From a virus, in the IMG/VR virus record IMGVR_UViG_3300032331_002448, positions 20,150 through 84,149 of that record: DNA of 64,000 nucleotides; one strand, 5' to 3'. The translations under genes and the position numbers were made by a program. Below are positions 1 through 64,000 of this stretch, one piece after another. The notes beneath the pieces are model-generated. The model was not told the origin of the DNA, did not search any database, and saw nothing but the letters and a program-made list of their open reading frames with translations. How positions within the stretch are numbered: position 1 is the first letter of the stretch; each line of letters opens with the position of its first letter.

Positions 1-78
1 TGCTGTTGTCACCAGAGTGCTGGTAAGCAACGGGCGATCCAGCATCATTGGCTGGCGGTTAACAGCTGTAGAACTCAA
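1..78 (-). CDS. N-terminus of unidentified virion-region protein (partial, TTG start)
   Basis: The reading frame runs off the left edge of the window. A TTG codon at 78-76 begins a frame reading MSSTAVNRQPMMLDRPLL and on. A GGAG ribosome binding site lies 6 nt upstream on the minus strand (about 84-87), and the frame is closed by a stop at 93-91, which is why TTG is chosen over the internal ATG at 48. It is the last visible gene of the late minus-strand unit. The fragment is too short for a function. Confidence 0.55.
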   Translation of the reverse strand, partial: MSSTAVNRQPMMLDRPLLTSTLVTTA

Positions 79-116
79 GGGTATCTCCGATTAATGCTAA
101 AAGTATTGTAGCGCAA

Positions 117-293
117 TCAATTACTAGGTTTTTTATTCTTTTCTTCAAGCTTGATACGCGCTTTCTTCACAGCTTCTTTCCGTTTTGCTTTATCACCTTC
201 TTTCTTTTCCTCTGGACTAACGCCTTCTTTAGCTCCATTCTTTTCTGCTTTCTCTTTGAAATGAGCAAGAAGAGCAGGCGGCATTTTAGCCAT
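117..293 (-). CDS. small Lys/Glu-rich protein, 58 aa
   Basis: Frame MAKMPPALLAHFKEKAEK... ending in NKKPSN. It is almost entirely charged (Lys, Glu, Ala) and predicted helical, with no Cys and no membrane segment. It lies in the late operon between two other small genes, with 37 nt to the gene upstream. I do not recognise a family; position suggests a minor virion or assembly protein. Confidence 0.7.
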   Translation of the reverse strand: MAKMPPALLAHFKEKAEKNGAKEGVSPEEKKEGDKAKRKEAVKKARIKLEEKNKKPSN

Positions 294-330
294 TAGAGAA
301 TAACAACAAGTTGTACTTATTCTAAAGCAA

Positions 331-516
331 TCAAATCAATCTTTGCTCAGCAAAACCGTGTGTCATCATGCCAGGAACATGTACTAATTTATCAGAACCA
401 TTGGCAGATAAATTCAAAGGATTCCTATGGTGCATAACAATTCCTTTATGCGCAGCCTGGTGTTCTTTAAGGGTCTGGCCTGCCATTCTAGTTTTAGATG
501 GAACAAACTCAGTCAT
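331..516 (-). CDS. small unknown protein, 61 aa
   Basis: Begins MTEFVPSKTRMAGQTLKEH and ends FAEQRLI. Soluble, His- and Met-rich in the middle (KGIVMHHRNP). The MAGQT string also occurs in the 113-aa protein two genes upstream and resembles MAGT in the 131-aa protein next to it, so this set may share a short motif. Function unknown; it lies in the late virion operon. Confidence 0.7.
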   Translation of the reverse strand: MTEFVPSKTRMAGQTLKEHQAAHKGIVMHHRNPLNLSANGSDKLVHVPGMMTHGFAEQRLI

Positions 517-542
517 GTCTATTCAACAATTTGAATAAAGTT

Positions 543-938
543 TTATCCTTGCTTCCAGGTACCGCCGCGACCCTGTGCAACATTTTTAGTTGTAACTGCT
601 GCAGGTTTAGCGGCAGCTGGCGCAGGAGTAGTAACAGCGGTTGGTGCAGCAGCAGGAGTTGATGTTGGCATATCAACAGCTTCAGGAATTTGGACAGCAT
701 AAGCACCTTGTTGAGTATAACGGTTAGGTGCTTTTTGTGCTGAAAAAGTGCCTGGAGTTTGGCCACCAAAAATAGTTCCAGCCATGCGATTAACTGTTTC
801 TGGATTGCTAAAGTCCGCAGAACTAATGGCAGCAGAAATAAGATCTTTATTTGATCCTGAGGTAGGAACTGCTCCTGCAATGTTAAGAAGAGCTTTTGCT
901 GTTGGAACGTCTGATAGTTTCTTGCTACTTTTTCCCAT
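543..938 (-). CDS. Ala/Pro/Thr-rich virion-region protein, 131 aa
   Basis: Start placed at MGKSSKKL (938); two codons of MI lie further upstream without a better ribosome site. Residues 1-75 look folded, residues 80-115 are a low-complexity Ala/Pro/Thr linker, and the end is the motif TTKNVAQGRGGTWKQG. The same C-terminus recurs in the neighbouring 113-aa gene, also as a DNA-level repeat of about 60 bp, so the two are tail-sharing paralogues. Probably a minor virion protein; function unknown. Confidence 0.72.
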   Translation of the reverse strand: MGKSSKKLSDVPTAKALLNIAGAVPTSGSNKDLISAAISSADFSNPETVNRMAGTIFGGQTPGTFSAQKAPNRYTQQGAYAVQIPEAVDMPTSTPAAAPTAVTTPAPAAAKPAAVTTKNVAQGRGGTWKQG

Positions 939-985
939 AATAATCAATTAAATTGAATTAATTGTTTTGAAGATAATTTAAAGTT

Positions 986-1055
986 TTATCCTTGTTTCCA
1001 GGTACCGCCGCGACTCCGTGCAACATTTTTAGTTGTAACTGTAGCAGCTTTAGTA
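986..1055 (-). repeat. direct repeat of shared C-terminal coding tail (second copy at 543-612)
   Basis: The 3' coding ends of the 113-aa and 131-aa genes match over roughly 60 bp with few differences (TTATCCTTG, CCAGGTACCGCCGCGAC and ATTTTTAGTTGTAACTG occur in both on the plus strand). It marks a partial gene duplication. Confidence 0.75.
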
Positions 1056-1327
1056 GCAACTGCAGCAGGTTTAGCAGCAACTGTGGTAGGAGCTGCGCCT
1101 GCAGTTTGACCTGCCATTGGAGCAGCTGGCTTAGCAGCGGCTGGTGCAGGAGCAGTAACAGTAGCTGGTTTGGTAATAACAACGTTTGGCGCTGGCGTAG
1201 CAGCAGTTGGTGCAGGTTTAGCAGGAGCTGTATCGGGAGTTACACCTATGGCTTGACCTGCCATTTGAGTGGCTGGTTTAGCAGCAGCTGTAGCAGTTTG
1301 ACTTATCTTAGAGGGACTAGCACCCAT
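986..1327 (-). CDS. Ala/Pro-rich paralogue with shared C-terminal motif, 113 aa
   Basis: Begins MGASPSKISQTATAAAKP. Nearly the whole chain is Ala/Pro/Thr/Val low complexity with two MAGQ motifs (about residues 22 and 72), ending TTKNVARSRGGTWKQG, the same tail as the next gene downstream. It has its own extended -10 promoter candidate 20-30 nt upstream. The low-complexity body suggests a flexible linker carrying the conserved C-terminal tag. Function unknown. Confidence 0.72.
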   Translation of the reverse strand: MGASPSKISQTATAAAKPATQMAGQAIGVTPDTAPAKPAPTAATPAPNVVITKPATVTAPAPAAAKPAAPMAGQTAGAAPTTVAAKPAAVATKAATVTTKNVARSRGGTWKQG

Positions 1328-1349
1328 AATCTTATATCAATCTTTATTC

Positions 1350-1355
1350 AGTATA
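1350..1355 (-). promoter_or_regulatory. extended -10 promoter candidate
   Basis: On the minus strand the sequence reads TGTTATACTG just upstream of the 113-aa gene: a TG-N-TATACT extended -10 box. The same type of box (TGYTATAMY) occurs ahead of the capsid gene, the 388-aa repeat gene and the 434-aa fibre gene. No convincing -35. Confidence 0.45.
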
Positions 1356-1365
1356 ACAGGGCAAA

Positions 1366-2034
1366 TTAAACGTACTGAATGGGTTTAGATGCTGCAGCAA
1401 TAGCAGTATTTAAATAGCTTTGAGCGTTAACGGGAGAACTTAAGAGTCTTTGTACCATGTCAGCAGCTCCTGTTGGTTCTTCTTCTGGTTGCAGTTGCTT
1501 GGTTAATTGAGAAATCAATTCATTGTTCTTTTGTAAGTACGCTTTTAATTGCTCTTTGCCAGGATCTTCTGTTGTTTCTTGTGTTGTTTGTGGTTGTTGT
1601 AATTGTTCAGCACCAGGGATTGTTGCCATTAACTTTCCTTCAGGCGTTTTCCATCGGCCTGTCGCACCCCATTCAATTTGTGCAGGAGTAAAAGTTGCTT
1701 TTTTTGGATCTCCAATGGCAATGTGAACATGCTCAGAATGACCGGGATCCCCTGGGCCTAAAACTTCTGTTAATCCTGGAACAGTTTTTGCCAACTGTTT
1801 AAATCGCCAACTTAATTCACCTGTACGTGTTTTCCAATCTTTAGCAGGACCACCTTCATAGGCTGGAGCAATGTCTGGGCGCCAATCAGTAACGTCTATG
1901 GCATTGCCAGAATAATGATGAGAACCTGGCGCATGAGTACCTACCCTGCCAGAACCAAAAGCAGGATTTTCGCCAACTTTTAAACCGTATTTTTGAAATG
2001 CTCGCCCTAAATCAACAACACTTATTCCGGCCAT
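1366..2034 (-). CDS. M15-type peptidoglycan peptidase, virion-associated, 222 aa
   Basis: The motif HAPGSHHYSGNAIDVTDW (about residues 34-51) carries the SxHxxGxAxD signature of the D-Ala-D-Ala carboxypeptidase/L-Ala-D-Glu endopeptidase fold, and HSEHVHIAI (about residues 100-108) supplies the HxH end of the zinc site. From about residue 140 a Gln/Glu-rich coiled region follows. It probably cuts the peptide stems of the host wall. It lies 5 nt from a lytic transglycosylase gene in the late operon rather than beside the endolysin, so a virion role at entry is likely. The chain ends in -YV, like four other late proteins. Confidence 0.82.
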   Translation of the reverse strand: MAGISVVDLGRAFQKYGLKVGENPAFGSGRVGTHAPGSHHYSGNAIDVTDWRPDIAPAYEGGPAKDWKTRTGELSWRFKQLAKTVPGLTEVLGPGDPGHSEHVHIAIGDPKKATFTPAQIEWGATGRWKTPEGKLMATIPGAEQLQQPQTTQETTEDPGKEQLKAYLQKNNELISQLTKQLQPEEEPTGAADMVQRLLSSPVNAQSYLNTAIAAASKPIQYV

Positions 2035-2039
2035 TGTTT

Positions 2040-2708
2040 TTAAACGTAAGAGTAAGATGATTGCAACATTTGATTTGCAACGTCTTGAGGATTAACTGGT
2101 TTAGGAATAGGAATATTACTTAAACCATAAGGGTCATTATTTTGAGTAGAACTTTCTTTTCTTGATCTAACAAGTGCTTCTAAAAGTTCATTTTGCTTGC
2201 CAAGATGTTCTGTAAATGTTGCAAGAAATTCGTTGCTTGTTGGTGTTGTTTGTTGTTGTTGTTTTGGTTGACCTAATTGAGCTGCGCCTTGTGCTTGTTG
2301 AGCAAAGTTAATTGGCCCAAGAATGTTTTGAACATACTTATTTGTTTCCGCGTATTTTCTACTTGCTTCTACAGCGCCAGGGCCAGCGTTGTATGCACGC
2401 AAAGCGTTTTCATAAGCATTGCGAATTTTCTCGGGATCTGAATTATTAAACCCTCCAAAGGTACGCACATATCCTGCCATGTTTTTTGCGGCAGCATCTA
2501 ATGCAGCTGCAGGATCATCAGGATTTACGCCCCAACCTTTAGCAGTTCCTGGCATAATTTGTGCAATGCCACGAGCACCTGCAGGCGAAATTGCGTTAGG
2601 GTTAAACCCTGACTCCATTTTAATTTGACGTGTAAACACGTCAGGAAATAATCCATACTTTTGCGCTGCGCTTCTTGCAACACTTGGCCAATCTGTTTGC
2701 CTTGACAT
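2040..2708 (-). CDS. lytic transglycosylase (SLT fold), virion-associated, 222 aa
   Basis: MESGFNPNAISPAGARGIAQ at about residues 27-46 holds the SLT catalytic Glu (in KMES) and the GxAQ motif, followed by MPGTA and the YNAGPGAV motif near residue 110. The family cuts the glycan strand. The start at MSRQTDW (2708) is preferred over upstream codons because an AGGTGAGG ribosome site precedes it and the longer form would run into the gene upstream. C-terminal third is Gln/Thr-rich and ends SYSYV. With the M15 peptidase it forms an entry enzyme pair. Confidence 0.85.
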   Translation of the reverse strand: MSRQTDWPSVARSAAQKYGLFPDVFTRQIKMESGFNPNAISPAGARGIAQIMPGTAKGWGVNPDDPAAALDAAAKNMAGYVRTFGGFNNSDPEKIRNAYENALRAYNAGPGAVEASRKYAETNKYVQNILGPINFAQQAQGAAQLGQPKQQQQTTPTSNEFLATFTEHLGKQNELLEALVRSRKESSTQNNDPYGLSNIPIPKPVNPQDVANQMLQSSYSYV

Positions 2709-2718
2709 TATTTTTACC

Positions 2719-3198
2719 TCACCTAAAATCTTCCATAAACTTAATCCTGGTGCCAATAGAAACATCAGCAGGGCCAGGTAAAGCTTGAATAAATTCTGAA
2801 CCTTCTCGGTTGAATCTATAACGTGCTTGCTCTGGATTCCTATAGTTAGGAACGTATAAGTGCAATGCAAGTCGATCGGTTTCGTACAGATAAATCTGTG
2901 TCCAAGTTTTTAACGTATCTTTAAAGTCAGTGGTGCTAACTGTACGAACAACGTCACCAGCAATATTCTCTAAACGTCCTTTTGGAACTTCTGAATTATT
3001 AACACTGCCCGTCATGTCAGTGCGCTTTTCAGCTTCATCACACCGACCAATCTGTTCAATGATTTTGCTGTACCAAAAAGAGTCTTGAATATTGTTAATT
3101 GCTTCTTCTAAACGTGCTTGGTCACCAGCTGGCACCGAGGTTAAGTTATAACCAAGGTGCCAACGAACTTTAGATTGATTGAATGTATCTAGTTTCAT
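2719..3198 (-). CDS. unidentified virion-region protein, 159 aa
   Basis: Begins MKLDTFNQSKVRWHLGYN; charged, soluble, no motif recognised. The segments KVRWHLGYNL and AGDQARLEEAINNIQDSFW suggest a short helical adaptor-like protein. It sits between the wall enzymes and the HhH protein downstream of the capsid genes, a place often taken by head-tail connector proteins; that role is inference only. Confidence 0.7.
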   Translation of the reverse strand: MKLDTFNQSKVRWHLGYNLTSVPAGDQARLEEAINNIQDSFWYSKIIEQIGRCDEAEKRTDMTGSVNNSEVPKGRLENIAGDVVRTVSTTDFKDTLKTWTQIYLYETDRLALHLYVPNYRNPEQARYRFNREGSEFIQALPGPADVSIGTRIKFMEDFR

Positions 3199-3216
3199 TG
3201 CATAAATTTATTGCAC

Positions 3217-3657
3217 TTATTCGACTCTTACGAGATTTTCTGCAATAATTTCATCCCAGTCAACACGTTTAATTGACTTGAGCTGATCCAACCGCAGAAA
3301 CTTCTCGCCAGGCATCGAAGTTTGCAGATCTTTAATGTCTCTAGCTGTCTTTAATCCTACTCCAGGTAATGCGTCAGCAATCTGCCTGGCACTTGCCGTA
3401 TTGATATTCAATCGAACATCAACAGGGAACGTTTCTTTATTTGACGGTTCTGGAGGAGTAACGCCATCTTGCTTCAAGACTTCACGCAAGCGCTCCTTTG
3501 TCCGTTCTTTTTCATTGGTTGCGGAAAGATGCGGGACGAGGTTATCTTTTTCAAGATAATGAACCTCATCCTGCGCATCCACACACATTACAATTCCTTC
3601 GCCGTAATCAGCAAGGACTTCGACTAATCCGCCAGTCAGTTTGTATTGATAGAGCAT
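3217..3657 (-). CDS. helix-hairpin-helix protein, 146 aa
   Basis: Residues 80-115 (LNINTASARQIADALPGVG followed by LKTARDIKDL) match the ComEA-type helix-hairpin-helix, a non-specific DNA-binding fold. The N-terminal half (LTGGLVEVLADYGEGIVMC) looks like a small beta domain. It lies in the late operon after the capsid genes, so it may touch packaged DNA or the portal vertex. No nuclease motif is seen. Confidence 0.75.
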   Translation of the reverse strand: MLYQYKLTGGLVEVLADYGEGIVMCVDAQDEVHYLEKDNLVPHLSATNEKERTKERLREVLKQDGVTPPEPSNKETFPVDVRLNINTASARQIADALPGVGLKTARDIKDLQTSMPGEKFLRLDQLKSIKRVDWDEIIAENLVRVE

Positions 3658-3703
3658 TTAAAGGTTAATTGCACTATCAATACATTAACTGACTCAACTT
3701 ACA

Positions 3704-4564
3704 TCAGCCGTTAACGCCAGGGCCATCGCCACCACCAATCTGGGACGGGAAGTCGATGAAGCCTTGGATCTCACGCCAGCCAGCAGCGCTAGCAGCACGG
3801 AGATAGTTAATACGGCAAACAATGTAACCGGTCTTACCGTTGGCAACGTCAGTAGCACTGATGTCCACACCAGAACCGTTAGCAGTTGTAGCAGCAGCGG
3901 TAAGCACGCTGTACACACCAAAGGTTGTAGCACTGGTCACTTTGTAGAACATCGAGCTGTAGAAGTCAGCAGCAACGATACCAGCAGAAGTAACAGAGTT
4001 AGCAAAAGGCAGAGAGCCAGCAGTAGCGTTACCGTTGGACAGAGCAGAAGTACCTTGAGCAAAGGCATTGCTAGCAGCCGTCAGGTAAGCAACAGCGTTG
4101 CCAATACCAAGAGCTTTGTTAGCGGTAGTAACGCCAGCGGGGACACCGCCGTTGTCAGGACCAAACAGAAGCAGATCGCTGGTAGTACCAACAAGATCAG
4201 CAGTCACAGGCACGCCTGGGAAACCAGGCAGAGCACCAGTGCCATAACCAACGCCAGAAGGGATGTCCTGGGCAATGGCAATAGAAGCACCGTAAATGAA
4301 CGAAGGTTGGGCGCTTGAAGCCGGAACAACCATAGAAGTCAGGTTGTCACGAACACGATCATCAACGCGACGGTCAGGGGAGGGAACCGTGATGTTGGTG
4401 AAAGTCTTAATCAAAGTTGAGGTAGTGATGGGCACATAACCAACAACTTCGTAAGCTTCAACGCCAGGCCAACCAAAAACACCTTCTTGGTTGTAACCGG
4501 AAAGACGATTGATTTGGTCGCCGGGATAAAGAACGGCACCACCACCAGTTTTGTAAGTAGCCAT
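3704..4564 (-). CDS. probable capsid-associated (decoration or second coat) protein, 286 aa
   Basis: Begins MATYKTGGGAVLYPGDQIN; beta-rich, Gly/Ala/Thr/Val-rich, few charges, typical of an abundant structural protein. It lies 17 nt behind the major capsid gene with an AGGAGG-like ribosome site (GGAGGTAACT on the minus strand). The gene is more GC-rich with regular codon use compared with its small neighbours, as for highly expressed genes. No family recognised. Confidence 0.7.
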   Translation of the reverse strand: MATYKTGGGAVLYPGDQINRLSGYNQEGVFGWPGVEAYEVVGYVPITTSTLIKTFTNITVPSPDRRVDDRVRDNLTSMVVPASSAQPSFIYGASIAIAQDIPSGVGYGTGALPGFPGVPVTADLVGTTSDLLLFGPDNGGVPAGVTTANKALGIGNAVAYLTAASNAFAQGTSALSNGNATAGSLPFANSVTSAGIVAADFYSSMFYKVTSATTFGVYSVLTAAATTANGSGVDISATDVANGKTGYIVCRINYLRAASAAGWREIQGFIDFPSQIGGGDGPGVNG

Positions 4565-4581
4565 GATTTAGTTACCTCCTA

Positions 4582-5721
4582 TCAAACAATGGTGAATGCA
4601 ACGGTGCAGAAGTCCTTGTTCAGGTTCGCAAAACCAGCGTACAGCTGCCAGATCAGAATGATAAAGCGGCTGAAGTCGTCGTTGTTGTTAATGAGAACTT
4701 GAGCGTTAGGACCACCGATACCAATACCAACAGCCTGAGGACCGAAGAACAGACCAGGAGGAGTTGTATGGCTGATAGAACCGCCACCATCACCAATGTC
4801 AACAGTAGCGGTGAGATTGGTAAAGTTGGTTGACTCGAAGAAACGCACACCTTCAAACACAAAGCCGGAAGGCATGATGGGCTCGCCGCCCACAAATTGA
4901 GCTTGGCCGTACTGACCACCACCATAGATGGCTTGGTTCGGACCCATGGCGCCCATCATTGGATTGCCAGCGCCCATGCCAGGATAACGGGCAACTTCAC
5001 GGAAGCCTTGGTCAGCACGCAGATCCTTCATAAAGGAGGGATCAGCAATACAGCGGTAGTAACCATCTTGGAAGACGGGAACGTTACGCTTACGCAGACC
5101 TTTGACCACTTCCAGAAGGTCACTCTTCACGTTAAACTTATAACGCTCAGAGGCATACTCAGTAGCGGTATAGGTGCTAACCGTACCACTGGTATTGGTG
5201 TGGTTGTTCGGGTAGTAGTAACCACCTTGGGTGTCGGAGGCTTGACCACGGGAGAAGGACTTGTACAGCTCATCGAGCAGCACACGGTCACGCCAGCGGC
5301 GGTAGTCATCAAGCAGAGTCAGCGAACCGATGGACTGGTGGAACATGTTGAGGTTCCCCGTGTCCAGCAGCAGACGCTGAGCAGTCATCAGCGTTTCCCG
5401 AGCAATTTTGAAGGTGCTGGGAGCGTTGGAGTTGTTCGGGTCAGCAGGGCCGGTGTACTCACGCAGAGACACAAGCACTTTATCTTTAACAATCGAACGG
5501 CTGTTAGCAGTACCGATTGTTTGATCTTGCGTCCGCTCACGGCTCGCCTTCGTGCCAGGGTTACCCCAGAAACGATAGCGGTCTAACTGAACGGTCTGAC
5601 CGGGTTGTTTGGTGAAGTCGTGAACGACCACTGGCTCAGCGGCCATTTCCACGATATAAGCTGGATGGGGGCGGTACAGTTCCGCACCCAACAGCTTCGG
5701 GAAATCATTATCAATGAACAT
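4582..5721 (-). CDS. major capsid protein, 379 aa
   Basis: Third large gene after portal and scaffold-like protein, the usual place for the major capsid protein. Begins MFIDNDFPKLLGAELYR. The segments RFWGNPGTKASRERT near residue 50 and the hydrophobic C-terminus (FIILIWQLYAGFANLN) resemble HK97-fold coat proteins of the N4 gp56/P22 type, which is a resemblance by eye only. It has its own extended -10 promoter and a leader of about 100 nt with two hairpins, unlike other late genes, as expected for the most abundant virion protein. Confidence 0.75.
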   Translation of the reverse strand: MFIDNDFPKLLGAELYRPHPAYIVEMAAEPVVVHDFTKQPGQTVQLDRYRFWGNPGTKASRERTQDQTIGTANSRSIVKDKVLVSLREYTGPADPNNSNAPSTFKIARETLMTAQRLLLDTGNLNMFHQSIGSLTLLDDYRRWRDRVLLDELYKSFSRGQASDTQGGYYYPNNHTNTSGTVSTYTATEYASERYKFNVKSDLLEVVKGLRKRNVPVFQDGYYRCIADPSFMKDLRADQGFREVARYPGMGAGNPMMGAMGPNQAIYGGGQYGQAQFVGGEPIMPSGFVFEGVRFFESTNFTNLTATVDIGDGGGSISHTTPPGLFFGPQAVGIGIGGPNAQVLINNNDDFSRFIILIWQLYAGFANLNKDFCTVAFTIV

Positions 5722-5752
5722 GTTGGTTATTCAGCGTAAGGGTTAGCTGATA

Positions 5753-5795
5753 CCAGGAAGAAGCTCCTGGATTGACCACAACTAACTGTGATCAA
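5753..5795 (-). promoter_or_regulatory. two hairpins in the capsid gene leader
   Basis: Stem 1 pairs CCAGG (5753-5757) with CCTGG (5766-5770). Stem 2 pairs nine bases, 5772-5780 with 5787-5795 (one G-U). Both lie between the promoter candidate at 5826-5831 and the capsid start codon, so they would be in the mRNA 5' leader, where such stems often stabilise transcripts. Confidence 0.5.
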
Positions 5796-5825
5796 AAACC
5801 TGGAACTTCAGTCCCATTAAATAAA

Positions 5826-5831
5826 ATTATA
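5826..5831 (-). promoter_or_regulatory. extended -10 promoter for the capsid gene
   Basis: Minus strand reads CTTGCTATAATTTT: a consensus TATAAT preceded by TG at the extended position. The -35 region is weak (TTAATT, 19 nt away). Suits host sigma-70 type polymerase. Confidence 0.55.
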
Positions 5832-5867
5832 GCAAGCACTTACTTACCTGAATTAATAACAGTGGTA

Positions 5868-6131
5868 TCAGAACCCACCAATTACATTTCCAGGATTGTA
5901 GTAGTTGGGATTTACTGGTCCCATGCGATGGTATGGATTGTACATGCCATCAGCAGGTTGTAAATCAGATCGCTCACCTAAACCAATGCCAGCAACTTCA
6001 GGCATTAAACCTGCAGCACCCATTCCCATTTGCCCTTGCATTAATGCCTGAGCCATTGCAGATTGTTGCTTTGCTTCAGTAACTCGTTTAGCTTTTTTCT
6101 TTGCAGCTTTTGCTTTATTGGTGTCCATCAA
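5868..6131 (-). CDS. small Met/Gly/Pro-rich protein, 87 aa
   Basis: Begins MMDTNKAKAAKKKAKRVTEA, a Lys/Ala-rich helix, then a Met/Gly-rich stretch and a Tyr/Asn/Pro-rich C-terminus ending NVIGGF. Overlaps the stop of the gene upstream (ATGA), indicating coupled translation. Unknown; virion or assembly protein by position. Confidence 0.65.
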   Translation of the reverse strand: MMDTNKAKAAKKKAKRVTEAKQQSAMAQALMQGQMGMGAAGLMPEVAGIGLGERSDLQPADGMYNPYHRMGPVNPNYYNPGNVIGGF

Positions 6132-6619
6132 CCCCTCCTGTACATTGCAGCTTGTTGTGCCATTTGATCAGCTTGCGTCATTGGCAGGTTGCCACGAGGA
6201 ATCATCATGCCAGACATCATCTGTTGTTCGTTTGCCATAATTGCATCTTGAACAATTTGAGCACGGCGTGTTGAGTTAGCTGCAAGCATTCCCATTGGTC
6301 CCAAAGGAGAACCTGGCTGATTTAAATGCAAATAACCAGCTTGTAAATCATCTGCTAATGGAGAACCTTGTCCCATCACAGGAACAGCACCAGCAGGGCC
6401 AGGCATTGCTGTAGATGCAGATACAGTATTAATGCCGCCTAATGCTGGCCCAGACATCCGTTGCATAGCTGGATTATGCGGAAGGTTAGCGGCAGCAACA
6501 GTTTGAGCAGCACCAGAAGACAATGAATGGCCAAGAGCACCTAAGATCCCAGAGGACGTTGGCCCTTGAATGAAAGAACTAATGCGGTCCCTGATTGGTT
6601 GTTTAGAAGCTTGAGTCAT
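6128..6619 (-). CDS. Met/Gln/Pro-rich protein, 163 aa
   Basis: Begins MTQASKQPIRDRISSFIQG; low complexity, Met-, Pro- and Gln-rich (LPMTQADQMAQQAAMYRRG at the end). No membrane segment. It overlaps the 87-aa gene by 4 nt. Function unknown; lies between scaffold-like and capsid genes. Confidence 0.68.
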   Translation of the reverse strand: MTQASKQPIRDRISSFIQGPTSSGILGALGHSLSSGAAQTVAAANLPHNPAMQRMSGPALGGINTVSASTAMPGPAGAVPVMGQGSPLADDLQAGYLHLNQPGSPLGPMGMLAANSTRRAQIVQDAIMANEQQMMSGMMIPRGNLPMTQADQMAQQAAMYRRG

Positions 6620-6633
6620 TGTTTTAATAATAA

Positions 6634-7098
6634 TCAGTAACGAATCATTTGCGCTGCAATGTTACTAGCAGCAGCAAAAGCTGGGGACTGCATCATGGCA
6701 GCTTGTTGTTCTTGTGCTTGTTTTTTTCTTTGTTGAATTGCTGCATAACCTAACGCAGCACCTCCACCTGCAAGTGCTAAGCTTCCTGCAAGTCCAAGCC
6801 CACCACCAGGGAATCCAGAAACTGCTTGAGCAACATTTTGACCAAACTGACTTTGGCCAATATTTTGCGCAGCTCCTGCAATGTTTTGACCAAACTGACT
6901 TTGACCGATATTTTGCGCGACCTCTGCAACTTTTTGCCCTGCAGCACTTTGCTTCATGCTACGAGATTTATTTTTTAAAAAATTCTTTGCTGCATCACGC
7001 GCTGACCGTCGTTTACCAATAACTTCTGCAGTGACATCAACTGTCTGACCAGCAGCCCCTGGACCAGAAGCTCCCATCCATGGATCTGGAATGTTCAT
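6634..7098 (-). CDS. protein with internal repeat and one hydrophobic segment, 154 aa
   Basis: Residues 20-50 are basic (KRRSARDAAKNFLKNKSR). Residues about 60-95 hold two copies of QNIGQSQFGQN. A Gly/Ala/Leu-rich segment (GLAGSLALAGGGAALGYAA, about 107-125) could enter a membrane. This basic-repeat-hydrophobic layout recurs in other virion proteins here and fits an internal or ejected protein, which is inference. Confidence 0.68.
   Translation of the reverse strand: MNIPDPWMGASGPGAAGQTVDVTAEVIGKRRSARDAAKNFLKNKSRSMKQSAAGQKVAEVAQNIGQSQFGQNIAGAAQNIGQSQFGQNVAQAVSGFPGGGLGLAGSLALAGGGAALGYAAIQQRKKQAQEQQAAMMQSPAFAAASNIAAQMIRY
6836..6918 (-). repeat. two 35-bp direct repeats inside the 154-aa gene
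   Basis: Copies at 6836-6870 and 6884-6918 differ at two positions only and encode QNIGQSQFGQN twice. In-frame duplication. Confidence 0.85.
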
Positions 7099-7210
7099 CT
7101 TAAATGCTCAATATAGTTATTGTATTTCAGCTAAACCTGTAATAAAAAAGGGCAGAATAAACTGCCCTACTCGGATTCTTAATAAACGTAGTTTACTTAG
7201 ATTCTTGATA

Positions 7211-8233
7211 TCATTCCATAACCAGAAGTTTCTGGCGGAACACATCAGGGTTGCTAGAAGCTTGGTTAAGATAGCGCCAGGCATTAGCAGGATCACGCTC
7301 AGCCAGAGCGCCAAAGCTATCCCAGAAAGCAGCAGGATTACCCTGGGCTTGAGGTTGGGGAGGCACCGGCATTTGAGGACGCTCAAACTGTTGTTGCTCT
7401 GGACGAGCAATTGAACGGTAACCAGTGCTCACGCCTTGAGGAGCGTAACCAACTTCATCGGGAATCGGATAAGGACCATTCTCACCGAAGAACTGACAGG
7501 TGTAATCAGCAAGAATGTCTGGATCCGTCAGGATAGCTTCGTAAGCGCGATGCTCATTACCAAGCTCTTGGAGTAAGCTAACGGCCTCAATCAATTGATC
7601 GTTGGTAACAATCAGATGATTCTCAAGTTCGCAAGCATAGTTATTGAGGGCCTGAGGAGCATCAGGGCCAAAATAATCAATAACTTCAAGGCTTGCTGGG
7701 CTTACCCCGTTTGCCAGGAGCTGTTCCTGGCTGATTGCCAGTGAAGTTGGGGAATAGCTGTTGGAGTAACCCTGGTTGCTGCTGATTCCAGGCGTAAAGG
7801 TCTGCTGACCCGGATACACGCTGTTGTTGCTGTACGGGGAATACGCCTGGGAATTGTAATTGGCCGGGGCGATTTGTTCGATCGCTTGTGATTGTTGACC
7901 CTGGAACGGGAATTGGACCGGCGAACTCAGGAGTCCCACCACCCGGTTGAATGCCTCCTTGTAAGGATTCTCCGATGGCTGCGGGGCTGCTGGTTGGTAA
8001 GCCTGGGGATACGACTGAGTAGGGCTGTATTGGGGTTGCTGGACCCCCATCTGGGCCTGCATTTGCGGGGCTGGGGCCACCGCTGCCTGGTAAGGCGCCA
8101 CCCATTGCGGCGTTGTAGCCACTGAAGGAGCTTGAGCTGCCGTCTGCTGAGCTACCGGCGCCGCGTAACTGGTCGGCTGGGTCTGGTAAGACTGGGGTGC
8201 CGATTGGATCGGCGCTGCGGTATCTGCCTGCAT
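7211..8233 (-). CDS. scaffold-like assembly protein, 340 aa (overlaps portal gene)
   Basis: Placed between portal and major capsid genes, the normal site of a scaffold. Residues 1-85 are Gln/Pro/Ala-rich, a helical acidic domain follows (about 165-245, LANGVSPASLEVIDYF then ELENHLIVTNDQL), then a Pro/Gln stretch and a helical C-terminus (DPANAWRYLNQASS). The ATG at 8233 has a strong AGAGGT site 6 nt upstream, inside the portal frame. The first 548 nt, about 182 codons, are read in the +1 frame relative to portal. No scaffold motif exists to confirm the role. Confidence 0.75.
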   Translation of the reverse strand: MQADTAAPIQSAPQSYQTQPTSYAAPVAQQTAAQAPSVATTPQWVAPYQAAVAPAPQMQAQMGVQQPQYSPTQSYPQAYQPAAPQPSENPYKEAFNRVVGLLSSPVQFPFQGQQSQAIEQIAPANYNSQAYSPYSNNSVYPGQQTFTPGISSNQGYSNSYSPTSLAISQEQLLANGVSPASLEVIDYFGPDAPQALNNYACELENHLIVTNDQLIEAVSLLQELGNEHRAYEAILTDPDILADYTCQFFGENGPYPIPDEVGYAPQGVSTGYRSIARPEQQQFERPQMPVPPQPQAQGNPAAFWDSFGALAERDPANAWRYLNQASSNPDVFRQKLLVME

Positions 8234-9962
8234 AGGTTACCTCTTTTTGAAGACTTTCTAAAGTTCTGTAAAGGAACGGGGTGAGATTTAATCTAGGATC
8301 CGCAGCCATTGGAAGATTAGGTTGCTGCGGATGTGGAGTCCTCATCTGTAAATTGACTAAATCAATAAACGATGAATACGCCCTTTGTACCTCTCCTACC
8401 ATTCTAAACGGATAACCAGAAAGCATTCCTGCAATCTCATCATCAGTTTTTGAAGGGAAAAGGTACTTCAGTGCTTCAATGCTATCAACACCTAATTCTT
8501 GTAGGTTTCGTGTAAAGATTGACTGGTTAAGTTTGTCCTGTGCAGTGTCTTCATAAACTGGTCCCATCCAGCGCCAGCACACGGTTCTGTCGCCATCTGG
8601 CGCTAATCCAAGCACACCGTTGGGGATTTCTTTTGTTTCAATTGCGTTATCAATGGCCTTCTGTAAGCCCTTCTCATATTTGATTTTTGCTTTCTCATAT
8701 TTGGTTTGTTCGACTGGATCATTAGAATTTTCTGGTGGAATGGGATAAACCAAACCAGAAGCTTGCGCCAGGCTCTTGCGGAAGATTTGTTCTTCCTGAA
8801 AGATCATTAACTCAAAACATTTGCACAAACCATAGGTGTAAAGTTGCAAACATTTTTTCTTGGCAGTAGCACTAACACGACCGTAAGCAGATTTAATTTC
8901 AGTAGCGGTAACGTTGGTAATGCTGAGGTCATCAATACCGCCAAGAGCAAGCCGAATTTCTGAACGAAGCTGATCAACATAACGAGCTTGTTCAGAACTA
9001 ACTGCCATTGGTGTAATAAAACCAACGCGATCTGTTGGCTCCAGGTTGGCAATAACCCTTGGCACTCTCATGCCTGAACCAGGGCGCCCAATGTACCCAG
9101 GCGGATTGCGGCTTACATTATCTTGCTTGTAAGTAGAAGATGAAAGGCTGAACTCAGATTGGAAACCGGATTGGCTGGAGATGCTAGGACGTTGGGCAAC
9201 TTCACCATCTTGCTTCTCAATGATGTCCTGTTTAGGACGAGAAGAAAGCAAAGTTGGATTACCAAAGAACGAAAGGTTTGCCCTGATGTTTTTAACCATC
9301 TCATCATGGGCAATAACCTGATTAGCCAGCCATTCAAATTCACCACTGCCTTCAGTACCAAACGCATCAGGGTTATTAAAAACTTCAATACAAGGAATAA
9401 ATTCCAGAGTATTGATTACAGTTTTTGAATTTAAAGATGCAAAGTTTTCAGGCATATCAAAGGTGATTTCCTGTTCACTGTGCGATTCCTCAATCTCAGT
9501 AGCGGTAATCCGTAACCGCATGTACCGTTTATCCGTAGTAAGTCCGACTCCACCAAAACCACGGGAGGACTTAACTTTATAGGGATAAATAATAATTACT
9601 TCTTCTAAATCACCTTCGGGAGTGTAGTATGTACGGTACGCATCTTTGTCAAACCAATACAATCTATAGGTTTTCTTTGTTGGACGAATATAAAACAAGC
9701 CTTTGCCGTACGCCAGAAACCTATCCCAAATGGCATCTAATCGAGCGTCTAATTTGTTAAACTTAATGACTTGCTGGATAAAGTCAAACCGCTGGGTGCC
9801 AAAGTTATCTTGATCAGGATAAAATTCAACGCCCTGCCTGATCCCAAACATTTTCATTTGGGAAAGGTGGGCGTTAATGAGCATGGTATCTGCTGCGCCT
9901 GTTGACTCGCGGTTTACCGCAGCACGCAACATCCCCTCTAACAATGTGTTGGTTTCGCTCAT
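7686..9962 (-). CDS. portal protein, 758 aa
   Basis: Large gene straight after TerL (apart from two small genes) and before scaffold and capsid. Residues 1-570 look like a portal core: YPDQDNFGTQRFDFIQQVIK, LDARLDAIWDRFLAYGKGLF and a long alpha/beta body with a helix-rich C-terminal part. Residues 577-758 are a Gly/Pro/Ser/Gln-rich tail that lies wholly inside the overlap with the scaffold-like gene. The length is near that of P22 or N4 portals. The portal forms the dodecameric DNA channel and binds TerL. The tail may be an extra barrel or a disordered appendage, or the result of overprinting. Confidence 0.82.
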   Translation of the reverse strand: MSETNTLLEGMLRAAVNRESTGAADTMLINAHLSQMKMFGIRQGVEFYPDQDNFGTQRFDFIQQVIKFNKLDARLDAIWDRFLAYGKGLFYIRPTKKTYRLYWFDKDAYRTYYTPEGDLEEVIIIYPYKVKSSRGFGGVGLTTDKRYMRLRITATEIEESHSEQEITFDMPENFASLNSKTVINTLEFIPCIEVFNNPDAFGTEGSGEFEWLANQVIAHDEMVKNIRANLSFFGNPTLLSSRPKQDIIEKQDGEVAQRPSISSQSGFQSEFSLSSSTYKQDNVSRNPPGYIGRPGSGMRVPRVIANLEPTDRVGFITPMAVSSEQARYVDQLRSEIRLALGGIDDLSITNVTATEIKSAYGRVSATAKKKCLQLYTYGLCKCFELMIFQEEQIFRKSLAQASGLVYPIPPENSNDPVEQTKYEKAKIKYEKGLQKAIDNAIETKEIPNGVLGLAPDGDRTVCWRWMGPVYEDTAQDKLNQSIFTRNLQELGVDSIEALKYLFPSKTDDEIAGMLSGYPFRMVGEVQRAYSSFIDLVNLQMRTPHPQQPNLPMAADPRLNLTPFLYRTLESLQKEVTYAGRYRSADPIGTPVLPDPADQLRGAGSSADGSSSSFSGYNAAMGGALPGSGGPSPANAGPDGGPATPIQPYSVVSPGLPTSSPAAIGESLQGGIQPGGGTPEFAGPIPVPGSTITSDRTNRPGQLQFPGVFPVQQQQRVSGSADLYAWNQQQPGLLQQLFPNFTGNQPGTAPGKRGKPSKP

Positions 9963-9989
9963 TACTTCTTAATTTGCCGTGTCTTTATC

Positions 9990-10163
9990 TTACTCAACCT
10001 CATAGCCAGGTGTCAGCCGTTTGAAAATAATCGAATCATCTTCCACTTCAATGTCAAACCGTTCACCAGGAACCAGCCCCATGTCATGACACAGTTCATC
10101 AGGAAGAGAGAAGATAGCAGAGCCGTAACTATCCTGCTCTAATTCAATTTCAAAATACTGCAT
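9990..10163 (-). CDS. AbrB/MazE-like swapped-hairpin protein, 57 aa
   Basis: Frame MQYFEIELEQDSYGSAIFSL... with SLPDELCHDMGLVPGERFDI matching the SpoVT-AbrB pattern (LPxxLxxxxGLxxGxxxxI), then VEDDSIIFKR. Such domains are DNA-binding antitoxin or regulator folds; here it forms the whole protein. It lies 27 nt before the portal gene and behind the HNH insertion, so it was next to terL before that insertion. No toxin partner is adjacent. Confidence 0.72.
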   Translation of the reverse strand: MQYFEIELEQDSYGSAIFSLPDELCHDMGLVPGERFDIEVEDDSIIFKRLTPGYEVE

Positions 10164-10187
10164 AACAAGATTGTATGATCTAAATCG

Positions 10188-10244
10188 TCAATACTCTAAC
10201 TCTAGTTTTCCTTTGGCCATCAATCCGTTGCATAACCAAACGAG
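10188..10244 (-). pseudogene. detached 3' end of terL (18 codons plus stop)
   Basis: Read on the minus strand, this segment encodes LVWLCNGLMAKGKLELEY and a TGA stop, identical in protein to the last 18 residues of the intact terminase gene (10696-10752). Ten of 54 bases differ, in eight codons, all silent. It lies on the far side of the HNH gene and partly overlaps that gene's last codons in another frame. It is best read as the original terminase end left behind when the HNH gene plus a recoded copy of the end was inserted. Confidence 0.88.
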
Positions 10245-10696
10245 AATTTATTTTGCTGCAGCAATTTATTAAAAAATTCAAGGTCGTGAGTTTTAATGCG
10301 GTGACAATTAGCACACAGCACCTGGCATTTTTTTATTTCCAAAAGCAACGTTGAAACATTTGTAGTGTGCATTTTTGCAATGTCTCGTTTTTTTGTGGCT
10401 GGATCCAAATGATCAAAATCTAAAGCGCAAGCATGTGCATTATATCCACAGCATTCGCAACCACGTTTTAATTTTTCTTCTTGAATAATTTTGACGTTTC
10501 TTTGTTGTGACCGTTTTGCTGCGTTTTTGCAACTTAAATTTCTTTTTGCCCACGCCTCAGGTGTAAGCCAATTTATTTGAAAAGTTCCGTCTTTATTGAT
10601 TCTAGATTTTCGCCGATACGCTAAAAAAATTCGACCATCTGGTCCAATCTCACCGTATTTCCAAGGTTGGTTTGTTTTGGGATTCAATCTTTCCAT
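10220..10696 (-). CDS. HNH homing-type endonuclease, 158 aa
   Basis: CECCGY (about residue 75), CALDFDHLDP and CQVLCANCHRIKTH give the zinc-binding CxxC...CxxC frame and the HNH core (DH, N/H). The N-terminal part (WKYGEIGPDGRIFLAY) is NUMOD-like. The start ATG overlaps the terL stop (TAATG), so it is translated by coupling. The last nine codons run in another frame over the detached terL end. Likely cuts terL alleles lacking the insertion; that target is inferred from the flanking duplication. Confidence 0.85.
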   Translation of the reverse strand: MERLNPKTNQPWKYGEIGPDGRIFLAYRRKSRINKDGTFQINWLTPEAWAKRNLSCKNAAKRSQQRNVKIIQEEKLKRGCECCGYNAHACALDFDHLDPATKKRDIAKMHTTNVSTLLLEIKKCQVLCANCHRIKTHDLEFFNKLLQQNKFSFGYATD

Positions 10697-12219
10697 TAAT
10701 ACTCTAACTCTAGTTTGCCTTTAGCCATTAGGCCATTGCACAACCATACTAAGGCATCGACCGTATCGTCGTGAGAGCTGACGCCAAAGTTTACGATTTC
10801 ATCTGTCAATGCTTGGAACTTACGGTATTTGTTGAATTTAATTTTGCGTTGTTCAAACAATCCCATAATGCCCCTAAACCGTGCAACTTTATCGCCACGG
10901 AATCCTTTGATTGGGTGCCAGATCATATTGTAAAGTCCATGGTCACCCAAACAGATTCGTTTGAAGTCAGCTTCTAACGATGCTTGATACGCTACAGCTT
11001 CTGACCAAACATCAACACTGGTGCCAGTTGGATGGTAATTGTCTCCATCTTTATGGACTATCCCCCACTCGTAAAGCATTTCCATTAGGGCCTCTAATTT
11101 TTCCAGGTTGCCCATGATACGGATGCGTTTGCAATCAATAATGTAAACCTTGTCTCCAACGCGTCCGCCTAAAACAAAAACACTGTAGTCATTTCTTTCT
11201 CTGACGCCAGCAGAAAGGTCAACGCCAATTCCAATACGATCAAACTCTGTAGGAATTTGACCTTTAACAATCAAGTCAGGAGACAGTGAAAGCTCACTGG
11301 TTTGAACAATTTGATTTTGGTACTGAAAGCTAAAGCTAATTGGTGCTTGCCGACGGCGATCTTGTAGGTATTCCAGTGACCACATTTCTGGCCAATAAGA
11401 AACTTCATCACCTTCTTTGTCAACAGTAACTGCAGACTGGACAAGCTGAACCCAGTTATTTGCTGGAGTAAACGTTGTGTTGTGAATGTCGTCATGACGG
11501 AATCTGGTGCCAAGGCAGATGGCCCTACCACCTTCAAACATGGTTGGAACAATAACGGAGTTCCAGTTATCTTCCATCATCAATCGAATATCTTTGTTTT
11601 TAATATCGTCAGCACTTTTTACAACGTCATCAAGGATAAGAAGATGACTACGTTTTGAGGTCACAGCACCTTTAAGACCTGCGCAACAAACGGTAAATTC
11701 TTCTTCACCAGTAGATTTGATGCCAGCAAACTTCCAGTCAATGCTCCAATACTCGTTAGAGTTAATGCCTTTGGCAATCTTAACCATTGGAAAGATCTCT
11801 CGATAGAGTTTGCTTTCTTCAATGGTTCGCTTGATAGCTGCGCTTTTAGGACGCGCAACATCAACTGTGTAGGAAATGTAAAGAATCTTTAAGGGTTTCT
11901 TGTGTAGTGCGTGGACGCCAATAGCCCAAGCAGTAAACAAACCAAGAACTGTGCTTTTAGCTGATCCGCGTGGCGCCAGAATGTCAACGTTAGGACCGCT
12001 AATGCTCTTCAAACATTCAGAGTCTTCGCCAGTGCAAAGATACTGGTGCCATTGCATGTGATGTTTTGCAGGTTTTTTATCTCCTACTACATCACAAAAA
12101 TATGCAAAATCAGTACGTGCTCTTTCAACGTCAATGTCTGATGTTTTTTTTACAACGTGTTGTTTTGCAGCAGCGCGTGCTGTTCTCCGATAAACGGAAT
12201 AGATGCTGGTTCCTGACAT
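10696..12219 (-). CDS. terminase large subunit, 507 aa
   Basis: APRGSAKSTVLGLF (about residue 85) is the Walker A motif, HLLILDDV (about 190) the Walker B, and the C-terminal nuclease shows GVDLSAG (about 335) and SHDDTVDAL (about 480) with the acidic metal ligands of the RNase H-like fold. It powers DNA packaging into the prohead through the portal and cuts the concatemer. The final 18 codons (10699-10752) are duplicated with silent changes at 10191-10244; this copy is probably the one brought in with the HNH gene. Confidence 0.92.
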   Translation of the reverse strand: MSGTSIYSVYRRTARAAAKQHVVKKTSDIDVERARTDFAYFCDVVGDKKPAKHHMQWHQYLCTGEDSECLKSISGPNVDILAPRGSAKSTVLGLFTAWAIGVHALHKKPLKILYISYTVDVARPKSAAIKRTIEESKLYREIFPMVKIAKGINSNEYWSIDWKFAGIKSTGEEEFTVCCAGLKGAVTSKRSHLLILDDVVKSADDIKNKDIRLMMEDNWNSVIVPTMFEGGRAICLGTRFRHDDIHNTTFTPANNWVQLVQSAVTVDKEGDEVSYWPEMWSLEYLQDRRRQAPISFSFQYQNQIVQTSELSLSPDLIVKGQIPTEFDRIGIGVDLSAGVRERNDYSVFVLGGRVGDKVYIIDCKRIRIMGNLEKLEALMEMLYEWGIVHKDGDNYHPTGTSVDVWSEAVAYQASLEADFKRICLGDHGLYNMIWHPIKGFRGDKVARFRGIMGLFEQRKIKFNKYRKFQALTDEIVNFGVSSHDDTVDALVWLCNGLMAKGKLELEY

Positions 12220-12243
12220 CCCTTTAGGTTACGCTACTAAACC

Positions 12244-12753
12244 TTAGGATTCTTCTGCCAGGATTTTTGTCCACACGCCCATAGAAGCAACCTGCAAAGA
12301 TTCCTCAATGGGATCATCTCTAAAGATAAGAAGCAATTCTCTTAAGGAGCGATCGGCGCCAGCAAGAATTAAACCTTGTTTATCTGTCAAATGTTTTTCG
12401 TCATTTAGCTGTTTGATTGCACCACGCAATTCTTTCTGCAGCATTGCAATACGAGCAGTTCCCATATCTTGCTTTACCATTCCCATGTCAATGCCTTCGC
12501 GCAGCTTGGCAATGTCAACCTGCATGGAAGCAATCTCAGTTTCTAAAACCAAGTTAAAGTTTGGTTTTTTGTATTGCTGTTGAGCCCACTGATCACATTC
12601 AACAATTGAGCCTTTAAACCCCATGAAACGGGCATAAAGGTACATTTGAATTGGAGAAGAAACTTTCTTGCAGAAAGCAAGATAAGATTCTTTCTCGTTT
12701 TCAGTTAACCGTTCTAACCAAGACGTTACGCTCTGTACGCTTTTTGCGACCAC
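12244..12753 (-). CDS. probable terminase small subunit, 169 aa
   Basis: Position directly ahead of terL (24 nt) and a helical chain with a coiled coil (about residues 75-130, ASMQVDIAKLREGIDMGMVK) suit a small terminase. The N-terminal part (LTENEKESYLAFCKKVSSP, YARFMGFKGSIVECDQW) could be a DNA-binding helical domain. Overlaps the repeat protein gene by 28 nt. No motif is diagnostic. Confidence 0.6.
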   Translation of the reverse strand: MVAKSVQSVTSWLERLTENEKESYLAFCKKVSSPIQMYLYARFMGFKGSIVECDQWAQQQYKKPNFNLVLETEIASMQVDIAKLREGIDMGMVKQDMGTARIAMLQKELRGAIKQLNDEKHLTDKQGLILAGADRSLRELLLIFRDDPIEESLQVASMGVWTKILAEES

Positions 12754-13892
12754 TCGTAATCACGTTGCGACTTGTACTTATCATAATCTTGTGCTTGTTG
12801 TTGTGCAAGCCTGGTTTGCCTGCCACTTTCGCTGATTCCTAACCGTTCTTGCTCTCCTGCTGTAACAGTGCCTAAGCGTTGCTGTTGACCAGTTTCACGG
12901 ATTCCTAAACGTTGCTGTTCACCTGAAGCAGCAGTCCCCAAGCGTTCTTGTTCCCCTGCTGTGACTGTTCCCAACCGTTGTTGTTCTCCGGCAGTAACAG
13001 TACCTAAACGTTGCTGCTCACCTGTTTCACGGATTCCCAGACGTTCTTCTTGCCCTGCGGCAGCCGTTCCTAACCGCTGTTGTTCACCAGCAGTAACAGT
13101 CCCTAATCGCTGTTGTTCGCCGGTTTCACGGATTCCTAGCCGCTGTTCTACGCCAGCAACAAGAGTCCCTAAACGTTGTTGCAAACCGCTTTCACTAATT
13201 CCTAAACGTTCTTGTTCACCAGCAGTAACAGTTCCTAAACGTTGCTGCTCACCGGCTGTAATCGTGCCTAACCGTTGTTGCGCACCAGTTGCACCAATTG
13301 CTAAACGCTCTTGCTCACCTGCGGTTACTGTGCCTAACCGCTGCTGTTCACCAGCAGTCACTGTACCCAGCCGTTGCTGCTCACCTGCGGTAACAGTTCC
13401 TAATCGCTGTTGTAAACCGCTCTCACCAATTCCCAAGCGTTCTTGTTGTCCTGCTGTGACTGTTCCTAAACGCTGTTGTTCACCAGCAGTAATTGTGCCC
13501 AAGCGTTGCTGTAATCCAGATACAAGTGTACTAAGACGCTCTTGTTCGCCTGCTGTAACAGTTCCTAGCCGTTGCTGCTCACCAGCCGTAACGGTACCAA
13601 GACGCTGTTGTTCTCCAGCTGTAACGGTGCCTAAGCGTTCTTGCTCGCCTTGTGTTTGCAAGGTGCTACGTGTTTCTGCACCAGTTGCTTGCGTCTGGCG
13701 GACATTCTGGCCAGTAAAGAACTCACTGTTTGCACGATCAAGCTCAGCGCCAAGTCGCATGTTCATCTGCTGTTGCTGCCCACTGGTTTCCATCAATGCA
13801 GTTTGATTTTGCAAAGACTGGGTAGACACCGCTTGAGTAGACGGAGGCGGCGGCGGCGGTGGATTGTAAACAACAGGAGAAGAACTGCCCAT
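12726..13892 (-). CDS. undecapeptide-repeat virion protein, 388 aa
   Basis: After an N-terminus with a run of seven prolines (residues 11-17) and a Gln-rich stretch, residues 82-367 are 26 tandem copies of an 11-residue unit, consensus GEQQRLGTVTA. Units with Glu at position 4 (GEQER) tend to recur every third copy, giving a 33-residue super-period. The end is charged (QDYDKYKSQRDYEWSQKAYRA is the last 21 residues, here split: QDYDKYKSQ then RDYEWSQKAYRA). Eleven-residue periods suit a hendecad coiled coil, so a rod or fibre is plausible. It has its own extended -10 promoter. No homologue recognised. Confidence 0.75.
   Translation of the reverse strand: MGSSSPVVYNPPPPPPPSTQAVSTQSLQNQTALMETSGQQQQMNMRLGAELDRANSEFFTGQNVRQTQATGAETRSTLQTQGEQERLGTVTAGEQQRLGTVTAGEQQRLGTVTAGEQERLSTLVSGLQQRLGTITAGEQQRLGTVTAGQQERLGIGESGLQQRLGTVTAGEQQRLGTVTAGEQQRLGTVTAGEQERLAIGATGAQQRLGTITAGEQQRLGTVTAGEQERLGISESGLQQRLGTLVAGVEQRLGIRETGEQQRLGTVTAGEQQRLGTAAAGQEERLGIRETGEQQRLGTVTAGEQQRLGTVTAGEQERLGTAASGEQQRLGIRETGQQQRLGTVTAGEQERLGISESGRQTRLAQQQAQDYDKYKSQRDYEWSQKAYRA
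12792..13649 (-). repeat. 26 tandem 33-bp coding repeats
   Basis: Each unit codes for 11 residues (GEQQRLGTVTA consensus). Units are diverged at silent sites, so the array is old or selected against recombination rather than freshly expanded. Confidence 0.92.
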
Positions 13893-13912
13893 TACGTTAA
13901 CTCGTTAGTATC

Positions 13913-13918
13913 AGTATA
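13913..13918 (-). promoter_or_regulatory. extended -10 promoter candidate for the repeat-protein gene
   Basis: Minus strand reads CCTTGCTATACTGATAC, a TG-N-TATACT box. The same 5' flank TTAACCTTG precedes the box at 53355-53360. Confidence 0.5.
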
Positions 13919-13932
13919 GCAAGGTTAAAAGA

Positions 13933-14454
13933 TTAAGCCGTGAAAGTTTGACCAGCATAACCCATCCGCCCAGGTTGTTTTGCGGCAATCAGCTGATTAG
14001 CAAGTGCATTGGATAACGCAGCATCAGCTCCTGCTGTATTGGCTAAGTTGCTTGAAGCAATGAATCCACGTTGAACTTGAGCTGTTGGAGAATTTTCTCG
14101 ATAATCTAATCCAGCTTTTTGAAGTTGCAGATCATACAGCTTGGCCTGGTTAATACCAGGTTGATAGATGTCCCGCCAAGCTGTAGCAGCTTGTTGCGTT
14201 GCCATATCTCCGTATGCTTGTTGATACCTTAAAGCATCTTCAGGAGTCCAAAGACCATAACGAGATAAATCTGGCGGACCTTCTAGTTTAGTTTTTCCTG
14301 AAGTATCCAAGTTAAAAGGATCAAACTTGGGCGCTTCAATTCCTTTGGAATCAAATTGCGGAACTTTATAGTTAGCGTAATTTTTTAAAAAAGGAAGAGC
14401 TTTCCAGATACCGTTACCAAGAGCTGAGCTAAAGTCAGTGCTGGAATCTGCCAT
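13933..14454 (-). CDS. unidentified virion-region protein, 173 aa
   Basis: Start at MADSSTDFSSALGN, directly behind the stop of the gene upstream. Contains PDLSRYGLWTPEDALRYQQ, closely like PSLSQYGPDSYMD in the 255-aa neighbour, and an Ala-rich helical C-terminus. The two neighbours therefore share a domain. Unknown virion or assembly role. Confidence 0.7.
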   Translation of the reverse strand: MADSSTDFSSALGNGIWKALPFLKNYANYKVPQFDSKGIEAPKFDPFNLDTSGKTKLEGPPDLSRYGLWTPEDALRYQQAYGDMATQQAATAWRDIYQPGINQAKLYDLQLQKAGLDYRENSPTAQVQRGFIASSNLANTAGADAALSNALANQLIAAKQPGRMGYAGQTFTA

Positions 14455-14456
14455 GA

Positions 14457-15224
14457 TCAAACATACCCGCCACGCATTGTTGCAGCTTGTAACATAGCTT
14501 GGTTACCTTGCTGAGCAAGAGCTTGTGCACCAAGCTGAGCTTGAGACATGGCTTGAGCACCTTGTTGTAGCCGAGTCCTTAATTGAGCGCCAGCACCTTG
14601 ACGAAGAAGGTCTGCATTTTGTGCTTTAGTAATCATTTCATATTGATACGGCATTAACGTTTTCATCTGCTCTAACTGACTACGAGCTTCCATTTCGCCT
14701 CGTAGCATCTGACCACGAGCAGCACTATTAAGAGCTGCAACGTCCATGTAACTGTCAGGACCATATTGACTTAAAGAAGGAGGGCCTGGAAGATTTACCT
14801 CACCAGTTGCTTCAGGTGTAGTAAGTTGTTGGCCTGCTCCTAAAAGTTCCATCGAACCACGAAGAGCATCACCAGCTTTGCGGCTACCTGGCGTCAGCGC
14901 AGAAGCAAGATTAGCTGCTAAAGGAGCACCTCCAAATCCAATAACACCAGTAGCAATGCCGGGAGCAAGCGCTCGATATGCACTTAAATTCTTTGTTATT
15001 GGACCAAAAGGAATTTGACCAAAAAGTCTTCCTTCACCAAAGGCAGCAGCTCTTTTGCCCAATGAAGGTGCAAATCCAGTTACGGCACCAGCAGCTCCAC
15101 CAGCCATTAATGCTTTGCCAAGGTCACCGCCTGTTTGATCATAGGTTGCCTTTGCAGTTCCTAAACCAGCCAGTGTAGGAATAACATAAGGAAGCACTCT
15201 TGCCCCAAAAACTCCTAAACTCAT
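14457..15224 (-). CDS. Ala/Gly-rich virion protein with hydrophobic segments, 255 aa
   Basis: Residues 1-110 hold several Gly/Ala hydrophobic stretches (VLPYVIPTLAGLGTAKATYD, LMAGGAAGAVTGFAPSLG). The C-terminal half is Gln-rich and helical (MSQAQLGAQALAQQGNQAML). It ends in GGYV. This pattern is seen in ejected internal proteins of podoviruses, but no motif proves it. Confidence 0.7.
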   Translation of the reverse strand: MSLGVFGARVLPYVIPTLAGLGTAKATYDQTGGDLGKALMAGGAAGAVTGFAPSLGKRAAAFGEGRLFGQIPFGPITKNLSAYRALAPGIATGVIGFGGAPLAANLASALTPGSRKAGDALRGSMELLGAGQQLTTPEATGEVNLPGPPSLSQYGPDSYMDVAALNSAARGQMLRGEMEARSQLEQMKTLMPYQYEMITKAQNADLLRQGAGAQLRTRLQQGAQAMSQAQLGAQALAQQGNQAMLQAATMRGGYV

Positions 15225-15264
15225 AATCTAACTCCTTATGTTTAGTATTTTAAGCTGAGTAAGT

Positions 15265-15648
15265 TTATCCAAACAACCCGCCAGTCAACGTGCGCATACC
15301 TGCTCCTAAAGCTGCGTTAGCAATCTTTTCGCCCCAGCCAGGTTGCCCAGCAATGTATTGACTTGGCCCACCACTTTGACTAATAATTCCAATATCAGCG
15401 GTAAACGGATTAAAGTTTGCACCGTAAGCACCTCCATCTCTAAAAGGAGAAGATGATGAATAACCTTGACCGCCAAATAAATTTTGTGTAAATTGGTTTA
15501 AAAAGTCTTTACCAAAGTTTTTTCCTGAGCCAGTATTTTTGGTAAAATCTTTATTCCAATCTGTCTTGTATGCGTCATCAAAACTCCCTCCCCAGCCAGA
15601 ACTAGCTCCAGGATCAAACTTAAAATCTGTAGAAGCGTTCCAAGCCAT
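15265..15648 (-). CDS. Gly/Phe/Ser-rich small protein, 127 aa
   Basis: Start at MAWNASTDFKFDPGASSGW, which follows the stop of the next gene upstream by 2 nt. Gly, Phe, Asn and Ser dominate (NTGSGKNFGKDFLNQFTQN). Probably disordered; virion role by position only. Confidence 0.65.
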   Translation of the reverse strand: MAWNASTDFKFDPGASSGWGGSFDDAYKTDWNKDFTKNTGSGKNFGKDFLNQFTQNLFGGQGYSSSSPFRDGGAYGANFNPFTADIGIISQSGGPSQYIAGQPGWGEKIANAALGAGMRTLTGGLFG

Positions 15649-15650
15649 AA

Positions 15651-17015
15651 TCAAACGTAAGAAGCAAGTTCTTGCCAGCTACGGGCATTTGGTTGTCCTA
15701 GTGCTGCACTTGCAGCTTCTAAACTACCGTGTTTGTGTTTTAAGTATTCTACCGGATTACTTTTTTTAATCCGTTGCTCTGATGCTTTCTGCAATGCTTT
15801 CTTGGTCGCATAACCAACACCTAATGCTGTAGCAATGCCAGCGCCAGCAACGGCTAAATTTTTGTACGGACCTAAAGCTTGCCCTGCTTGTTGGATAAAG
15901 TTTAAATCAGGTCCAGGTGCATTAGCAGCTCTCTCACCAACTTCTTCAATACGTTTGTGGAGATGTTCTATTTTTTTACCGTAAGTTTCTGCGCCGGTTA
16001 AATTTTTGCTAAGCTCTTTTAGTTGATTAAAATATTCAGGATTAGTAGAAACTTTTCCACCCGCAGTTGCAACTTGACTTGGCATTGGGTAGCTAGCAGT
16101 TTTTGCTGCTGTACCTAATGTTTTAACTGTCTTGCCTAGTTCATTTTCTAACTTTGTTACCATTGAGTTAAGTTTTACTTTCCTACTAAAAGGTACTTCA
16201 GTTGCTGCTTGCAATCCTTTCATTGCAGCATATCCTGCACCAATGCCAGCAACAGCGCTAACAGTAACGGGCCGTCCCATGAGACGAATTTCTGGATCAC
16301 CTGCTAAACCTTCAACTGATCCCCTAACAATTCCTTGCGCAGTAACAAACGTTCCTGTTTCAGGATCAATAGTTACGTACTTCCCTGGTTTATTTTTCTT
16401 TTGAAGATAACTACGATAACGCTGATACTGACTTGGAAGAATATCTGGACGTTCTTCTTTGTATAAGTGGTATGAAAGAACATCACCAGGGCGACCTGTT
16501 AAGAAGCGAAGAGTTGCATCTACTGGCGCAGAAATAGGAGTACGTCCTGTTGGATCTTCTTCTAATGATGCTGGCGCCAATGATTTATAACCTTTAGGTC
16601 GGAAACCTTCTTTGACATATCCAAAGCCTCCTCCGCTTACTGTTTGATTAACAAGAGGAACTCCAATTCCAACCAAAGCTCCAGCAAGAGTGCCACTCAT
16701 TCCTAAATCTCTTCCCATAGCCCGGCCAATATCTCCTGCCATGCGAGGAACATTTGTGTAATGCCACCACTCGCGCCGAGTTTGATCAGTTAAAAGATCG
16801 TTAATAGTCCCAGCAGCTGCTGCAGTAGCTTTTTTTACTTTGCCAGCTTGGTTTGCTGCATATTGCGCATACTTGCCAATGTGTTTAAAAGTTGAACCGT
16901 AACCGTAATTGCCTTCCCATACATTTGCTTCAGCTCTTTTAAAAACATCTTGAGCAAAGTTCTGCGCAAACTTTAATCCATTGTTCAGATAATTATTTAC
17001 GGTCTGTGGATTCAT
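15651..17015 (-). CDS. virion protein with Gly/Ala membrane-like segments, 454 aa
   Basis: Hydrophobic Gly/Ala segments lie near residues 115-135 (MSGTLAGALVGIGVPLVNQ), 255-275 (VSAVAGIGAGYAAMKGLQA) and 395-415 (LAVAGAGIATALGVGYATKK), separated by basic helical regions. It ends LASYV. Overlaps the 137-aa gene by 1 nt. The alternation of basic and membrane-like stretches suggests an internal protein that enters the host envelope; this is inference. Confidence 0.7.
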   Translation of the reverse strand: MNPQTVNNYLNNGLKFAQNFAQDVFKRAEANVWEGNYGYGSTFKHIGKYAQYAANQAGKVKKATAAAAGTINDLLTDQTRREWWHYTNVPRMAGDIGRAMGRDLGMSGTLAGALVGIGVPLVNQTVSGGGFGYVKEGFRPKGYKSLAPASLEEDPTGRTPISAPVDATLRFLTGRPGDVLSYHLYKEERPDILPSQYQRYRSYLQKKNKPGKYVTIDPETGTFVTAQGIVRGSVEGLAGDPEIRLMGRPVTVSAVAGIGAGYAAMKGLQAATEVPFSRKVKLNSMVTKLENELGKTVKTLGTAAKTASYPMPSQVATAGGKVSTNPEYFNQLKELSKNLTGAETYGKKIEHLHKRIEEVGERAANAPGPDLNFIQQAGQALGPYKNLAVAGAGIATALGVGYATKKALQKASEQRIKKSNPVEYLKHKHGSLEAASAALGQPNARSWQELASYV

Positions 17016-17428
17016 TACACATACCTTTTGGAAATTCCTTGCGCATACATCTGCATTGCAATATCAGCAGGGTCGTGCCTGGTCTGATGAATCACTTCCG
17101 TAGGTTGTTTTTCAGCTTGGATTAAACTAAGTCTCTGTAAGTAACGTTGATGTTCAATTGCAGCTTGCTGATATTGCTGAGCACTAAGTCCTAAAGTATT
17201 GCCAACGTAAGAAGTGTGCGCTTCAGGTTGAATAGCGGCACTGATTGGCGGTTGCATTGCATTATTAATTGCACCAGTAATTCGCGGATTTAATGCACTG
17301 GTAACTGCATTTGCAGCTAAACCTACGCCAGCATCAAAGGCAACCCTTTTGCCAAACCCTTGTACAGTAGGTGAGTTAAAAAATGCGCCTAATGCTTGTC
17401 CTGCTTTGCGCATGTTGCTAATGTCCAT
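17015..17428 (-). CDS. small virion protein, 137 aa
   Basis: Begins MDISNMRKAGQALGAFFNSP; a Gly/Ala/Val segment (VAFDAGVGLAANAVTSALNP, about 28-47), then a Gln-rich helix. Ends SKRYV, the -YV ending shared with four other late proteins. Function unknown. Confidence 0.7.
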   Translation of the reverse strand: MDISNMRKAGQALGAFFNSPTVQGFGKRVAFDAGVGLAANAVTSALNPRITGAINNAMQPPISAAIQPEAHTSYVGNTLGLSAQQYQQAAIEHQRYLQRLSLIQAEKQPTEVIHQTRHDPADIAMQMYAQGISKRYV

Positions 17429-17437
17429 GGTTTAATT

Positions 17438-17902
17438 CTATACGGCGTTAGGTCCAGAAAGACCAACTTTTCGTGACGTTTCTCCAGTATTAAATGAACC
17501 GCTTTGATACGGTGCGCTTTCTCCGATAATTCTTCCAATTGCATTTGTATCTACAGGTTGCTGGATTAAACCAACATTAGAACCTTGAATGTATTTATCT
17601 AAGAATCCCTGGGCAATCTGATTTTCAAAACTCTTAGGATCTAACGTATTGTTAAAATCACCAAAGTTAGGAGTAACACCAATCTTTTTTGCTTCACTAA
17701 TAATAGGTTCGGGATCATCAAACCCTACCCTGTCAAGCGGATTGGTCCTTGAATTTTTAATAAAAGCAGTTCGGAAATCTTTAGGATTAAATGCTGGTGG
17801 ATTTTCTTTTAAATCATCTCCACGAGAAGCAGGTTCTCCTGCTCGTACCTTTTTTGCAATTGGAGAATCATATTGAAATTGACTGCCACCTGGCATTACC
17901 AT
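17438..17902 (-). CDS. unidentified virion-region protein, 154 aa
   Basis: Begins MVMPGGSQFQYDSPIAKK; GGGAG lies 9 nt before the first ATG, so that start is kept over MPGG. Polar, Asn/Pro-rich, no hydrophobic segment (NPKDFRTAFIKNSRTNPL). Function unknown. Confidence 0.68.
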   Translation of the reverse strand: MVMPGGSQFQYDSPIAKKVRAGEPASRGDDLKENPPAFNPKDFRTAFIKNSRTNPLDRVGFDDPEPIISEAKKIGVTPNFGDFNNTLDPKSFENQIAQGFLDKYIQGSNVGLIQQPVDTNAIGRIIGESAPYQSGSFNTGETSRKVGLSGPNAV

Positions 17903-17907
17903 TGCAA

Positions 17908-18108
17908 TTAACTCCCTTTGCGTTTGCGCAGTTTACTTAATGTCTTAGCTAACCGTGCTTGCTTTACGGTTTTTTCATCATACCGATCTGGATTGGCTGT
18001 TACCTGTGCAGCATATTCACGCACTGACGTTCCTGCTTTCTCAGCTTTAGCTGTAAAAGCGCCAGGGTGCTCAATTGCTTTTTGAATCCACTTTTTATCT
18101 TCTGCCAT
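17908..18108 (-). CDS. small basic protein, 66 aa
   Basis: Begins MAEDKKWIQKAIEHPGAFTA and ends KLRKRKGS. The stretch AIEHPGAFTAKAEKAGTSV is the pattern of short conserved phage proteins (KAxxxPGAFTxxA) often found in late operons; function of that family is not known to me. Confidence 0.75.
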   Translation of the reverse strand: MAEDKKWIQKAIEHPGAFTAKAEKAGTSVREYAAQVTANPDRYDEKTVKQARLAKTLSKLRKRKGS

Positions 18109-18110
18109 GA

Positions 18111-18548
18111 TTACTTGGGAAGGTAGCTACGGATCAAAGACACTGCATCTTTCTTAGGAAGGCCGCCGCTAATGTGCTCCTCAAAGAACTTAGAAACGGT
18201 TAAACCAGTTGGAGTTTCAGCGGCAGCTTTAAAGTCAGCGTATTTAGCAGCAGCTTTATCAGGCAACCAAAGCTCAGCAACTTTGCCAGCAACGTAAGCA
18301 ATTTCACCGCCAGTAAGTTTGCCGTCGCCCACGGCTTCTACTGCAAGGCGAATAGCTTGCGCAGTTTCTGAACCACTCCACTTGTTCATGTACATGATAA
18401 GTGCAGGATCAAGAATGTCAAAGATGCGCTTAAGCAAAGGACCGTACTTAAGAGCAGTACCCAACGCCCTTAAGGTGCTGAGTTTATTAAAGCCTGCCAC
18501 CGCAATTGCACCAACTGCAGCGGCAATGATGGGTTCTAGAAATGTCAT
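18111..18548 (-). CDS. unidentified protein with N-terminal hydrophobic helix, 145 aa
   Basis: Residues 1-22 (MTFLEPIIAAAVGAIAVAG) form one hydrophobic segment, followed by an alpha-helical domain (FDILDPALIMYMNKWSGSE) and LTVSKFFEEHISGGLPKKDA. Could be membrane-anchored or an internal virion protein. No family recognised. Confidence 0.68.
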   Translation of the reverse strand: MTFLEPIIAAAVGAIAVAGFNKLSTLRALGTALKYGPLLKRIFDILDPALIMYMNKWSGSETAQAIRLAVEAVGDGKLTGGEIAYVAGKVAELWLPDKAAAKYADFKAAAETPTGLTVSKFFEEHISGGLPKKDAVSLIRSYLPK

Positions 18549-18587
18549 AATTGTTCTTCTCTTGACTTTAATTTAGCATCAAAAACG

Positions 18588-21500
18588 TTATCGGTTGAAT
18601 CGCAAACTAAGTTGTTCTTGCGGTTCAACATAACGGAATTGACCAGAAGATTGTCCCGCTCTTCGTGCCATGTAATCACTAAGCTGTTGCCTTAGAGTAT
18701 CAGCTTCTGTTGGCGTTGAAGCTGCCTTGCTTGTGCCAGGGATAGTCAGCTGCCCTGCTGACCGACTGGTAGACACAGCTTGTGCCCTGTACCGCTCAAG
18801 ATCAGATGGACGTGAAGGTGGCGTAATACCTGGGCCTAACGTTTGCCCAAGAACGTCCTCTGCAAACCGAGTAACCCGTGTACCTAAGTGAGGATTGTAC
18901 GGTTCGGACATCGGAGTATGCGGTGTTTCATGTCCTGAGATACTACGTCGTGTCATTTCAGGGCCAGTAGACATTCCTGCATAACGCCCTGATTCTCCTG
19001 CAATCATTTGTTGACGTGCAGTTTGTTTTTGACGCGCTTGCTCTAGTAAAGCTTCTTGTGCAATTTTTTCAGTTTGTTTGTTTCTTGCAAGTTTTGCACT
19101 TTGTTGTTGTAGCTGTCGCGCAGATAGTTTAGGAGTTTGTTCAGCTGCTGTGATAAAAGATTCAGTTGATCCTGCGGGCCTAATAGCAGCAAGCGGATCT
19201 CGTGATGGATACAATGAGCTGCTAGCTACTTGTGACCAATCTGTTTTTTCTGTTTTTGGTAAATTAACATCACCAGCTAACCCTGCCCGAATATCACGTT
19301 CAAGTTGCATTTGAACTGCAATATTTGCACCTTGCTCTGAAGTACCACGCCGACCGGGTTTATTTTGTCGTTCAGTTGCTTGGTTTTTTAAACGAACACT
19401 TTGCATTAGCAAGTTACTAGCACCTTCAAGATCTCCTTTGGCTTTAAGTGCTTTTGCTTGTTCGTTTAACTCATGAGTACGTTCAAGAAGACTCAATGCA
19501 GCTTTACGTTCTTTGCGTGGCGCAAACTCAGCAGAGGAAACAAGTGCTCGTTGAACATAAGTTAAACCTTCTGGTGTTTTTAACCAAGGTTGTTCAGCTG
19601 CAATTGTTGGATCAGCAATAGAAGCAGGGTTAACTCCTTCTTCCGTACCGGCACGATAACCTTTACCAGAAGCAGTGACCATGACCTGTTCTGGAGAAAT
19701 TTCTCCTCGGCCTAATCCTTTAAACCCAATGTTAGTTGGGGTTTCAGCTGCTGTTTGATATAACTCAGGAGTGTATAAAGATTTGTAAGCTTGGCGAGGT
19801 TCTGCTCCATAAATTCCTAAAGGATTCTGTTCCGTTGAAAATGATGGATGACTAAGGAAGGTAAACCCACGAGTGCCTTCGCTACCTGCACGCATTAATC
19901 CCAGGTTTGCAAGATTTTCTTCAGTGCGTGCAGTTTTTCCTGCTAATTGGTTTTGAACATTTTCATGCTCAAGCTCCCATTTGCTTAACTCTTGTGCGTA
20001 TGGAGCAATGCTTGGATGGAGATGAGGAGCAGCATCAAAGTTAGCAATGTCGCGTGGATCTCTTAATTGGCTGCGCTTTATTTCAATAGCTGCTTGAAGA
20101 GCACTACCAGCTGCAGATTTTTTGTTTAAAGCTTCAATTTCTTGACCACGTAAAAACTTGATTTCACTACCAGCGCGATTTAAGCCTGGATGAGCAATGC
20201 CCATTTCTCCAAGCTCAATTGCTTTTTGTTCTGCACTTAAAGGAATAGAACCTTCTGTACCCGTAACCCCTACCTCGTAAGGAAGCTTGCGAAGATTACT
20301 AATATCTAGTAAAAATTTTGATGTAGGAACATTTTCTAATACGTCCGTTCCAGCAGGAGAAGTTCCTGCGTAGGCAGTAGTAGAAAGATCTTTTAATGCC
20401 CTTCCTTTTAAAACATCCTCAACAATTCCAGTATCGCCAGTAGTTGCAGAAAGGTTTAGTGCTTTTTGCAAATCTTGATAAATGTATTTATTGCTTGGAC
20501 TTGGTTCTCTCTTTCCATATTCCAAACTTCCTTTGTAGTATGGCGCCAGTCGATCTTGAATAGATGGGCGATTAACTGGTGCGTAATTAGAAATTGGAGT
20601 TGATTGCGGAACGCCAATATCTGATGTTTGCTGGTCAAAGTTTACATTGCGTTCAAAGCCAGGCATTGCAACAGGGCCTGCAGCTGTTACATCGCTAATT
20701 GATTGAGCAGGAGGTAAAAGATTTTGCGTTGTAGGCAGCTGCGTAGTTCTTGTTTGTTGCAGCTCTGTTAAGAAACTTTGCGCACGATCAGCAACAGATG
20801 CCTCTCCAGTCCACGGTTTATTGCTACGAACAGTGTACTCGCCAGTAAAAGGATCTGCGGTGTGAGTGTAACCAAGAGCCGCAGGAGATTCAGTCTGTTG
20901 AATCCAGTCTCGTGTTGCAGTTGAAACAGGTCTACCTTCTGAGTAACTACTGGCGGGAGCACCACCAATAATTCCTAATCCACTTGAACGTGCTGCAAGA
21001 ACATCTGGTGTAGCACGTCGAAAGGCTGGATGAAGAGGATTGACAAGATCTGGTACATATTCAGCTTCTTTGTCAGGGCGATAAAGATTTGCACTGCCAG
21101 CAGCAGTAGAAGCTACATCAAGTGGACCACGTGGTTGAGGTGAAAAGTTCTGGCTAGTAGCAATTGTTGGAGAGCCAGTACCAAACCCCTTACCCATTGC
21201 ATCTTTTAAATCAACTTGCGGAGGCGCACCGCTTGTTGCTTGCAATAATCGTGTCTGCGAAGGAATAACATCCTGGGAGTAACGCTGTGCAGTAGTAGGT
21301 GGAGTCACATCACCGGATGTTTCAACAACTTGCGTGCCAGGAGTACGCACATTGCCCATCATCCCGCCAAGGAAATCAGAGACGCGAGTTTTAATATCAC
21401 CAATATGAGTATTGATAGCGCCAGCAGCTTCCTGTGCTGCACGTTGAACGGTTGGATTACGCGCTAAAGCTACGCCACCAGCAATACCACCAGCAACAAG

Positions 21501-21860
21501 AGCTGTTTTTCCTGCAATATCAACTGCACGACGGAACCTACCCTGCTCTACAGCATGGTCAGCCTGCTCACTTTCATAATGTTGGCTGGTTAACGACTGA
21601 TCATGGGTGCCAGCAACCTTAGGGATGCGATTATCTGGTGTAACAGGCGCTTGAATTAAAGAATCAGCATTTGGATGAGCAACAGCATCAGGTTGATCAT
21701 AAGAAATGCGAGAAATATCCCTAACGCCCCCTTTACGACCTAAATTGCGGGTGAAATTATGTACTTCAGGTGCAAGTGCAGCCCTTTCGTGAACACTACG
21801 AGGGTATTCATTGCCAGTAAGCCTTGCCCACAGGTCAAAATCTTGCGGAGAGACAGGCAT
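18588..21860 (-). CDS. large virion protein, 1090 aa
   Basis: First gene of the late unit, starting 5' of all others. Begins MPVSPQDFDLWARLTGNEYP; one Gly/Ala hydrophobic segment near residues 112-132 (AGKTALVAGGIAGGVALARN), otherwise polar, Pro/Thr/Gln-rich and highly charged, with long helical parts near residues 790-960. No enzyme motif is seen. Its size and the basic-hydrophobic pattern resemble internal (ejection) proteins; a tape-measure role is less likely because extended coiled coil is limited. Confidence 0.72.
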   Translation of the reverse strand: MPVSPQDFDLWARLTGNEYPRSVHERAALAPEVHNFTRNLGRKGGVRDISRISYDQPDAVAHPNADSLIQAPVTPDNRIPKVAGTHDQSLTSQHYESEQADHAVEQGRFRRAVDIAGKTALVAGGIAGGVALARNPTVQRAAQEAAGAINTHIGDIKTRVSDFLGGMMGNVRTPGTQVVETSGDVTPPTTAQRYSQDVIPSQTRLLQATSGAPPQVDLKDAMGKGFGTGSPTIATSQNFSPQPRGPLDVASTAAGSANLYRPDKEAEYVPDLVNPLHPAFRRATPDVLAARSSGLGIIGGAPASSYSEGRPVSTATRDWIQQTESPAALGYTHTADPFTGEYTVRSNKPWTGEASVADRAQSFLTELQQTRTTQLPTTQNLLPPAQSISDVTAAGPVAMPGFERNVNFDQQTSDIGVPQSTPISNYAPVNRPSIQDRLAPYYKGSLEYGKREPSPSNKYIYQDLQKALNLSATTGDTGIVEDVLKGRALKDLSTTAYAGTSPAGTDVLENVPTSKFLLDISNLRKLPYEVGVTGTEGSIPLSAEQKAIELGEMGIAHPGLNRAGSEIKFLRGQEIEALNKKSAAGSALQAAIEIKRSQLRDPRDIANFDAAPHLHPSIAPYAQELSKWELEHENVQNQLAGKTARTEENLANLGLMRAGSEGTRGFTFLSHPSFSTEQNPLGIYGAEPRQAYKSLYTPELYQTAAETPTNIGFKGLGRGEISPEQVMVTASGKGYRAGTEEGVNPASIADPTIAAEQPWLKTPEGLTYVQRALVSSAEFAPRKERKAALSLLERTHELNEQAKALKAKGDLEGASNLLMQSVRLKNQATERQNKPGRRGTSEQGANIAVQMQLERDIRAGLAGDVNLPKTEKTDWSQVASSSLYPSRDPLAAIRPAGSTESFITAAEQTPKLSARQLQQQSAKLARNKQTEKIAQEALLEQARQKQTARQQMIAGESGRYAGMSTGPEMTRRSISGHETPHTPMSEPYNPHLGTRVTRFAEDVLGQTLGPGITPPSRPSDLERYRAQAVSTSRSAGQLTIPGTSKAASTPTEADTLRQQLSDYMARRAGQSSGQFRYVEPQEQLSLRFNR

Positions 21861-21926
21861 CTTTATAGTTTTTTTCTTGATATAAACGATTTTAATGCTT
21901 CTACATGCGCCAGGAGGTAAATAATC

Positions 21927-21962
21927 ACCCCTAATCGGCCATAGAAATGGCCAATTTGGGGT
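21927..21962. promoter_or_regulatory. 16-bp hairpin at the late/early divergence
   Basis: Arms 21927-21942 and 21947-21962 pair over 16 positions with two mismatches around an AGAA loop. There is no T-run on either strand, so it is not a simple terminator. For minus-strand transcripts it would sit in the leader of the 1090-aa gene, about 70-100 nt before its start. Confidence 0.55.
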
Positions 21963-22052
21963 AAAAATTCCAACAGGTATCAGAGTTACTATACGCGCGG
22001 CGGGCCGTGCGAGGAAAAAAAGAAAGGAGGGAGCTGTTCCGTGCGGAGGTGA

Positions 22053-22092
22053 ATGAGTGAAGGGTGATGGCCTTGTAGGGGATAGGCTCCCT
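22053..22092 (+). ncRNA. pseudoknot leader RNA, copy 1
   Basis: Contains GAGTGAAGG (from 22055), then an H-type pseudoknot: stem A GCCT (22070-22073) with AGGC (22084-22087), stem B AGGG (22077-22080) with CCCT (22089-22092). No variable hairpin in this copy. It lies 17 nt ahead of the GTG start at 22109. First of eight copies. Confidence 0.75.
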
Positions 22093-22108
22093 TCGATTAG
22101 AGGTTATT

Positions 22109-22345
22109 GTGACTGAGACCAATTTGCTGGCCAAGAAAGCTCTTGCGAAGGCAAAAGAGATGGGCTGGGAAGCCCGCTGCCAGTATGACCAGTCTGACGT
22201 GTTGGATTGGTCTACGGTGGTGGCTTGGGAGCCAGGTGCATCCCGAGCCCGCTACATAACGTTTATTGAAGGAACCGAAGCCCGCAAGGGCTGGGTTCCG
22301 TTGAAGGATATTGAGCAAAGGTTGAAGCGTACTGATTGTTACTGA
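22109..22345 (+). CDS. first early gene, unknown protein, 78 aa (GTG start)
   Basis: Begins MTETNLLAKKALAKAKEMGW (GTG), with AGAGG 5-9 nt upstream. Soluble, mixed alpha/beta, Trp-rich (DVLDWSTVVAWEPGASRARY). Its TGA stop falls inside the CTGAGT motif that opens the next structured RNA. No family recognised; as first early gene it may act on the host. Confidence 0.75.
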   Translation: MTETNLLAKKALAKAKEMGWEARCQYDQSDVLDWSTVVAWEPGASRARYITFIEGTEARKGWVPLKDIEQRLKRTDCY

Positions 22346-22413
22346 GTGAAAGGCGTGAGCTGGGGGATCGAATCCCCCCACTTGGTGTTGCCTTTAGCGG
22401 AGATAGGCACCGC
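22341..22413 (+). ncRNA. pseudoknot leader RNA, copy 2
   Basis: ACTGAGTGAAAGG, then a hairpin with five G-C pairs around ATCGAAT, then the pseudoknot: TGCCT (22389-22393) with AGGCA (22405-22409), GCGG (22397-22400) with CCGC (22410-22413). The stop codon of the gene upstream (22343-22345) lies within CTGAGT. The next start (GTG, 22429) is 15 nt beyond. Confidence 0.8.
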
Positions 22414-22428
22414 GCAACGGAGAACACC

Positions 22429-22584
22429 GTGCAAGAAGGTACCGAAAGCTGGAAGATGGTTGTTGCACGCGCAGCAACTGCCGCCGTGCTGACGTATGTG
22501 ACGCGGGAAGCTGTGAAAGCAGCGGCCCCGCATGTAAAGCAGTTCCTTGTTTCAAAGTTTATGAAGCAAGAAGAAGCTGCATGA
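22429..22584 (+). CDS. small membrane-type protein, 51 aa (GTG start)
   Basis: Begins VQEGTESWKM (GTG), with GGAG 6-7 nt upstream; longer in-frame starts would overrun the structured leader. Residues 11-30 (VVARAATAAVLTYVTREAVK) form an amphipathic or membrane helix. It is the last gene of the first string and ends 1 nt before a hammerhead ribozyme. Function unknown. Confidence 0.72.
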   Translation: MQEGTESWKMVVARAATAAVLTYVTREAVKAAAPHVKQFLVSKFMKQEEAA

Positions 22585-22585
22585 T

Positions 22586-22646
22586 GGCGAAACCAGTGGG
22601 CGCAAGCCCCTGGTCGGGTAGCTTGAGATGCTGCCCCTGACGAGCC
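22586..22646 (+). ncRNA. type II hammerhead ribozyme 1
   Basis: All core parts are present in type II order: stem II 5' GGC, GAAA (22589-22592), stem III CCAG-T-GGGC closed by a GCAA tetraloop and returning GCCC-CTGG, cleavage triplet GTC (22613-22615), stem I GGGTAGC (22616-22622) with GCTGCCC (22630-22636), CTGACGA (22637-22643), stem II 3' GCC. Predicted cut lies between 22615 and 22616. Stem II has only 3 pairs, so loop-loop contacts would be needed. It follows the stop of the 51-aa gene by 1 nt. Confidence 0.88.
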
Positions 22647-22981
22647 TCTCTTTATAGCTTAAATATACCTTTATATTTAACGAATCGCTATATATTATTA
22701 ACTAAATAGAGATTAATGCCCTTAAATAATACTATCACCCCCTTAAAACCCAGTCGTACCAACCCCTCTCACGTTTGGAACGCCAGGTAGGAAGTAACTG
22801 CGCAACGTGCAGAACGTGCGCTGCGTACCGCCTGTGGAGAGAGTATCTTGATGCTTTTGACACTTGATGCAGATTACTGCATTTAATCAGGAATTTTGCT
22901 TGGTAGTTAATTACCAGATGGTTGCCTCCAGGGAATTAACCCTAGATGCAGCCTTTAGGTTGCGATTAACAGCCTGAGCTT
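22647..22981 (+). other. non-coding stretch between ribozyme 1 and the second gene string
   Basis: About 335 nt with no credible gene. 22650-22740 is AT-rich. 22795-22830 holds a hairpin-prone GCGC/ACGT-rich segment. 22857-22888 holds a promoter candidate with a palindrome. The 3' part leads into copy 3 of the structured RNA. Confidence 0.6.
22857..22888 (+). promoter_or_regulatory. promoter candidate with internal palindrome
   Basis: TTGACA (22857-22862) is a perfect -35 hexamer; a -10-like TTTAAT or CATTTA follows at 17-19 nt. The spacer is filled by ATGCAG-ATTA-CTGCAT (22867-22882), a perfect inverted repeat that could be an operator. Confidence 0.45.
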
Positions 22982-23040
22982 GTTGTCTGCATTGCAGGTA
23001 ACTGAGTAAAGGTTTTTTGCTCCAGGGAAGATAAGCACCC
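22982..23040 (+). ncRNA. pseudoknot leader RNA, copy 3
   Basis: A 9-pair hairpin (22982-22990 with 22994-23002) precedes TGAGTAAAGG, then the pseudoknot: TGCT (23018-23021) with AGCA (23034-23037), GGG (23025-23027) with CCC (23038-23040). This is the shortest and weakest copy; the GGGAAGAT core matches GGAGAT of the others. Start codon follows at 23058. Confidence 0.72.
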
Positions 23041-23057
23041 CACCGTTAGTTAAGACC

Positions 23058-23234
23058 ATGAAAGCTTTTGCTGTTGGTTTGATGATTGCTGCAGGTTTCA
23101 CAGCTGTAGCTACTGCACCGATCATGATGCGTAGCACCTATGAAGCTACTGCTGCCAGGTGCATTGCAAGAGGACTGCCTGTTACGGAAGCAACAGGTTA
23201 TCTCAAGCTTTGTAACGCCACATTGAACAACTGA
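23058..23234 (+). CDS. small secreted or membrane protein, 58 aa
   Basis: Begins MKAFAVGLMIAAGFTAVATA, a hydrophobic segment with the shape of a signal peptide or anchor, followed by a 38-residue tail with two Cys (ARCIARG, LKLCNATLNN). The tail could lie in the periplasm with a disulphide. Its TGA stop is inside CTGAGT of the next structured RNA. Function unknown. Confidence 0.72.
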   Translation: MKAFAVGLMIAAGFTAVATAPIMMRSTYEATAARCIARGLPVTEATGYLKLCNATLNN

Positions 23235-23304
23235 GTCCGTCAAAGCGGCGTGCCTGGGTGCAAAACCCAGGCCAGTTATTGCCTCCAGAGGAGATGGGCA
23301 CCTC
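23231..23304 (+). ncRNA. pseudoknot leader RNA, copy 4
   Basis: CTGAGT, a small CCG-TCAAAG-CGG stem, a hairpin CCTGGGT-GCAA-AACCCAGG, then the pseudoknot: TGCCT (23280-23284) with GGGCA (23296-23300), GAGG (23288-23291) with CCTC (23301-23304). Stem B differs from GCGG/CCGC of other copies by a compensated pair change. Confidence 0.82.
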
Positions 23305-23321
23305 ACCAGCAGGAGAACACT

Positions 23322-23486
23322 GTGCTTGACACAGTAACAGTCGATCAGGACGAATATTACGAGCTTCTGCCTTGCGGTGGAGTTGTCGTAATACTGTACC
23401 GAGAATCGGCGCAAAACTCTGGCTATACGGTCGAAGAGTGTGATTTTGCACTCTACGGACCTGTAGAAAGAGAGGCTGAGCCGTAA
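23322..23486 (+). CDS. small acidic protein, 54 aa (GTG start)
   Basis: Begins VLDTVTVDQDEYYELLPCGG (GTG) with AGGAG 6 nt upstream. Acidic, beta-rich (GVVVILYRES, YTVEECDFAL). Its TAA stop lies in the CCGTAAAG loop-stem of the following structured RNA. Unknown; acidic small early proteins are often host-takeover factors. Confidence 0.7.
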   Translation: MLDTVTVDQDEYYELLPCGGVVVILYRESAQNSGYTVEECDFALYGPVEREAEP

Positions 23487-23548
23487 AGACGGCCTAGGGA
23501 GGTTTGATGCCTCCCACAGCTATTGCCTACAGCGGAGATAGGCACCGC
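23476..23548 (+). ncRNA. pseudoknot leader RNA, copy 5
   Basis: CTGA, stem GCCGT (23480-23484) with ACGGC (23489-23493), hairpin GGGAGG (23497-23502) with CCTCCC (23510-23515), then the pseudoknot: TGCCT (23524-23528) with AGGCA (23540-23544), GCGG (23532-23535) with CCGC (23545-23548). Confidence 0.83.
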
Positions 23549-23565
23549 ACACCAGGAGCACCCTG

Positions 23566-23817
23566 ATGACCACCTTTGAGTCTGTGAGCGAGCAACTGCA
23601 CCCGCAGTCCGCCTCGGTGTTTTATGCCACTGAGGAAGCAATGAAGAACATTGTTGCTAGCGATGAAATTGCTACGCGGAACAAGGTGATTGCTGTTGTT
23701 GCTGTTGCTGCAGGTGTTGCTGCAGGTGTTGCATACTTTGCAGCACGTTCAAGATTGAAGACCCGAGTCGCTGATCTAATGAAGAAGACAGTAACTACAA
23801 CTGCTGAGTCCGTTTAA
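23566..23817 (+). CDS. membrane protein, 83 aa
   Basis: Residues 43-62 (VIAVVAVAAGVAAGVAYFAA) form one transmembrane helix, followed by a basic stretch (RSRLKTRVADLMKK), so the C-terminus is likely cytoplasmic. ATG 4-5 nt after AGGAG-CACCCTG. TAA stop lies in the TTTAAG loop of the next structured RNA. Function unknown. Confidence 0.75.
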   Translation: MTTFESVSEQLHPQSASVFYATEEAMKNIVASDEIATRNKVIAVVAVAAGVAAGVAYFAARSRLKTRVADLMKKTVTTTAESV

Positions 23818-23877
23818 GCGGCCAGGGAGGTGCAATGCCTCCCGTCAGCTATTGCCTACAGCGGAGATGGGCACCGC
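23804..23877 (+). ncRNA. pseudoknot leader RNA, copy 6
   Basis: CTGAGT, CCG-TTTAAG-CGG stem, hairpin GGGAGG-TGCAATG-CCTCCC, then the pseudoknot: TGCCT (23853-23857) with GGGCA (23869-23873), GCGG (23861-23864) with CCGC (23874-23877). Start codon at 23895. Confidence 0.83.
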
Positions 23878-23894
23878 ACACACCTTGAGGTTTT

Positions 23895-24128
23895 ATGACC
23901 AGCAACACGTTGGTTTATGCTGTCCTTGGCCGTATTTATAGTGAATGCGGTTCAGATGAGACTTGGATTCATTCTGTTCACGCAAGTGAAGAAAGTGCGT
24001 ACGAGCAACGAGCTACTTTAATTAAAGAGTCTTTGCAGAATAAACTTGCTGAAATTGAAGCGGATAACAAAGTTTTTATTGATATGAGGAAGTATTGGAG
24101 TGTTGCAAGCTATGAACTAATCCGTTAA
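23895..24128 (+). CDS. small protein of the short phage accessory type, 77 aa
   Basis: Begins MTSNTLVYAVLGRIYSECGS; a beta-strand followed by ASEESAYEQRATLIKESLQN, the arrangement of small proteins with a strand, a short loop and an EKA-type helix found widely in phages. Its TAA stop lies in the loop of copy 7. Function unknown. Confidence 0.72.
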   Translation: MTSNTLVYAVLGRIYSECGSDETWIHSVHASEESAYEQRATLIKESLQNKLAEIEADNKVFIDMRKYWSVASYELIR

Positions 24129-24190
24129 AGCGGGTGGCCAGGTGCAAACCCTGGCCTAGTTATTGCCCTGTTCGCGCCTTGGGCAAGCGC
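24119..24190 (+). ncRNA. pseudoknot leader RNA, copy 7 (most diverged)
   Basis: CCG-TTAAAG-CGG stem, hairpin GGCCAGG-TGCAAAC-CCTGGCC, then the pseudoknot: TTGCCC (24163-24168) with GGGCAA (24181-24186), GCGC (24174-24177) with GCGC (24187-24190). Both stems differ in sequence from other copies yet keep full pairing, the best evidence for the structure. Start codon GTG at 24205. Confidence 0.83.
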
Positions 24191-24204
24191 ACCGCCTTGT
24201 AGCC

Positions 24205-24453
24205 GTGACTGAAGTTTCGGTGTACAACGTCATCCAGGATCTTCGTATCCTGGCACGAAGAGACTGGCCTGCTGGTCCTGTGGATCAGCAGTTAGAGTCC
24301 TTTAGGCTGCAGTTCTTCACTGCGTTTGAGCAGTGGATGGACGGCGCCACGGTAGATCTTGTTCCATTTATGGAGCACGCTACCAGAGTGGTCTCGGTCA
24401 ATCGAGACCTTGTGCGCTGGCTTAAGCGTAAGCTTGAGCAAGACGCTGTGTAG
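24205..24453 (+). CDS. helical unknown protein, 82 aa (GTG start)
   Basis: Begins VTEVSVYNVIQDLRILARRD (GTG); wholly helical (SFRLQFFTAFEQWMDGATVD, ending WLKRKLEQDAV). The start follows the pseudoknot by 14 nt with only a weak ribosome site. Its TAG stop overlaps the 5' strand of stem II of hammerhead 2. Last gene of the second string. Function unknown. Confidence 0.72.
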   Translation: MTEVSVYNVIQDLRILARRDWPAGPVDQQLESFRLQFFTAFEQWMDGATVDLVPFMEHATRVVSVNRDLVRWLKRKLEQDAV

Positions 24454-24521
24454 GCGAAACTGGGAGCTGTGCTTGCATGGTTCCCGGTCTGCCAGGTTGA
24501 CGCCCTGGCACTGATGAGCCT
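24452..24521 (+). ncRNA. type II hammerhead ribozyme 2
   Basis: Stem II AGGC (24452-24455) pairs GCCT (24518-24521); GAAA (24456-24459); stem III CTGGGA (24460-24465) with TCCCGG (24482-24487); cleavage triplet GTC (24487-24489); stem I TGCCAGG (24490-24496) with CCTGGCA (24504-24510) around a TTGACGC loop; CTGATGA (24511-24517). Every conserved core base is present. Predicted cut between 24489 and 24490. The stem I loop begins TTGA as in ribozyme 1. The stop codon of the 82-aa gene lies inside stem II. Confidence 0.92.
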
Positions 24522-24534
24522 GTCAGTAAACCTT

Positions 24535-24600
24535 GGTTACTTGTTGTTGCAATGAGTAACCGAGTAAAGGATATTAGCCTCCTAGGGAGATAGGCACCCT
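24535..24600 (+). ncRNA. pseudoknot leader RNA, copy 8
   Basis: A 7-pair hairpin GGTTACT (24535-24541) with AGTAACC (24555-24561), GAGTAAAGG, then the pseudoknot: GCCT (24577-24580) with AGGC (24592-24595), AGGG (24584-24587) with CCCT (24597-24600). Like copy 3 it follows a hammerhead and lacks the middle hairpin. Confidence 0.8.
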
Positions 24601-24629
24601 ACCAAGTTATCTAGAGGATAACGAAATCA

Positions 24630-24851
24630 ATGAGCAAAAGAAGGTATTACTTTTCTTTGCTCACTATGAGCACCGCAGCTGCCATTGTTTATGTTGGTGG
24701 CATTCGCTTGCAAGAACAGAGTAATGCTGCTGCAGTTAAACACTGTACTGGTATTTACAAAGTTGTATCAAGCTCTACAGCGTTTGGTCCTGTCAAACGT
24801 TGTGTTTCTATTGTTCAATCTGACGGTCCTTCACTTCCTTTGCAACCATGA
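24630..24851 (+). CDS. small exported or membrane protein, 73 aa
   Basis: Begins MSKRRYYFSLLTMSTAAAIV; basic N-terminus and a hydrophobic segment (about 7-24), then a polar tail with two Cys (KHCTGIYK, KRCVSIVQ). Looks like a signal-anchored periplasmic peptide, similar in plan to the 58-aa protein at 23058. AGAGG lies 11-15 nt upstream. Overlaps the next gene by 4 nt (ATGA). Confidence 0.72.
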   Translation: MSKRRYYFSLLTMSTAAAIVYVGGIRLQEQSNAAAVKHCTGIYKVVSSSTAFGPVKRCVSIVQSDGPSLPLQP

Positions 24852-25081
24852 ACAGAATTAACGTCTCTTCTTCGCTTGATTTGCTGCCAGAAACTGTTGC
24901 TTACCTGATGGTCATTGCAGCTGAGAATAACGTGACGCTTGATGAAATGCTTGCTCAAATTCTAGATGAGAGCGTTGTTGCCAGTATGGCAATTGACAAA
25001 CACATCGCTGAGCAGGAAGCAGCTAAAGATTCTTACGAGATGAACGTAGAGAAGCAGGTTGAAGAGCAACTCTCTTCATAA
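24848..25081 (+). CDS. small acidic helical protein, 77 aa
   Basis: Begins MNRINVSSSLDLLPETVAYL. The first 45 residues (ETVAYLMVIAAENNVTLDEM) look like a ribbon-helix-helix type fold: a short strand then two helices; the rest is Glu/Lys-rich. Coupled by a 4-nt overlap to the gene upstream. A DNA-binding role is possible but unproven. Confidence 0.68.
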   Translation: MNRINVSSSLDLLPETVAYLMVIAAENNVTLDEMLAQILDESVVASMAIDKHIAEQEAAKDSYEMNVEKQVEEQLSS

Positions 25082-25150
25082 TTTCTTTACATTCCCTTAT
25101 GGCCAACAGCAGCCTGGCCTTGGATGCTGCAATTCACTTGCTTTACAGTC

Positions 25151-25309
25151 ATGCAACTGTTCCAAGATCTTACCCGCCAGGAAGAAACCGAGTTTCGCAA
25201 CTGGGCCAGGGAGAACTACCTTCCTTTTGCTGACATCAGGGGCATTTGGCATCCTGTTGTCCAAGATGAATGCCGTCGCATCAACGAACAAGCACAAGTT
25301 TTTGGATGA
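25151..25309 (+). CDS. small protein, 52 aa
   Basis: Start at MQLFQDLTRQEETEFRNWAR (25151); upstream in-frame codons lack a ribosome site. Charged, helical, then a Pro/Trp turn (GIWHPVVQDECRRI). A shorter and less certain gene; no family recognised. Confidence 0.6.
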   Translation: MQLFQDLTRQEETEFRNWARENYLPFADIRGIWHPVVQDECRRINEQAQVFG

Positions 25310-25384
25310 TAAATCCGCAGTTGCTTATCTTGTTGATAGGTAATTGTGTGCAGGATTAAGTGACATCTTGATGTCAGCACTCAG

Positions 25385-25416
25385 GGGCGTAAGGTTTCTT
25401 AATCTTATGCCCTTTT
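25385..25416 (+). terminator. intrinsic terminator-like hairpin in the SSB leader
   Basis: GGGCGTAAG (25385-25393) pairs with CTTATGCCC (25404-25412), nine pairs, followed by TTTT. It ends 43 nt before the next start codon, so it either ends the upstream unit or works as a leader attenuator. Confidence 0.65.
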
Positions 25417-25458
25417 CTGCTGGCTTCTTTTGAAGTCAGTGTTCTTTGCTTTAGCACC

Positions 25459-25926
25459 ATGTCAGCTGCAAACAGCGGCACTATTGTCGGTACTATTGTG
25501 ACCGACATCACGACCAGGGTTCCTAATGACAGTCTGCAGGTCACGCAATTCCGCGTTGCTCCTGTCGATAGCAAGGAAACCGAGTCTCCCATTCCTCTGA
25601 CCGCATACAATGGTGTCGGTCAGAAGATCCTCCAGCGGTACAACAAAGGTGACACTGTTGCCATTGAGTACCGTCTGCGCTACACCACCTGGCAGACGCC
25701 AGAGGGTGAGCCCCGTGGCCGTATGGAAGTGGTTGTTGTTTCGACTACGACCATCCGCCTTGGCCAACTGAGCATTGCTCAAAGAGCTGAGCGTGCTGCA
25801 GCAAATCAGTCTGCGCCAGCACCTGAACCTGTTGAAGCAAGCGATCGTACTGCTGCTGTCAACAGACTTGCCAACTTTATTGAAGGCAAGAAGGATAAAG
25901 TTCTAGAAGCAGACCCTGTGTTCTGA
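25459..25926 (+). CDS. single-stranded DNA-binding protein (OB fold), 155 aa
   Basis: Residues 8-100 read as an OB fold: GTIVTDITTRVPNDSLQVTQ, PLTAYNGVGQKILQRYNKGD, RLRYTTWQTPEGEPRGRMEV. The GxGQKI/GDxVAIEYRLRY arrangement is that of SSB-type proteins. The C-terminal tail ends LEADPVF, resembling the acidic hydrophobic SSB tip. It would coat single-stranded DNA at the fork. A second SSB-like gene lies at 44342. Confidence 0.75.
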   Translation: MSAANSGTIVGTIVTDITTRVPNDSLQVTQFRVAPVDSKETESPIPLTAYNGVGQKILQRYNKGDTVAIEYRLRYTTWQTPEGEPRGRMEVVVVSTTTIRLGQLSIAQRAERAAANQSAPAPEPVEASDRTAAVNRLANFIEGKKDKVLEADPVF

Positions 25927-25947
25927 TTACTGATAGCTGCACTTAGG

Positions 25948-25988
25948 GGTTTAAAACTTTCAAGTTTTTGTTAGTTTTAAACCTTTTT
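25948..25988 (+). terminator. terminator-like hairpin
   Basis: GGTTTAAAAC (25948-25957) pairs perfectly with GTTTTAAACC (25974-25983), then TTTTTC. As at 25385 it is followed by a second small stem and the GTTCTTT leader before the next ATG. Confidence 0.65.
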
Positions 25989-26035
25989 CTGCAGCTTTCG
26001 TTCTTACGGAAGCTGTGTTCTTTACCAGAAAGATC

Positions 26036-26266
26036 ATGCAAGCTCAAGACAGCTGGATTTATTTGCCACCTGTAGACAATCATCGCATTCTTTGGAATGG
26101 TGGTGATTCAACCATGATTCACTTCCAAGTTTTCGATGGCTCTGAATGGAATGACATGAGCAGTAAAACGTTTATGTCATTCCCAACTGGATCCAAAGAA
26201 CTGTATTGCGAAATGCAAGAGTTCTATCAAGACTGCTTGGAGGAGCATGGCCTCAACCAAGCTTGA
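26036..26266 (+). CDS. unknown early protein, 76 aa
   Basis: Start at MQAQDSWIYLPPVDNHRILW, 19 nt after GTTCTTT. Beta-rich N-terminal half (MIHFQVFDGSEWNDM), helical acidic end (QEFYQDCLEEHGLNQA). No ribosome site. Function unknown. Confidence 0.7.
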   Translation: MQAQDSWIYLPPVDNHRILWNGGDSTMIHFQVFDGSEWNDMSSKTFMSFPTGSKELYCEMQEFYQDCLEEHGLNQA

Positions 26267-26630
26267 AGAGCTTCACCCTGTAGAAATACTGATCTTGGTA
26301 TTTCTTGTAGTGCTTGAAGCCATCATTACACTTTGCACCGTCACACCAAAACTATGGAAATCAAAGGATTCTGCAACGATCTCAGCATCGACGAAGTTGA
26401 GTGCCAGCTCGAAGACCAGTACGAGTGCGCCAGAAGAGAGCCAACCACAGTCAACGTCTACATTGTCAGCACCAGTGAAACAAGCGTCGGCATCTGTAAG
26501 CACGCGCACGCGGTCAACACGTTCTGTGTCTTCTCGAAAGAACAGGCAATCAGGACTGCAAAAGAACAGTACATTAAGTGGCGCAACTACAACGGTGACT
26601 CCCCTCACTCAAAATTCATCACCAGCATGA
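26247..26630 (+). CDS. possible overlapping membrane protein, 127 aa
   Basis: ATG at 26247 follows GGAGG-A closely and opens a frame with a membrane helix at residues 12-32 (VEILILVFLVVLEAIITLC), then a Ser/Thr-rich tail. The first 35 codons lie mostly in otherwise unused sequence; the tail runs in another frame over the 113-aa gene. The N-terminal part looks real, the tail could be mere overlap. Confidence 0.4.
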   Translation: MASTKLEELHPVEILILVFLVVLEAIITLCTVTPKLWKSKDSATISASTKLSASSKTSTSAPEESQPQSTSTLSAPVKQASASVSTRTRSTRSVSSRKNRQSGLQKNSTLSGATTTVTPLTQNSSPA

Positions 26631-26695
26631 GAGTAAGTGTCAAATTTGACACTAACCCTGCAAAGCACAAGACTTGGTGGTTACATTCTAAATAG
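26354..26695 (+). CDS. unknown protein, 113 aa
   Basis: Start at MEIKGFCNDLSIDEVECQLE. Mixed alpha/beta with four Cys (GFCNDL, EVECQL, YECARR, VGICKHAH) and a basic, Tyr/Lys-rich helix (AIRTAKEQYIKWRNYNG). ACTTTGCACC lies about 25 nt upstream, like the leaders of neighbouring genes. Function unknown. Confidence 0.7.
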   Translation: MEIKGFCNDLSIDEVECQLEDQYECARREPTTVNVYIVSTSETSVGICKHAHAVNTFCVFSKEQAIRTAKEQYIKWRNYNGDSPHSKFITSMRVSVKFDTNPAKHKTWWLHSK

Positions 26696-26702
26696 GTAGA
26701 AT

Positions 26703-26725
26703 GGTGCCAGTGTTTCTCTGGCACC
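26703..26725 (+). promoter_or_regulatory. hairpin abutting the endolysin start codon
   Basis: GGTGCCAG (26703-26710) pairs with CTGGCACC (26718-26725), eight pairs; the endolysin ATG is the very next base. Such a stem would block ribosome loading unless opened, so it could delay lysis. Confidence 0.65.
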
Positions 26726-27352
26726 ATGAAATTACTTGATTTCTTTAAGCATTACAAAGGATTGCCGCACCAGGACAAAGCGATTGAGCAGTTAGAGCCT
26801 CTGATTGATCCAGAGGTACTGACAGCTGCTCAATCGTGGTACAAGACTTGGAGTACGCCACCTTCTGCTCCTGCCACCACCACAGCCAACTATGCACCAG
26901 CAGTACAGCTGATTAAGGAGTACGAAGGTTGTGTTCTGAAAGCGTATCCTGATCCTGGTACTGGCGGTGATCCTTGGACAATTGGCTATGGCAATACATT
27001 TTATCCAAACGGCGCCAGGGTTAAACCGGGTGACGTAATTACTAAAGATAAAGCAACGGAGCTTTTGTATGGAGAGGTTAATCGCATTGCGAAGATCCTC
27101 GAATCAAAAATTCCTGCTTGGAAAGAACTGAACAATAATCAACGGTCAGCACTTATAAGTTTTTCTTATAACGTGGGGCCTTACTGGTACAACTCAGACG
27201 GCTTTGGAACAATCTCGCGCACAATTGCGTCCCGCCTTTGGAAGAATGTTCCAGACGTTTTCAAGTTGTACGTCAACCCAGGTACTTCAGTTACTTTTGG
27301 ATTAACCAGGCGTCGTATCGCTGAAGGAAATCTCTGGTTTAAACCAGTTTGA
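26726..27352 (+). CDS. endolysin, GH24 lysozyme, 208 aa
   Basis: Residues 65-85 (EYEGCVLKAYPDPGTGGDPW) with TIGYGNT after it carry the phage lysozyme catalytic Glu, Asp and Thr; LNNNQRSALISFSYNVG is the conserved helix of the family. It hydrolyses the beta-1,4 bond of peptidoglycan to release progeny. No signal peptide, so a holin is needed; several single-helix proteins nearby could serve. The N-terminal 55 residues are an extra leader domain. Start lies directly after a stable hairpin and has no ribosome site. Confidence 0.9.
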   Translation: MKLLDFFKHYKGLPHQDKAIEQLEPLIDPEVLTAAQSWYKTWSTPPSAPATTTANYAPAVQLIKEYEGCVLKAYPDPGTGGDPWTIGYGNTFYPNGARVKPGDVITKDKATELLYGEVNRIAKILESKIPAWKELNNNQRSALISFSYNVGPYWYNSDGFGTISRTIASRLWKNVPDVFKLYVNPGTSVTFGLTRRRIAEGNLWFKPV

Positions 27353-27390
27353 GTTACGTTTATTTTTTGTACCAACTTTGGAGATGATTA

Positions 27391-27582
27391 ATGACTGCTT
27401 TTTTTGACCGCGAGTTGTTAATTGAAAATTATGTTGAGCAAATTATTGATAATATGGACAGTAAAACAATGATGCGCATAATTTATGAAACTCTGGTGGA
27501 CAATCTTTCATCTTATTCTGATGAAGAATTGATCACTGTGGTTACAGAGCACTATCCTGAATTACTGGAGAATGTCAAATGA
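27391..27582 (+). CDS. small acidic helical protein, 63 aa
   Basis: Begins MTAFFDRELLIENYVEQIID. Helical and acidic, with GGAGATG 7-11 nt before the ATG. A truncated cousin (18 codons, MTFDHEFLIKN) starts in its final codons. Function unknown. Confidence 0.7.
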   Translation: MTAFFDRELLIENYVEQIIDNMDSKTMMRIIYETLVDNLSSYSDEELITVVTEHYPELLENVK

Positions 27583-27635
27583 CTTTTGATCATGAATTTC
27601 TGATCAAAAATTGCATCTTACTTTCTTTTTTATAA
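27579..27635 (+). pseudogene. truncated 18-codon cousin of the 63-aa gene
   Basis: ATG at 27579 opens MTFDHEFLIKNCILLSF, like the first 12 residues of the preceding protein (MTAFFDRELLIENY). It then stops. Possibly the remnant of a tandem duplication. Confidence 0.35.
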
Positions 27636-27663
27636 GTTACTGAGTAAAAGTTAAGTTTGATTA

Positions 27664-27689
27664 GGGGGCTGCGCATCCTATAAACGCAG
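27664..27689 (+). promoter_or_regulatory. GGGGG-stem leader element, copy A
   Basis: GGGGG, stem CTGCG (27669-27673) with CGCAG (27685-27689), loop CATCCTATAAA, followed by AAC and GTTCTTTGC 4 nt later. One of three near-identical elements, each 23-26 nt ahead of a start codon. Confidence 0.75.
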
Positions 27690-27711
27690 AACGTTCTTTG
27701 CTTTTTTTCTC

Positions 27712-28002
27712 ATGTCCTTTGGATACGGAATGGACATCACTGTTACGTGGCCAAGAATCTGGTGCCATGAAGCCAAGCGCATGGTTCCAGGAAAAGTTTT
27801 TCAACTGATAAATAGCACCGAGCCAGATGATCTTGAGGATCTTCAAGAGATTCTTCGCTCTGCTTATATCACTGGTAAGGAAATTACTATTGAACTCAGT
27901 CAATGGCAACCGTCAGATGAAGATTTGTGCGGTGAGCCGCCAATGACAATGGATGAGATGCACAATGAAGCTTGGAAACAGCATCAAGAGATGCATTCTT
28001 AA
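27712..28002 (+). CDS. unknown protein, 96 aa
   Basis: Begins MSFGYGMDITVTWPRIWCHE. Mixed fold; acidic middle (TEPDDLEDLQEILRSAYITG). No ribosome site; start lies 19 nt after GTTCTTTGC. Function unknown. Confidence 0.7.
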   Translation: MSFGYGMDITVTWPRIWCHEAKRMVPGKVFQLINSTEPDDLEDLQEILRSAYITGKEITIELSQWQPSDEDLCGEPPMTMDEMHNEAWKQHQEMHS

Positions 28003-28021
28003 ATGCTGAACTGAACTACAA

Positions 28022-28047
28022 GGGGGCTGCGCATCCTACAAACGCAG
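28022..28047 (+). promoter_or_regulatory. GGGGG-stem leader element, copy B
   Basis: GGGGG (28022-28026), CTGCG (28027-28031) with CGCAG (28043-28047), loop CATCCTACAAA. Identical to copy A except one loop base. Confidence 0.75.
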
Positions 28048-28072
28048 AACTTTACACACTCACTTCACTACC

Positions 28073-28360
28073 ATGAAAGACATTGTTTCAATTGAATCTT
28101 TCAAACTAAATAGAGAGGGTGACATTGTTGTCACTGCAATAGTTGAAGATGTTGTTTGTGTGCTTGCAGGATCTCATCTTGATCCTCCTGAGTATGCACC
28201 AGGCTATTGCGCAATTACAGTGCCAGCGATGGATCTTCCTCCTATCTGTTTGACAGATCTTAATGAAGAAGATCTAGAGGAAGTTGTAAATCGTTACGCA
28301 AACCTCAATGCGTACGAGTGGAAGCCTATGATTGTTGACGTCTCAGATTTGGAGGATTGA
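28073..28360 (+). CDS. acidic unknown protein, 95 aa
   Basis: Begins MKDIVSIESFKLNREGDIVV. The N-terminal half is beta-rich with a PPEYAPGYC turn, the C-terminal half very acidic (LNEEDLEEVVNRY, VDVSDLED). Four-base gap to the next gene, so probably co-translated. Function unknown. Confidence 0.7.
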   Translation: MKDIVSIESFKLNREGDIVVTAIVEDVVCVLAGSHLDPPEYAPGYCAITVPAMDLPPICLTDLNEEDLEEVVNRYANLNAYEWKPMIVDVSDLED

Positions 28361-28363
28361 TCA

Positions 28364-28603
28364 ATGACTGACATTGAAACCTGGATGAAACCTTTTGTTC
28401 CTGCAGATCCTATTAACATCAGCAGCGATAGTGGAAATATTGGTAGATTTTATTGGCAAAATAAAGTAACATGCAGCATAGAACAATGGGGAGATAACAA
28501 TTTTTATGAGATTGTTATCTCCGAACTTAATGGTGTGTCTGCCTTTCTTTGGACTGAATTTGATTGGATTGCTTGGGTAATGGGAGGATGGAACAATGAC
28601 TAA
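28364..28603 (+). CDS. unknown protein, 79 aa
   Basis: Begins MTDIETWMKPFVPADPINIS; the segment DSGNIGRFYWQNK resembles DQGRIGELWWINSE in the 63-aa protein at 37189. In both places the gene neighbours a member of the TPPPxLVQQW family, so the pair looks like a duplicated cassette. Function unknown. Confidence 0.7.
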   Translation: MTDIETWMKPFVPADPINISSDSGNIGRFYWQNKVTCSIEQWGDNNFYEIVISELNGVSAFLWTEFDWIAWVMGGWNND

Positions 28604-28949
28604 CCAACACCCCGTCACCCCACCGCCGGATCTGGTGCAGCAGTGGGTAGCCGAAATCTGGCACGAAGGGACCCCAGTTCGAGTTGCACTTAGCGACGAA
28701 CACATCGCCACCCGCGCTGCCCAATGGGGCGCCGACCAGGAGCTGGAGGCGTGTCTCAGGTTAGTTGAAATTGAAGTTTGCGATGGCGCCTATGAGTTGT
28801 CTCGCTACATCCGCACAGCCCGCCGCCCCAAGCCTCCGACTCTGAACAGCATTGCCCTGCAGATGCTGGGCACCATCGAGCGTGACGCTCACTATCTGCC
28901 TGAGATCACCGACACCATCCGCAAAGCACTGGAGCAACTCAATGATTAA
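28596..28949 (+). CDS. picocyanobacterial-type accessory protein, 117 aa
   Basis: Motifs HPVTPPPDLVQQW, AAQWGADQELEAC and a C-terminal IRKALEQL define a short family I know from Synechococcus/Cyanobium genomes and their phages; its role is unknown. The gene is far more GC-rich than its neighbours, suggesting recent arrival. A paralogue lies at 36852. Overlaps the 79-aa gene by 8 nt and the next gene by 8 nt. Confidence 0.8.
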   Translation: MTNQHPVTPPPDLVQQWVAEIWHEGTPVRVALSDEHIATRAAQWGADQELEACLRLVEIEVCDGAYELSRYIRTARRPKPPTLNSIALQMLGTIERDAHYLPEITDTIRKALEQLND

Positions 28950-29142
28950 TCATCACATCATCGTTACCACGCAAGAACAAGAAGCTATTGTCAACGCATT
29001 AGCTTTCTTCGATTGGATGTTTTATCAATCTATTGGAGAAGAAGGAAGTGACTGGTCAATGAAAGATTGGAAAGATGTTGCTAAAGAATATCCATCTGAT
29101 TTGATGGATAAGTTAGCGACAAAGGTTGCTACCAGTAACTAA
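28942..29142 (+). CDS. unknown acidic protein, 66 aa
   Basis: Start at MINHHIIVTTQEQEAIVNAL, overlapping the stop of the previous gene. Helical, Trp/Asp-rich (FFDWMFYQSIGEEGSDWSM). AT-rich, unlike the overlapping GC-rich gene. Function unknown. Confidence 0.7.
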   Translation: MINHHIIVTTQEQEAIVNALAFFDWMFYQSIGEEGSDWSMKDWKDVAKEYPSDLMDKLATKVATSN

Positions 29143-29156
29143 GAAGTAAATCAATA

Positions 29157-29182
29157 GGGGGTTGCGCATCCTATAAACGCAA
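29157..29182 (+). promoter_or_regulatory. GGGGG-stem leader element, copy C
   Basis: GGGGG, then TTGCG (29162-29166) with CGCAA (29178-29182), loop CATCCTATAAA. The outer pair is T-A here against C-G in copies A and B: a compensated change that supports the stem. Confidence 0.78.
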
Positions 29183-29207
29183 ACCATTCTTTGTTTTGCA
29201 CTTAACC

Positions 29208-29498
29208 ATGAATGATGACACACCTAAAGGACCATACGAAACCTATCTTCTTGTTACAGATAAAGATGACTACGAATCTGTAATGGAAATTCAAGAAGAT
29301 GAACTTCTTGATCTTGAGGTATTAATTTCTAAATGGATTGAACGTGACCTAGATAATGGTTGGTATCTAGTTCAACCGTTTGATTCCAACAACAAAATCT
29401 TTGGTGATTATTATGCTGTCATTATTACTGATTGGCGGCCATTAGATTCTGTTGTTGTTTGGGAGGGAGCATACTTTTTTGTTGACTGCAAAGAATGA
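29208..29498 (+). CDS. acidic unknown protein, 96 aa
   Basis: Start at MNDDTPKGPYETYLLVTDKD, 21 nt after ATTCTTTG. Acidic N-terminal helix region (YESVMEIQEDELLDLEVLIS) and a beta-rich, Trp/Tyr-rich C-terminus (VVVWEGAYFFVDCKE). Overlaps the next gene by 4 nt. Confidence 0.7.
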   Translation: MNDDTPKGPYETYLLVTDKDDYESVMEIQEDELLDLEVLISKWIERDLDNGWYLVQPFDSNNKIFGDYYAVIITDWRPLDSVVVWEGAYFFVDCKE

Positions 29499-29713
29499 AA
29501 TCAAAATCTATCTGTATTGATCCTGTTGCCAAACTTATTGATCATCTTGATGAGCTGACAGTTGATGCACTTAATGCATACACTTCAGCTTATAAAGGTG
29601 CTACATGGCATGAAATTGGCAAAGCATTTGATGCTGTTGTAGCGCACCCTGCAAGTAGATGGACCCGCAAGGATCTGTCTGCCAGGCAGAAAAAATTACA
29701 CTTTGGTTTTTAA
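29495..29713 (+). CDS. unknown protein, 72 aa
   Basis: Begins MKSKSICIDPVAKLIDHLDE. Helical, with basic C-terminus (WTRKDLSARQKKLHFGF). ATGA overlap with the gene upstream. Function unknown. Confidence 0.68.
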   Translation: MKSKSICIDPVAKLIDHLDELTVDALNAYTSAYKGATWHEIGKAFDAVVAHPASRWTRKDLSARQKKLHFGF

Positions 29714-29719
29714 TTGATT

Positions 29720-29860
29720 ATGCTTACCACAGTTGTTGTTGCCATCAAAATTGATGGCGCATGGAAGGAATATTCATTTGAATGCAGAGATCCCCAATGG
29801 CGCATTGCATTCAAAACAATGAAAGATAGCGGCTATCCTATTCGTTTGCTTTATCGTTGA
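29720..29860 (+). CDS. very small protein, 46 aa
   Basis: Begins MLTTVVVAIKIDGAWKEYSF and ends GYPIRLLYR. A beta hairpin plus helix of the type seen in short phage accessory proteins. It fills the gap between two genes in a close string (6 nt and 2 nt gaps). Function unknown. Confidence 0.6.
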   Translation: MLTTVVVAIKIDGAWKEYSFECRDPQWRIAFKTMKDSGYPIRLLYR

Positions 29861-29862
29861 CA

Positions 29863-30048
29863 ATGAAAACTACTACTGAAGACAAACTTTACAGTAAAAC
29901 TTGTGAGGTTTGGCACTTGCTTCACACAGCAGAGCAATTGATTGTCAACGATGAAAACTTTCACCCCAATGTTCTGCAAAGTTTAAACAATTGTCTTGAC
30001 ATTGTTGAGACTTTACAAAACAAACTTGAAAAAACAATTGCAAGCTAA
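29863..30048 (+). CDS. small helical protein, 61 aa
   Basis: Start at MKTTTEDKLYSKTCEVWHLL. A two-helix bundle (QLIVNDENFHPNVLQSLNNC, DIVETLQNKLEKTI). Stop overlaps the next start (TAATG). Function unknown. Confidence 0.68.
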   Translation: MKTTTEDKLYSKTCEVWHLLHTAEQLIVNDENFHPNVLQSLNNCLDIVETLQNKLEKTIAS

Positions 30049-30314
30049 TGGAAACTGAAATCAAGCCTTCTCCGTATCTACCAGATGTATATCCCAACTA
30101 CCAAGCAAAGAAAGAACCATTCAAAGGTTCTGCTTATGCTGGCAGGAATGGCATGGGATACGGATCAAAGATTCCAACTGATTGGATGATTCGTATTAAC
30201 AAAAAGTGGCATCGTGTTTACGTTGTTTGTTATAGCAACGTAGGCACAGCGTACATCAAAACGAAAGAACATCCTTTCATTGTTGTACGTGATTGCGATC
30301 TACCAACTGATTGA
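30048..30314 (+). CDS. basic Tyr-rich protein, 88 aa
   Basis: Begins METEIKPSPYLPDVYPNYQA. Rich in Lys, Tyr and Pro with a beta-rich C-terminal half (WHRVYVVCYSNVGTAYIKTK). Translationally coupled to the gene before. Function unknown. Confidence 0.7.
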   Translation: METEIKPSPYLPDVYPNYQAKKEPFKGSAYAGRNGMGYGSKIPTDWMIRINKKWHRVYVVCYSNVGTAYIKTKEHPFIVVRDCDLPTD

Positions 30315-30336
30315 ACTTTACCAACGCACTTAAACC

Positions 30337-30540
30337 ATGTACTTTGATCGGTTTGACATTTGTAAAGCGTGGTATCTATGGCTTAGCCACTACCATAGCG
30401 GTCAATGGAGTGATGAGTACGTCAGGCTCTGTAAGCTATCGACGTACTTCACTCCAGGTCCATTGCTTTCTTATGAGTCTTTGTCTGAGAATGGCAAAGC
30501 TATCTACGACAACCTTTGCACTAAGGAGAACAGCAAATGA
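30337..30540 (+). CDS. unknown protein of a small cyanophage-type family, 67 aa
   Basis: Begins MYFDRFDICKAWYLWLSHYH; pattern FDxxxAWYLWLxxYHxGQ and SENGKAIYDNL, which I associate with short proteins of phages and cyanobacteria of unknown role. The alternative frame over the same DNA is rejected for its Ser/Leu-only composition. Overlaps the next gene by 4 nt. Confidence 0.72.
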   Translation: MYFDRFDICKAWYLWLSHYHSGQWSDEYVRLCKLSTYFTPGPLLSYESLSENGKAIYDNLCTKENSK

Positions 30541-31007
30541 CTGACACCATCAAAGACCATGCTGAGCAGATCATGGCAGCATTCTGGACTGCTCCACGAT
30601 CAGCCACCAGGCGCCAGCAGGTAGCAGCCGCATTGAAAGCTGCTACTGAATTACTTCCTAAAGATGACACAGTAACTGATACCTTTGAAGAAGGTCTTCA
30701 GTATGGACTGATAACTGCATCGAAGATCTTCCTTGATATTGCTACAGAATTAGAGATAGAAATATCTAACACTATTAAATGGGAGGTTGAATACACCGAT
30801 ACATTTGGAGGAGAAGCTAACTACTCCTGGGTTAAGCGTGCAGAGTTTGAGATGCCAGACAACGCAACCAACAATCAAATCACAAAGAAAGCTAAAGCTG
30901 CAATAGGATTGACAGGCGTACGCTGTTCAACAGTAGAACTGTGGGATGGATTCCAGATCACTCCTATCAACTCTTGCACTACTGTATTTGTTACGTCGGT
31001 GATATAG
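30537..31007 (+). CDS. unknown protein, 156 aa
   Basis: Begins MTDTIKDHAEQIMAAFWTAP. N-terminal 60 residues are helical (SATRRQQVAAALKAATELLP); C-terminal half beta-rich with WEVEYTDTFGGEANYSWVKR, like short proteins that bind ligands through a small barrel. No motif recognised. Confidence 0.68.
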   Translation: MTDTIKDHAEQIMAAFWTAPRSATRRQQVAAALKAATELLPKDDTVTDTFEEGLQYGLITASKIFLDIATELEIEISNTIKWEVEYTDTFGGEANYSWVKRAEFEMPDNATNNQITKKAKAAIGLTGVRCSTVELWDGFQITPINSCTTVFVTSVI

Positions 31008-31008
31008 G

Positions 31009-31194
31009 ATGATAAATTTTATTTGCTTAACAATTTTATGTGTGCAGTCTCACCTTGGACTAGGGACTGTGCGTTTTCAATCTCAAGATTATCTTATCTA
31101 TTTAACAGATACTGCAACTTATTTGTGTCACATCAATGATACAAATTACAAGTGCAATTACCTTGAGAAAGGTGTGTTCTTACCACTCTACTAA
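31009..31194 (+). CDS. possible secreted Cys-containing peptide, 61 aa
   Basis: Begins MINFICLTILCVQSHLGLGT, a short hydrophobic N-terminus that could be a signal peptide, then Tyr/Thr-rich strands with two Cys (TYLCHIND, YKCNYLEK). Follows the gene upstream by 1 nt. Function unknown. Confidence 0.6.
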   Translation: MINFICLTILCVQSHLGLGTVRFQSQDYLIYLTDTATYLCHINDTNYKCNYLEKGVFLPLY

Positions 31195-31196
31195 TC

Positions 31197-31529
31197 ATGT
31201 TCCGCAACCTTCTTCGTTTCTTTCTTCATCGCAACAAAGACAAGGCAGCAATTAAAAGCACCATTAAAAATACTGCATCTGCCAGCAAAGAATTAGATGA
31301 GAGCGATGCTTACAGCCTTGAAGTCCTGAATGCAATGCAAGCTGTAATCAGAATGAAAGAAGCTGCTGATCGTGAAGGTGTTGGTTTTGCTGCTGGCTTT
31401 GTCACACCCAACGGCAAACGATTCCTTGTCAGTAATGTTGGTGGAGAGAACCAGGGCACTAAGTATGTCAACTACTGGCTTGACAAAACAGAGCAGCGTA
31501 TTAAGAAAAGTAACAAGGAGGCTAGCTAG
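31197..31529 (+). CDS. unknown protein, 110 aa
   Basis: Begins MFRNLLRFFLHRNKDKAAIK, a basic amphipathic N-terminus; helical middle (EVLNAMQAVIRMKEAADREG) then a GFAAGFVTPNGKRFLVSNVG strand-turn-strand. Function unknown. Confidence 0.68.
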   Translation: MFRNLLRFFLHRNKDKAAIKSTIKNTASASKELDESDAYSLEVLNAMQAVIRMKEAADREGVGFAAGFVTPNGKRFLVSNVGGENQGTKYVNYWLDKTEQRIKKSNKEAS

Positions 31530-31570
31530 GTAGCACCGTAAAGTACGCTTACAAGTTACAAGACCCTCCA

Positions 31571-31882
31571 ATGAACCTGTTCACTGCCATGGAAAACAAA
31601 CAACAATCACGAGAAACCAAATTGCGTTCTTCTTACTCTGCAAAGCTGAGCACTGTCCTTGAGATCATGAAGGATCTTTCAGCTCAAAGTTTGTTCATCG
31701 ACTGCATCACTTCAGATCAAGAGGCAAACATTGATGCCACCATTGAATTTATTACAGCAGTAAAGAATCAAGTGGATCCTGTCTTCTTTACTTCAAACCT
31801 GAACCTTGCTCTTGCCGAACAGGATCAGAAATTTAAGGAGGATCAGGAAGCATGGGAGCAAAAGCTTGATCAACCTATGTGA
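31571..31882 (+). CDS. helical unknown protein, 103 aa
   Basis: Begins MNLFTAMENKQQSRETKLRS; the second ATG (MENKQQ) is an alternative start. Mostly alpha-helical and charged. Function unknown. Confidence 0.65.
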   Translation: MNLFTAMENKQQSRETKLRSSYSAKLSTVLEIMKDLSAQSLFIDCITSDQEANIDATIEFITAVKNQVDPVFFTSNLNLALAEQDQKFKEDQEAWEQKLDQPM

Positions 31883-31962
31883 TCATTAACAAAATCTAAA
31901 GAGATGAACTGGGTCCTAAGCATGACCCATCAAAAAAGGCTTGTTCTTTGCATGAAACTATC

Positions 31963-32145
31963 ATGTTCTACACCTCGGCTCAGTTCCTGTCAGCTATCAA
32001 TCAACTGAAGCTCATCAACCAGATGACAGGATCTTACGTTCAGCCTACGGTTAACGTTGAGCAGTTCATGAAACCTTTTAACTGCCCGCCTGCCCCTAAG
32101 CTGCACGATTGGCTGCCTGATCTTGATCAACACAACAACTTCTGA
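31963..32145 (+). CDS. unknown protein, 60 aa
   Basis: Start at MFYTSAQFLSAINQLKLINQ, 20 nt after GTTCTTTGC, the leader motif seen before other genes here; upstream TTG is not used. Pro-rich C-terminus (PFNCPPAPKLHDWLPDLDQ). Function unknown. Confidence 0.65.
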   Translation: MFYTSAQFLSAINQLKLINQMTGSYVQPTVNVEQFMKPFNCPPAPKLHDWLPDLDQHNNF

Positions 32146-32148
32146 TCA

Positions 32149-32376
32149 GTGCCAGCAAGAAATTACTGGAGGCAGTACGCACTATTTAAAAGTAGTGTGT
32201 ACGCAGTCAACAGTATCACATCAGTTCTAGTGGTCCTATTTGCTATGGACCACATTTTTTTTAACCGTTCACTCAAAGGATTGAAGCCATGGCAGGTTGC
32301 ATTGCTCGTCGAGCGCATACCTAAAATGCTTTCAACTCTGCAACAAACCTTTACAAAAACTAGGAGGTATCATTGA
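32149..32376 (+). CDS. single-helix membrane protein, 75 aa (GTG start), holin candidate
   Basis: Begins MPARNYWRQYALFKSSVYAV (GTG). A hydrophobic segment at about 19-36 (AVNSITSVLVVLFAMDHIFF), then a basic amphipathic tail. It could be a one-helix holin for the endolysin at 26726, but that rests only on topology. Last gene before a strong terminator. Confidence 0.6.
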   Translation: MPARNYWRQYALFKSSVYAVNSITSVLVVLFAMDHIFFNRSLKGLKPWQVALLVERIPKMLSTLQQTFTKTRRYH

Positions 32377-32416
32377 CGGCAAATTAAGAAAGCTTTAATG
32401 ATTTCACTGGTATAGA

Positions 32417-32453
32417 AGAGGTTCCATCACTACGGTAAAGGAGCCTCTTTTTT
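32417..32453 (+). terminator. strong intrinsic terminator
   Basis: AGAGGTTCC (32417-32425) pairs with GGAGCCTCT (32440-32448), nine pairs with one G-U, followed by six T. Ends the plus-strand unit from 25.4 kb. Confidence 0.85.
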
Positions 32454-32543
32454 CAGTGGTGCCAATGGTTTTAAGAACTACAAAGACCTGGACTCAGCAA
32501 GGTTTCTTCCCCGCATAATAAGATACCGGGAAGTAAATAAACC

Positions 32544-32711
32544 ATGGAAAACACCACAGAAAACGCAACAAAACTTGCTTGGGCAGTTCTTGTTAAAGGA
32601 GCCAACGGAAGGAGTGAAGTTATTAAAGTTACCAACCACGAGGATGCTGATCAAACGATCCTAAGTAATCCTCAAATGTTCTACAAGTCTGGTCCTTTTG
32701 TTTTAAAGTAA
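32544..32711 (+). CDS. small unknown protein, 55 aa
   Basis: Begins MENTTENATKLAWAVLVKGA; two-strand, one-helix plan (SEVIKVTNHEDADQTI) and a strand at the end (YKSGPFVLK), as in other short phage accessory proteins here. First gene after the terminator; stop overlaps the next start (TAATG). Confidence 0.65.
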   Translation: MENTTENATKLAWAVLVKGANGRSEVIKVTNHEDADQTILSNPQMFYKSGPFVLK

Positions 32712-33100
32712 TGCTTGATTCCCAAATAGAAACACTTTGGCAAGAGTCTTTAAACACCTCCAGGATACCTGTTCAGGGTGGAATGTCTCAAACCTATGAT
32801 CCTATTAAAGTTTTTGCTAAAAAGATTGCTGAGTATCTTGTTGATCAAACAGCAGATCCTGTTTCAAAGGATCAAATTAGAAAAGCTTGTGGACTCTTTG
32901 AAAGGTCAAGTGTAGTTGTTTCTACCGTTAATGGCAAAAGTTTTGAGGTGAAAGATGCAGTAGTTCTTACTCATGAGCATTTAACTGAACAAGAATGGAG
33001 AAACTATAACAGTGCTGCTCCAATGGAAAGGCGTGCAATCGCTAAAGACAGAGGAACTCCTTTGAAGCAACTAATACAATTAGATACCCTGCTACGGTAA
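32711..33100 (+). CDS. unknown protein, 129 aa
   Basis: Begins MLDSQIETLWQESLNTSRIP. Helical with an internal strand segment (SSVVVSTVNGKSFEVKDAVV). Coupled to the 55-aa gene upstream. No motif recognised. Confidence 0.68.
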   Translation: MLDSQIETLWQESLNTSRIPVQGGMSQTYDPIKVFAKKIAEYLVDQTADPVSKDQIRKACGLFERSSVVVSTVNGKSFEVKDAVVLTHEHLTEQEWRNYNSAAPMERRAIAKDRGTPLKQLIQLDTLLR

Positions 33101-33141
33101 CTTACAATACAATTTTCAAAAAACCCAAAACTTTTCAAACA

Positions 33142-33333
33142 ATGAAAATTCCAGTCACCGGCTACGTTGTCATGATGCACCACCAGGATCTTGGTACGTT
33201 TGCGCCAGCATTCAGAACCATTGACGAAGCTGAGGAATTTTCTAATGCCATGAAGCTCGGGTCAACCTTTATGGTTGCAGAAGCTGTTCCAATTGTTCAG
33301 ACAATTACCAGTACAGAGTACGTTACTCACTGA
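33142..33333 (+). CDS. small unknown protein, 63 aa
   Basis: Begins MKIPVTGYVVMMHHQDLGTF. Strand, DEAEEFSNAM helix, strand: the common short accessory fold. Function unknown. Confidence 0.68.
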   Translation: MKIPVTGYVVMMHHQDLGTFAPAFRTIDEAEEFSNAMKLGSTFMVAEAVPIVQTITSTEYVTH

Positions 33334-33390
33334 TCAAACTTAATAAGAGTAACGCTGTGGTATCTTTTAGGTACTGCAGCTTTTTTGTAC

Positions 33391-33648
33391 ATGGCCATTG
33401 TTGTTAGCGTGTCTGTACCAGATGAACTTGCTACTCGTTGGCAGGAATCTGATCTGGACATCAGCCCTTCACGTTTATTTCAAACTGCATTAGAGACCGA
33501 ACTCAATAAATCCAATCAGCATCTTACTTATTGGAGTACACGTGCTCTTAATGCAGAGAAAAAACTGAAGGCAATCGCTCAACTTGCCAATGCCAATGAC
33601 AAAACCATCAAGAAATTCTTGATGATGGACACGTTAAATAAAGATTGA
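33391..33648 (+). CDS. ribbon-helix-helix-like protein, 85 aa
   Basis: Start at MAIVVSVSVPDELATRWQES. VSVSVPDELATRW followed by ISPSRLFQTALETEL fits the ribbon-helix-helix pattern (strand, helix, turn, helix) of CcdA/ParD-type DNA binders; the C-terminal third is a coiled coil. Could be a regulator of phage genes. No toxin partner adjacent. Confidence 0.65.
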   Translation: MAIVVSVSVPDELATRWQESDLDISPSRLFQTALETELNKSNQHLTYWSTRALNAEKKLKAIAQLANANDKTIKKFLMMDTLNKD

Positions 33649-33920
33649 GTTAAAAAAATGACTCAATTTGTAAGTGGTATCACTCCCGCCAGGGGGTAAC
33701 CACCACCAAAGGCTATATCTATTAAATAAACTAATACATAATCAATAAACAATAACAACTAACAATCAACCAATAAAAAAGCCAAGGGCACTACTCCTTG
33801 GCTCAGTTGCTTTGCACACACACACCAGGGGACCATGCTCCCCTCTTGCATTTTACCTGTTTACAGCTACACTATCCATGCAGGCGTGGCCACACGCTGC
33901 ACACACCTCTTCGTTTCCTC
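33649..33920 (+). other. non-coding leader region with A-rich tract and hairpins
   Basis: 33710-33780 is A-rich and almost free of G. It is followed by a 7-pair stem (33781-33802), a stem AGGGG/CCCCT near 33830-33846 and GCGTG-GCCA-CACGC near 33882-33896. The next gene starts at 33921. The G-poor tract could be an unwinding site or unstructured leader. Confidence 0.5.
33775..33802 (-). terminator. terminator-like hairpin for minus-strand transcripts
   Basis: On the minus strand GCCAAGG pairs CCTTGGC (33781-33787 with 33796-33802) and is followed by six T. No minus-strand gene lies upstream of it for several kb, so it would stop antisense transcription. Confidence 0.55.
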
Positions 33921-34358
33921 ATGAGCCCCTTCAACTTCCGTTCTGTCCAGTCCCTTGAGCTGTCCAATGATGACAACCCGACGGTCACGATCAAGGACAA
34001 CATCCTTGTGCTGACTGCTACCAGGGGGACTGAGCAGATTCAGATCACCACGCCGATCAAGTTTTCTACGATCATTCAGAACACAGTGACGGCGCCAGTG
34101 CGTCACCGTGATTACTCCAGCCGTAGGGGTGTTCCTATTGCTGGTGGAGACAAGCGTGCCGGAGAGAAAAATAAGATGGCAAAGCTTACGGATTCTGCTG
34201 TTCGTGAAATTCGCATGATCCTTGCCGATGAAGGCATGGTGAAGAAGTATCCAAATAAAAGTGCTCTGTATCAAGATATTGCAAAAGCTTATGGTGTTCA
34301 CATGTACACCATTAAAAATGTAGCAACCAACGTTAGCTGGAAGCACATCAGTATTTGA
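33921..34358 (+). CDS. HTH protein of homing-module type, 145 aa
   Basis: Start at MSPFNFRSVQSLELSNDDNP. Residues 1-70 beta-rich; residues 85-145 carry KLTDSAVREIRMILADEG, DIAKAYGVHMYTIKNV and a WKHI ending, the DNA-binding HTH found at the C-terminus of many HNH homing endonucleases. No nuclease domain is present. First of four consecutive DNA-binding module genes. Confidence 0.7.
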   Translation: MSPFNFRSVQSLELSNDDNPTVTIKDNILVLTATRGTEQIQITTPIKFSTIIQNTVTAPVRHRDYSSRRGVPIAGGDKRAGEKNKMAKLTDSAVREIRMILADEGMVKKYPNKSALYQDIAKAYGVHMYTIKNVATNVSWKHISI

Positions 34359-34359
34359 T

Positions 34360-34728
34360 ATGAACACTTACCTCTTTCGTGTTCAGCTTGGTGATGGCAA
34401 GCCAGTAGAAGCTCCTATCAAAGCGAAAGATGTAGTGACGGCAGTTACAGCAGGGTATCGCCAGTACCCTGCTGCCAGGAACCTGCATCTTATTTCTGTT
34501 ATTCATCCTGATCCGCCCGAACCAGTTGTGTACCCTGATCTAATCGAGGAATCTCACCCTTTGTTTGGTGATTCAGTTATCAGTGTAAAGAACAGGTCTC
34601 CTGATACTAAAGAGAAAATTAAGGAGGCTATTGCTCTTCGATGGAAAGGTTTGAATTACAGACAGATCGGAAAAGAACTTAATGTTCCTGCCCGTCGTGT
34701 TTCTTCTTGGCTCAATCAGTATTGTTAA
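34360..34728 (+). CDS. HTH protein, 122 aa
   Basis: Begins MNTYLFRVQLGDGKPVEAPI. N-terminal beta part; residues 80-120 (TKEKIKEAIALRWKGLNYRQ, IGKELNVPARRVSSWLNQ) form a homeodomain-like HTH. One base after the previous gene. Likely regulator or targeting module. Confidence 0.7.
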   Translation: MNTYLFRVQLGDGKPVEAPIKAKDVVTAVTAGYRQYPAARNLHLISVIHPDPPEPVVYPDLIEESHPLFGDSVISVKNRSPDTKEKIKEAIALRWKGLNYRQIGKELNVPARRVSSWLNQYC

Positions 34729-34732
34729 TCCT

Positions 34733-35062
34733 ATGGCTGTTAAATGTCCTGAGTGTCAACAACTGAATAACCGGACTCTAGAAGTTAGAGTTTTGAATGA
34801 CGACACTGCAGTCAGGCGGCGTAAGCTCTGCAAGGACTGTGGCGCCAGGTGGACAACCTACGAACGTTATGAAATTCCTTACAACTTTAATGTTTGTGGT
34901 TCTAAGAATCACAACTCAGTTCTCTTAGAAAAAAACATAAGAGATATACGTAAGGAGTTTCATGAAGGAACAAGTTGTTTAGAACTTTCTCGTAAGTACG
35001 GTGTTAGTCAGTCAACAATAAGTCGGATTATCCGGCGTGTTACCTGGGGCCATGTTGCATGA
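34733..35062 (+). CDS. NrdR-like zinc ribbon plus HTH, 109 aa
   Basis: Start at MAVKCPECQQLNNRTLEVRV. CPEC and CKDCGARWTTYERYE match the zinc ribbon of NrdR (RRRxxCxxCgxRxTTyE). The NrdR ATP-cone is absent; instead residues 70-105 carry SRKYGVSQSTISRIIRRVTW, an HTH of the homing type. A recombined DNA-binding protein, unlikely to be a true ribonucleotide reductase repressor. Confidence 0.75.
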   Translation: MAVKCPECQQLNNRTLEVRVLNDDTAVRRRKLCKDCGARWTTYERYEIPYNFNVCGSKNHNSVLLEKNIRDIRKEFHEGTSCLELSRKYGVSQSTISRIIRRVTWGHVA

Positions 35063-35337
35063 CGGAACCTAAGATCAGTAGTTACTATCGTAACAAAGAT
35101 GATGAAGTAAGTTATTACTTATCATTGGTTAAGAGGCCACTAAAGAAAAACAAAACAAGCAAGTACAGAGGAGTTTGTTATCTTAAACCTAGGAATCTGT
35201 ACTCAGCTCGTTTGGATTTTAAAGGCCGTAAGTATTATTTAGGTGCTTTTAAAACTGAAGACAAAGCTGCAATTGCTTGGAACAATGCTGCTCTTAAAAT
35301 CATTGGACCTCATGTTCCTTTGAATGTTATTGAGTAA
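35059..35337 (+). CDS. AP2-domain protein, 92 aa
   Basis: Residues 33-90: SKYRGVCYLKPRNLYSARLD, GRKYYLGAFKTEDKAAIAW form a full AP2/ERF DNA-binding domain (YRGV, WxA-like R/L, G.F.....AA.A). In phages these usually belong to HNH homing endonucleases; here the HNH part is missing. Overlaps the previous gene by 4 nt. Confidence 0.82.
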   Translation: MTEPKISSYYRNKDDEVSYYLSLVKRPLKKNKTSKYRGVCYLKPRNLYSARLDFKGRKYYLGAFKTEDKAAIAWNNAALKIIGPHVPLNVIE

Positions 35338-35358
35338 AAGTTAAACGATTAATTAATA

Positions 35359-35398
35359 CCCTGGCGTACACAACAGTGTTGTAAGTCCAGGGGTTTTA
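35359..35398 (+). terminator. terminator in front of the ardC-like gene
   Basis: CCCTGG (35359-35364) pairs with CCAGGG (35387-35392), with an inner ACAAC/GTTGT stem, then GTTTTATTTG. The GTTCTTTGC leader follows at 35402. Confidence 0.65.
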
Positions 35399-35419
35399 TT
35401 TGTTCTTTGCACTTCATTA

Positions 35420-36376
35420 ATGACTACCACGCAAGCCAAGCTTCCTAAGGTTCCTGACAAAGCACTCGAAGCTTTGACTCAAGGTATTCAATCTGTTCTT
35501 GATTCAAAAGATTGGGGAGGATTCTTGTCAGCTATCAAACAGATTCATAGCTACAGCTTTAACAATCGACTGCTCATTATGAGTGAGCAATTCAAAAGAG
35601 GCTGGGAGCTTAGTCCGTTTGTTGCTGGCAAAACTAAATGGAATGAGAAGTTTAAGCGCCAGCTGAAAGAGGGAGAATATACAAAACCTATCTGGATTCT
35701 TGCTCCTGTTCTTGTTGACAAGCTTGATGACAATGGCAAGGTAATCTATAAACCAGATGGAACACCTTTCAAGATTGCAATTAGATTCAAAGGTGTGCGT
35801 GTTTATGATCAGCATCAAACGCATGGTGAACCTATTCCTGAGGTAAATACAAATGAAATGATGTCACAATTAACTGGTAATGTGCCAGAGCAATTGTTAA
35901 ATTGCTTTGTTAAAATTGCAAGGCAACGAAGTGTAGATGTTGATATTAATGTAGATACTGCAGCTATGCAAGGTGCATTGGGACGTTGCTGGTTTAAGAA
36001 TGCAGGACGTGCTAGCAAGATTGAATTAGTTCAAGATTTAAATCTTGCAACACAAGTTAGCGTAATGGCACACGAACTTGCTCATGCAATTCTACACAAT
36101 CGTGACGAATATCTTGAGCATGATTCTAGTTCTATTAAAGAGCTGGAGGCAGAATCAGTTGCATATCTTGTTTGCTCTCACTATAATCTCGACCTTGGTA
36201 ATAGAAGCTTTCGGTATATTGTTTATCACAACACTGCATCAGATGATGTTGTTGCAGACCTTTTGAAATCTGGTAGCAGAATTATTACTGCTTACGAAGA
36301 GATCATTGGTAAGGCCGACGCAATGCTTGCACCTGTGTCAAGTTTTGTAACGGATAAAGTTTTGGTTCCAGCTTGA
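35420..36376 (+). CDS. ArdC-like antirestriction protein, 318 aa
   Basis: N-terminal domain (about 1-130) matches the ArdC ssDNA-binding region: SYSFNNRLLIMSEQ, GWELSPFVAGKTKWNEKFKR, ending in IRFKGVRVYDQHQTHGEPIP. C-terminal zincin domain has VMAHELAHAILH (HExxH variant HELAH, near residue 218) and the third ligand in KELEAESVAYLVC. ArdC on plasmids protects incoming single-stranded DNA from restriction; here it would protect phage DNA. Preceded by a terminator and SD-less leader, so it may be expressed separately from its neighbours. Confidence 0.8.
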   Translation: MTTTQAKLPKVPDKALEALTQGIQSVLDSKDWGGFLSAIKQIHSYSFNNRLLIMSEQFKRGWELSPFVAGKTKWNEKFKRQLKEGEYTKPIWILAPVLVDKLDDNGKVIYKPDGTPFKIAIRFKGVRVYDQHQTHGEPIPEVNTNEMMSQLTGNVPEQLLNCFVKIARQRSVDVDINVDTAAMQGALGRCWFKNAGRASKIELVQDLNLATQVSVMAHELAHAILHNRDEYLEHDSSSIKELEAESVAYLVCSHYNLDLGNRSFRYIVYHNTASDDVVADLLKSGSRIITAYEEIIGKADAMLAPVSSFVTDKVLVPA

Positions 36377-36388
36377 CAGTAATCTATG

Positions 36389-36411
36389 CCAGGGAATCCC
36401 CCTGGTTTTTT
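36389..36411 (+). terminator. terminator touching the next start codon
   Basis: CCAGGG (36389-36394) pairs with CCCTGG (36400-36405), then six T to 36411; the next ATG is at 36415. There is no room for a ribosome site between. Confidence 0.75.
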
Positions 36412-36414
36412 CTT

Positions 36415-36753
36415 ATGGCACATTCAATTAACACGCGCTTCATTCCTTCCGAAGAACAGGTAGCTGAATGGCTATCTAAAATCTACGGCATGACATTAAA
36501 TCGTGCTCCATCTATGCAAGAAAAAATGCTTGCAAAGATAGCAGCTGAATGGGGATTGCACCAGAAAGAATCCTATGAAGAATTTCTTTTTTCTGAAGGA
36601 TTATTGACAAGCCAAAAGGTTGTTGATGCTATCAAAAAAGTGGTTATCCCAACAATCAATGCTCATGATACAAAAGAAGAATGGATTACTCTTCTTGATG
36701 AAAAAGATATTTTAGAGATACTTAATGTAGCTATTGATGCCATGAGGGACTGA
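36415..36753 (+). CDS. helical unknown protein, 112 aa
   Basis: Start at MAHSINTRFIPSEEQVAEWL, 3 nt after the T-run of a terminator. All-helical (AKIAAEWGLHQKESYEEFLF). Its expression must rely on read-through or an unusual initiation. TGATG overlap with the next frame. Function unknown. Confidence 0.68.
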   Translation: MAHSINTRFIPSEEQVAEWLSKIYGMTLNRAPSMQEKMLAKIAAEWGLHQKESYEEFLFSEGLLTSQKVVDAIKKVVIPTINAHDTKEEWITLLDEKDILEILNVAIDAMRD

Positions 36754-36842
36754 TGGATTTTTATCATTTGTTTTTAATTTGTGCTGGTTACTGGTTAATT
36801 TGTGCAGCTCTTATTTGCCTTGCTAAATCTATTCTTCCTTGA
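36753..36842 (+). CDS. 29-residue single-helix membrane peptide
   Basis: ATG overlaps the stop of the 112-aa gene (TGATG). Sequence MDFYHLFLICAGYWLICAAL then ICLAKSILP: one transmembrane helix covering the peptide. Translational coupling supports it; a lysis or membrane-modifying role is possible. Confidence 0.5.
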   Translation: MDFYHLFLICAGYWLICAALICLAKSILP

Positions 36843-36851
36843 CACACAATT

Positions 36852-37202
36852 ATGACTGACACCAACAATCCCTACCCGATCACCCCACCGCCTGAGCTGG
36901 TGCAGCAGTGGATCAACGAGGAAGATGGCCTCACTGCGGGGCACATCGCCACCCAAGCCGCTCAATGGGGCGCCGACCAGGAGTTGGAGGCGTGCGTGAG
37001 CTGGTTAATTAAAAACCAGAATCCACGATGGGCTCTCGCCCTTCAAGACGCCCGCTGCCCGAAGCCCCTGAGCTTGAAGGAGCAGGCAATGCGCGTCCTC
37101 GTTGAGAATGGCACCAACTTAGATGGACGCATGGAGCTTGATTCCACCGACATTGAAACTATCCGCAGCGCACTGGAGGCGCTTCCTAATGATCAACATT
37201 GA
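36852..37202 (+). CDS. picocyanobacterial-type accessory protein, 116 aa
   Basis: PITPPPELVQQW, AAQWGADQELEAC, SLKEQAMRVL and IRSALEALP mark the same family as the gene at 28596. GC-rich, with codon use unlike the AT-rich genes on its left; it opens a block of overlapping genes running to thyX. Function unknown. Confidence 0.82.
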   Translation: MTDTNNPYPITPPPELVQQWINEEDGLTAGHIATQAAQWGADQELEACVSWLIKNQNPRWALALQDARCPKPLSLKEQAMRVLVENGTNLDGRMELDSTDIETIRSALEALPNDQH

Positions 37203-37380
37203 CTCCGATCAAGGCCGCATTGGTGAGCTGTGGTGGATCAATTCCGAGCCCTCAGTCAAGCATCGCGTTGACTTTGGTTTTGACTTTGCTGGTAACCGCG
37301 TTCTTATGAACTTAGTGCGTTGGGGAACCTGCGGCATCGGTCGTGACATTCGTGTTGCAATGGAGCCGGTCAATGACTGA
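37189..37380 (+). CDS. unknown protein, 63 aa
   Basis: Start at MINIDSDQGRIGELWWINSE. Beta-rich. DQGRIGELWW resembles DSGNIGRFYW of the 79-aa protein at 28364. Overlaps both neighbours. Function unknown. Confidence 0.7.
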   Translation: MINIDSDQGRIGELWWINSEPSVKHRVDFGFDFAGNRVLMNLVRWGTCGIGRDIRVAMEPVND

Positions 37381-37708
37381 CCTTTCACCACAAGCGCAGG
37401 CGGTGCTGGATACTGTGCGAGAAATCTGTCCTGCACCGGCTGACGAAATTGCCGCCGCCGCCCTTCGTGCTGCTGCGGATCAGGTGGTGCCGGGATGGCC
37501 GTGCGGCAACGACTGTTGTATAACCACCTGCGAGCAAATCCGTGCTGACTTCCTTGCCATCGCCGCCGAGCTTACCGCTCCAACATTGATGGAACGCGCC
37601 TTAGCTGGCGACAAGGACGCTGCCAGGCAGTTTCTTTTTGAAGCTGGCTTCACTGACGAGCACGGCCAACTTACTGGACCTTACAAATCGGAGCAAACTA
37701 ATGACTGA
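37373..37708 (+). CDS. Ala-rich accessory protein, 111 aa
   Basis: Start at MTDLSPQAQAVLDTVREICP. AAAALRAAADQVVP and IRADFLAIAAELT are hallmarks of short picocyanobacterial/phage proteins of unknown role; C-terminus MERALAGDKDAARQFLFEAG looks like an appended helix. GC-rich; ATGA overlap at both ends. Confidence 0.75.
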   Translation: MTDLSPQAQAVLDTVREICPAPADEIAAAALRAAADQVVPGWPCGNDCCITTCEQIRADFLAIAAELTAPTLMERALAGDKDAARQFLFEAGFTDEHGQLTGPYKSEQTND

Positions 37709-37937
37709 TTACCGCGCCCTATGCGAGCAATTGATGGAGTTTGCTGAAGGGAGACGATACGACGGCAGTGCTGTGATAGCCAAAGCCCGTTTCGCCCTAG
37801 CCCAGCCCGAGCCGGTGGCTCCAGTGGCGCCGACTGATGAGGAGCTGATTGACCTTTTTGAAAAAGACTACTGTCACTTCCACATCTGTTCAGAAACTTT
37901 TCTTGACATTGCTCGTTCTGTACTGGAGTTACGATGA
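37701..37937 (+). CDS. small accessory protein, 78 aa
   Basis: Begins MTDYRALCEQLMEFAEGRRY; shares the MTDxRALCxxLLE...LAQPEP layout with the next gene, a paralogue. DEELIDLFEKDYCHFHICSE follows. Function unknown. Confidence 0.75.
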   Translation: MTDYRALCEQLMEFAEGRRYDGSAVIAKARFALAQPEPVAPVAPTDEELIDLFEKDYCHFHICSETFLDIARSVLELR

Positions 37938-38482
37938 CTGACTTTCGAGCGCTGTGCGCTGAGCTTCTTGAGGCATTGGAGAACGCTATTCGCGTGATTT
38001 ACCGCGAAGACGGCACCAAGCACATCAGTACTGCGGATCCCGTTATTGCTAAAGCTGATGCCGCCCTGGCCCAGCCCGAGCCGCAGGGGTTGACAAACGA
38101 AGAGATTGAAGAAGCGGCAAAGCTGATTCACGCCTCAATGCGTTTTGCCGTTCCTGACAACCATTACACCAGTGACTGGGTAGAGCATGGCAACTCGCTA
38201 ATGCAAGACGAAGCTAGAAGGACTGCCCGCGCCGTCCTGGCCCGCTGGGGCCGCTTTGCCATCGAGCCGGTGCCGGTGAGTGAGCGCCTGCCGGGGCCGG
38301 AGGATTGCGATGCGGAGGGGCGGTGTTGGGTCTACTGGACCAGGGGCACGCGCTGGGTACTTGACCACTGGATAGACGAGGACTTTGAACAATTTTTGGC
38401 CGAACCTTTAGTGGAAGGTGCTATTTCCCACTGGCTCCCCCATTGGGCGCTGCCGGTGCCGCAGCAGAAGGCAGGTCAATGA
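37934..38482 (+). CDS. accessory protein with DUF551-like C-terminus, 182 aa
   Basis: N-terminal part parallels the 78-aa neighbour (MTDFRALCAELLEALE, LAQPEPQGLTNEE). Then WGRFAIEPVPVSERLPGPED, CWVYWTRGTRWVLD and ISHWLPHWALPVP, the pattern VSERLP...W...HWLPxxxLP of DUF551 proteins common in phages and picocyanobacteria. Role unknown. GC-rich. Confidence 0.8.
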   Translation: MTDFRALCAELLEALENAIRVIYREDGTKHISTADPVIAKADAALAQPEPQGLTNEEIEEAAKLIHASMRFAVPDNHYTSDWVEHGNSLMQDEARRTARAVLARWGRFAIEPVPVSERLPGPEDCDAEGRCWVYWTRGTRWVLDHWIDEDFEQFLAEPLVEGAISHWLPHWALPVPQQKAGQ

Positions 38483-38763
38483 AAGCGCCACGGCCTGAGC
38501 CCGATTACCGCCCTGGAATGCGGGAGTACGTCCAATGGGAGAAGGAGTGGAAGGAGAACGGCTCCACTGGGTCGTTCCAGCTATTCCTTATGGACAAGGC
38601 TGCGGACTATGCAGCAGACGTTGAGATGCGGCTGTGGTCTGGGATGCTGAGTGGCGTGGGCTTCATGCACATTGCCGCCACCTACGAGAGGGAGCGCAGG
38701 CCTGTTCCGCCCAAGCCTGAGATCCAGCACAACGGTTTTACCTATCGCCTTGTTGAAGAATGA
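38479..38763 (+). CDS. unknown accessory protein, 94 aa
   Basis: Start at MKAPRPEPDYRPGMREYVQW, overlapping the previous stop. Charged, Trp-rich; ends NGFTYRLVEE. GC-rich block; overlaps thyX by 4 nt, so it is translated with it. Confidence 0.7.
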   Translation: MKAPRPEPDYRPGMREYVQWEKEWKENGSTGSFQLFLMDKAADYAADVEMRLWSGMLSGVGFMHIAATYERERRPVPPKPEIQHNGFTYRLVEE

Positions 38764-39386
38764 CAACCACCTTTGTTCACTGCACGCCAAACGCTGAGCA
38801 GCTTATCGTCAAGATGGCCAGGGTGAGCAACCCAGCCAACGCCGACAATACCGCGACAGCGCCAAAGCTGCTGCGGTACTTGATCAACCACAAGCACTGG
38901 TCGCCATTTGAAATGACGAGTCTGTGCATCAAGATCGACACCGAGCGCGACATTGCTGCTCAGATTCTCAGGCACAGATCGTTCAGCTTCCAGGAGTTCA
39001 GCACCCGCTATGCCAAGACCATGCTGGCTGAGATCCCTGCACTGCGTCGGCAAGACACTAACAACCGCCAGAACAGCATCGACGACTTGCCAGATGCGGT
39101 GATTGCTGAGATGAACCGCAGAATGTGCGTCCTATTAATAGATGCTCACCGGCTGTATCAGGACATGCTGGATCTTGATGTAGCTAAGGAGACGGCACGC
39201 CGTATCCTGCCGCTATGTACTCCGACCACGATCTACATGCACGGCACCCTGCGCAGCTGGTTGCATTACATCGAGGTTCGCACTGGCCCTGAAACCCAGC
39301 TGGAACACCGGCTGATTGCTGAAGGTTGCCGGGCAATTTTTGCTAAACAGTTTCCTATTATCGCCGAGGCCGCTTTCCTTGATTGA
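38760..39386 (+). CDS. thyX: flavin-dependent thymidylate synthase ThyX, 208 aa
   Basis: RHRSFSFQEFSTRY (about residues 74-87) is the ThyX signature RHRxxSxxExSxRY; further motifs are RVSNPANADN near the N-terminus, YIEVRTGPETQLEHR near residue 175. It makes dTMP from dUMP with FAD and methylene-tetrahydrofolate, supplying phage DNA synthesis together with the dCMP deaminase at 43893. Length is normal. GC-rich like the genes before it, pointing to a shared origin for the block. Confidence 0.95.
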   Translation: MTTTFVHCTPNAEQLIVKMARVSNPANADNTATAPKLLRYLINHKHWSPFEMTSLCIKIDTERDIAAQILRHRSFSFQEFSTRYAKTMLAEIPALRRQDTNNRQNSIDDLPDAVIAEMNRRMCVLLIDAHRLYQDMLDLDVAKETARRILPLCTPTTIYMHGTLRSWLHYIEVRTGPETQLEHRLIAEGCRAIFAKQFPIIAEAAFLD

Positions 39387-39414
39387 TTTAATTACTCCTT
39401 AATTTACTAAACAA

Positions 39415-39711
39415 ATGCCTAAAGGATTTGGTCCTCCGCCTAAGTACAAAACAAAACAACTTTGGGTTTCTCTTTATAGTCAAGACAATGAAGATGAACC
39501 CATGGAAGTTAAACGTTTACAGGTTCCATTTCTGCCAGGGCAGAACCCTGTAGAAAAAGCAAGGGATCAAGCACGTCTCTGGATGAATGAAAATTCAAAC
39601 ATCTGGGATGTGCTGATCTATGACGGCCCTGATCAAGAGCCAACTAGCGGTGACGCTATCTTGGTTCGGATGTGTCGGGAACCTTTTAATGAGTGTGTAC
39701 AGCTTCAGTAA
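39415..39711 (+). CDS. unknown protein, 98 aa
   Basis: Begins MPKGFGPPPKYKTKQLWVSL. Beta-rich, basic N-terminus, acidic C-terminal half (YDGPDQEPTSGDAILVRMCR). AT-rich again, so outside the GC-rich block. Function unknown. Confidence 0.7.
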   Translation: MPKGFGPPPKYKTKQLWVSLYSQDNEDEPMEVKRLQVPFLPGQNPVEKARDQARLWMNENSNIWDVLIYDGPDQEPTSGDAILVRMCREPFNECVQLQ

Positions 39712-39787
39712 TTGTTGTCTGTGTAAGTCATTCTTTAAAAAGATAGGGTGGGACTTCACCGTGATCAGCGGCAAAGTCCTTCAGTTG

Positions 39788-39824
39788 CCAGGTAGGGGAA
39801 GCGATAAAAACCCTACCTCCCTGG
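39788..39824. promoter_or_regulatory. stable hairpin in a 177-nt non-coding gap
   Basis: AGGTAGGG (39790-39797) pairs with CCCTACCT (39811-39818), extended by CC/GG outside a small bulge. No clear T-run on either strand. The gap 39712-39888 holds nothing else convincing. Confidence 0.55.
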
Positions 39825-39888
39825 TAAAAAGACCCTGACATCGCTCTTCTTCGGGCCTCAATTATTCTACCACCTTTTAAAACAAACC

Positions 39889-40050
39889 ATGAACAAGTAC
39901 ACAGCACCAACTATTGTTCTGCTTTTGTGGATGATACTTACTTTTGTTTTTCTTGTAAACCCTCACCTATCAGGCAGATATCTTGCTGTCTGCAACATCT
40001 GCATTTACGTTGGTTCTTTGCTTATGCTTTGGAATGACCAAGATTCTTGA
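39889..40050 (+). CDS. two-helix membrane protein, 53 aa
   Basis: Begins MNKYTAPTIVLLLWMILTFV; two hydrophobic helices (about 8-25 and 32-46) with a short polar loop. Topology fits a small holin-like protein, but no family is recognised. Confidence 0.62.
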   Translation: MNKYTAPTIVLLLWMILTFVFLVNPHLSGRYLAVCNICIYVGSLLMLWNDQDS

Positions 40051-40294
40051 CCCTAGAGAGCGGCCTAATGCTTGGCTTCGTTCTGTTCTTCTTGATTGTT
40101 TAGAAGATCAGGATCCAGAGTCGAAAGCAATGCTCCAGTATGCCATTGATCAACTAAGTCAATGGATAGAACCTGGCTTAATAGATTCATTGTTTCATCC
40201 ATGGATAACTGCGTACCTTGAACTTTTGGATGAATCCGAAAAGAATCAAAGTAACGCAGGTCCAGAGTGTTTGCTAGAGGATCTTCAGGAATAA
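40034..40294 (+). CDS. acidic unknown protein, 86 aa, antisense to the next minus gene
   Basis: Start at MTKILDPRERPNAWLRSVLL. Helical, acidic (LLDCLEDQDPESKAMLQYAI, YLELLDESEKN). Overlaps the 53-aa gene by 17 nt and lies opposite the 3' 230 nt of the minus-strand 231-aa gene. Its composition is protein-like, yet one of the two overlapping frames may be spurious. Confidence 0.5.
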   Translation: MTKILDPRERPNAWLRSVLLDCLEDQDPESKAMLQYAIDQLSQWIEPGLIDSLFHPWITAYLELLDESEKNQSNAGPECLLEDLQE

Positions 40295-40757
40295 CTTTTT
40301 CAATTTTGAATTGATCCCAAATTTGATCCGTTGAATAGGGAGGTCTATACCAATAGAACTTCCTATCAACAAAATCAACCAGCCATTCTGGATGTTGTTT
40401 ATGCCAGCGTAACCAAGCTTTGAATTGCTTGTCAGGTTCTTTTGAGGTGCAATCCAGCATCATGCAATCGCCTGGTTCAATGTTCCAACGCATCCGCAAT
40501 ACTGCATTGAATCCTTCTTTGATTGCTTTGATGCCATTGCGGCCTGTCAATTGATTGTTGAGACTGCGCCAGCGTTTGTTTTTGCGTTTCCAATACCAGT
40601 CATTAATTTGACGTTTGGATTTACCAATAGCAAACCCTACGTTCCATGCCCAAAACCCTGGCAAGTATTCATTGCATGGCTCCAGAAAAACTTTACAAAG
40701 TTGACCGTTAACTTTAAATGTTTGGCTGGTAGTATGCCTGCGTACTCGGTAGGTCAT
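40065..40757 (-). CDS. unknown Trp-rich protein, 230 aa, lone minus-strand gene
   Basis: Start at MTYRVRRHTTSQTFKVNGQL (ATG 40757; a GTG at 40778 is possible). Trp/Tyr/Arg-rich, with NEYLPGFWAWNVGFAIGKSK, ISDWYWKRK-like INDWYWKRKNKRWRSL and FKAWLRWHKQHPEWLVDF. It has no plus-strand competitor from 40295 on, so it is real. The ATG lies 2 nt from the divergent GTG of the next plus gene. Function unknown. Confidence 0.7.
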   Translation of the reverse strand: MTYRVRRHTTSQTFKVNGQLCKVFLEPCNEYLPGFWAWNVGFAIGKSKRQINDWYWKRKNKRWRSLNNQLTGRNGIKAIKEGFNAVLRMRWNIEPGDCMMLDCTSKEPDKQFKAWLRWHKQHPEWLVDFVDRKFYWYRPPYSTDQIWDQFKIEKVIPEDPLANTLDLRYFDSFRIHPKVQGTQLSMDETMNLLSQVLSIDLVDQWHTGALLSTLDPDLLNNQEEQNEAKH

Positions 40758-40759
40758 GT

Positions 40760-41044
40760 GTGGAAGAATTAATTTCACTGATCCAGAACGATCCTGAATT
40801 GTGGGAGATCGTTGATCGGCTTAAGCACCAGGACGAAGACCTGGATGATTTCATCTTGAGCATAGCTCAGATGCTTTCAATGGAGTTTGAAGAATTGCAT
40901 CGAACAGATCTCAGCGATAAACTGAGTGCTCTGTTCGGTGGTTTGCCTCCTACGGCGTTCCGTATGGCACCATTGATGTTGCACATTGCATTGGATATTT
41001 TCTTGATGCGTTCTATTCCTGATCACAATTCAATTCGGGATTGA
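40760..41044 (+). CDS. acidic helical protein, 94 aa (GTG start)
   Basis: Begins MEELISLIQNDPELWEIVDR (GTG). Helical throughout (DFILSIAQMLSMEFEELHRT). Divergent from the gene to its left with start codons 2 nt apart, so each ribosome site lies in the other gene. Function unknown. Confidence 0.62.
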   Translation: MEELISLIQNDPELWEIVDRLKHQDEDLDDFILSIAQMLSMEFEELHRTDLSDKLSALFGGLPPTAFRMAPLMLHIALDIFLMRSIPDHNSIRD

Positions 41045-41047
41045 ACA

Positions 41048-41287
41048 ATGCAAACAGGATTTGTTCTTTGCAGCCCAGATCTTTCTCGGGTTGTGTGTTT
41101 AACGCCAGACAAGAATGGGTTTCAATTAGAGGATGTTGAAAACACTTTAGTGTTGAACCGTGCCATGTGCTTTCACAACCGCACAGAAGCAAAAAACATC
41201 TTAGGTCGCATTGAAGCTCAAGTAAAAAGAGAGTTAGATATTGAAGTTAAAAATATTGCTCTCCTCTACAAAAAGTTTTACGGATGA
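41048..41287 (+). CDS. unknown protein, 79 aa
   Basis: Begins MQTGFVLCSPDLSRVVCLTP. Beta-rich N-terminal half and a helical C-terminus (NILGRIEAQVKRELDIEVKN). Overlaps the DNA polymerase start by 4 nt, so translation is coupled. Confidence 0.7.
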   Translation: MQTGFVLCSPDLSRVVCLTPDKNGFQLEDVENTLVLNRAMCFHNRTEAKNILGRIEAQVKRELDIEVKNIALLYKKFYG

Positions 41288-43131
41288 CTCGTTTCATTCT
41301 TGACATTGAAACCAATGGTTTGCTTCCTGTTCTTACAAAGATCCACTCTATTGTTCTAAGGAATGTAGACACAGGAGATGTAATTAGTTGTGCTGATGAT
41401 CCTGATTATTTCAGTATTGAAAGAGGGCTTGATTACATCTCTGAAGCTACAGAATTGATTGGCCATAACGTCATTAAGTTTGACCTGCCAGTAATTAAAA
41501 AGTTGTATCCAGTCCTTACATTGCGTGATGACTGTAAAATTTATGACACTTTAATTACTAGCAGATTGTTTTGGCCTGAGCTAGATGATGTAGATCATGC
41601 CAGGTGGAGTCACATTGATAAGAAGTACGTTGGCAGACATTCGCTTGCAGCCTGGGGTGAACGCCTAGGTGTTGCCAAGATTGCATTCAAAGAAGAAACA
41701 AAGAAAGAAGATAAAGGTAAAGATGTATGGGCTGAATGGACTCAAAGTATGCAAGTTTATTGCGAACAAGACACTTTGGTTTCATTAAAGTTGTATGAGT
41801 ATATGTTGAGTCAGGATGCTGATCCTCGTTCAGTTGAGCTAGAGCATGAGTTTGCAAAAGTAATTGCAAAGCAAGAAGGATTTGGTTTTCCCTTTAATGA
41901 GAAAGCTGCTTACGCTTTGGTCAATACATTAAAAGCAAAACGTGGTGAGCTTGCTGAAGAATTACAGCAAGTGTTCCCTCGTATTGTTCAAGAACGTTGG
42001 TCAACCAAAACAGGTAAGCGCCTCAAAGACAACGTCATTGAATTTAATCCTGCTTCTAGGCAGCAAACTGCTGACCGCTTGAAGGCAAAGTACCCTGAGA
42101 TTACTTTTGAAACAACAGATAAAGGTAATCCTCAAGTTGATGATGATGTTCTTGAAGCGTTAGGTAAGAATTATCCAGAAGCTAAGTTGCTTGCTGAGTA
42201 CCAGCTGCTAAACAAACGGTTAGGTCAGATTGCAGAAGGTAAAGAAGCATGGTTTAAACACTGCCAGGTTTACGGTGATGGTCGCATCCACGGGGAGGTT
42301 GTGACCAATGCTTGCATCAGTGGTAGGTGCGCTCACAAGCGGCCCAACATGGCCCAGGTACCTAGCGTTGGTCATGCGTACGGTGCTGAATGCCGTGCAT
42401 TGTTCTATGCCCCAGAGGGTTGGACCCTGGTGGGAGCCGACGCTTCTGGTTTGGAGCTACGTGCTTTGGCTGCTTGGCTTGCTTACTGGGATGATGGGGA
42501 GTACGCCCGTCTTGTCAGTGATCCTGCCAGTGATATTCATACTTACAATGCGTTAATGTTTGGTATTTATGATAACAATGAACCTATAAGTAAAGCTACT
42601 AGGGATCTATCAAAGCGTTTGATTTATTGTATTTTGTATGGTGGCGGAGCAAAGAAGACAGGTTCAATTATTTGTCCAGAAAAATTTGAAGATCAACAGT
42701 ACAGACAAGGAAAGAAAACTATTGATACTTTCTACTCTAATCTTCCTGCTATTAAATCATTGAAAGATACAATTGATAAGAGAGTTGATGCTAAAGGTTA
42801 TCTTACAGGTATTGATGGTAGGCGTTTGCAAATTAGATCCAAGCACTCAGCTTTGAATCAATTGTTACAATCTACTGGTGCGTTATTAATGAAAAAAGCT
42901 ACTTGTATTTTGCATGATGATTTAGAAGAGCAAGGTTTAAAACATCATAAAGATTGGGGGTTTTGTGTTTTTTGTCATGACGAATGGCAAATTCTAACAA
43001 AACCTTATTGTGTAAATATTGTTGCAGAAACATCAGTTAATGCTATTGAAAAAGCGGGAAAGTATTTCAATTTGAAATGTTTGTTTACAGGTGAGTATCG
43101 GATAGGTCAAAATTGGCAGGAAACACATTAA
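41284..43131 (+). CDS. family A DNA polymerase (T7-like), 615 aa
   Basis: N-terminal 3'-5' exonuclease: FILDIETNG (residues 4-12, Exo I), IGHNVIKFD (Exo II), YCEQDTLVSLKLY (Exo III). Polymerase: GADASGLELRALAAW (motif A), RDLSKRLIYCILYGGG (motif B), FCVFCHDEW (motif C). No 5'-3' exonuclease. In motif B a Tyr stands at the site matching E. coli Phe762/T7 Tyr526. This is the replicative polymerase, working with the primase-helicase at 55751 and the SSB proteins. Confidence 0.95.
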   Translation: MTRFILDIETNGLLPVLTKIHSIVLRNVDTGDVISCADDPDYFSIERGLDYISEATELIGHNVIKFDLPVIKKLYPVLTLRDDCKIYDTLITSRLFWPELDDVDHARWSHIDKKYVGRHSLAAWGERLGVAKIAFKEETKKEDKGKDVWAEWTQSMQVYCEQDTLVSLKLYEYMLSQDADPRSVELEHEFAKVIAKQEGFGFPFNEKAAYALVNTLKAKRGELAEELQQVFPRIVQERWSTKTGKRLKDNVIEFNPASRQQTADRLKAKYPEITFETTDKGNPQVDDDVLEALGKNYPEAKLLAEYQLLNKRLGQIAEGKEAWFKHCQVYGDGRIHGEVVTNACISGRCAHKRPNMAQVPSVGHAYGAECRALFYAPEGWTLVGADASGLELRALAAWLAYWDDGEYARLVSDPASDIHTYNALMFGIYDNNEPISKATRDLSKRLIYCILYGGGAKKTGSIICPEKFEDQQYRQGKKTIDTFYSNLPAIKSLKDTIDKRVDAKGYLTGIDGRRLQIRSKHSALNQLLQSTGALLMKKATCILHDDLEEQGLKHHKDWGFCVFCHDEWQILTKPYCVNIVAETSVNAIEKAGKYFNLKCLFTGEYRIGQNWQETH

Positions 43132-43135
43132 AGAA

Positions 43136-43627
43136 ATGGAAGCAAAAGAACTTGAAGACGCTCCAGGGTATTGTATTTATCCTGACGGAAAACTTTGGTC
43201 TAAAAAAACAAATAAATTTTTAAAAGATCAAAGAGGCGGTTACAAAGGCGAATACAGAAAATTTTCATTATGGGTAAACGGTAAATACATTAATAAGTAT
43301 GTTCACGTTTTAGTTATGAATTATTTTGGCCCAATAAAACCAAGCATTAATCATGAAATTAATCATATTGACAGTAATAAGTTTAACAATACATTAAACA
43401 ATTTGGAGTGGGTAACTTCTTCCGAAAATACAAAACACGGAGTAAAAAACGGTTTATTTAGCCGCGTTCAATTATCTATTGAAGAAGTAAAAGAAATTAA
43501 AAACATGTTTAAGAATACTCCAGATTATTATGGAAAAGTTGCAAGCATTTCCAAAATGTACGGAGTTTCTTATCACGTTATTTCACAAATTAAACATAAT
43601 AAAAACTGGAGTTATGTCGAAATTTGA
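43136..43627 (+). CDS. HNH homing endonuclease next to the polymerase gene, 163 aa
   Basis: NUMOD4-like N-terminus (GYCIYPDGKLWSKKTNKFLK), HNH core KYVHVLVMNYFGPIKP with NHIDSNKFNNTLNNLEWVT (about 62-103), and a C-terminal HTH (ISKMYGVSYHVISQIKHNKN). Same plan as I-HmuI-type enzymes. It follows the polymerase stop by 4 nt; no duplicated polymerase end is visible after it. More AT-rich than the polymerase gene. Probably free-standing and targeting DNA near or within the polymerase gene. Confidence 0.85.
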   Translation: MEAKELEDAPGYCIYPDGKLWSKKTNKFLKDQRGGYKGEYRKFSLWVNGKYINKYVHVLVMNYFGPIKPSINHEINHIDSNKFNNTLNNLEWVTSSENTKHGVKNGLFSRVQLSIEEVKEIKNMFKNTPDYYGKVASISKMYGVSYHVISQIKHNKNWSYVEI

Positions 43628-43676
43628 TGTCCATTAATAAAAAGTTTAAGTATTGACAAAAAGTTTATTGATTTAA

Positions 43677-43704
43677 TTGCCATCCTACAAAAACCCTGTA
43701 CACT
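43677..43704 (+). promoter_or_regulatory. sigma-70-like promoter candidate
   Basis: TTGCCA (43677-43682), 16 nt spacer, TACACT (43699-43704) preceded by TG. It lies 22 nt before the start of the 56-aa gene that leads into the dCMP deaminase and SSB genes. Confidence 0.45.
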
Positions 43705-43725
43705 GTTCTGGTCCTCCAGGCTTTT

Positions 43726-43896
43726 ATGGAACCGCAGCGCATCTCTGAGATCAAAGCGTCCTTGCTCAACATGGGAACGGACGAGCTTCAAACGATGAGC
43801 GACAATCTTAGTGATCTCATTTCAGTCTTGATGACTCGCCAAGTGGCTGTTGAAGACACCATCCTTGATCGTCTTGAAGCCAGGTTTGCAAAATGA
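43726..43896 (+). CDS. small helical protein, 56 aa
   Basis: Begins MEPQRISEIKASLLNMGTDE and ends LEARFAK. A helical hairpin or coiled coil. ATGA overlap with the deaminase gene, so it is co-translated with it. Function unknown. Confidence 0.68.
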   Translation: MEPQRISEIKASLLNMGTDELQTMSDNLSDLISVLMTRQVAVEDTILDRLEARFAK

Positions 43897-44345
43897 CTCA
43901 CCAGTGGGACCAAAGGTTCATGAAGATTGCTCTTGAAGTTTCTTCATGGAGCAAAGATCCATCAACAAAAGTTGGCTGTGTTCTTGTTAGAGACAAGAAA
44001 GTTATCAGCACTGGTTACAATGGGTTGCCAAAAAACCTGAGTGACAATCTCGACCGATTGATGAATCGAGAAGAGAAGTATGAGATAACAGTACATGCTG
44101 AAGTTAATGCGGTAACTACTGCAGCTCTTCACGGCATCAGCACTGAAGGATGTACTGCTTATGTCACCTTCAACCCTTGTAGCAGATGCGCTGCAGTGTT
44201 GATCAACGCAGGAATCAACTCAGTGTACAGCTATGCTGGAGCTGAAATTCCTGACCGCTGGTTAACAAACTTTATTCTGGCCAGCAAAATCCTTGCTGAA
44301 GCCGGGGTAAGCTACGAAACCATCGACATTCCTGATCACAAATGA
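43893..44345 (+). CDS. dCMP deaminase, 150 aa
   Basis: TVHAEVNAV (about residues 66-74) supplies the zinc His and catalytic Glu; NPCSRCAAVLI (about 99-109) gives the PCxxC zinc ligands; VGCVLVRDKKVISTGYNG is the family's first strand region. Converts dCMP to dUMP, the ThyX substrate. Deaminase families also include tRNA/riboflavin types, but the STKVGCVLV and DNLDR segments suit the deoxycytidylate group. Confidence 0.88.
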   Translation: MTHQWDQRFMKIALEVSSWSKDPSTKVGCVLVRDKKVISTGYNGLPKNLSDNLDRLMNREEKYEITVHAEVNAVTTAALHGISTEGCTAYVTFNPCSRCAAVLINAGINSVYSYAGAEIPDRWLTNFILASKILAEAGVSYETIDIPDHK

Positions 44346-45073
44346 ATCTTCTTCTTGCTACAGGCACCTACACAGGCGACAAGTTCACTGACAACGGCTT
44401 GCGTTTCATGCAAGTTTCTATTCCATCAACAAGCAACAATGGTTTAGCTGCTCCTATTTTTGTTGTTCCAAACAAAGCGGCAGGTGATACTTTTGATAAT
44501 TTCAAAGAGAATACAAATGTATTGATTGGCGGTCGCATTTATGTGAGCCGCCAAGATTACATGGTGTATGTCATGCCAGCACAGCCGGTGCAGTTATCGG
44601 GTAACGTGACAATCAATAAAGTTAATCTTGCTGGTCGTGTTGGTGCAATTCCTGAGCAAACCAGGGATGATCTGTTTAACTTTACCTTGATCTGTCAAGC
44701 ACCAGCTCAACAAGTGCTGGGGCATGACGGTGAGAAAGGTATCGGTTTTAGAATGACAGCTTGGGGTGATGATGCTAAGCGTTTGCGTAGCCGTCTTTAT
44801 GTTGGCCGAGGGATTGCATTGGAAGCAGTCATGAAGTACAACACCTGGACTGATAAAGAAGGAAATACTAAAGGCTCCTATCAGTATCAAGTTAGATCAA
44901 ATATGTATTCAATTTTTGATAAGAGTAAAGAACAAAAAGATCAACAAAATGTAGACAAGGTTGTAACAATGAACTCTAATAAAGAGTTAGAAGTTCGTAC
45001 TGTTGAACCTTATCAAAACATTGCGGCCCGTGTGCCAGTTACGCAAGTGGACGAGGACAGCATTCCTTTCTGA
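44342..45073 (+). CDS. second single-stranded DNA-binding protein, 243 aa
   Basis: Two OB-like halves: residues 1-85 (FMQVSIPSTSNNG, VLIGGRIYVSRQDYMVYVMP) and 88-200 (VTINKVNLAGRVGAIPEQTR, GRGIALEAVMKYNTWTDKEG). The C-terminus DEDSIPF is the acidic-Phe tip by which bacterial SSB recruits partners. Overlaps the deaminase gene by 4 nt. Together with the 155-aa protein at 25459 the phage has two SSB-like proteins. Confidence 0.85.
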   Translation: MNLLLATGTYTGDKFTDNGLRFMQVSIPSTSNNGLAAPIFVVPNKAAGDTFDNFKENTNVLIGGRIYVSRQDYMVYVMPAQPVQLSGNVTINKVNLAGRVGAIPEQTRDDLFNFTLICQAPAQQVLGHDGEKGIGFRMTAWGDDAKRLRSRLYVGRGIALEAVMKYNTWTDKEGNTKGSYQYQVRSNMYSIFDKSKEQKDQQNVDKVVTMNSNKELEVRTVEPYQNIAARVPVTQVDEDSIPF

Positions 45074-45088
45074 AAATTAAAGATTCTT

Positions 45089-45116
45089 AGGGCTTTGCTG
45101 CCAGGAGCACGGCCCT
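45089..45116 (+). promoter_or_regulatory. hairpin after the SSB gene
   Basis: AGGGC (45089-45093) pairs with GCCCT (45112-45116), with an inner TGCT/AGCA stem. Only TTGAT follows, so terminator function is doubtful. Confidence 0.45.
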
Positions 45117-45176
45117 TGATCGTCTAAACTTCTGGAGGTTGATGGGTGCTGTCTTGCAGGAGCGGTACCTTTTTTT

Positions 45177-45243
45177 CCTCAGGCTGGTGCCAGCAACACG
45201 GCGAGGTGTTGTTGTTCAGGTTTGATTCCTGTTCTGGGGACCA
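45177..45243 (+). ncRNA. tRNA-like structure with encoded CCA (degenerate)
   Basis: Acceptor-like stem CCTCAGG (45177-45183) with TCTGGGG (45233-45239), seven pairs with two G-U, followed by A and CCA. A T-arm-like stem CAGG-TTTGATT-CCTG (45217-45231), an anticodon-arm-like stem CAACAC (45194-45199) with GTGTTG (45206-45211), but a D-arm reduced to a CTGG-TG-CCAG hairpin and a 6-nt anticodon loop. Not a standard tRNA; perhaps a decayed one or a mimic in the leader of the next gene. Confidence 0.4.
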
Positions 45244-45261
45244 CTCAACTTCTTGACTGTA

Positions 45262-46182
45262 ATGTCCGTTCTTGATCGTTACCGCAACACTGAAAAGTAC
45301 CAGGGAATCCTGCGTGACTTTTGCAATTGCCAAATCCTGAATGATAAGACCCAGTGTGGTCTTTTCTTGAAGGATAAAGTGTTGTCACGTATCGGTTGGA
45401 CGGGAACTCCTGATATGTTCCCTGACGCCGAAGAGTATTCTCACGTGTACAACAATGGCGACACTGACAAAGGTGTCTTCTTTAAGACCCCACGCATGGT
45501 AGTTCTTCATTGCGGGTTCCGCAAAGATGTAACCTTCATTGAAAACTCTGATAAAGGTGGCATTGAGGGTCTTTATCCCCGTGACTCCTACCTTTATGAC
45601 CAGTGGGAAGAGCAGAATCCTGGCAAGATGAGCCCTTACAAGCGCCGTCGCCTGATTCTCATGTACCTTGTTACTGAGAAAGGTACGCCCGTTCATAAGA
45701 AACCACTGCTTCTTTCTGTGCATGGTGGTGCCAGCAATCTGTTTACAGATGCTTACGGCACTTTCATTGAGCAGCTAGAGAGTGCTTTTGCTGAATGGTC
45801 AGGATCTAAGAGCAGCACTGGATTTGATCCCAAGCAAACTGCTGCTGCAATCTTTACTCCTACTTTTGCATCTCAACTCTACGGTGAAACCCAGAAGAGT
45901 TGGATTGCTTTCCCTAAGCAATGGGTTGTTCCTACTGCCAAAACGGTAGAGAAGTTCTTCCCTTCTACTGACGATGACATTGATTTCATCGAACAGGTTT
46001 GGGAAACCTGCCCACCTGAAGTGTATGCCAAATCTTTCTTTGAACAGACAAACAAAGAGATTGGTGTTCACGCAATCAAGGAAGGTCTTGATTTCAATCT
46101 GCCTCCTCTCCCCAGTTCTGGCTCTAGCTCCCGTGTTCTGATGGGTGCCAGGGACGCAGAAACTGGAGAAATCAGCTTCTGA
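45262..46182 (+). CDS. unknown conserved-type protein, 306 aa
   Basis: Start at MSVLDRYRNTEKYQGILRDF. Has CQILNDKTQCGLFLKDKVLS, FFKTPRMVVLHCG and an acidic middle part, a plan I know from cyanobacterial and cyanophage proteins of unknown role (DUF5895-like, by memory). The C-terminus is flexible (PPLPSSGSSSRVLMGARD). Lies between SSB and replication genes. Confidence 0.65.
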   Translation: MSVLDRYRNTEKYQGILRDFCNCQILNDKTQCGLFLKDKVLSRIGWTGTPDMFPDAEEYSHVYNNGDTDKGVFFKTPRMVVLHCGFRKDVTFIENSDKGGIEGLYPRDSYLYDQWEEQNPGKMSPYKRRRLILMYLVTEKGTPVHKKPLLLSVHGGASNLFTDAYGTFIEQLESAFAEWSGSKSSTGFDPKQTAAAIFTPTFASQLYGETQKSWIAFPKQWVVPTAKTVEKFFPSTDDDIDFIEQVWETCPPEVYAKSFFEQTNKEIGVHAIKEGLDFNLPPLPSSGSSSRVLMGARDAETGEISF

Positions 46183-46190
46183 TAACGTTT

Positions 46191-46217
46191 GGCCAGGTGT
46201 TATGCCTGGCCTTTTTT
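46191..46217 (+). terminator. terminator directly joined to a start codon
   Basis: GGCCAGG (46191-46197) pairs with CCTGGCC (46205-46211), then six T (46212-46217); ATG of the HicA-like gene is the next base (46218). Confidence 0.82.
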
Positions 46218-46406
46218 ATGGCTAACTCTAGTACAGAAATTAAAAAAGCTTTAAAAAAATACGGCTGGACCTTGGCAAGGACAGGATCCAAACATTACAT
46301 CTACACAAATGGAACGACCAACATTACTATTCCATTTGGTGACAAGATTTACAGCCGTAGTTACAAGCACATTCTTTTACAGATCAAAGGTAGAACTTTT
46401 TATTGA
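46218..46406 (+). CDS. HicA-like toxin, 62 aa
   Basis: Start at MANSSTEIKKALKKYGWTLA. EIKKALKKYGWTLARTGSKH and TNITIPFGDKIYSRSYKHIL match HicA (helix, Gly-Ser-x-His catalytic strand, P-x-G/H, final I-L-x-Q helix). HicA is an mRNA interferase with a double-stranded RNA-binding-like fold. No HicB antitoxin is adjacent. Its start codon immediately follows a terminator T-run, so expression should be very low. Confidence 0.75.
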   Translation: MANSSTEIKKALKKYGWTLARTGSKHYIYTNGTTNITIPFGDKIYSRSYKHILLQIKGRTFY

Positions 46407-46423
46407 CAAAAACCAAGTGATGT

Positions 46424-46666
46424 TTACTCTTCATAACGTGTACGAATTGTAGAGGATTCAAGATTAGCTAACCTCTTAACTAATCCTCTAATCATTGACT
46501 GCCGCATAACAGCTAGCTGGAGTAATTTAATTGCTCCGGCTTTTGCTTGTTCAATGTCAGTGACTGCATTAATTTCATTTGTCAGCTTAGTAATTAAGAA
46601 CTCATCCTCTAAGGTGCTTTCAAAATCATTAGGTCCAAATGGAACTTCAATTACATCAAAGGCCAT
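46424..46666 (-). CDS. small helical protein, 80 aa, minus strand
   Basis: Begins MAFDVIEVPFGPNDFESTLE; then a helical stretch (AGAIKLLQLAVMRQSMIRGL). The plan VPFGPxDxESTxxxEFLI...QLAVxRQxxIRGLVKRL resembles a short cyanophage protein family of unknown role. Isolated between two plus-strand genes. Confidence 0.72.
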   Translation of the reverse strand: MAFDVIEVPFGPNDFESTLEDEFLITKLTNEINAVTDIEQAKAGAIKLLQLAVMRQSMIRGLVKRLANLESSTIRTRYEE

Positions 46667-46766
46667 AGAAGCACTGCATGATGTTTACTTTAGCTTTGTG
46701 TAACTTGCTGCCAGTGGTCCCGAGCAGCTGCGGTAAGCTAGGGGCGTCCCTACCTTCCCCCTAACT

Positions 46767-46919
46767 ATGGCAAAAAAGACCTTCAGCGGCAGCGTTCATG
46801 CGCCAGGGCATCCCAAGCGGACGCGGATCGGCAACGGTCTGCGAACCCGTAACCGTGTTTGGACTGGCCGCACTAAACGGTCTAGTCCTCGCAAGGCTTA
46901 CCGGGGTCAGGGGCACTGA
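46767..46919 (+). CDS. very basic protein, 50 aa
   Basis: Begins MAKKTFSGSVHAPGHPKRTR and ends SPRKAYRGQGH. Rich in Arg, Lys and Gly with no acidic residue; the SGSVHAPG and YRGQG ends look like a short conserved family of cyanophages. Likely binds nucleic acid; could be disordered. Confidence 0.68.
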   Translation: MAKKTFSGSVHAPGHPKRTRIGNGLRTRNRVWTGRTKRSSPRKAYRGQGH

Positions 46920-46974
46920 TTGTTGGACCTAAGCACGTCTTTAAACTGCTTGTTTTGCACTTTACTTCACTGTA

Positions 46975-47859
46975 ATGACCGTACCTGAAAGCCAACTGAT
47001 CATTGAATCTGAACTGACAGAAGCTCAGAAGTTAATTTACGGACGACGCAGAATTGTTGAAGCTTTCTATCAGTCAAACCCTGAGAAATTCAAAGATCTT
47101 CAAGCAAAAGACATCCATTCAATCACTCTGCAGGATGATCTTGTTTCTTGTTCTCTGGGTGATGTTGACCTTTATGTCCTTCGCTCTGCAGTTATCAAGA
47201 ACTTCTGGGACCATAGAACCAGAACTCCTTCGTTTTTCAGCTACAAGGTATGGGGTCAGGCTCTGACTTCAATGCCATGGAAAGGCACACCTGTTGGTGC
47301 TCTTGATTATGGACACAGCTTTAGTCGTGATGCGCTAGAGCCAGTGCTTGGTCGTGCTCCTCGACTTGCAGTAGACAAAGATGGGGTGCAAAAGTTATAT
47401 TTTGTTGACGAAGAACAGGACATGTGCAGCTGTGAATCGTGGTCTCAAATGCACATTCACAAGGAGGATATCAAGAAAGAGTTTGAACAATTTAGTGGCA
47501 TTAAATTCTATCCTATTTGTAAACATCGTCAATGGGTTTCTGCTTATCGAACTTTGCATGTGTTAAAGCAAATGTCTGATAAAGAAGGCCTTGCTTATAA
47601 CCCTCGGCTTTGTGTCTTTCATTATGATCATGGACACAATTTAATTCAGTACCGTGTTACTTATGACGGTGCCAAGGCAAACGGGCAGTGGTTGCCCGCT
47701 GCAGGCTGGAAAGAACGGCAGGTGTATGACGCTGCTGGGATGCCTACAGGAGCCTGTTGGGAGGTGCTGACCTCTGCCTTGGCTCAGACTCCGCCCTTCA
47801 AGCTCGTGCCCTACTCCCAGGCAGTGGCTGGGATTATGAACGCTACACGCTCACGCTGA
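46975..47859 (+). CDS. SWIM-like zinc-finger protein, 294 aa
   Basis: MCSCESW (about residue 145) and PICKH (about residue 180) give the CxC...CxH pattern of SWIM zinc fingers, though the spacing is long. The rest is alpha/beta with many aromatic residues (VWGQALTSMPWKGTPVGALD). Leader TGTTTTGCACTT lies about 20 nt upstream. Possibly DNA-binding; function unknown. Confidence 0.62.
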   Translation: MTVPESQLIIESELTEAQKLIYGRRRIVEAFYQSNPEKFKDLQAKDIHSITLQDDLVSCSLGDVDLYVLRSAVIKNFWDHRTRTPSFFSYKVWGQALTSMPWKGTPVGALDYGHSFSRDALEPVLGRAPRLAVDKDGVQKLYFVDEEQDMCSCESWSQMHIHKEDIKKEFEQFSGIKFYPICKHRQWVSAYRTLHVLKQMSDKEGLAYNPRLCVFHYDHGHNLIQYRVTYDGAKANGQWLPAAGWKERQVYDAAGMPTGACWEVLTSALAQTPPFKLVPYSQAVAGIMNATRSR

Positions 47860-47890
47860 TTCTTTCTGTTCCTTTATTTAATTTTTTGAC

Positions 47891-48490
47891 ATGGCTGACA
47901 ACGCTTCCTTTCTTCAACTTTCCGAGTCAATTCAAAACATTCAATTCCTTAAAGATACTCCTGAGGTATCAGAGGATGAACGAAAAGAATTAGAGCAGTA
48001 TCTCAGTGATCTTGCTTCCAGGCAGGAGTCAAAGTTTGATGCAATCATTGGCATGATCAAAAAGTGCGATGGTTATATTGAGGCACTGCAGAATGAAGCA
48101 AATGAAATACAGGCAAACCTTGAATCTTGGAAAAAGAATAAACAGAATATGATTAACATCATCAAGTTTGCTTACCAGCAGAATCTAATTAGTAACAAAC
48201 CTACAGGCATTAAATATCAGGCAACTATTAAAAAGGTTAAACCACGGCTAGTTGATAATTTTGCTAACTGGGATGAGGTAGAACGTGCTGAGTTTGGCCT
48301 TAGGAAAACTATAATTGTAACTCGTGTAAAAGATGAAACAATTTTAGATATTAAACATGAAGAACTTCCCGATAAAGATAGGGTAAGGGAAGAGCTGGTT
48401 GCTGATTCAGGTTTGGCACCAGTGTCAGCTCAATTGATTCCAGGAGTTTCTTTTGTTTATGCGCGTCGCAAACGGTTGACGGCTAGTTAA
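47891..48490 (+). CDS. Gp157-like protein, 199 aa
   Basis: Long coiled coil (about 20-95: [40 protein letters not shown]) followed by [20 protein letters not shown] and [17 protein letters not shown]. This is the siphovirus Gp157 layout, a family proposed in Streptococcus phages to give phage resistance. Here probably a DNA replication or recombination accessory. Confidence 0.75.
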
Positions 48491-48523
48491 ACTATTTATG
48501 ACCTTGACAAATTGCAATGAAAC

Positions 48524-49084
48524 ATGACTTACACTGATCAATTTGGTATTGGCGACATTGTTGTTAGAATTGGCGGCAGAAAGCCAGCTCAAATTGAACG
48601 TACCACTTGGCGTACTAAAGATTCTTACAATGGAACTCATTGGTATTGCAAATACCTTCCACCAGGGAAGGGCGGTTTTGAAACTTACGACGGCTTATTA
48701 AAACCTTACGACAACCCTGAGGAAACAATGTCTGAAACAAAAACGCTTTACTCTTTCAAAAAAGAAGATGGCACCATTGGTTATGGCAGTCACATCGGTA
48801 CTAACTCAAGTAACAACTACTTGATTGAGGAAAAAGGCACTGGAGAAATCCACGTCTTTAATGTTAAAGATCTGGAAGAAGTTCTTCCTTATACGTTCTC
48901 TGCAACTATCGCAGGCAAAGAAACGCACTATGTTTGCGCTCCAGATGCTGTAAAGAAAGGTGACTATCTTCTTTATACGTCAGGTAGTACGCCGCAAATT
49001 GCTGTGGTTACTGCTATTGATACAAAAAACAAAGCGGCACGTTCCAAGTTCCGTGGCAAACGCCTTTTGCTAGAGGACCTGTAA
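48524..49084 (+). CDS. unknown two-part protein, 186 aa
   Basis: Begins MTYTDQFGIGDIVVRIGGRK. First 65 residues form a KOW/SH3-like domain (GDIVVRI, GTHWYCKYLPPGKG). A second Met (MSETKTLYSFKKEDGTIGY, about residue 69) begins a second beta domain with its own possible start, so there could be two products. Function unknown. Confidence 0.66.
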   Translation: MTYTDQFGIGDIVVRIGGRKPAQIERTTWRTKDSYNGTHWYCKYLPPGKGGFETYDGLLKPYDNPEETMSETKTLYSFKKEDGTIGYGSHIGTNSSNNYLIEEKGTGEIHVFNVKDLEEVLPYTFSATIAGKETHYVCAPDAVKKGDYLLYTSGSTPQIAVVTAIDTKNKAARSKFRGKRLLLEDL

Positions 49085-49095
49085 TCTGCTAAGAT
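49067..49095 (+). promoter_or_regulatory. sigma-70-like promoter with extended -10
   Basis: TTGCTA (49067-49072), 17-nt spacer, TAAGAT (49090-49095) preceded by TGC. It sits over the stop of the 186-aa gene, ahead of the leader and TTG-start gene at 49184. Confidence 0.5.
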
Positions 49096-49107
49096 TGCAA
49101 AGACAGA

Positions 49108-49150
49108 GCTGAAACCTCTGTTGAGTCCTTGAGGCTCCTCACGTTTCAGC
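49108..49150 (+). promoter_or_regulatory. leader hairpin before the TTG-start gene
   Basis: GCTGAAAC (49108-49115) pairs with GTTTCAGC (49143-49150). Downstream, the palindrome CCGGTACCGG (about 49163-49172) partly covers the GGAGG ribosome site of the next gene, so initiation may be controlled by folding. Confidence 0.5.
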
Positions 49151-49183
49151 CTTCACGTTCTTCCGGTACCGGAGGGGTCGCGC

Positions 49184-49720
49184 TTGTTAGCCTCATTGAC
49201 AAGCTCATCAGGGATGGAACCTGAACATACAGGGCAGTCAGCTTCCAAACCTGACGTAAGCCCCGCCCCCTTCAAGCCTCCTAACAGTGCTCAAACAGAA
49301 GGGGTTCTGGCGCCTAGACTGGAAGTCGTTGAGCCCATAGCTCAGAAGATCCGTTCGATTCGGATAGGCGCCCTTGATTTGTGTAGAAATATGAAGATTC
49401 ATTGGGCGCTGGCGGCAGCTGCTTTATTTTTGTGGAGCCTCTTTGGTTTCTTTGTGTCTGAAGCAAATCTTAATGTTGACCCTCAGGCGCCAGAGCCTGC
49501 TAAGGTTTATCCAATCTACGGGTACAGCAAAATTGAACAGTGTACTTCAGCTTCTAAAGTTAAAAAGAAAGGGGTTCGCTGTTGGGAAGTTGAAATTGTT
49601 GACGACAATATTCCCATCACTAACGAGCTTATGGAAGCCCTTCAATGGAAAGAAGATGATGTAATCGAATGGCAAGTAACTGAAGACGGTTTCCTTTCTT
49701 TCAAGCGAGCTGAAAAGTAA
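49184..49720 (+). CDS. single-helix membrane protein, 178 aa (TTG start)
   Basis: TTG at 49184 is chosen because GGAGG lies 8 nt upstream; the ATG ten codons in (49214) has none. Residues 1-65 polar and Pro-rich, residues 70-88 membrane helix (IHWALAAAALFLWSLFGFFV), then a periplasmic or cytoplasmic beta domain with Cys pairs (EQCTSASK, GVRCWEVE). Function unknown. Confidence 0.66.
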   Translation: MLASLTSSSGMEPEHTGQSASKPDVSPAPFKPPNSAQTEGVLAPRLEVVEPIAQKIRSIRIGALDLCRNMKIHWALAAAALFLWSLFGFFVSEANLNVDPQAPEPAKVYPIYGYSKIEQCTSASKVKKKGVRCWEVEIVDDNIPITNELMEALQWKEDDVIEWQVTEDGFLSFKRAEK

Positions 49721-49896
49721 TGGACTTAAAAACAATTAAAGAGTCCCTAATTCGTAGGCTTGCTGTTAATTATGTTTCCTATTTAGGGCAACAACAACAA
49801 AACAGAGTTACAGATGATTGGTGCGAAGGTTATTTTCAAGCCAAGAAAGATGCTGAAAACTTTTTAAAACAAATCGAGGTATTTGATCGTGAGTAA
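49720..49896 (+). CDS. small helical protein, 58 aa
   Basis: TAATG overlap with the previous gene. Begins MDLKTIKESLIRRLAVNYVS; polar, helical, ending FLKQIEVFDRE. Function unknown. Confidence 0.66.
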   Translation: MDLKTIKESLIRRLAVNYVSYLGQQQQNRVTDDWCEGYFQAKKDAENFLKQIEVFDRE

Positions 49897-50083
49897 CAAC
49901 ACTTCTTCTGATGGTGGCATTGGTTTTTGCGGTGCATTAACTATTCTTTTTATTGGATTAAAACTTGGCCATGTAATTGATTGGCCTTGGATTTGGGTGC
50001 TTGCTCCTACATGGATTACACTCTTAATTGCCTTTGCGTTTATTGCAACTGCTGGTATTATTATTTATCTTAAAAATAAATGA
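49889..50083 (+). CDS. two-helix membrane protein, 64 aa (GTG start)
   Basis: Starts at GTG 49889 inside the previous gene. GIGFCGALTILFIGLKLGHV then VIDWPWIWVLAPTWI and a second helix match the small phage 'transmembrane Fragile-X-F' family (Gly-rich helix, IDWSWWWVLAPxWI). Possibly a holin or membrane modifier. Confidence 0.78.
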   Translation: MSNNTSSDGGIGFCGALTILFIGLKLGHVIDWPWIWVLAPTWITLLIAFAFIATAGIIIYLKNK

Positions 50084-50110
50084 ACTAAACTGGCAAAGTG
50101 TTTATTTGAA

Positions 50111-51985
50111 TTAACGACGTTGGAAAAATGTTGACAGCATTCCAGGAAGGGTACTTCCTGGGATTTGCCCTGGGAGTTGTCTTAAATAATCTCCAGCTCC
50201 TTTAGCTGCTTCGCTGAATCCAAACTCAAGTCGAGATGGATTAAACCGTTGCTTTGCTAGTTCTAATCCTTTTTGCAACGGGTTAAGGCTAATCTGTCGT
50301 AAATGTTCTGTTCGTTGTGTAGGTGTCATTTGAGTAATTGTTTGTGGCGTATAATTTGGTTGTAAACTTTGGCGATAACCAGGGCTTGCTACTCCAGTGC
50401 GACGGCGTACTCCTAAAGCTTGTTCCCATTTAGATTGCAGTCCTTCTCCAGTCTGATGTTCCACAACTCTGTTAAGAGCTTGTGCGCCACGAATTGCAAG
50501 CATTCCACCGGCAACGCCTGTTGTTAACGGATTTAAAGCAGCTGCTGCTTGAGGCGCTAAAGCTGTTGCTGTTCCAATGGCGGCAGCTGTCGGAAGTCCT
50601 CTTGCAAAATCTCCTGCCATTTGTTGAGCACCTTGTACTGGTTTGTTTGCATAGAAAGAATCAATTGCTTCTGGAGAAGGAATTAAGTCTGCTGCGCCAG
50701 GAAGAATTGATGCTTTAATTCCTTGTCTTGCTCGATAAATAGGAGAGTCAGTAGTAAGAACAGGTTTTGTAAAGTCAACACGATTTGTTCTTTCAAGCAA
50801 CCCTAAAGGATTGTTTCTTAAAGCAGAAACATCTTGTGTTTCTGGCATGTTATAAATTGTTCTAATTAAAGAATCTTTTAGACTCCCAGGATCAAATTCA
50901 CGTGTACCAGCAGCACTGCTTTCCCAAGTAGTTGGTCCAACACGTGTACTAAGAATCCCAAGTAGATCAGAAGTAAGTGCGCCTTTTGTAAGCATTCGAT
51001 AGGCTCTTGCTCGTGGTCCTTTACTGCCTCCCATTGGACTTGCTGTAACGTCAGAACCTACAGGAACATCTTCTAAAGCTTGCCCTAATGTGTAATGTAA
51101 CGCGGGAGAAAGCAAAGGGTCACGAATAGCTCCAGGTTTTTTTGATTCATATCCTTCTGGTCCTTTAAAGTAAATATCGTGACTGCTAGGGTTTCCTTGA
51201 TTGGCTGGAACGATAGAAGAAGAAACTCTAGAACCAAAAGGAGATTCGTATGTAACAGTTTTTCGTTTGTCTCCAACTGTAACAGGTTCAAAATCTCTTA
51301 AAAATTCTGCGCCTCTTGCATTAAGAAATTGACCAGGTTGAAGTCGGCTTTCAGGAGAAACTACTGGATTGCGTAACTTTAAAGGCTCAGCAATAAAATC
51401 TGGAAATTTAAACTTATCTAAAAATTCTTTTCCTTTTTGTTTAGCTAAAGGAGAAATAACAGATGGATCAATTTGAAACCTATCCTTAAAATCTTCTGCT
51501 TCTGCGCGATCGGCAAAAGTTGTGTTTCTGTCTAAATAATGCCTCCAATAAGATTCTCGTCTTGAATCAAAATTATTTTCTTTTGCTAAACTAGCTGCAC
51601 TCCCTATTGCATTGGAGACATTCCTAGTAATTTCTCGTGGATTTTCTGTATCAGGAAGTTGATTTACTCGATTAATAGTATCCGCTAATATGTTGGTATT
51701 TACGTCTTTAAAATTCTTTATGTAATTTTGCAGTCCTTCTTTGAAAGAAGTTACCGGAGGATTTTGCTCATACGGATTTAGAATCCTATTTAGGTAATCA
51801 GGAGAAACCTGGGAAGTCTGATTAGGAATACTATATGCTGGAGTTCTTTGTGGTAACTCACTTTGATTTTCTGATTCTAGCTGCGACTGCACTCTCTGCG
51901 ACTGCACTCTTGCCCAATTTTCGTAATCATTATCATTAAATTCTAGTTCTGGTCCTCCACCCCTAGAAAGACGAGTATAAGGCAT
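50111..51985 (-). CDS. virion protein with Gly/Ala hydrophobic segment, 624 aa
   Basis: Begins MPYTRLSRGGGPELEFNDND. Polar, Asn/Arg-rich body, with RVQSQ repeated near residue 30 and one Ala/Gly segment near residues 470-505 (TAAAIGTATALAPQAAAALN). Same plan as the 454-aa and 1090-aa late proteins, so probably a further internal virion protein although it lies outside the main late block. Confidence 0.66.
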   Translation of the reverse strand: MPYTRLSRGGGPELEFNDNDYENWARVQSQRVQSQLESENQSELPQRTPAYSIPNQTSQVSPDYLNRILNPYEQNPPVTSFKEGLQNYIKNFKDVNTNILADTINRVNQLPDTENPREITRNVSNAIGSAASLAKENNFDSRRESYWRHYLDRNTTFADRAEAEDFKDRFQIDPSVISPLAKQKGKEFLDKFKFPDFIAEPLKLRNPVVSPESRLQPGQFLNARGAEFLRDFEPVTVGDKRKTVTYESPFGSRVSSSIVPANQGNPSSHDIYFKGPEGYESKKPGAIRDPLLSPALHYTLGQALEDVPVGSDVTASPMGGSKGPRARAYRMLTKGALTSDLLGILSTRVGPTTWESSAAGTREFDPGSLKDSLIRTIYNMPETQDVSALRNNPLGLLERTNRVDFTKPVLTTDSPIYRARQGIKASILPGAADLIPSPEAIDSFYANKPVQGAQQMAGDFARGLPTAAAIGTATALAPQAAAALNPLTTGVAGGMLAIRGAQALNRVVEHQTGEGLQSKWEQALGVRRRTGVASPGYRQSLQPNYTPQTITQMTPTQRTEHLRQISLNPLQKGLELAKQRFNPSRLEFGFSEAAKGAGDYLRQLPGQIPGSTLPGMLSTFFQRR

Positions 51986-52006
51986 TTTTTTTCTTTTTTT
52001 ACTATT

Positions 52007-53311
52007 CTACCTGCTAATCTCTTCCCAGTCCATTGCAGCATAGATGTTGGTATTAGTTGCATTAGATGCTGCTACAAGCGTAGTTTCAAACGGAGTGCTA
52101 GTAAATGTGTTGCGTTCTAACTGAAACTTAAACAAAGCTTCTTTAAGAATGTCTACAGCACTTACTGCTTGGTTTGATGCACTGATAAATCCTTGGGCTA
52201 AGATGCGTCCTCCTGTAAAGCTGGTTCCTGTAATGTTGTACTCAACAGCTGAGTCAGTACCAGCACTTACCCATGTGCCTCCAGTGGTTGCACCAGATGC
52301 AACAAGCTGCCAATTGTAGTTAGCATTATTGGTAATCCCCATAATGGATAGTGCAGTAATAATTGCAATTGCATCTAATCTATTGGGAGATGTTTTTAAT
52401 CTAAGAGAAACAATTGGGTAATAAGTACCTGCAAGAGTTAAGTTTTTTGGTGTTGTAATTGGTGTGGCAACTCCTTGTTGAGCGCCACGCAGTTCATAGC
52501 CTCCTTCTGATAAAACAGTAGAGCAAATTTGTTTTAGTGTGCTGTTGCTAGCAGTTGCTCCTGTATTCTCAATCTCATAACGCAATGGCAAAGATGCTGT
52601 TGTAATGTATGTTGAAGTAATTAGGTTTGCATGTTCAAATTCATGGCAAAGAATAAACTTACCATCAATAACAAACCCTAAACGTACAGTGCCAAGGCCC
52701 AACCACTCAATGTCCATCCAAAGGATCTGAGCTTTGGTAATATCAAGTTGGATGCCAGATGGCCCTGACCCATCCATTGGGTCAATGTTCCAGGCTGACT
52801 GTGCAGCTTTTGTTTCTGCTAAAACGCCACTAACTGAACTGCGTTCAACAAAAGAAAGCAAAGTTCCATCAAGCTCCAGGTACATGCCATTAGCGTCTCC
52901 GTAATACCCAACACGTTGTCTAAGGTTGGCTTTTGCAGAACCAAAAACAAATGTTGTCATTATCAGCAGTGACTTGCCTGGCTGGTAAGAAAAAACTTTT
53001 GTTGTTTCTCGATAGACCTTGGAGCCTGACGTAGTAGTGGTTGTCAGGTTAACCAAGCCTTCATTTACACTAAAGGTTGCTGCACCGCCAGATGCTGTCA
53101 GTGTGTCCCAAAGTCCGTTGTCTCGATACCGATGACTGGAATCAAACAACGTAAGCGGATTGGAAACCCGTTGCCTACCAAAAGCATCCAGTGATGTTGG
53201 TTTAATGCCTGCGCCAGGATCAGTTGTTACTTTGACAGGAACATTATCGTAATTCTTGACTTGAACAACTTCGTACCGCAGGTCATCACTAGGATCAATA
53301 ATGGTTGCCAC
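52007..53311 (-). CDS. fibre-type structural protein, 434 aa
   Basis: Beta-rich, Thr/Ser/Gly-rich without Cys clusters. Begins MATIIDPSDDLRYEVVQVKN; residues 45-60 (AFGRQRVSNPLTLFDSSHRY) resemble a motif of head or tail fibre proteins in cyanophages. The rest looks like a jelly-roll domain. Own extended -10 promoter. Likely a head fibre or tail appendage. Confidence 0.68.
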   Translation of the reverse strand: MATIIDPSDDLRYEVVQVKNYDNVPVKVTTDPGAGIKPTSLDAFGRQRVSNPLTLFDSSHRYRDNGLWDTLTASGGAATFSVNEGLVNLTTTTTSGSKVYRETTKVFSYQPGKSLLIMTTFVFGSAKANLRQRVGYYGDANGMYLELDGTLLSFVERSSVSGVLAETKAAQSAWNIDPMDGSGPSGIQLDITKAQILWMDIEWLGLGTVRLGFVIDGKFILCHEFEHANLITSTYITTASLPLRYEIENTGATASNSTLKQICSTVLSEGGYELRGAQQGVATPITTPKNLTLAGTYYPIVSLRLKTSPNRLDAIAIITALSIMGITNNANYNWQLVASGATTGGTWVSAGTDSAVEYNITGTSFTGGRILAQGFISASNQAVSAVDILKEALFKFQLERNTFTSTPFETTLVAASNATNTNIYAAMDWEEISR

Positions 53312-53354
53312 TAATTTTTGTTCTCTTTTTATTTAGTGTAGCTGGTTGCACTAC

Positions 53355-53360
53355 GGTATA
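53355..53360 (-). promoter_or_regulatory. extended -10 promoter candidate for the fibre gene
   Basis: Minus strand reads TTAACCTTGTTATACCG. The TTAACCTTG flank is the same as ahead of the 388-aa gene. Confidence 0.45.
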
Positions 53361-53398
53361 ACAAGGTTAAGCTCTTAAGGTAGTAAATATTTTGTTCC

Positions 53399-53653
53399 AT
53401 GAAACCTCGGAATTGGAACTCCCGTCGGATTACCTACAAGGGTCAGGCATCTGAAATCCTTGAGCCAATCGTTTTTGAAGGCTACACAATTAAAGTTCTG
53501 CGCCACGGGAATACAGGTCACATCCTTTATTACGCGCCACGGCTGGAGGATCTTGAACCTTGTTGGACTATGGACCTTACTACTGCCCAGAATGGTGTTC
53601 TGAAATTCAATGAACAACAAACAGGTAGTAGTGATCTACAATCGGTTAAGTAA
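53399..53653 (+). CDS. unknown beta-rich protein, 84 aa
   Basis: Begins MKPRNWNSRRITYKGQASEI. Beta-rich (PIVFEGYTIKVLRHGNTGHI). Divergent to the fibre gene. Function unknown. Confidence 0.7.
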   Translation: MKPRNWNSRRITYKGQASEILEPIVFEGYTIKVLRHGNTGHILYYAPRLEDLEPCWTMDLTTAQNGVLKFNEQQTGSSDLQSVK

Positions 53654-53672
53654 TTAGCTATAGATAGGACCA

Positions 53673-53936
53673 GTGGTTAGGCCAACGTTAAACACCAAAG
53701 AGCTGATGGATGACCTTGCCTGGAGCATCCACGAATACTTGATGAAGGAGGCAACTCCGTTTAATGGTGGCCACCTGGTCCTTATCCCTATTACTGCCCT
53801 AGTTAAAAAATTTGAACGGAATCACCGTACAATTGCTAGGCGGTTAGCTGCTTTGAAAGATGAAGGGATGCTTATTCCTTTGATCAAGAAAGATTTTGTT
53901 ACCTTGTATTGGATTAAAGATCAGGATGAAGACTGA
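53673..53936 (+). CDS. winged-helix-like protein, 87 aa (GTG start)
   Basis: GTG start. LVLIPITALVKKFERNHRTI followed by ARRLAALKDEGMLIPL and a closing strand VTLYWIKDQ fits a winged-helix DNA-binding fold. Possible regulator of nearby genes. Overlaps the next start by 1 nt. Confidence 0.68.
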   Translation: MVRPTLNTKELMDDLAWSIHEYLMKEATPFNGGHLVLIPITALVKKFERNHRTIARRLAALKDEGMLIPLIKKDFVTLYWIKDQDED

Positions 53937-54259
53937 TGCCTACCAATGAACCTAACCAACCAAACCAGTTAAATGATCTGGTTTGGTTGTTTTCTTCTTT
54001 AACAGATAACGGTAAGTCCTTGCGGGCGTTTCTTAATCATCCGCAAGAACTAGGCGTTTGCATTTTAACTGCTGGGTTGCTGGCTAACAGCAGGCTTCAT
54101 TTGGATCCTGATGATGCAATCAAGGTTTCCTTTGAAGTTTATTCCAAAGTGCAGACGCACGTTGCTCGTCATCAATCATTGGCTTTTGCTGCCAACGTCG
54201 ATAATTGTTTCAGGCAGGAGCACCCTGAAGTGGAGCAAGGTGAAGTCGAAGGAGACTGA
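53936..54259 (+). CDS. helical unknown protein, 107 aa
   Basis: Begins MPTNEPNQPNQLNDLVWLFS; helical, ending acidic (HPEVEQGEVEGD). Its 3' 50 nt lie opposite the end of speD. Function unknown. Confidence 0.66.
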   Translation: MPTNEPNQPNQLNDLVWLFSSLTDNGKSLRAFLNHPQELGVCILTAGLLANSRLHLDPDDAIKVSFEVYSKVQTHVARHQSLAFAANVDNCFRQEHPEVEQGEVEGD

Positions 54260-54620
54260 CGTAATCTCGATCAAACGTACGCAGCTGTACGCGTTTTGCT
54301 CCTACAGCTTCCTTTAAGGTTTCGATTGCTTGCTCTGGGTTGGTTCGTGTGCCACAGGTAAAGGCATCAACGGTGGCATAGCCTAGCTCAGGCCAGGTGT
54401 GGATTGAGATGTGAGACTCAGCCAGTAGGGCAAAGGCAGTGATGCCCTGGGGCTCAAAAGAGTGACTGACAATGTTTAGAAGTTTGGCGTTGGCTTTGAT
54501 AGCAGCTTCTTCTAGTGCGGTGCAGATATCGCTTTTACTGTTTAGGATGGCAGCGTCGGCTTCGTAAAATTCTCCGAGACAGTGGCGACCCACTGGATTT
54601 GTTTGATGCACTGCCGACAT
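54210..54620 (-). CDS. speD: S-adenosylmethionine decarboxylase proenzyme, 136 aa
   Basis: LLAESHISIHTWPELGYATV (about residues 65-84) contains the Glu-Ser-His self-cleavage site whose Ser becomes the pyruvoyl group, and DAFTCG follows. It starts at MSAVHQTNP (ATG 54620). The enzyme makes decarboxylated SAM for spermidine synthesis; speD is a known auxiliary gene of cyanophages. Minus strand within a plus-strand area, overlapping the 107-aa gene tail to tail, so it has its own transcript. Confidence 0.92.
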   Translation of the reverse strand: MSAVHQTNPVGRHCLGEFYEADAAILNSKSDICTALEEAAIKANAKLLNIVSHSFEPQGITAFALLAESHISIHTWPELGYATVDAFTCGTRTNPEQAIETLKEAVGAKRVQLRTFDRDYVSLLRLHLAPLQGAPA

Positions 54621-54710
54621 ACGCACTTTGTTTTTATTGTAAGTCCGTACCCCTACACGGGCTTGCTTTTGACGTAAAAGTTGCTAAACTCATTCATTGG
54701 CCGTTGATCT

Positions 54711-55637
54711 ATGACCCCCGTTACTCTGGATGTTACGGCTGAAGTGCTTGAAAAGCTATACGAAAGCAAGATTTACCCTACGTACTCTAAGAGTGCATCG
54801 TACACTCAGTTTTTGGAGTACCGCAGCGACGGCGACACACGGTTAACAATTAATGGAAGTCGCCATTACAAAACTCCCTACGGTGCTTTGCCTTCGGTAA
54901 CGACAATTCTGTCTGCTACCAGTGGAAACAAAGCGGCATTAGAACGCTGGGCAAAGAAAAACCCAGGAGGTAGGGAAGCTGCGGCTGCTCGTGGTACCAA
55001 GGTTCACTCTTTAATGGAAGAGTACCTTTTAGGTATCAACAAAGACCCTCAAATTGATGATGAAGAAATTGCCCAGTTCTGGGAAGGACTACCTGAAAAA
55101 CTTGACAAGCTTGATAACGTCATTTGGGCAGAAAATCCGGCCAACCCTTCAGATTTCAGCTGGACAATGGGAGGAGATGGAATTTCCCGTGTTTGGCATC
55201 CAGGTGTACATGAAACGGAAACCTGGGGGTGGGCTGGAGCACCTGATATTGTTGCTGAATATCAAGGGCAAACTGTTCTTGGAGACCTCAAAACCAGCAA
55301 CGGTCTTTACTTCAGCAAGTGGCCAGGGCCTGAAACACCGCGAGATCAGTATGGAATGAAGCGTGCTGGCTTCATGAAATATCAGAAGTGTCAAATGCAA
55401 ATGGCAGCTTATGCTTTAGCTTTGGAGCATACTGTTGGCATTGTTCCCAAGATCTTGATGATCTTTGTTGCTACCAAAGAACGCCCTCAGGTGTTTGCAG
55501 TGCAGGGTTCCACGATTGAAAAGTACAAGAACAAGTGGCTGGAAGCTGTTAACAAGTATTACTCTGAGATTTTACCGTCTCAAAATAAGACCGAGTTGGA
55601 TATGGAAGTCATTGATGGGGACCGAGAGCAAGCCTGA
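54711..55637 (+). CDS. PD-(D/E)XK exonuclease (RecB/Cas4-like), 308 aa
   Basis: AARGTKVHSLMEEYL (about 92-106) supplies the early His/Glu helix; GAPDIVAEYQGQTVLGDLKT (about 180-199) gives D...DxK; QKCQMQMAAYALAL (about 222-235) is the QxxxY motif of RecB-type nucleases. Likely a phage replication or recombination exonuclease. It lies upstream of the primase-helicase. Confidence 0.85.
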   Translation: MTPVTLDVTAEVLEKLYESKIYPTYSKSASYTQFLEYRSDGDTRLTINGSRHYKTPYGALPSVTTILSATSGNKAALERWAKKNPGGREAAAARGTKVHSLMEEYLLGINKDPQIDDEEIAQFWEGLPEKLDKLDNVIWAENPANPSDFSWTMGGDGISRVWHPGVHETETWGWAGAPDIVAEYQGQTVLGDLKTSNGLYFSKWPGPETPRDQYGMKRAGFMKYQKCQMQMAAYALALEHTVGIVPKILMIFVATKERPQVFAVQGSTIEKYKNKWLEAVNKYYSEILPSQNKTELDMEVIDGDREQA

Positions 55638-55686
55638 GTCAGGCAAGCGTGTGTCCAGTACATTGAGATGATCGCTGGCGGGCAGT

Positions 55687-55702
55687 GTCTGTGATTACAG
55701 AC
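55687..55702 (+). promoter_or_regulatory. perfect palindrome ahead of the primase-helicase gene
   Basis: GTCTGT-GATT-ACAGAC, followed at once by TAAACT, a -10-like hexamer. Form and position parallel the palindrome ATGCAG-ATTA-CTGCAT at 22867-22882. Operator candidate. Confidence 0.45.
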
Positions 55703-55750
55703 TAAACTGAGAACAAGACCTGTCTGTCCTCTCACTCAAAGTAACAGATT

Positions 55751-58324
55751 GTGACAACTGCAACTCCAGATTTTGACGGCTCATCAAGTGCTCTTCTGCC
55801 AGGGCAGATTAATCTGGATTTGATTCCTGCTGATTTTCCTCTTACTGCATTACGCGATAAAAAAGCATATCTTCCTAACTGGCCCAACAGTCCCCTAACT
55901 CTTACAGAAATTAAGAAAGAGTTAGATTCTGGCCGGGCAACAGGTGTTGGTTTGATCTGCGGTCAGTTCAGCAATGAACTAGCGTTGATTATGGTTGATG
56001 TGGATGGCAAAGATGCTATTCCAGAAATTGAAGCGTTGGGCGGCGGTTCTATTGATGAAATTTTTCCTCCAACACTTGCAATTAGCAGCGGTAAAGAAGG
56101 GCGGTTTCGTTTATTGTTTAGGGTTCCTACCAGCAGAATCCAAGAGATTCCAGATAAAGCAACCTTACGGGTTGATAGTGCGCCATGGGAGATTCTTTGG
56201 CGGTCTCGTCAAGGTGCAATCATGGGATCTCATCCTGAGACTCCTGGTTATTTCACATTAGCTGGCCAGGGATTTGAGCACGTTAAAAAGTTGCCTGAAA
56301 TGCCTGAGTGGCTTTACAAAGCAATTGATAAAGCGTACCCAAACAATAAGTATCGGCGGCGCTCAAGCAACGAAATTACTGGTCACGTAACTCAAAACAT
56401 TACTCTTGCTTACGAAGAGGGTACTACATACCACAAAGAAGAAATTATTGCAGAAGCTCTGACTTACCTGCAACATATTGATCTTGCTAGAGCTGATGAT
56501 TATCACCAGTGGGTGACCATTGGCATGGCCCTGCATCAAATTGACAATGACCTTCTAGAGATTTGGACTGAGTGGTCAGAAGAGTCTGATGCTTATCAAG
56601 AAGGTTGTTGCGATGTTAAATGGGAAAGTTTTGAGCGCCTGCCAGGGGGACATTCACCTGAAGGTGGGCGTGGATTGCATACGTTGCGTGCAATTGCCAA
56701 AGAAGATGGTTACATTGAAGTCAGTGGGATTACTGTGCCAACACAAGAGGAGTTTGAGCGCCAGCTGGAAGAAGGTATTTATGACGATGTAATGCAGGAA
56801 GGTGACAGCAGTTACTGGAATCAAGTCACAAAGCTTGTTTCTTTAATTGATGAAGGTGGTGGCAACAATAAATCAGAAAAAAATGGTAAGCATCGCAATC
56901 CACCTGCTTCTGTCATTGCTGATTACCTATTTGATCGGTATCGCAGCAACCACTGGCGGTACGATCCACGGTTTGAAACTTGGTTGCAGTACGCAAAAGA
57001 ACGTGGTATCTGGTTGCGGCAGCCATACCGTGAACATTTCCTTCATGATGTTCAATTCTCACTGCATACCTTGCAGTTGCCTGGAGGATACACCTCAAAG
57101 CTGGTGTCAGATGTTGCCAACCTTCTTCGGCATGGTCTTATCTGCGATGAATGGGATGAGTATCCGTCCCGTTTAGCTTTCTCTAATGGTGTATTGGAGT
57201 TGGATACGGGTGAATTTCTTGAGCACTCACCAGAAAACTACATTACTTGGGGGATCAATTTTGATTACATCCCCAGTGCTGAGCCAGGTCCTATCACAGA
57301 TTGGTTGTACAGGACGCAGTACAACGATGATGCCAGGGTTCAAGTGCTGCGGGCATGGCTCCGTGCTTGTTTAGTTGGTAAAGGTCATGAGCTGCAGCGT
57401 TTTCTTGAATTGATTGGCCCTGGTGGTCGAGGCAAGTCCACCTTTGCCAACCTTTGTTGTGCTTTGGTTGGCTTAGGGAATTACGCCAGCACAACACTGA
57501 ACCAGCTGGAGCAAAGCAGGTTTGAGGTTGCTTCCATTAAAGGAAAACGGCTGACGCTGATCAATGACTCAGAACGTTATGGTGGTTCTGCTCAGATCTT
57601 TAAAGCGTTAACAGGTGGTGATAACCTGCGCTATGAAGAAAAGATGAAGAATATTGGTGAACCGTTTGTGTACACCGGAATGGTTATGGTGGTTGCTAAT
57701 GAACCAATTCAAACAACGGACAACACCAGTGGTCTTGGTCGTCGGCGCTTAACGGTTGAGTTTAATCGACGGCTGTATGACAAGAACAGTGACGCTAAGG
57801 ACATGATTAAGATTGATAATGGGGTTATTAGTGGTGTCTGGCGTAATTATTTACCTGGTTTAGTGAATTGGGTATTGCAGATGAGTGAGCTAGATATGCG
57901 CCGTTATCTTCTTGACACTCAAGAGCTTGTGCCAGCACTTAAGAAAGTCAGGAATACCATCCTGTTAAACAGTAACAACTTGATTGAATGGCTGCAATCT
58001 GAAGTTGTTGCTGATACAGATCATGTTTCTGCTGTAGGTAAGAAGATTCCTGCTAGTAAGGACACGCCAGAGCGGTACTGCAATAGCAACAGCCACCTGT
58101 ATCCCAGCTACTGCGCATACTGTGAAGACACTGGATCAAAGCCAGTGGGTCAAAAACGGTTTATTGCTTTGCTTCTTGATTGCTGCCGTAACCAGTTAGA
58201 GCTATCTAACGTGTTTGCATTCAGCAAAAACGGTCGTCCTTTTGTTAAAGGTCTAGCCGTGCGTAATAGTGATCAGAAGTTTAAGAATTACGCTACTATT
58301 CTTCCTGAAAAAGAAGAGAGTTAA
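55751..58324 (+). CDS. primase-helicase (PrimPol, PriCT_2 and D5-type ATPase), 857 aa (GTG start)
   Basis: N-terminal PrimPol domain: IMVDVDGKD (about 78-86, metal Asp pair), GRFRLLFR. PriCT_2-like part at about 225-310 (YLQHIDLARADDYHQWVTIG, WSEESDAYQEGC). C-terminal superfamily 3 ATPase: GPGGRGKST (Walker A, about 557-565), RLTLINDSER (Walker B), MVMVVANEP (motif C). It primes and unwinds at the fork, replacing a T7 gp4-like enzyme. GTG start with weak ribosome site. Confidence 0.9.
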   Translation: MTTATPDFDGSSSALLPGQINLDLIPADFPLTALRDKKAYLPNWPNSPLTLTEIKKELDSGRATGVGLICGQFSNELALIMVDVDGKDAIPEIEALGGGSIDEIFPPTLAISSGKEGRFRLLFRVPTSRIQEIPDKATLRVDSAPWEILWRSRQGAIMGSHPETPGYFTLAGQGFEHVKKLPEMPEWLYKAIDKAYPNNKYRRRSSNEITGHVTQNITLAYEEGTTYHKEEIIAEALTYLQHIDLARADDYHQWVTIGMALHQIDNDLLEIWTEWSEESDAYQEGCCDVKWESFERLPGGHSPEGGRGLHTLRAIAKEDGYIEVSGITVPTQEEFERQLEEGIYDDVMQEGDSSYWNQVTKLVSLIDEGGGNNKSEKNGKHRNPPASVIADYLFDRYRSNHWRYDPRFETWLQYAKERGIWLRQPYREHFLHDVQFSLHTLQLPGGYTSKLVSDVANLLRHGLICDEWDEYPSRLAFSNGVLELDTGEFLEHSPENYITWGINFDYIPSAEPGPITDWLYRTQYNDDARVQVLRAWLRACLVGKGHELQRFLELIGPGGRGKSTFANLCCALVGLGNYASTTLNQLEQSRFEVASIKGKRLTLINDSERYGGSAQIFKALTGGDNLRYEEKMKNIGEPFVYTGMVMVVANEPIQTTDNTSGLGRRRLTVEFNRRLYDKNSDAKDMIKIDNGVISGVWRNYLPGLVNWVLQMSELDMRRYLLDTQELVPALKKVRNTILLNSNNLIEWLQSEVVADTDHVSAVGKKIPASKDTPERYCNSNSHLYPSYCAYCEDTGSKPVGQKRFIALLLDCCRNQLELSNVFAFSKNGRPFVKGLAVRNSDQKFKNYATILPEKEES

Positions 58325-58344
58325 GATCAACTCTTAACTATAGA

Positions 58345-59304
58345 TCACTCGTAAGTAATGTTGATGGTGCCAGCATCAAAGGTGTCAGAAGGAGTTCCTG
58401 TAGCACTGCCAATGACGCGAAGGCGGTCAAGAGTTCCACCTAAAGCAATGCTTCCTGATGTCACACCAGTTGCAGTGCTATCAGACCTGGCAAACACACC
58501 ACTAGCTACCCAGGTATTTCCTGTAAGTAAAGAAAGCGTAAGTGCACCATGGAAAATAGCGGTATTTACGTTGTGCAGGTTGCTTCCAAAACCTGTTGTA
58601 AAGTTCACAGCACCAACAGCACTGTTGCTTCCGGCACCTAAGTAACCACTTGTTACAAAAGAACCTGCACCCAATTGAACTTGCAAGCTATTGGAGCCGT
58701 TTGAGCTTACTCCCGTAAACATTACGGTAATGCGTTTTACCCAGGTTGGAATGCTCGTAAAGTCAATTGATGTACCACTGGTGCTGGCTTGCGCTGTTGC
58801 ACTGACAATCTTGTCGGCAAACTCAGTAGTACCTGCGGTAGCACCGTTCCTAAAAATTTGATAGGCAGTACCGTTGCTAAGCGGTAATGTAATTGTATTG
58901 TTGCCAGAAACTCCAGGAGGCGCAATTGTTGTCGTACCTGATGTTGCTCCTGTAAGAGTTAAAGAGGTAATTGTTCCTAACTTTGATTGGCCAACAGAAC
59001 CATCGGAAGGTGTTCCAATGTTAATGGCTTGGCCAATTGCAATAATGAAACAAGTTAAACCTGAAGCAGGTGCAGTTGTAAAAGTAATCTGGCTGCCGCT
59101 AACTGTATAATCAATGCCAGGATTCTGAGTTACGCCACCAAGGCGGACAAATAAAGCATTGACAGTGCCCGGCGTAAAGTAATTGGTTACGCCGCCAGGT
59201 GGAATGGCAAGTTGGAACGTTGTTGTAACGCCATCAAATCCTGACGTAATGTTATTTAATTTTGTGACAAGCCCTACTGTTGGGCTAGTTCCAAGGTAGG
59301 GCAC
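58345..59304 (-). CDS. tail fibre-type protein, 319 aa
   Basis: Begins MPYLGTSPTVGLVTKLNNIT. The first 90 residues (YFTPGTVNALFVRLGGVTQN, IDYTVSGSQITFTTAPASGL) follow the pattern of T7-like cyanophage fibre N-termini, followed by TLTGATSGTTTIAPPGVSGN repeats-type shaft and a beta-rich tip. Likely host-binding appendage. Confidence 0.75.
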   Translation of the reverse strand: MPYLGTSPTVGLVTKLNNITSGFDGVTTTFQLAIPPGGVTNYFTPGTVNALFVRLGGVTQNPGIDYTVSGSQITFTTAPASGLTCFIIAIGQAINIGTPSDGSVGQSKLGTITSLTLTGATSGTTTIAPPGVSGNNTITLPLSNGTAYQIFRNGATAGTTEFADKIVSATAQASTSGTSIDFTSIPTWVKRITVMFTGVSSNGSNSLQVQLGAGSFVTSGYLGAGSNSAVGAVNFTTGFGSNLHNVNTAIFHGALTLSLLTGNTWVASGVFARSDSTATGVTSGSIALGGTLDRLRVIGSATGTPSDTFDAGTINITYE

Positions 59305-59377
59305 TGTTTACTTCCTTAATCCAATCATTCTAGACTGAGTAACTATTTAGTGGTTGTAATAACTAATAGCACCACTA

Positions 59378-59635
59378 TTAAAGTAGTCCTTCTTGGACTG
59401 GTAAGCTGGCTTGATAAGCTGCAATAACGTTAGATGTCCACAATGCAGCAGCAATTGCTTGCAGCTCAGGGCAATCATCACTTACATCATCACCAGGGAC
59501 ACGGACATGACGATGGTAGGTTTTGCCAACCTCTACACCATCACGTTCAACAATGTCAGCACGGCGGCATTGAAGAATAGAGTAAGGTGGGATAACTTCG
59601 ATCTGATGTTCAGAACGCTCGGTGAACTTAGCCAT
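59378..59635 (-). CDS. small unknown protein, 85 aa
   Basis: Start at MAKFTERSEHQIEVIPPYSI. Beta-rich half followed by helix (CPELQAIAAALWTSNVIAAY). This layout (ExxxIQxRxxxxxxxDGxExGxxxxRxVxxPGDD) is typical of short phage proteins next to tail fibres. Function unknown. Confidence 0.75.
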   Translation of the reverse strand: MAKFTERSEHQIEVIPPYSILQCRRADIVERDGVEVGKTYHRHVRVPGDDVSDDCPELQAIAAALWTSNVIAAYQASLPVQEGLL

Positions 59636-59696
59636 TAGGGTCAACCTCCGGTTGAGACAGGTTTAGGCCGTAGTTTTGAGCCTTTGCGGGCTAATG

Positions 59697-60320
59697 TCAA
59701 ACAAAATAAGTTAAAGAAACGGTAAATGAATAATCGTCTTGAAAATAACCTGCAATATTTTCTGTTCTAATGCCATTATCAAATGTGGCTAGTTTTATAG
59801 TGGCAGTGTTGGGTTGTACGTATCCCATAAGAAGAGTTGCGGTATCCATATAATAAACATAAAATGACGCTGAAGCTTGGTTGCTTGAGCTGTTGTTTGC
59901 AGTAAAAGGAAGGCCTGTTATTTGCAAAGTTCCTGCAGGTGAGCTTGCGACTAAAATATTAAGATAGCCAGTTACTGTAACAACTCTGCCAACTTTTGTG
60001 TATAAAAGTTTATCGTAACCTGAAGTAAGCGTTAGTGAACCACTGCCACAAACCAATGATACAGTTGCAATGCCTTCTTCGTAATCGTCCAGTGTATTTG
60101 CATCAGTACAGGCCACCTGCGTAGCTGGGAACGTGATGCCGTTGGAGACTTGCAGTTTGCCGCCATTAGCCGTGGTGGTTGTTTTACCAATTAAAAGGTC
60201 GCCTGCGCTGGTAATTCGTGCACGTTCTAAACTATTGGTACTAGCTAAAATAACATTGCTGCTAAAAGTAAAACCTGTACTTGCGTCAGCACCTACAAGT
60301 TGTGCAATAGTCTGGCTCAT
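59697..60320 (-). CDS. fibre or collar-type structural protein, 207 aa
   Basis: Begins MSQTIAQLVGADASTGFTFS; SLERARITSAGDLLIGKTTT is the widespread phage-fibre motif (xxRxxItsxGnvgiGt). C-terminal domain beta-rich. Overlaps the 60-aa gene by 4 nt. Likely a fibre tip. Confidence 0.75.
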   Translation of the reverse strand: MSQTIAQLVGADASTGFTFSSNVILASTNSLERARITSAGDLLIGKTTTTANGGKLQVSNGITFPATQVACTDANTLDDYEEGIATVSLVCGSGSLTLTSGYDKLLYTKVGRVVTVTGYLNILVASSPAGTLQITGLPFTANNSSSNQASASFYVYYMDTATLLMGYVQPNTATIKLATFDNGIRTENIAGYFQDDYSFTVSLTYFV

Positions 60321-60499
60321 TTCTTTTCTTGCTTACTATCTATTGTACAAGTGCAAGTTTTACAGGCGTTGCATTTTTTTGCCCAAGTTTTGTCGCCAGG
60401 GATAACTTCTGTTCCATATTCAAAGTCATCATAATCTTGTTGGTTACGCAAGCGTTTTGCTAACTCAGCAGCCCACTTGCGTACAAGGTGTGTAGGCAT
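60317..60499 (-). CDS. small protein with Cys cluster, 60 aa
   Basis: Begins MPTHLVRKWAAELAKRLRNQ. The C-terminus CNACKTCTCTIDSKQEKK has four closely spaced Cys and might bind metal. Coupled to the fibre gene. Function unknown. Confidence 0.65.
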   Translation of the reverse strand: MPTHLVRKWAAELAKRLRNQQDYDDFEYGTEVIPGDKTWAKKCNACKTCTCTIDSKQEKK

Positions 60500-60511
60500 T
60501 GTAAAGAAATG

Positions 60512-61444
60512 TTACTTGAACAGTGCGGAGGGAGCGTTCATCATTGCGTTGGCGTCATAACCAGGGAAGTTATAACTGCCAGGATTCAATGAACCAAGTT
60601 TGAACCTGTTGATAAAATCTTGAGACCGTTGAGCGGCACTAGTTTCTTCAGTACCTTTTTGTGCTTGCATTGCAGTTCCAAACTGTTGCATCCGTTGTTG
60701 CGTTGCAGGATCTGCTGCAGGAGCAAAGCCACCCATTGTTCCTGATGGTTCAAAGTAACGGCCTTCTGCTCGTGCCTTAGCCATTGCTTCATCTGTTACA
60801 TCCTCAGATGTCCTGCCAGGTCCAGATGTTGGCATTCCTTTCCAAAGTTCCTCAATAGAAGGGACACCTCCACGAGCCTGCATCAATGGATTGTAGGTGC
60901 CAACAGCGCCGCCTGGCTTGGCAAGATCAGGGTGGAGTTTGGCCCACAGGTCTCGGCCAGCTTGATCAGCTTGAGTAGCTGCAGCGGGCATAGGACCACT
61001 GCCAGGCTGGAATCCTTTGAGGGCACCAGCAGCAGTTTTTTGTAATGCTTGCCAGTTACCAAGTTGAGCGCGGTACTCATCAGAGATACCATCACTTGCA
61101 CTACCACGTTGAACAATGGTATTGGGGCTAGTAGACGGATAATTCTTAGAAGAAGATTGTTCGGGAAACGTATTGCTATCTGTTGATCGAGTTTCAGGGA
61201 GACGTGTAGGAAGTCCTGGCCTTAAAATTTGCCCAGGAAATCTATTGCGATCTGTTGATTGAGTTTTAGAACGACGTGGTGGTGGCGATGGCATAGCATC
61301 CTTTAACCACATTCCTGGTCCCGTAAAAGGATTTGTGTAAAGCGGATTTGCAAACCGAGGATCAAATAAACTTGCTGCACCTGCAATACTATTTGCTGTT
61401 GCAATTCCAAGTTCAGCCCAAGGAATGCCAATTTCTTCAGCCAT
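60512..61444 (-). CDS. unknown virion-region protein, 310 aa
   Basis: Start at MAEEIGIPWAELGIATANSI. N-terminal Ala/Ile segment (WAELGIATANSIAGAASLFD), then a Pro/Arg/Ser-rich linker with STDRNRFPGQ and STDSNTFPEQ repeats, and a Gly/Pro/Gln-rich C-terminus (MMNAPSALFK end). Virion protein of low complexity. Confidence 0.64.
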   Translation of the reverse strand: MAEEIGIPWAELGIATANSIAGAASLFDPRFANPLYTNPFTGPGMWLKDAMPSPPPRRSKTQSTDRNRFPGQILRPGLPTRLPETRSTDSNTFPEQSSSKNYPSTSPNTIVQRGSASDGISDEYRAQLGNWQALQKTAAGALKGFQPGSGPMPAAATQADQAGRDLWAKLHPDLAKPGGAVGTYNPLMQARGGVPSIEELWKGMPTSGPGRTSEDVTDEAMAKARAEGRYFEPSGTMGGFAPAADPATQQRMQQFGTAMQAQKGTEETSAAQRSQDFINRFKLGSLNPGSYNFPGYDANAMMNAPSALFK

Positions 61445-61500
61445 TTTTACTAACAACAGTTCCTTTATCTACAATAGTAACACCGGCAAATAAATCTGTT

Positions 61501-61698
61501 ATGGACGTTATACAGACCTTTCCAAACGGTACAACAATTGAATTTGGTGACGATTCTCATGGCCACCATGTACACCGGATCTGCAATCCTGGAGGTTCTA
61601 TTTGCAAATACGCAGAACCTTACCACTGCGCATTAACTTATGCCGACTATTTTGAGGAGTATTACATGCCAGGAGGAGAGAAAACTGCAGAGAGTTAA
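61501..61698 (+). CDS. His/Cys-containing small protein, 65 aa
   Basis: Begins MDVIQTFPNGTTIEFGDDSH. DDSHGHHVHRICNPGGSICK then EPYHCALTYADYF has four His and three Cys, which could hold a metal. Function unknown. Confidence 0.66.
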   Translation: MDVIQTFPNGTTIEFGDDSHGHHVHRICNPGGSICKYAEPYHCALTYADYFEEYYMPGGEKTAES

Positions 61699-61786
61699 TT
61701 AGAAGTTTTTAGGGGTGCAGATGAGTCTTGAATGAGACTGATTGAGATCCCTTGGTGTGGCTGGAGTTTGAGTACAGGAATTTTTT

Positions 61787-61817
61787 GCAGCTTAAAATTC
61801 TCAAAAATTCGAGCTGC
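61787..61817. repeat. hairpin GCAGCT/AGCTGC
   Basis: GCAGCT (61787-61792) pairs with AGCTGC (61812-61817), with an inner AAATT stem. Directly left of the long inverted repeat. Confidence 0.6.
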
Positions 61818-61826
61818 TATTTACCC

Positions 61827-61912
61827 CCTATAGAGGAAATAGGGATAGTAACTGCCTGTCAAATACATTTGTACTGTTGCACGCAGTCACTATCCCTACT
61901 TCTTTCTATAGG
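61827..61912. repeat. long inverted repeat, arms of 29-30 nt
   Basis: Arms 61827-61855 and 61883-61912 share CCTATAGA, TAGGGATAGT and ACTGC in inverted order, with a small asymmetric mismatch near the middle; loop 27 nt with its own ATTTG/CAAAT stem. Too long for an ordinary terminator and lacking a T-run. Confidence 0.8.
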
Positions 61913-62035
61913 AATAAAATAAAAGAGCGATTTTTTCCGAAAACTGTTGTGTCCAAGATTCCCCCTGGCGCAAATACCCATAAAGACTGGTGGTTGCGGT
62001 AGACTGTCCCAGTAGTCCCCTAACAGGCAAGGGCT

Positions 62036-62629
62036 TTGGATTTTTTGAGCTTCTACCAGCTGGAGGGTTTAGGGAACACTGACGCTGCTGTGGTCGCCAG
62101 TGTCTTCAAAATGTTCCTTAAAAACTTAGGATTTGGTTACTGCTGGTCTGTTAAAGACCTAAACCATGCAGCTTTCAAGCACTTCACCACTTCTTCTCCC
62201 GTCTGCACGCGCTACAAAGGCCGTGACGCTCGCCTGCTCTTCCTGGCGCTAGTAGACCAGTTCCCGCCACTGCAGACCGTACAGGTGCCAGGAGGCGGCA
62301 CTGTTGTTGTCCGTGAAGGCGCTGCGGTTGAAGGACCACAGGGGGTTGTGTTTGCGCCTAAAAGCAACACGGTGTTGGTCCGCAAATCTGTTTGCCGTTC
62401 ACGGCATTGCCTTAACCCTTCTCACTATTACTTTGGTACTGCAACTGATGTTGCTTTAGAGCGCAACCAAAAGAAAGGGAGTAAGCTAACAACAAAATTA
62501 ATGGATGAGATTAAAAATCTTCATCAACAAGACAATAAAAAATGGAGCTATAGTGCATTAGCTAAGCAGTATCAACTTCCTTATTACACTGTTCGCCGTC
62601 TTTGCGTAGGAGCTACTTACAATGCCTGA
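62036..62629 (+). CDS. HNH-like protein with C-terminal HTH, 197 aa (TTG start)
   Basis: No ATG lies upstream in frame; TTG at 62036 (or the next TTG, three codons on) is taken as start. CRSRHCLNPSHYYFGTATDV (about residues 120-139) follows the CxxxxCxNPxHxxxGTxxDN pattern of HNH_3-like zinc modules; residues 155-197 hold a homing-type HTH (YSALAKQYQLPYYTVRRLCV). Overlaps a second HNH-like gene. Either a homing enzyme or a regulator derived from one. Confidence 0.68.
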   Translation: MDFLSFYQLEGLGNTDAAVVASVFKMFLKNLGFGYCWSVKDLNHAAFKHFTTSSPVCTRYKGRDARLLFLALVDQFPPLQTVQVPGGGTVVVREGAAVEGPQGVVFAPKSNTVLVRKSVCRSRHCLNPSHYYFGTATDVALERNQKKGSKLTTKLMDEIKNLHQQDNKKWSYSALAKQYQLPYYTVRRLCVGATYNA

Positions 62630-63218
62630 AGTCCTAACTGCTACATTTGAAAAAAATCTTAAGCTTGTTGAGAAAGAATTTCAACAAGAAATTGAATTGT
62701 TTGAGCAACACGTTAAAGATGTTCCTGAAACTACCTGTCCTTGGCATCGGTTAGGAGCACCAGGGCACAAAGGAAACTTTGGCTTAATGAATGAGTGCTT
62801 GGACTGCATGGCAGAAATCCATAGAGGCAGATGTGAAGTAAATGTAAAGAATTTTAAATTTGATCTTTACTGGATCATTAAAAGTTTCTGGGAGAAAGTT
62901 GATATTAAAGATGAGAATGAATGTTGGTTATGGACTGGCGCCACGAAGAAAAAAGAATCAGAAACGGTTGCGTACATGCCAAGTCCGTTCCATTCTGCAA
63001 AAACTCAGTCAGCTGCTCGCGTTTCTTTCTGGTTGAGCAGGGGCTACACCGGTCGATACCGCGTAACGCACAGCAAGGGTTGCCATGCTTTGTGCTGTAA
63101 CCCGCTGCACCTCCACCTGAAGGGGCTAGAATTGGAAACCCCGCCAGCAGGAATCAGTGTCGTCAACCTGTCCTATGGAAAAATCTTCTCAGAAAAAAGT
63201 AACGTCGAAACAGTATGA
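62622..63218 (+). CDS. HNH-type endonuclease, 198 aa
   Basis: ECWLWTGATKK (about residue 105), ARVSFWLSRGYTG and VTHSKGCHALCCNPLHLHLK (about 148-167) give the CWxWxG...AHR...HxCxxxxCxNPxHL pattern of HNH_3 nucleases. N-terminal part has another Cys/His group (TTCPWHRLG, NECLDCMAEIHRG). Follows the HNH-like gene with an 8-nt overlap, so the two move or act together. Confidence 0.78.
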   Translation: MPEVLTATFEKNLKLVEKEFQQEIELFEQHVKDVPETTCPWHRLGAPGHKGNFGLMNECLDCMAEIHRGRCEVNVKNFKFDLYWIIKSFWEKVDIKDENECWLWTGATKKKESETVAYMPSPFHSAKTQSAARVSFWLSRGYTGRYRVTHSKGCHALCCNPLHLHLKGLELETPPAGISVVNLSYGKIFSEKSNVETV

Positions 63219-63513
63219 CGTTCTGCCTACTGCATACCATGTTCTGAACCCTGAGTATGAAGTATGGATTCGTATTGGCGTTGAAAATTACTGGTCAGAA
63301 AAAACTTACCCAACAAAAAAAGAAGCTTGGGTTAGGTTGGAAGAAATAAAACAGGAATTAGCTTACGATCTGATTCCAACAGTTCAAGATGAAGGCTATT
63401 TTCCTGAGCGTGCTAAACTTATTAGAGAAAAGTACGAAGCCAGTGGACGGACTAACGGTCTTTACTCTGGTTTAAACATGGAAGATGGGCAGGTATCTAA
63501 CAACCTTACCTGA
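63175..63513 (+). CDS. unknown protein, 112 aa
   Basis: Start at MEKSSQKKVTSKQYDVLPTA (63175), overlapping the HNH gene by 44 nt; a GTG at 63157 is possible. Helical, charged (TYPTKKEAWVRLEEIKQELA). Overlaps the next gene by 29 nt. Function unknown. Confidence 0.64.
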   Translation: MEKSSQKKVTSKQYDVLPTAYHVLNPEYEVWIRIGVENYWSEKTYPTKKEAWVRLEEIKQELAYDLIPTVQDEGYFPERAKLIREKYEASGRTNGLYSGLNMEDGQVSNNLT

Positions 63514-64000
63514 AAACTTTGGTTTCTATAACTTAGGAACAGTTGAAGCTTATCCGACTGGCGGGACCGGGCCTACGGCTTATGGTCCTACCAGTTACTT
63601 TGGTAGTGATCCTCAGCCTGCAAGGCCAGGAGATAACTTTAATAATGCAATTAATCTAGGCAACTTTGATGCAGCATTCAAAACAACAAGGCTGCAGAAC
63701 ACCCACGGTGGCAACACAAGAATCCAGTCAACATTTTATTCATTTACGTTGACAGTGCCAAGGGCTGTACAGTTTGTGCAGAACTTTAGTCAGTTTGCGT
63801 ACACTTCTAATACAAACAGAAACACAATTATTTCCTGTTACATCATTCAAGACGGTTCGTTTAGGCGTGAACTACCAGTCAACAATGATGGATTTGTTTG
63901 CAACCAAGCTGGAATTAATTACGACGAAGGCGATGAGTCCTCAACGGACGATTATCCAACAACGCAGTTAAAACCTGGCACATACAGCATTTTAATCACA
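63485..64000 (+). CDS. fibre or virion protein, N-terminal 172 codons (partial)
   Basis: ATG 63485 opens MGRYLTTLPENFGFYNLGTV; the frame is open to the right edge. Beta-rich, Asn/Thr-rich (STFYSFTLTVPRAVQFVQNF, TSNTNRNTIISCYIIQDGSF), typical of an appendage or pre-peptidase-like beta-sandwich. It is the only probable virion gene on the plus strand in the window. Confidence 0.7.
   Translation, partial: MGRYLTTLPENFGFYNLGTVEAYPTGGTGPTAYGPTSYFGSDPQPARPGDNFNNAINLGNFDAAFKTTRLQNTHGGNTRIQSTFYSFTLTVPRAVQFVQNFSQFAYTSNTNRNTIISCYIIQDGSFRRELPVNNDGFVCNQAGINYDEGDESSTDDYPTTQLKPGTYSILIT

What the first reader, a model, noticed from the sequence alone, without database searches (positions are those of the whole stretch)
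46191..46220. Terminator whose T-run runs straight into a start codon (HicA-like gene)
Seven-pair stem, six T, then ATG with no gap. No ribosome site can exist. The gene codes for a HicA-like RNA nuclease, so this may be a device that keeps a toxic product near zero until read-through or antitermination.
Basis: partly seen in the sequence, partly recalled or inferred. Interest (0 to 1): 0.62.

Follow-up and report, generated by a model that had tools for sequence, protein, structure and literature searches.

The report
Terminator fused to phage toxin start
In a family of freshwater cyanobacterial viruses, a small gene resembling the RNA-cutting toxin HicA begins right behind a transcription stop signal, and this arrangement recurs in every relative that carries the gene, which suggests (not yet tested) that the gene is switched on only when the stop signal fails.

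Summary
In detail: hairpin 46191-46211 (8 pairs, -15.8 kcal/mol), six T, then ATG at 46218 of a 62-aa HicA-like gene. The phage is an uncultured relative of freshwater Synechococcus phage S-EIV1.

The reading is partly supported. Lack of a Shine-Dalgarno site is not special, because gene starts in this window carry such motifs hardly more often than random sequence. A terminator follows the upstream DUF5895 gene in all relatives, mostly without hicA. But hicA occurs in eight relatives, always directly behind a terminator (start 0-10 nt after the T-run), never with a Shine-Dalgarno site, a sigma70-like promoter or HicB. The tree needs about six gains or losses of hicA. In one sister pair the unit gained or lost is exactly terminator plus hicA, while a second, resident terminator stays. 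The hicA leader is the most structured 5' region of 89 genes tested. Two other genes in the window have the same leader; one keeps it in 17 of 18 copies.

Best explanation: a terminator-led toxin cassette expressed by read-through. This works like the terminator ahead of toxN in type III toxin-antitoxin systems, without the antitoxin RNA. Plain genome packing is the main rival. No expression data exist.

The parts
45262..46182 (+). Upstream gene, DUF5895 family (Pfam PF19247); a terminator follows it in nearly every relative
   Evidence: Pfam E 2.4e-14; 23 and then 42 IMG/VR loci, 65-83% identical; terminator found behind it in all but the truncated one
46191..46211 (+). Terminator hairpin GGCCAGG-TGTTATG-CCTGGCC
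   Evidence: -15.8 kcal/mol, z -4.3; compensatory changes across eight hicA leaders
46212..46217 (+). U-tract (T6) of the terminator, directly abutting the start codon
   Evidence: sequence
46218..46406 (+). Orphan HicA-like gene, 62 aa, start ATG 46218, no Shine-Dalgarno
   Evidence: Pfam HicA_toxin above cut-off; AlphaFold/Foldseek HicA fold; seven related loci in IMG/VR; mostly synonymous change in close pairs; no HicB-like antitoxin (PF15919) in seven related records
46424..46666 (-). Convergent NblA-like gene (phycobilisome degradation), 17 nt beyond hicA; overlaps hicA's 3' end in several relatives
   Evidence: Pfam PF04485 E 5e-4, below the curated cut-off; ORFs in relatives
33354..33390 (+). 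Second terminator-led leader: hairpin, T6, GTAC, then ATG 33391
   Evidence: hairpin kept with covariation in 16 sequences
33391..33648 (+). 85-aa gene led by that terminator; ribbon-helix-helix-like by eye only
   Evidence: 13 relatives in IMG/VR; no Pfam or PHROG match; fold search negative
36388..36414 (+). Third terminator-led leader: hairpin, T-run, CTT, then ATG 36415 of a 112-aa gene
   Evidence: the gene has no relative in 37 related records

Best explanation
The feature is a terminator-led toxin cassette. An intrinsic terminator is fused to the start codon of an orphan hicA gene in a freshwater cyanophage. RNA polymerase coming from the upstream replication operon (dCMP deaminase, SSB, DUF5895) mostly stops at the T-run. 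Only the read-through fraction contains hicA, and in that RNA the start codon sits six nucleotides behind a stable hairpin with no Shine-Dalgarno site. HicA output is therefore held low twice, at transcription and at translation initiation, until termination is relaxed (by chance, or by an antitermination or polymerase change later in infection). The terminator also ends the upstream operon. Shown: the anatomy, its recurrence in eight loci, lack of a recognisable promoter and of HicB, and joint gain or loss of terminator plus hicA in one sister pair. Inferred: termination and read-through in the cell, low HicA output, RNase activity, timing.
For: Hairpin and T-run are not chance. All eight hicA loci (L049 and L066 are near-copies) begin 0-10 nt behind a terminator T-run, with no Shine-Dalgarno site. 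Hairpin sequences differ but pairing is kept by compensatory change: 92.9% paired versus 72.7% in shuffles, 9 double-change cells versus 3.0. No sigma70-like promoter within 350 nt and no -10 box placed for a leaderless start in any of the eight. The DUF5895 tree needs 6 gains or losses of hicA, at least 5 forced by well-supported branches. L061 reads DUF5895 - terminator 1 - hicA - terminator 2; its sister L055 reads DUF5895 - terminator 2 only, so terminator 1 moves with hicA although a resident terminator exists. None of 8 hicA leaders has the UUCG-type hairpin found in 14 of 26 hicA-less relatives, P = 0.007 without correction for relatedness. hicA has the most structured 30 nt before the start of 89 ATG genes: -15.8 versus mean -2.9, sd 3.2, the opposite of the low structure usual at SD-free starts (PMC3121790). 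Purifying selection in close pairs (2 synonymous versus 1 non-synonymous codon change; 26 versus 10). Precedent: in type III TA a terminator between antitoxin RNA and toxin gene is suggested to limit toxin mRNA to read-through (PMC8167048; PMC8860590).
Against: No transcript, read-through or toxicity data. Relatives without hicA keep a terminator at the same place, so the upstream operon alone can explain a terminator there. In those relatives the T-run often runs straight into the nblA-like stop codon, so tight packing against terminators is a habit of these phages. A non-sigma70 phage promoter would be missed by my scan. The terminator-plus-hicA unit is seen cleanly in one pair only. L061's HicA lacks the motif histidine (GGRN), so not every copy need be an active toxin.
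Confidence: 0.52

Rival explanations
1. Compact packing only. The hairpin is simply the terminator of the DUF5895 operon; whatever follows (hicA, nblA stop codon, other genes) is packed against it. SD-free initiation is normal in this phage, so abutment has no regulatory meaning, and hicA is transcribed from an unrecognised promoter or by ordinary leakage.
For: A terminator follows DUF5895 in relatives without hicA, often abutting the nblA-like stop codon; SD matches at starts hardly exceed random sequence; in the related records (1.08 Mb) 21 of 75 terminators have an ATG-ORF in the first 14 nt versus about 3-6 per later bin (13 in the second), including unrelated genes.
Against: Terminator 1 was gained or lost together with hicA although a resident terminator exists; hairpin type differs with hicA presence, including the sister pair L059/L060; the hairpin sits where structure is normally avoided at SD-free starts (PMC3121790).
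Confidence: 0.32
2. Leaderless or hairpin-internal promoter: transcription of hicA starts inside or at the end of the hairpin, giving a short or leaderless mRNA without the structure, as with T4 gene e late promoters.
For: Leaderless mRNAs are thought frequent in cyanobacteria (PMC5397173); T4 e, soc, 49 and I-TevI work this way (PMC3014915).
Against: No -10-like hexamer at the right distance in any of eight leaders (best 1-3 of 6 matches), and hairpin sequences are not conserved as a promoter would be. Phage-specific late promoters cannot be excluded.
Confidence: 0.08
3. Translational hairpin only: the stem-loop blocks ribosomes on long transcripts (or is bound by a protein) and does not terminate transcription to any useful degree.
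For: Hairpin lies inside the 30S footprint (6 nt from the AUG); the window also holds an endolysin gene whose start codon is buried in a hairpin.
Against: A T-run of at least four T follows the stem in all eight hicA leaders, which translation control would not need; the AUG is outside the stem.
Confidence: 0.08

Closest known systems
Type III toxin-antitoxin loci (ToxIN, AbiQ): terminator between antitoxin RNA and toxin gene
   Same: An intrinsic terminator directly precedes the gene of a small RNA-cutting toxin, so toxin mRNA would be the read-through fraction (PMC8167048, PMC8860590)
   Different: No repeat RNA upstream, toxin is HicA-like rather than ToxN, upstream gene is an ordinary protein gene, T-run touches the start codon
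HicAB type II toxin-antitoxin system
   Same: Toxin matches HicA profile and fold
   Different: No HicB (PF15919) in seven related records, no operon partner, terminator instead of antitoxin as the apparent brake
T4 gene e / soc / 49 / I-TevI inhibitory leader hairpins
   Same: A phage keeps a potentially harmful gene low on long transcripts through a hairpin at the start (PMC3014915)
   Different: Here the start codon is outside the stem, a T-run follows, and no internal promoter is recognisable
Phage morons (single-gene insertions between operons)
   Same: hicA is repeatedly gained or lost at one site between two conserved genes
   Different: From general knowledge a moron brings its own promoter and a downstream terminator; here the terminator is upstream and no promoter is visible
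Synechococcus phage S-EIV1 (KJ410740)
   Same: Closest isolated phage by terminase large subunit, 64% identity
   Different: No DUF5895 or hicA homologue found in the phage collection that holds it

Membership tests
HicA toxin (PF07927) | Profile match above curated cut-off | tested here: met
   32.2 bits versus 27. On the genome search only 1 of 7 related records passed the cut-off, the others matched below it
HicA toxin (PF07927) | dsRBD-like alpha-beta-beta-beta-alpha fold | tested here: met
   AlphaFold secondary structure H-E-E-E-H; top Foldseek hits 6g26, 1whz, 6hpb, 4p78, 4c26, 5yrz, all HicA-type by my reading, at E 0.02-0.2 and TM about 0.6-0.7
HicA toxin (PF07927) | Conserved catalytic histidine | tested here: met
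   G-S-K-H in the window, histidine present in all relatives except L061, GGRN. That this histidine is catalytic is from general knowledge
HicA toxin (PF07927) | Ribonuclease activity and growth arrest | not testable with these tools
   needs expression
HicAB type II TA system | Adjacent HicB antitoxin gene | tested here: not met
   no PF15919 match at E <= 0.1 in seven related records; neighbours are DUF5895 and an NblA-like gene. Records may be fragments and PF05534-type HicB was not searched
Intrinsic terminator | GC-rich stem of 5 or more pairs directly followed by a U-tract | tested here: met
Intrinsic terminator | Releases RNA in the cell | not testable with these tools
   needs RNA-seq or in vitro transcription
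Type III TA (ToxIN-like) | Tandem-repeat antitoxin RNA upstream of the terminator | tested here: not met
   no tandem repeats in 44300-46800
Type III TA (ToxIN-like) | Toxin gene expressed through terminator read-through | not testable with these tools
   anatomy is compatible
T4 gene e-type leader | Start codon or SD inside the stem, late promoter in the 5' arm | tested here: not met
   AUG lies outside the stem; no promoter-like site
Leaderless mRNA | -10 box about 7 nt before the start codon | tested here: not met
   best 1-3 of 6 matches in eight leaders
Known riboswitch or RNA leader (Rfam) | Rfam match above gathering score | tested here: not met
   only SorX, 19 bits versus 46.6, E 0.16

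The most novel reading that the evidence does not exclude
These cyanophages use 'terminator-led' genes as a regulatory class. Small potent host-takeover genes (HicA, an 85-aa putative DNA-binding protein, others) each carry an intrinsic terminator welded to an SD-free start codon, move as terminator-plus-gene cassettes, and are switched on together when the phage makes host RNA polymerase ignore terminators.
Probability: 0.2. Interest if true: 0.75.

Novelty: new variant of a known kind. Interest (0 to 1): 0.5.

Why it matters
Most toxin genes are held by an antitoxin. If confirmed, this would be a toxin held only by a terminator, a simple brake that travels with the gene as one roughly 0.3-kb unit. 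It would also point to terminator read-through as a timing switch in uncultured freshwater cyanophages whose gene control has apparently not been studied, and it supplies an easy reporter assay.

Tried and rejected
(1) Protein search with the window's HicA alone or with two sequences found at most one relative; the DUF5895 neighbour was the productive anchor. (2) An N-terminal extension read through the hairpin (GTG 46197): excluded as a general start by in-frame stops in L018 and L078; L066 alone has an ATG before the hairpin and a GTG after it. (3) A seven-codon reading frame from the loop ATG (46202-46225) overlapping the hicA start: the relatives' loops have no such ATG. (4) A split ribosome site as in T4 gene 25: no consistent SD just before the hicA hairpins, judged by eye. 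(5) RNA antitoxin repeats: none. (6) Known RNA family: none. (7) HicB-like antitoxin elsewhere: none by PF15919. (8) The 85-aa protein as a ribbon-helix-helix factor: sequence suggestive, but Pfam and the fold search gave nothing. (9) The PDB sequence search with the HicA profile hit mainly designed coiled coils and a Lokiarchaeota hit covered 25 residues; both ignored. (10) The third terminator-led gene (36415) has no relatives to compare.

Full report
What is there. The window is 20150-84149 of an 84,149-base IMG/VR virus record. Its terminase is 64% identical to that of Synechococcus phage S-EIV1, the only close isolate, and an NblA-like gene also points to a cyanophage. The hairpin, six T and ATG are exactly as described. 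The stem has eight pairs by RNAfold, -15.8 kcal/mol, z -4.3. Strong terminators are rare in this genome: seven in 84 kb by my scan, almost none in shuffles.

The gene. ORF 46218-46406 (62 aa) matches the HicA toxin family above Pfam's cut-off and the PHROG toxin family 353. Its predicted structure (pLDDT 82) has HicA toxins from several bacteria as best matches in the PDB, at modest E-values. The GSKH motif with the histidine is present. Close relatives differ mainly at synonymous sites. No HicB-like partner (PF15919) was found in seven related records. It is therefore an orphan HicA-like protein; that it is toxic is inferred.

Relatives. The phage collection holds no relative of HicA or of the upstream gene. 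Using the upstream DUF5895 gene as anchor gave 23 and then 42 IMG/VR loci. A terminator follows that gene in all of them except one truncated contig. In most, hicA is absent, and in many of these the T-run abuts the stop codon of the convergent nblA-like gene. hicA is present in the window and in L018, L049, L050, L060, L061, L066 and L078 (L049 and L066 are near-copies). In every one it lies between DUF5895 and the nblA-like gene, and its start is 0 (window), 1, 1, 3, 3, 3, about 10 and 10 nt behind the T-run. None has a Shine-Dalgarno site.

Is the missing ribosome site special? No. Shine-Dalgarno matches at called starts in the window hardly exceed those in random sequence (my gene calls are crude), and only about half of cyanobacterial genes have one (PMC3121790). 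What is special is the structure. Of 89 ATG genes in the window, hicA has the most stable fold in the 30 nt before its start, whereas SD-free starts in other genomes are notably unstructured (PMC3121790; PMC5397173).

Whose terminator is it? Both readings have support. A terminator at this place is kept without hicA, so the upstream operon uses one. But the hairpin changes with hicA. On the DUF5895 tree hicA presence needs six gains or losses, at least five forced. In the sister pair L055/L061, L061 has terminator 1, hicA, then terminator 2, while L055 has only terminator 2, right after the DUF5895 stop. So terminator 1 and hicA were gained or lost as one unit. In the pair L059/L060 the hicA-bearing member has a different hairpin from its sister. 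Across the set, none of eight hicA leaders has the UUCG-type hairpin that 14 of 26 hicA-less loci have (P 0.007, not corrected for relatedness). Pairing is kept through compensatory change.

Is it only hicA? No. Two other strong terminators of the window run into start codons: one before an 85-aa gene at 33391 and one before a 112-aa gene at 36415. The 85-aa gene keeps hairpin, T-run and start in 17 of the 18 copies inspected, with a conserved and covarying stem. Its upstream neighbour is also conserved in 17 of 18, so there too the hairpin could serve the gene before it. Over the related records fetched (1.08 Mb, 75 terminators) an ATG with an open frame of at least 40 codons falls in the first 14 nt after the T-run 21 times, against 3-6 times per later 14-nt bin apart from 13 in the second. 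These counts include related sequences and are not independent.

Most likely mechanism. With no sigma70-like promoter in 350 nt upstream of any of the eight genes, and no -10 box placed for a leaderless start, hicA mRNA most simply arises when polymerase from the upstream operon reads through the terminator. The same hairpin then sits within the ribosome footprint. This would keep HicA low until termination is relaxed. The transcriptional part resembles the terminator before toxN in type III toxin-antitoxin loci, and the translational part the T4 gene e leader; it is a member of neither class on the features tested. The steps 'terminates', 'is read through', 'is toxic' and 'is timed' are inferred.

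Limits. All sequences are from metagenomes, gene calls are mine, promoter scans cover only the sigma70 type, and the unit gain or loss is clean in one pair. The main rival, simple packing against a useful terminator, remains likely (about one in three).

Noticed in passing
window 26701-26728 (+), gene 26726-27352: An endolysin gene (PHROG 28234, E 1.5e-44) has its start codon buried in a perfect 10-pair hairpin, ATGGTGCCAG-tgtttct-CTGGCACCAT (-20.4 kcal/mol for the 51-nt region, z -4.3). It resembles the T4 lysozyme gene e leader. The one close homologue (L153) shows at most a weak stem there.
   Followed up: partly
window 33354-33648: 85-aa gene with a conserved, covarying terminator-like hairpin fused to its start in 17 of 18 phages. 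The palindrome GTGCTATC...GGTAGCAC could also be a DNA operator, since the protein looks ribbon-helix-helix-like by eye.
   Followed up: partly
window 46424-46666 (-): NblA-like protein (phycobilisome degradation) convergent with hicA; in several relatives the two genes overlap at their 3' ends, so nblA transcription would run antisense into hicA.
   Followed up: no
L049 946-994 and L066 2926-2973: Near-identical phages with swapped start codons: GTG before and ATG after the hairpin in one, ATG before and GTG after in the other.
   Followed up: no
L061 2968-3189: HicA copy that lost the conserved motif histidine (GGRN), possibly inactive.
   Followed up: no
window 23500-41100 (+): A motif TTGTTCTTTGC recurs (13 matches with up to one mismatch in the window versus 3.7 expected), several copies about 10-20 nt before small-gene starts; perhaps an early promoter or leader element.
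   Followed up: partly
window 45180-45243 (+): Sequence resembling the T-arm and acceptor end of a tRNA (GTTCAGGTTTGATTCCTG...GGGGACCA) upstream of DUF5895; not called by ARAGORN or Rfam.
   Followed up: partly
L018 3925-3990: Two tandem terminator-like hairpins before hicA, perhaps a resident one plus the cassette's own.
   Followed up: no
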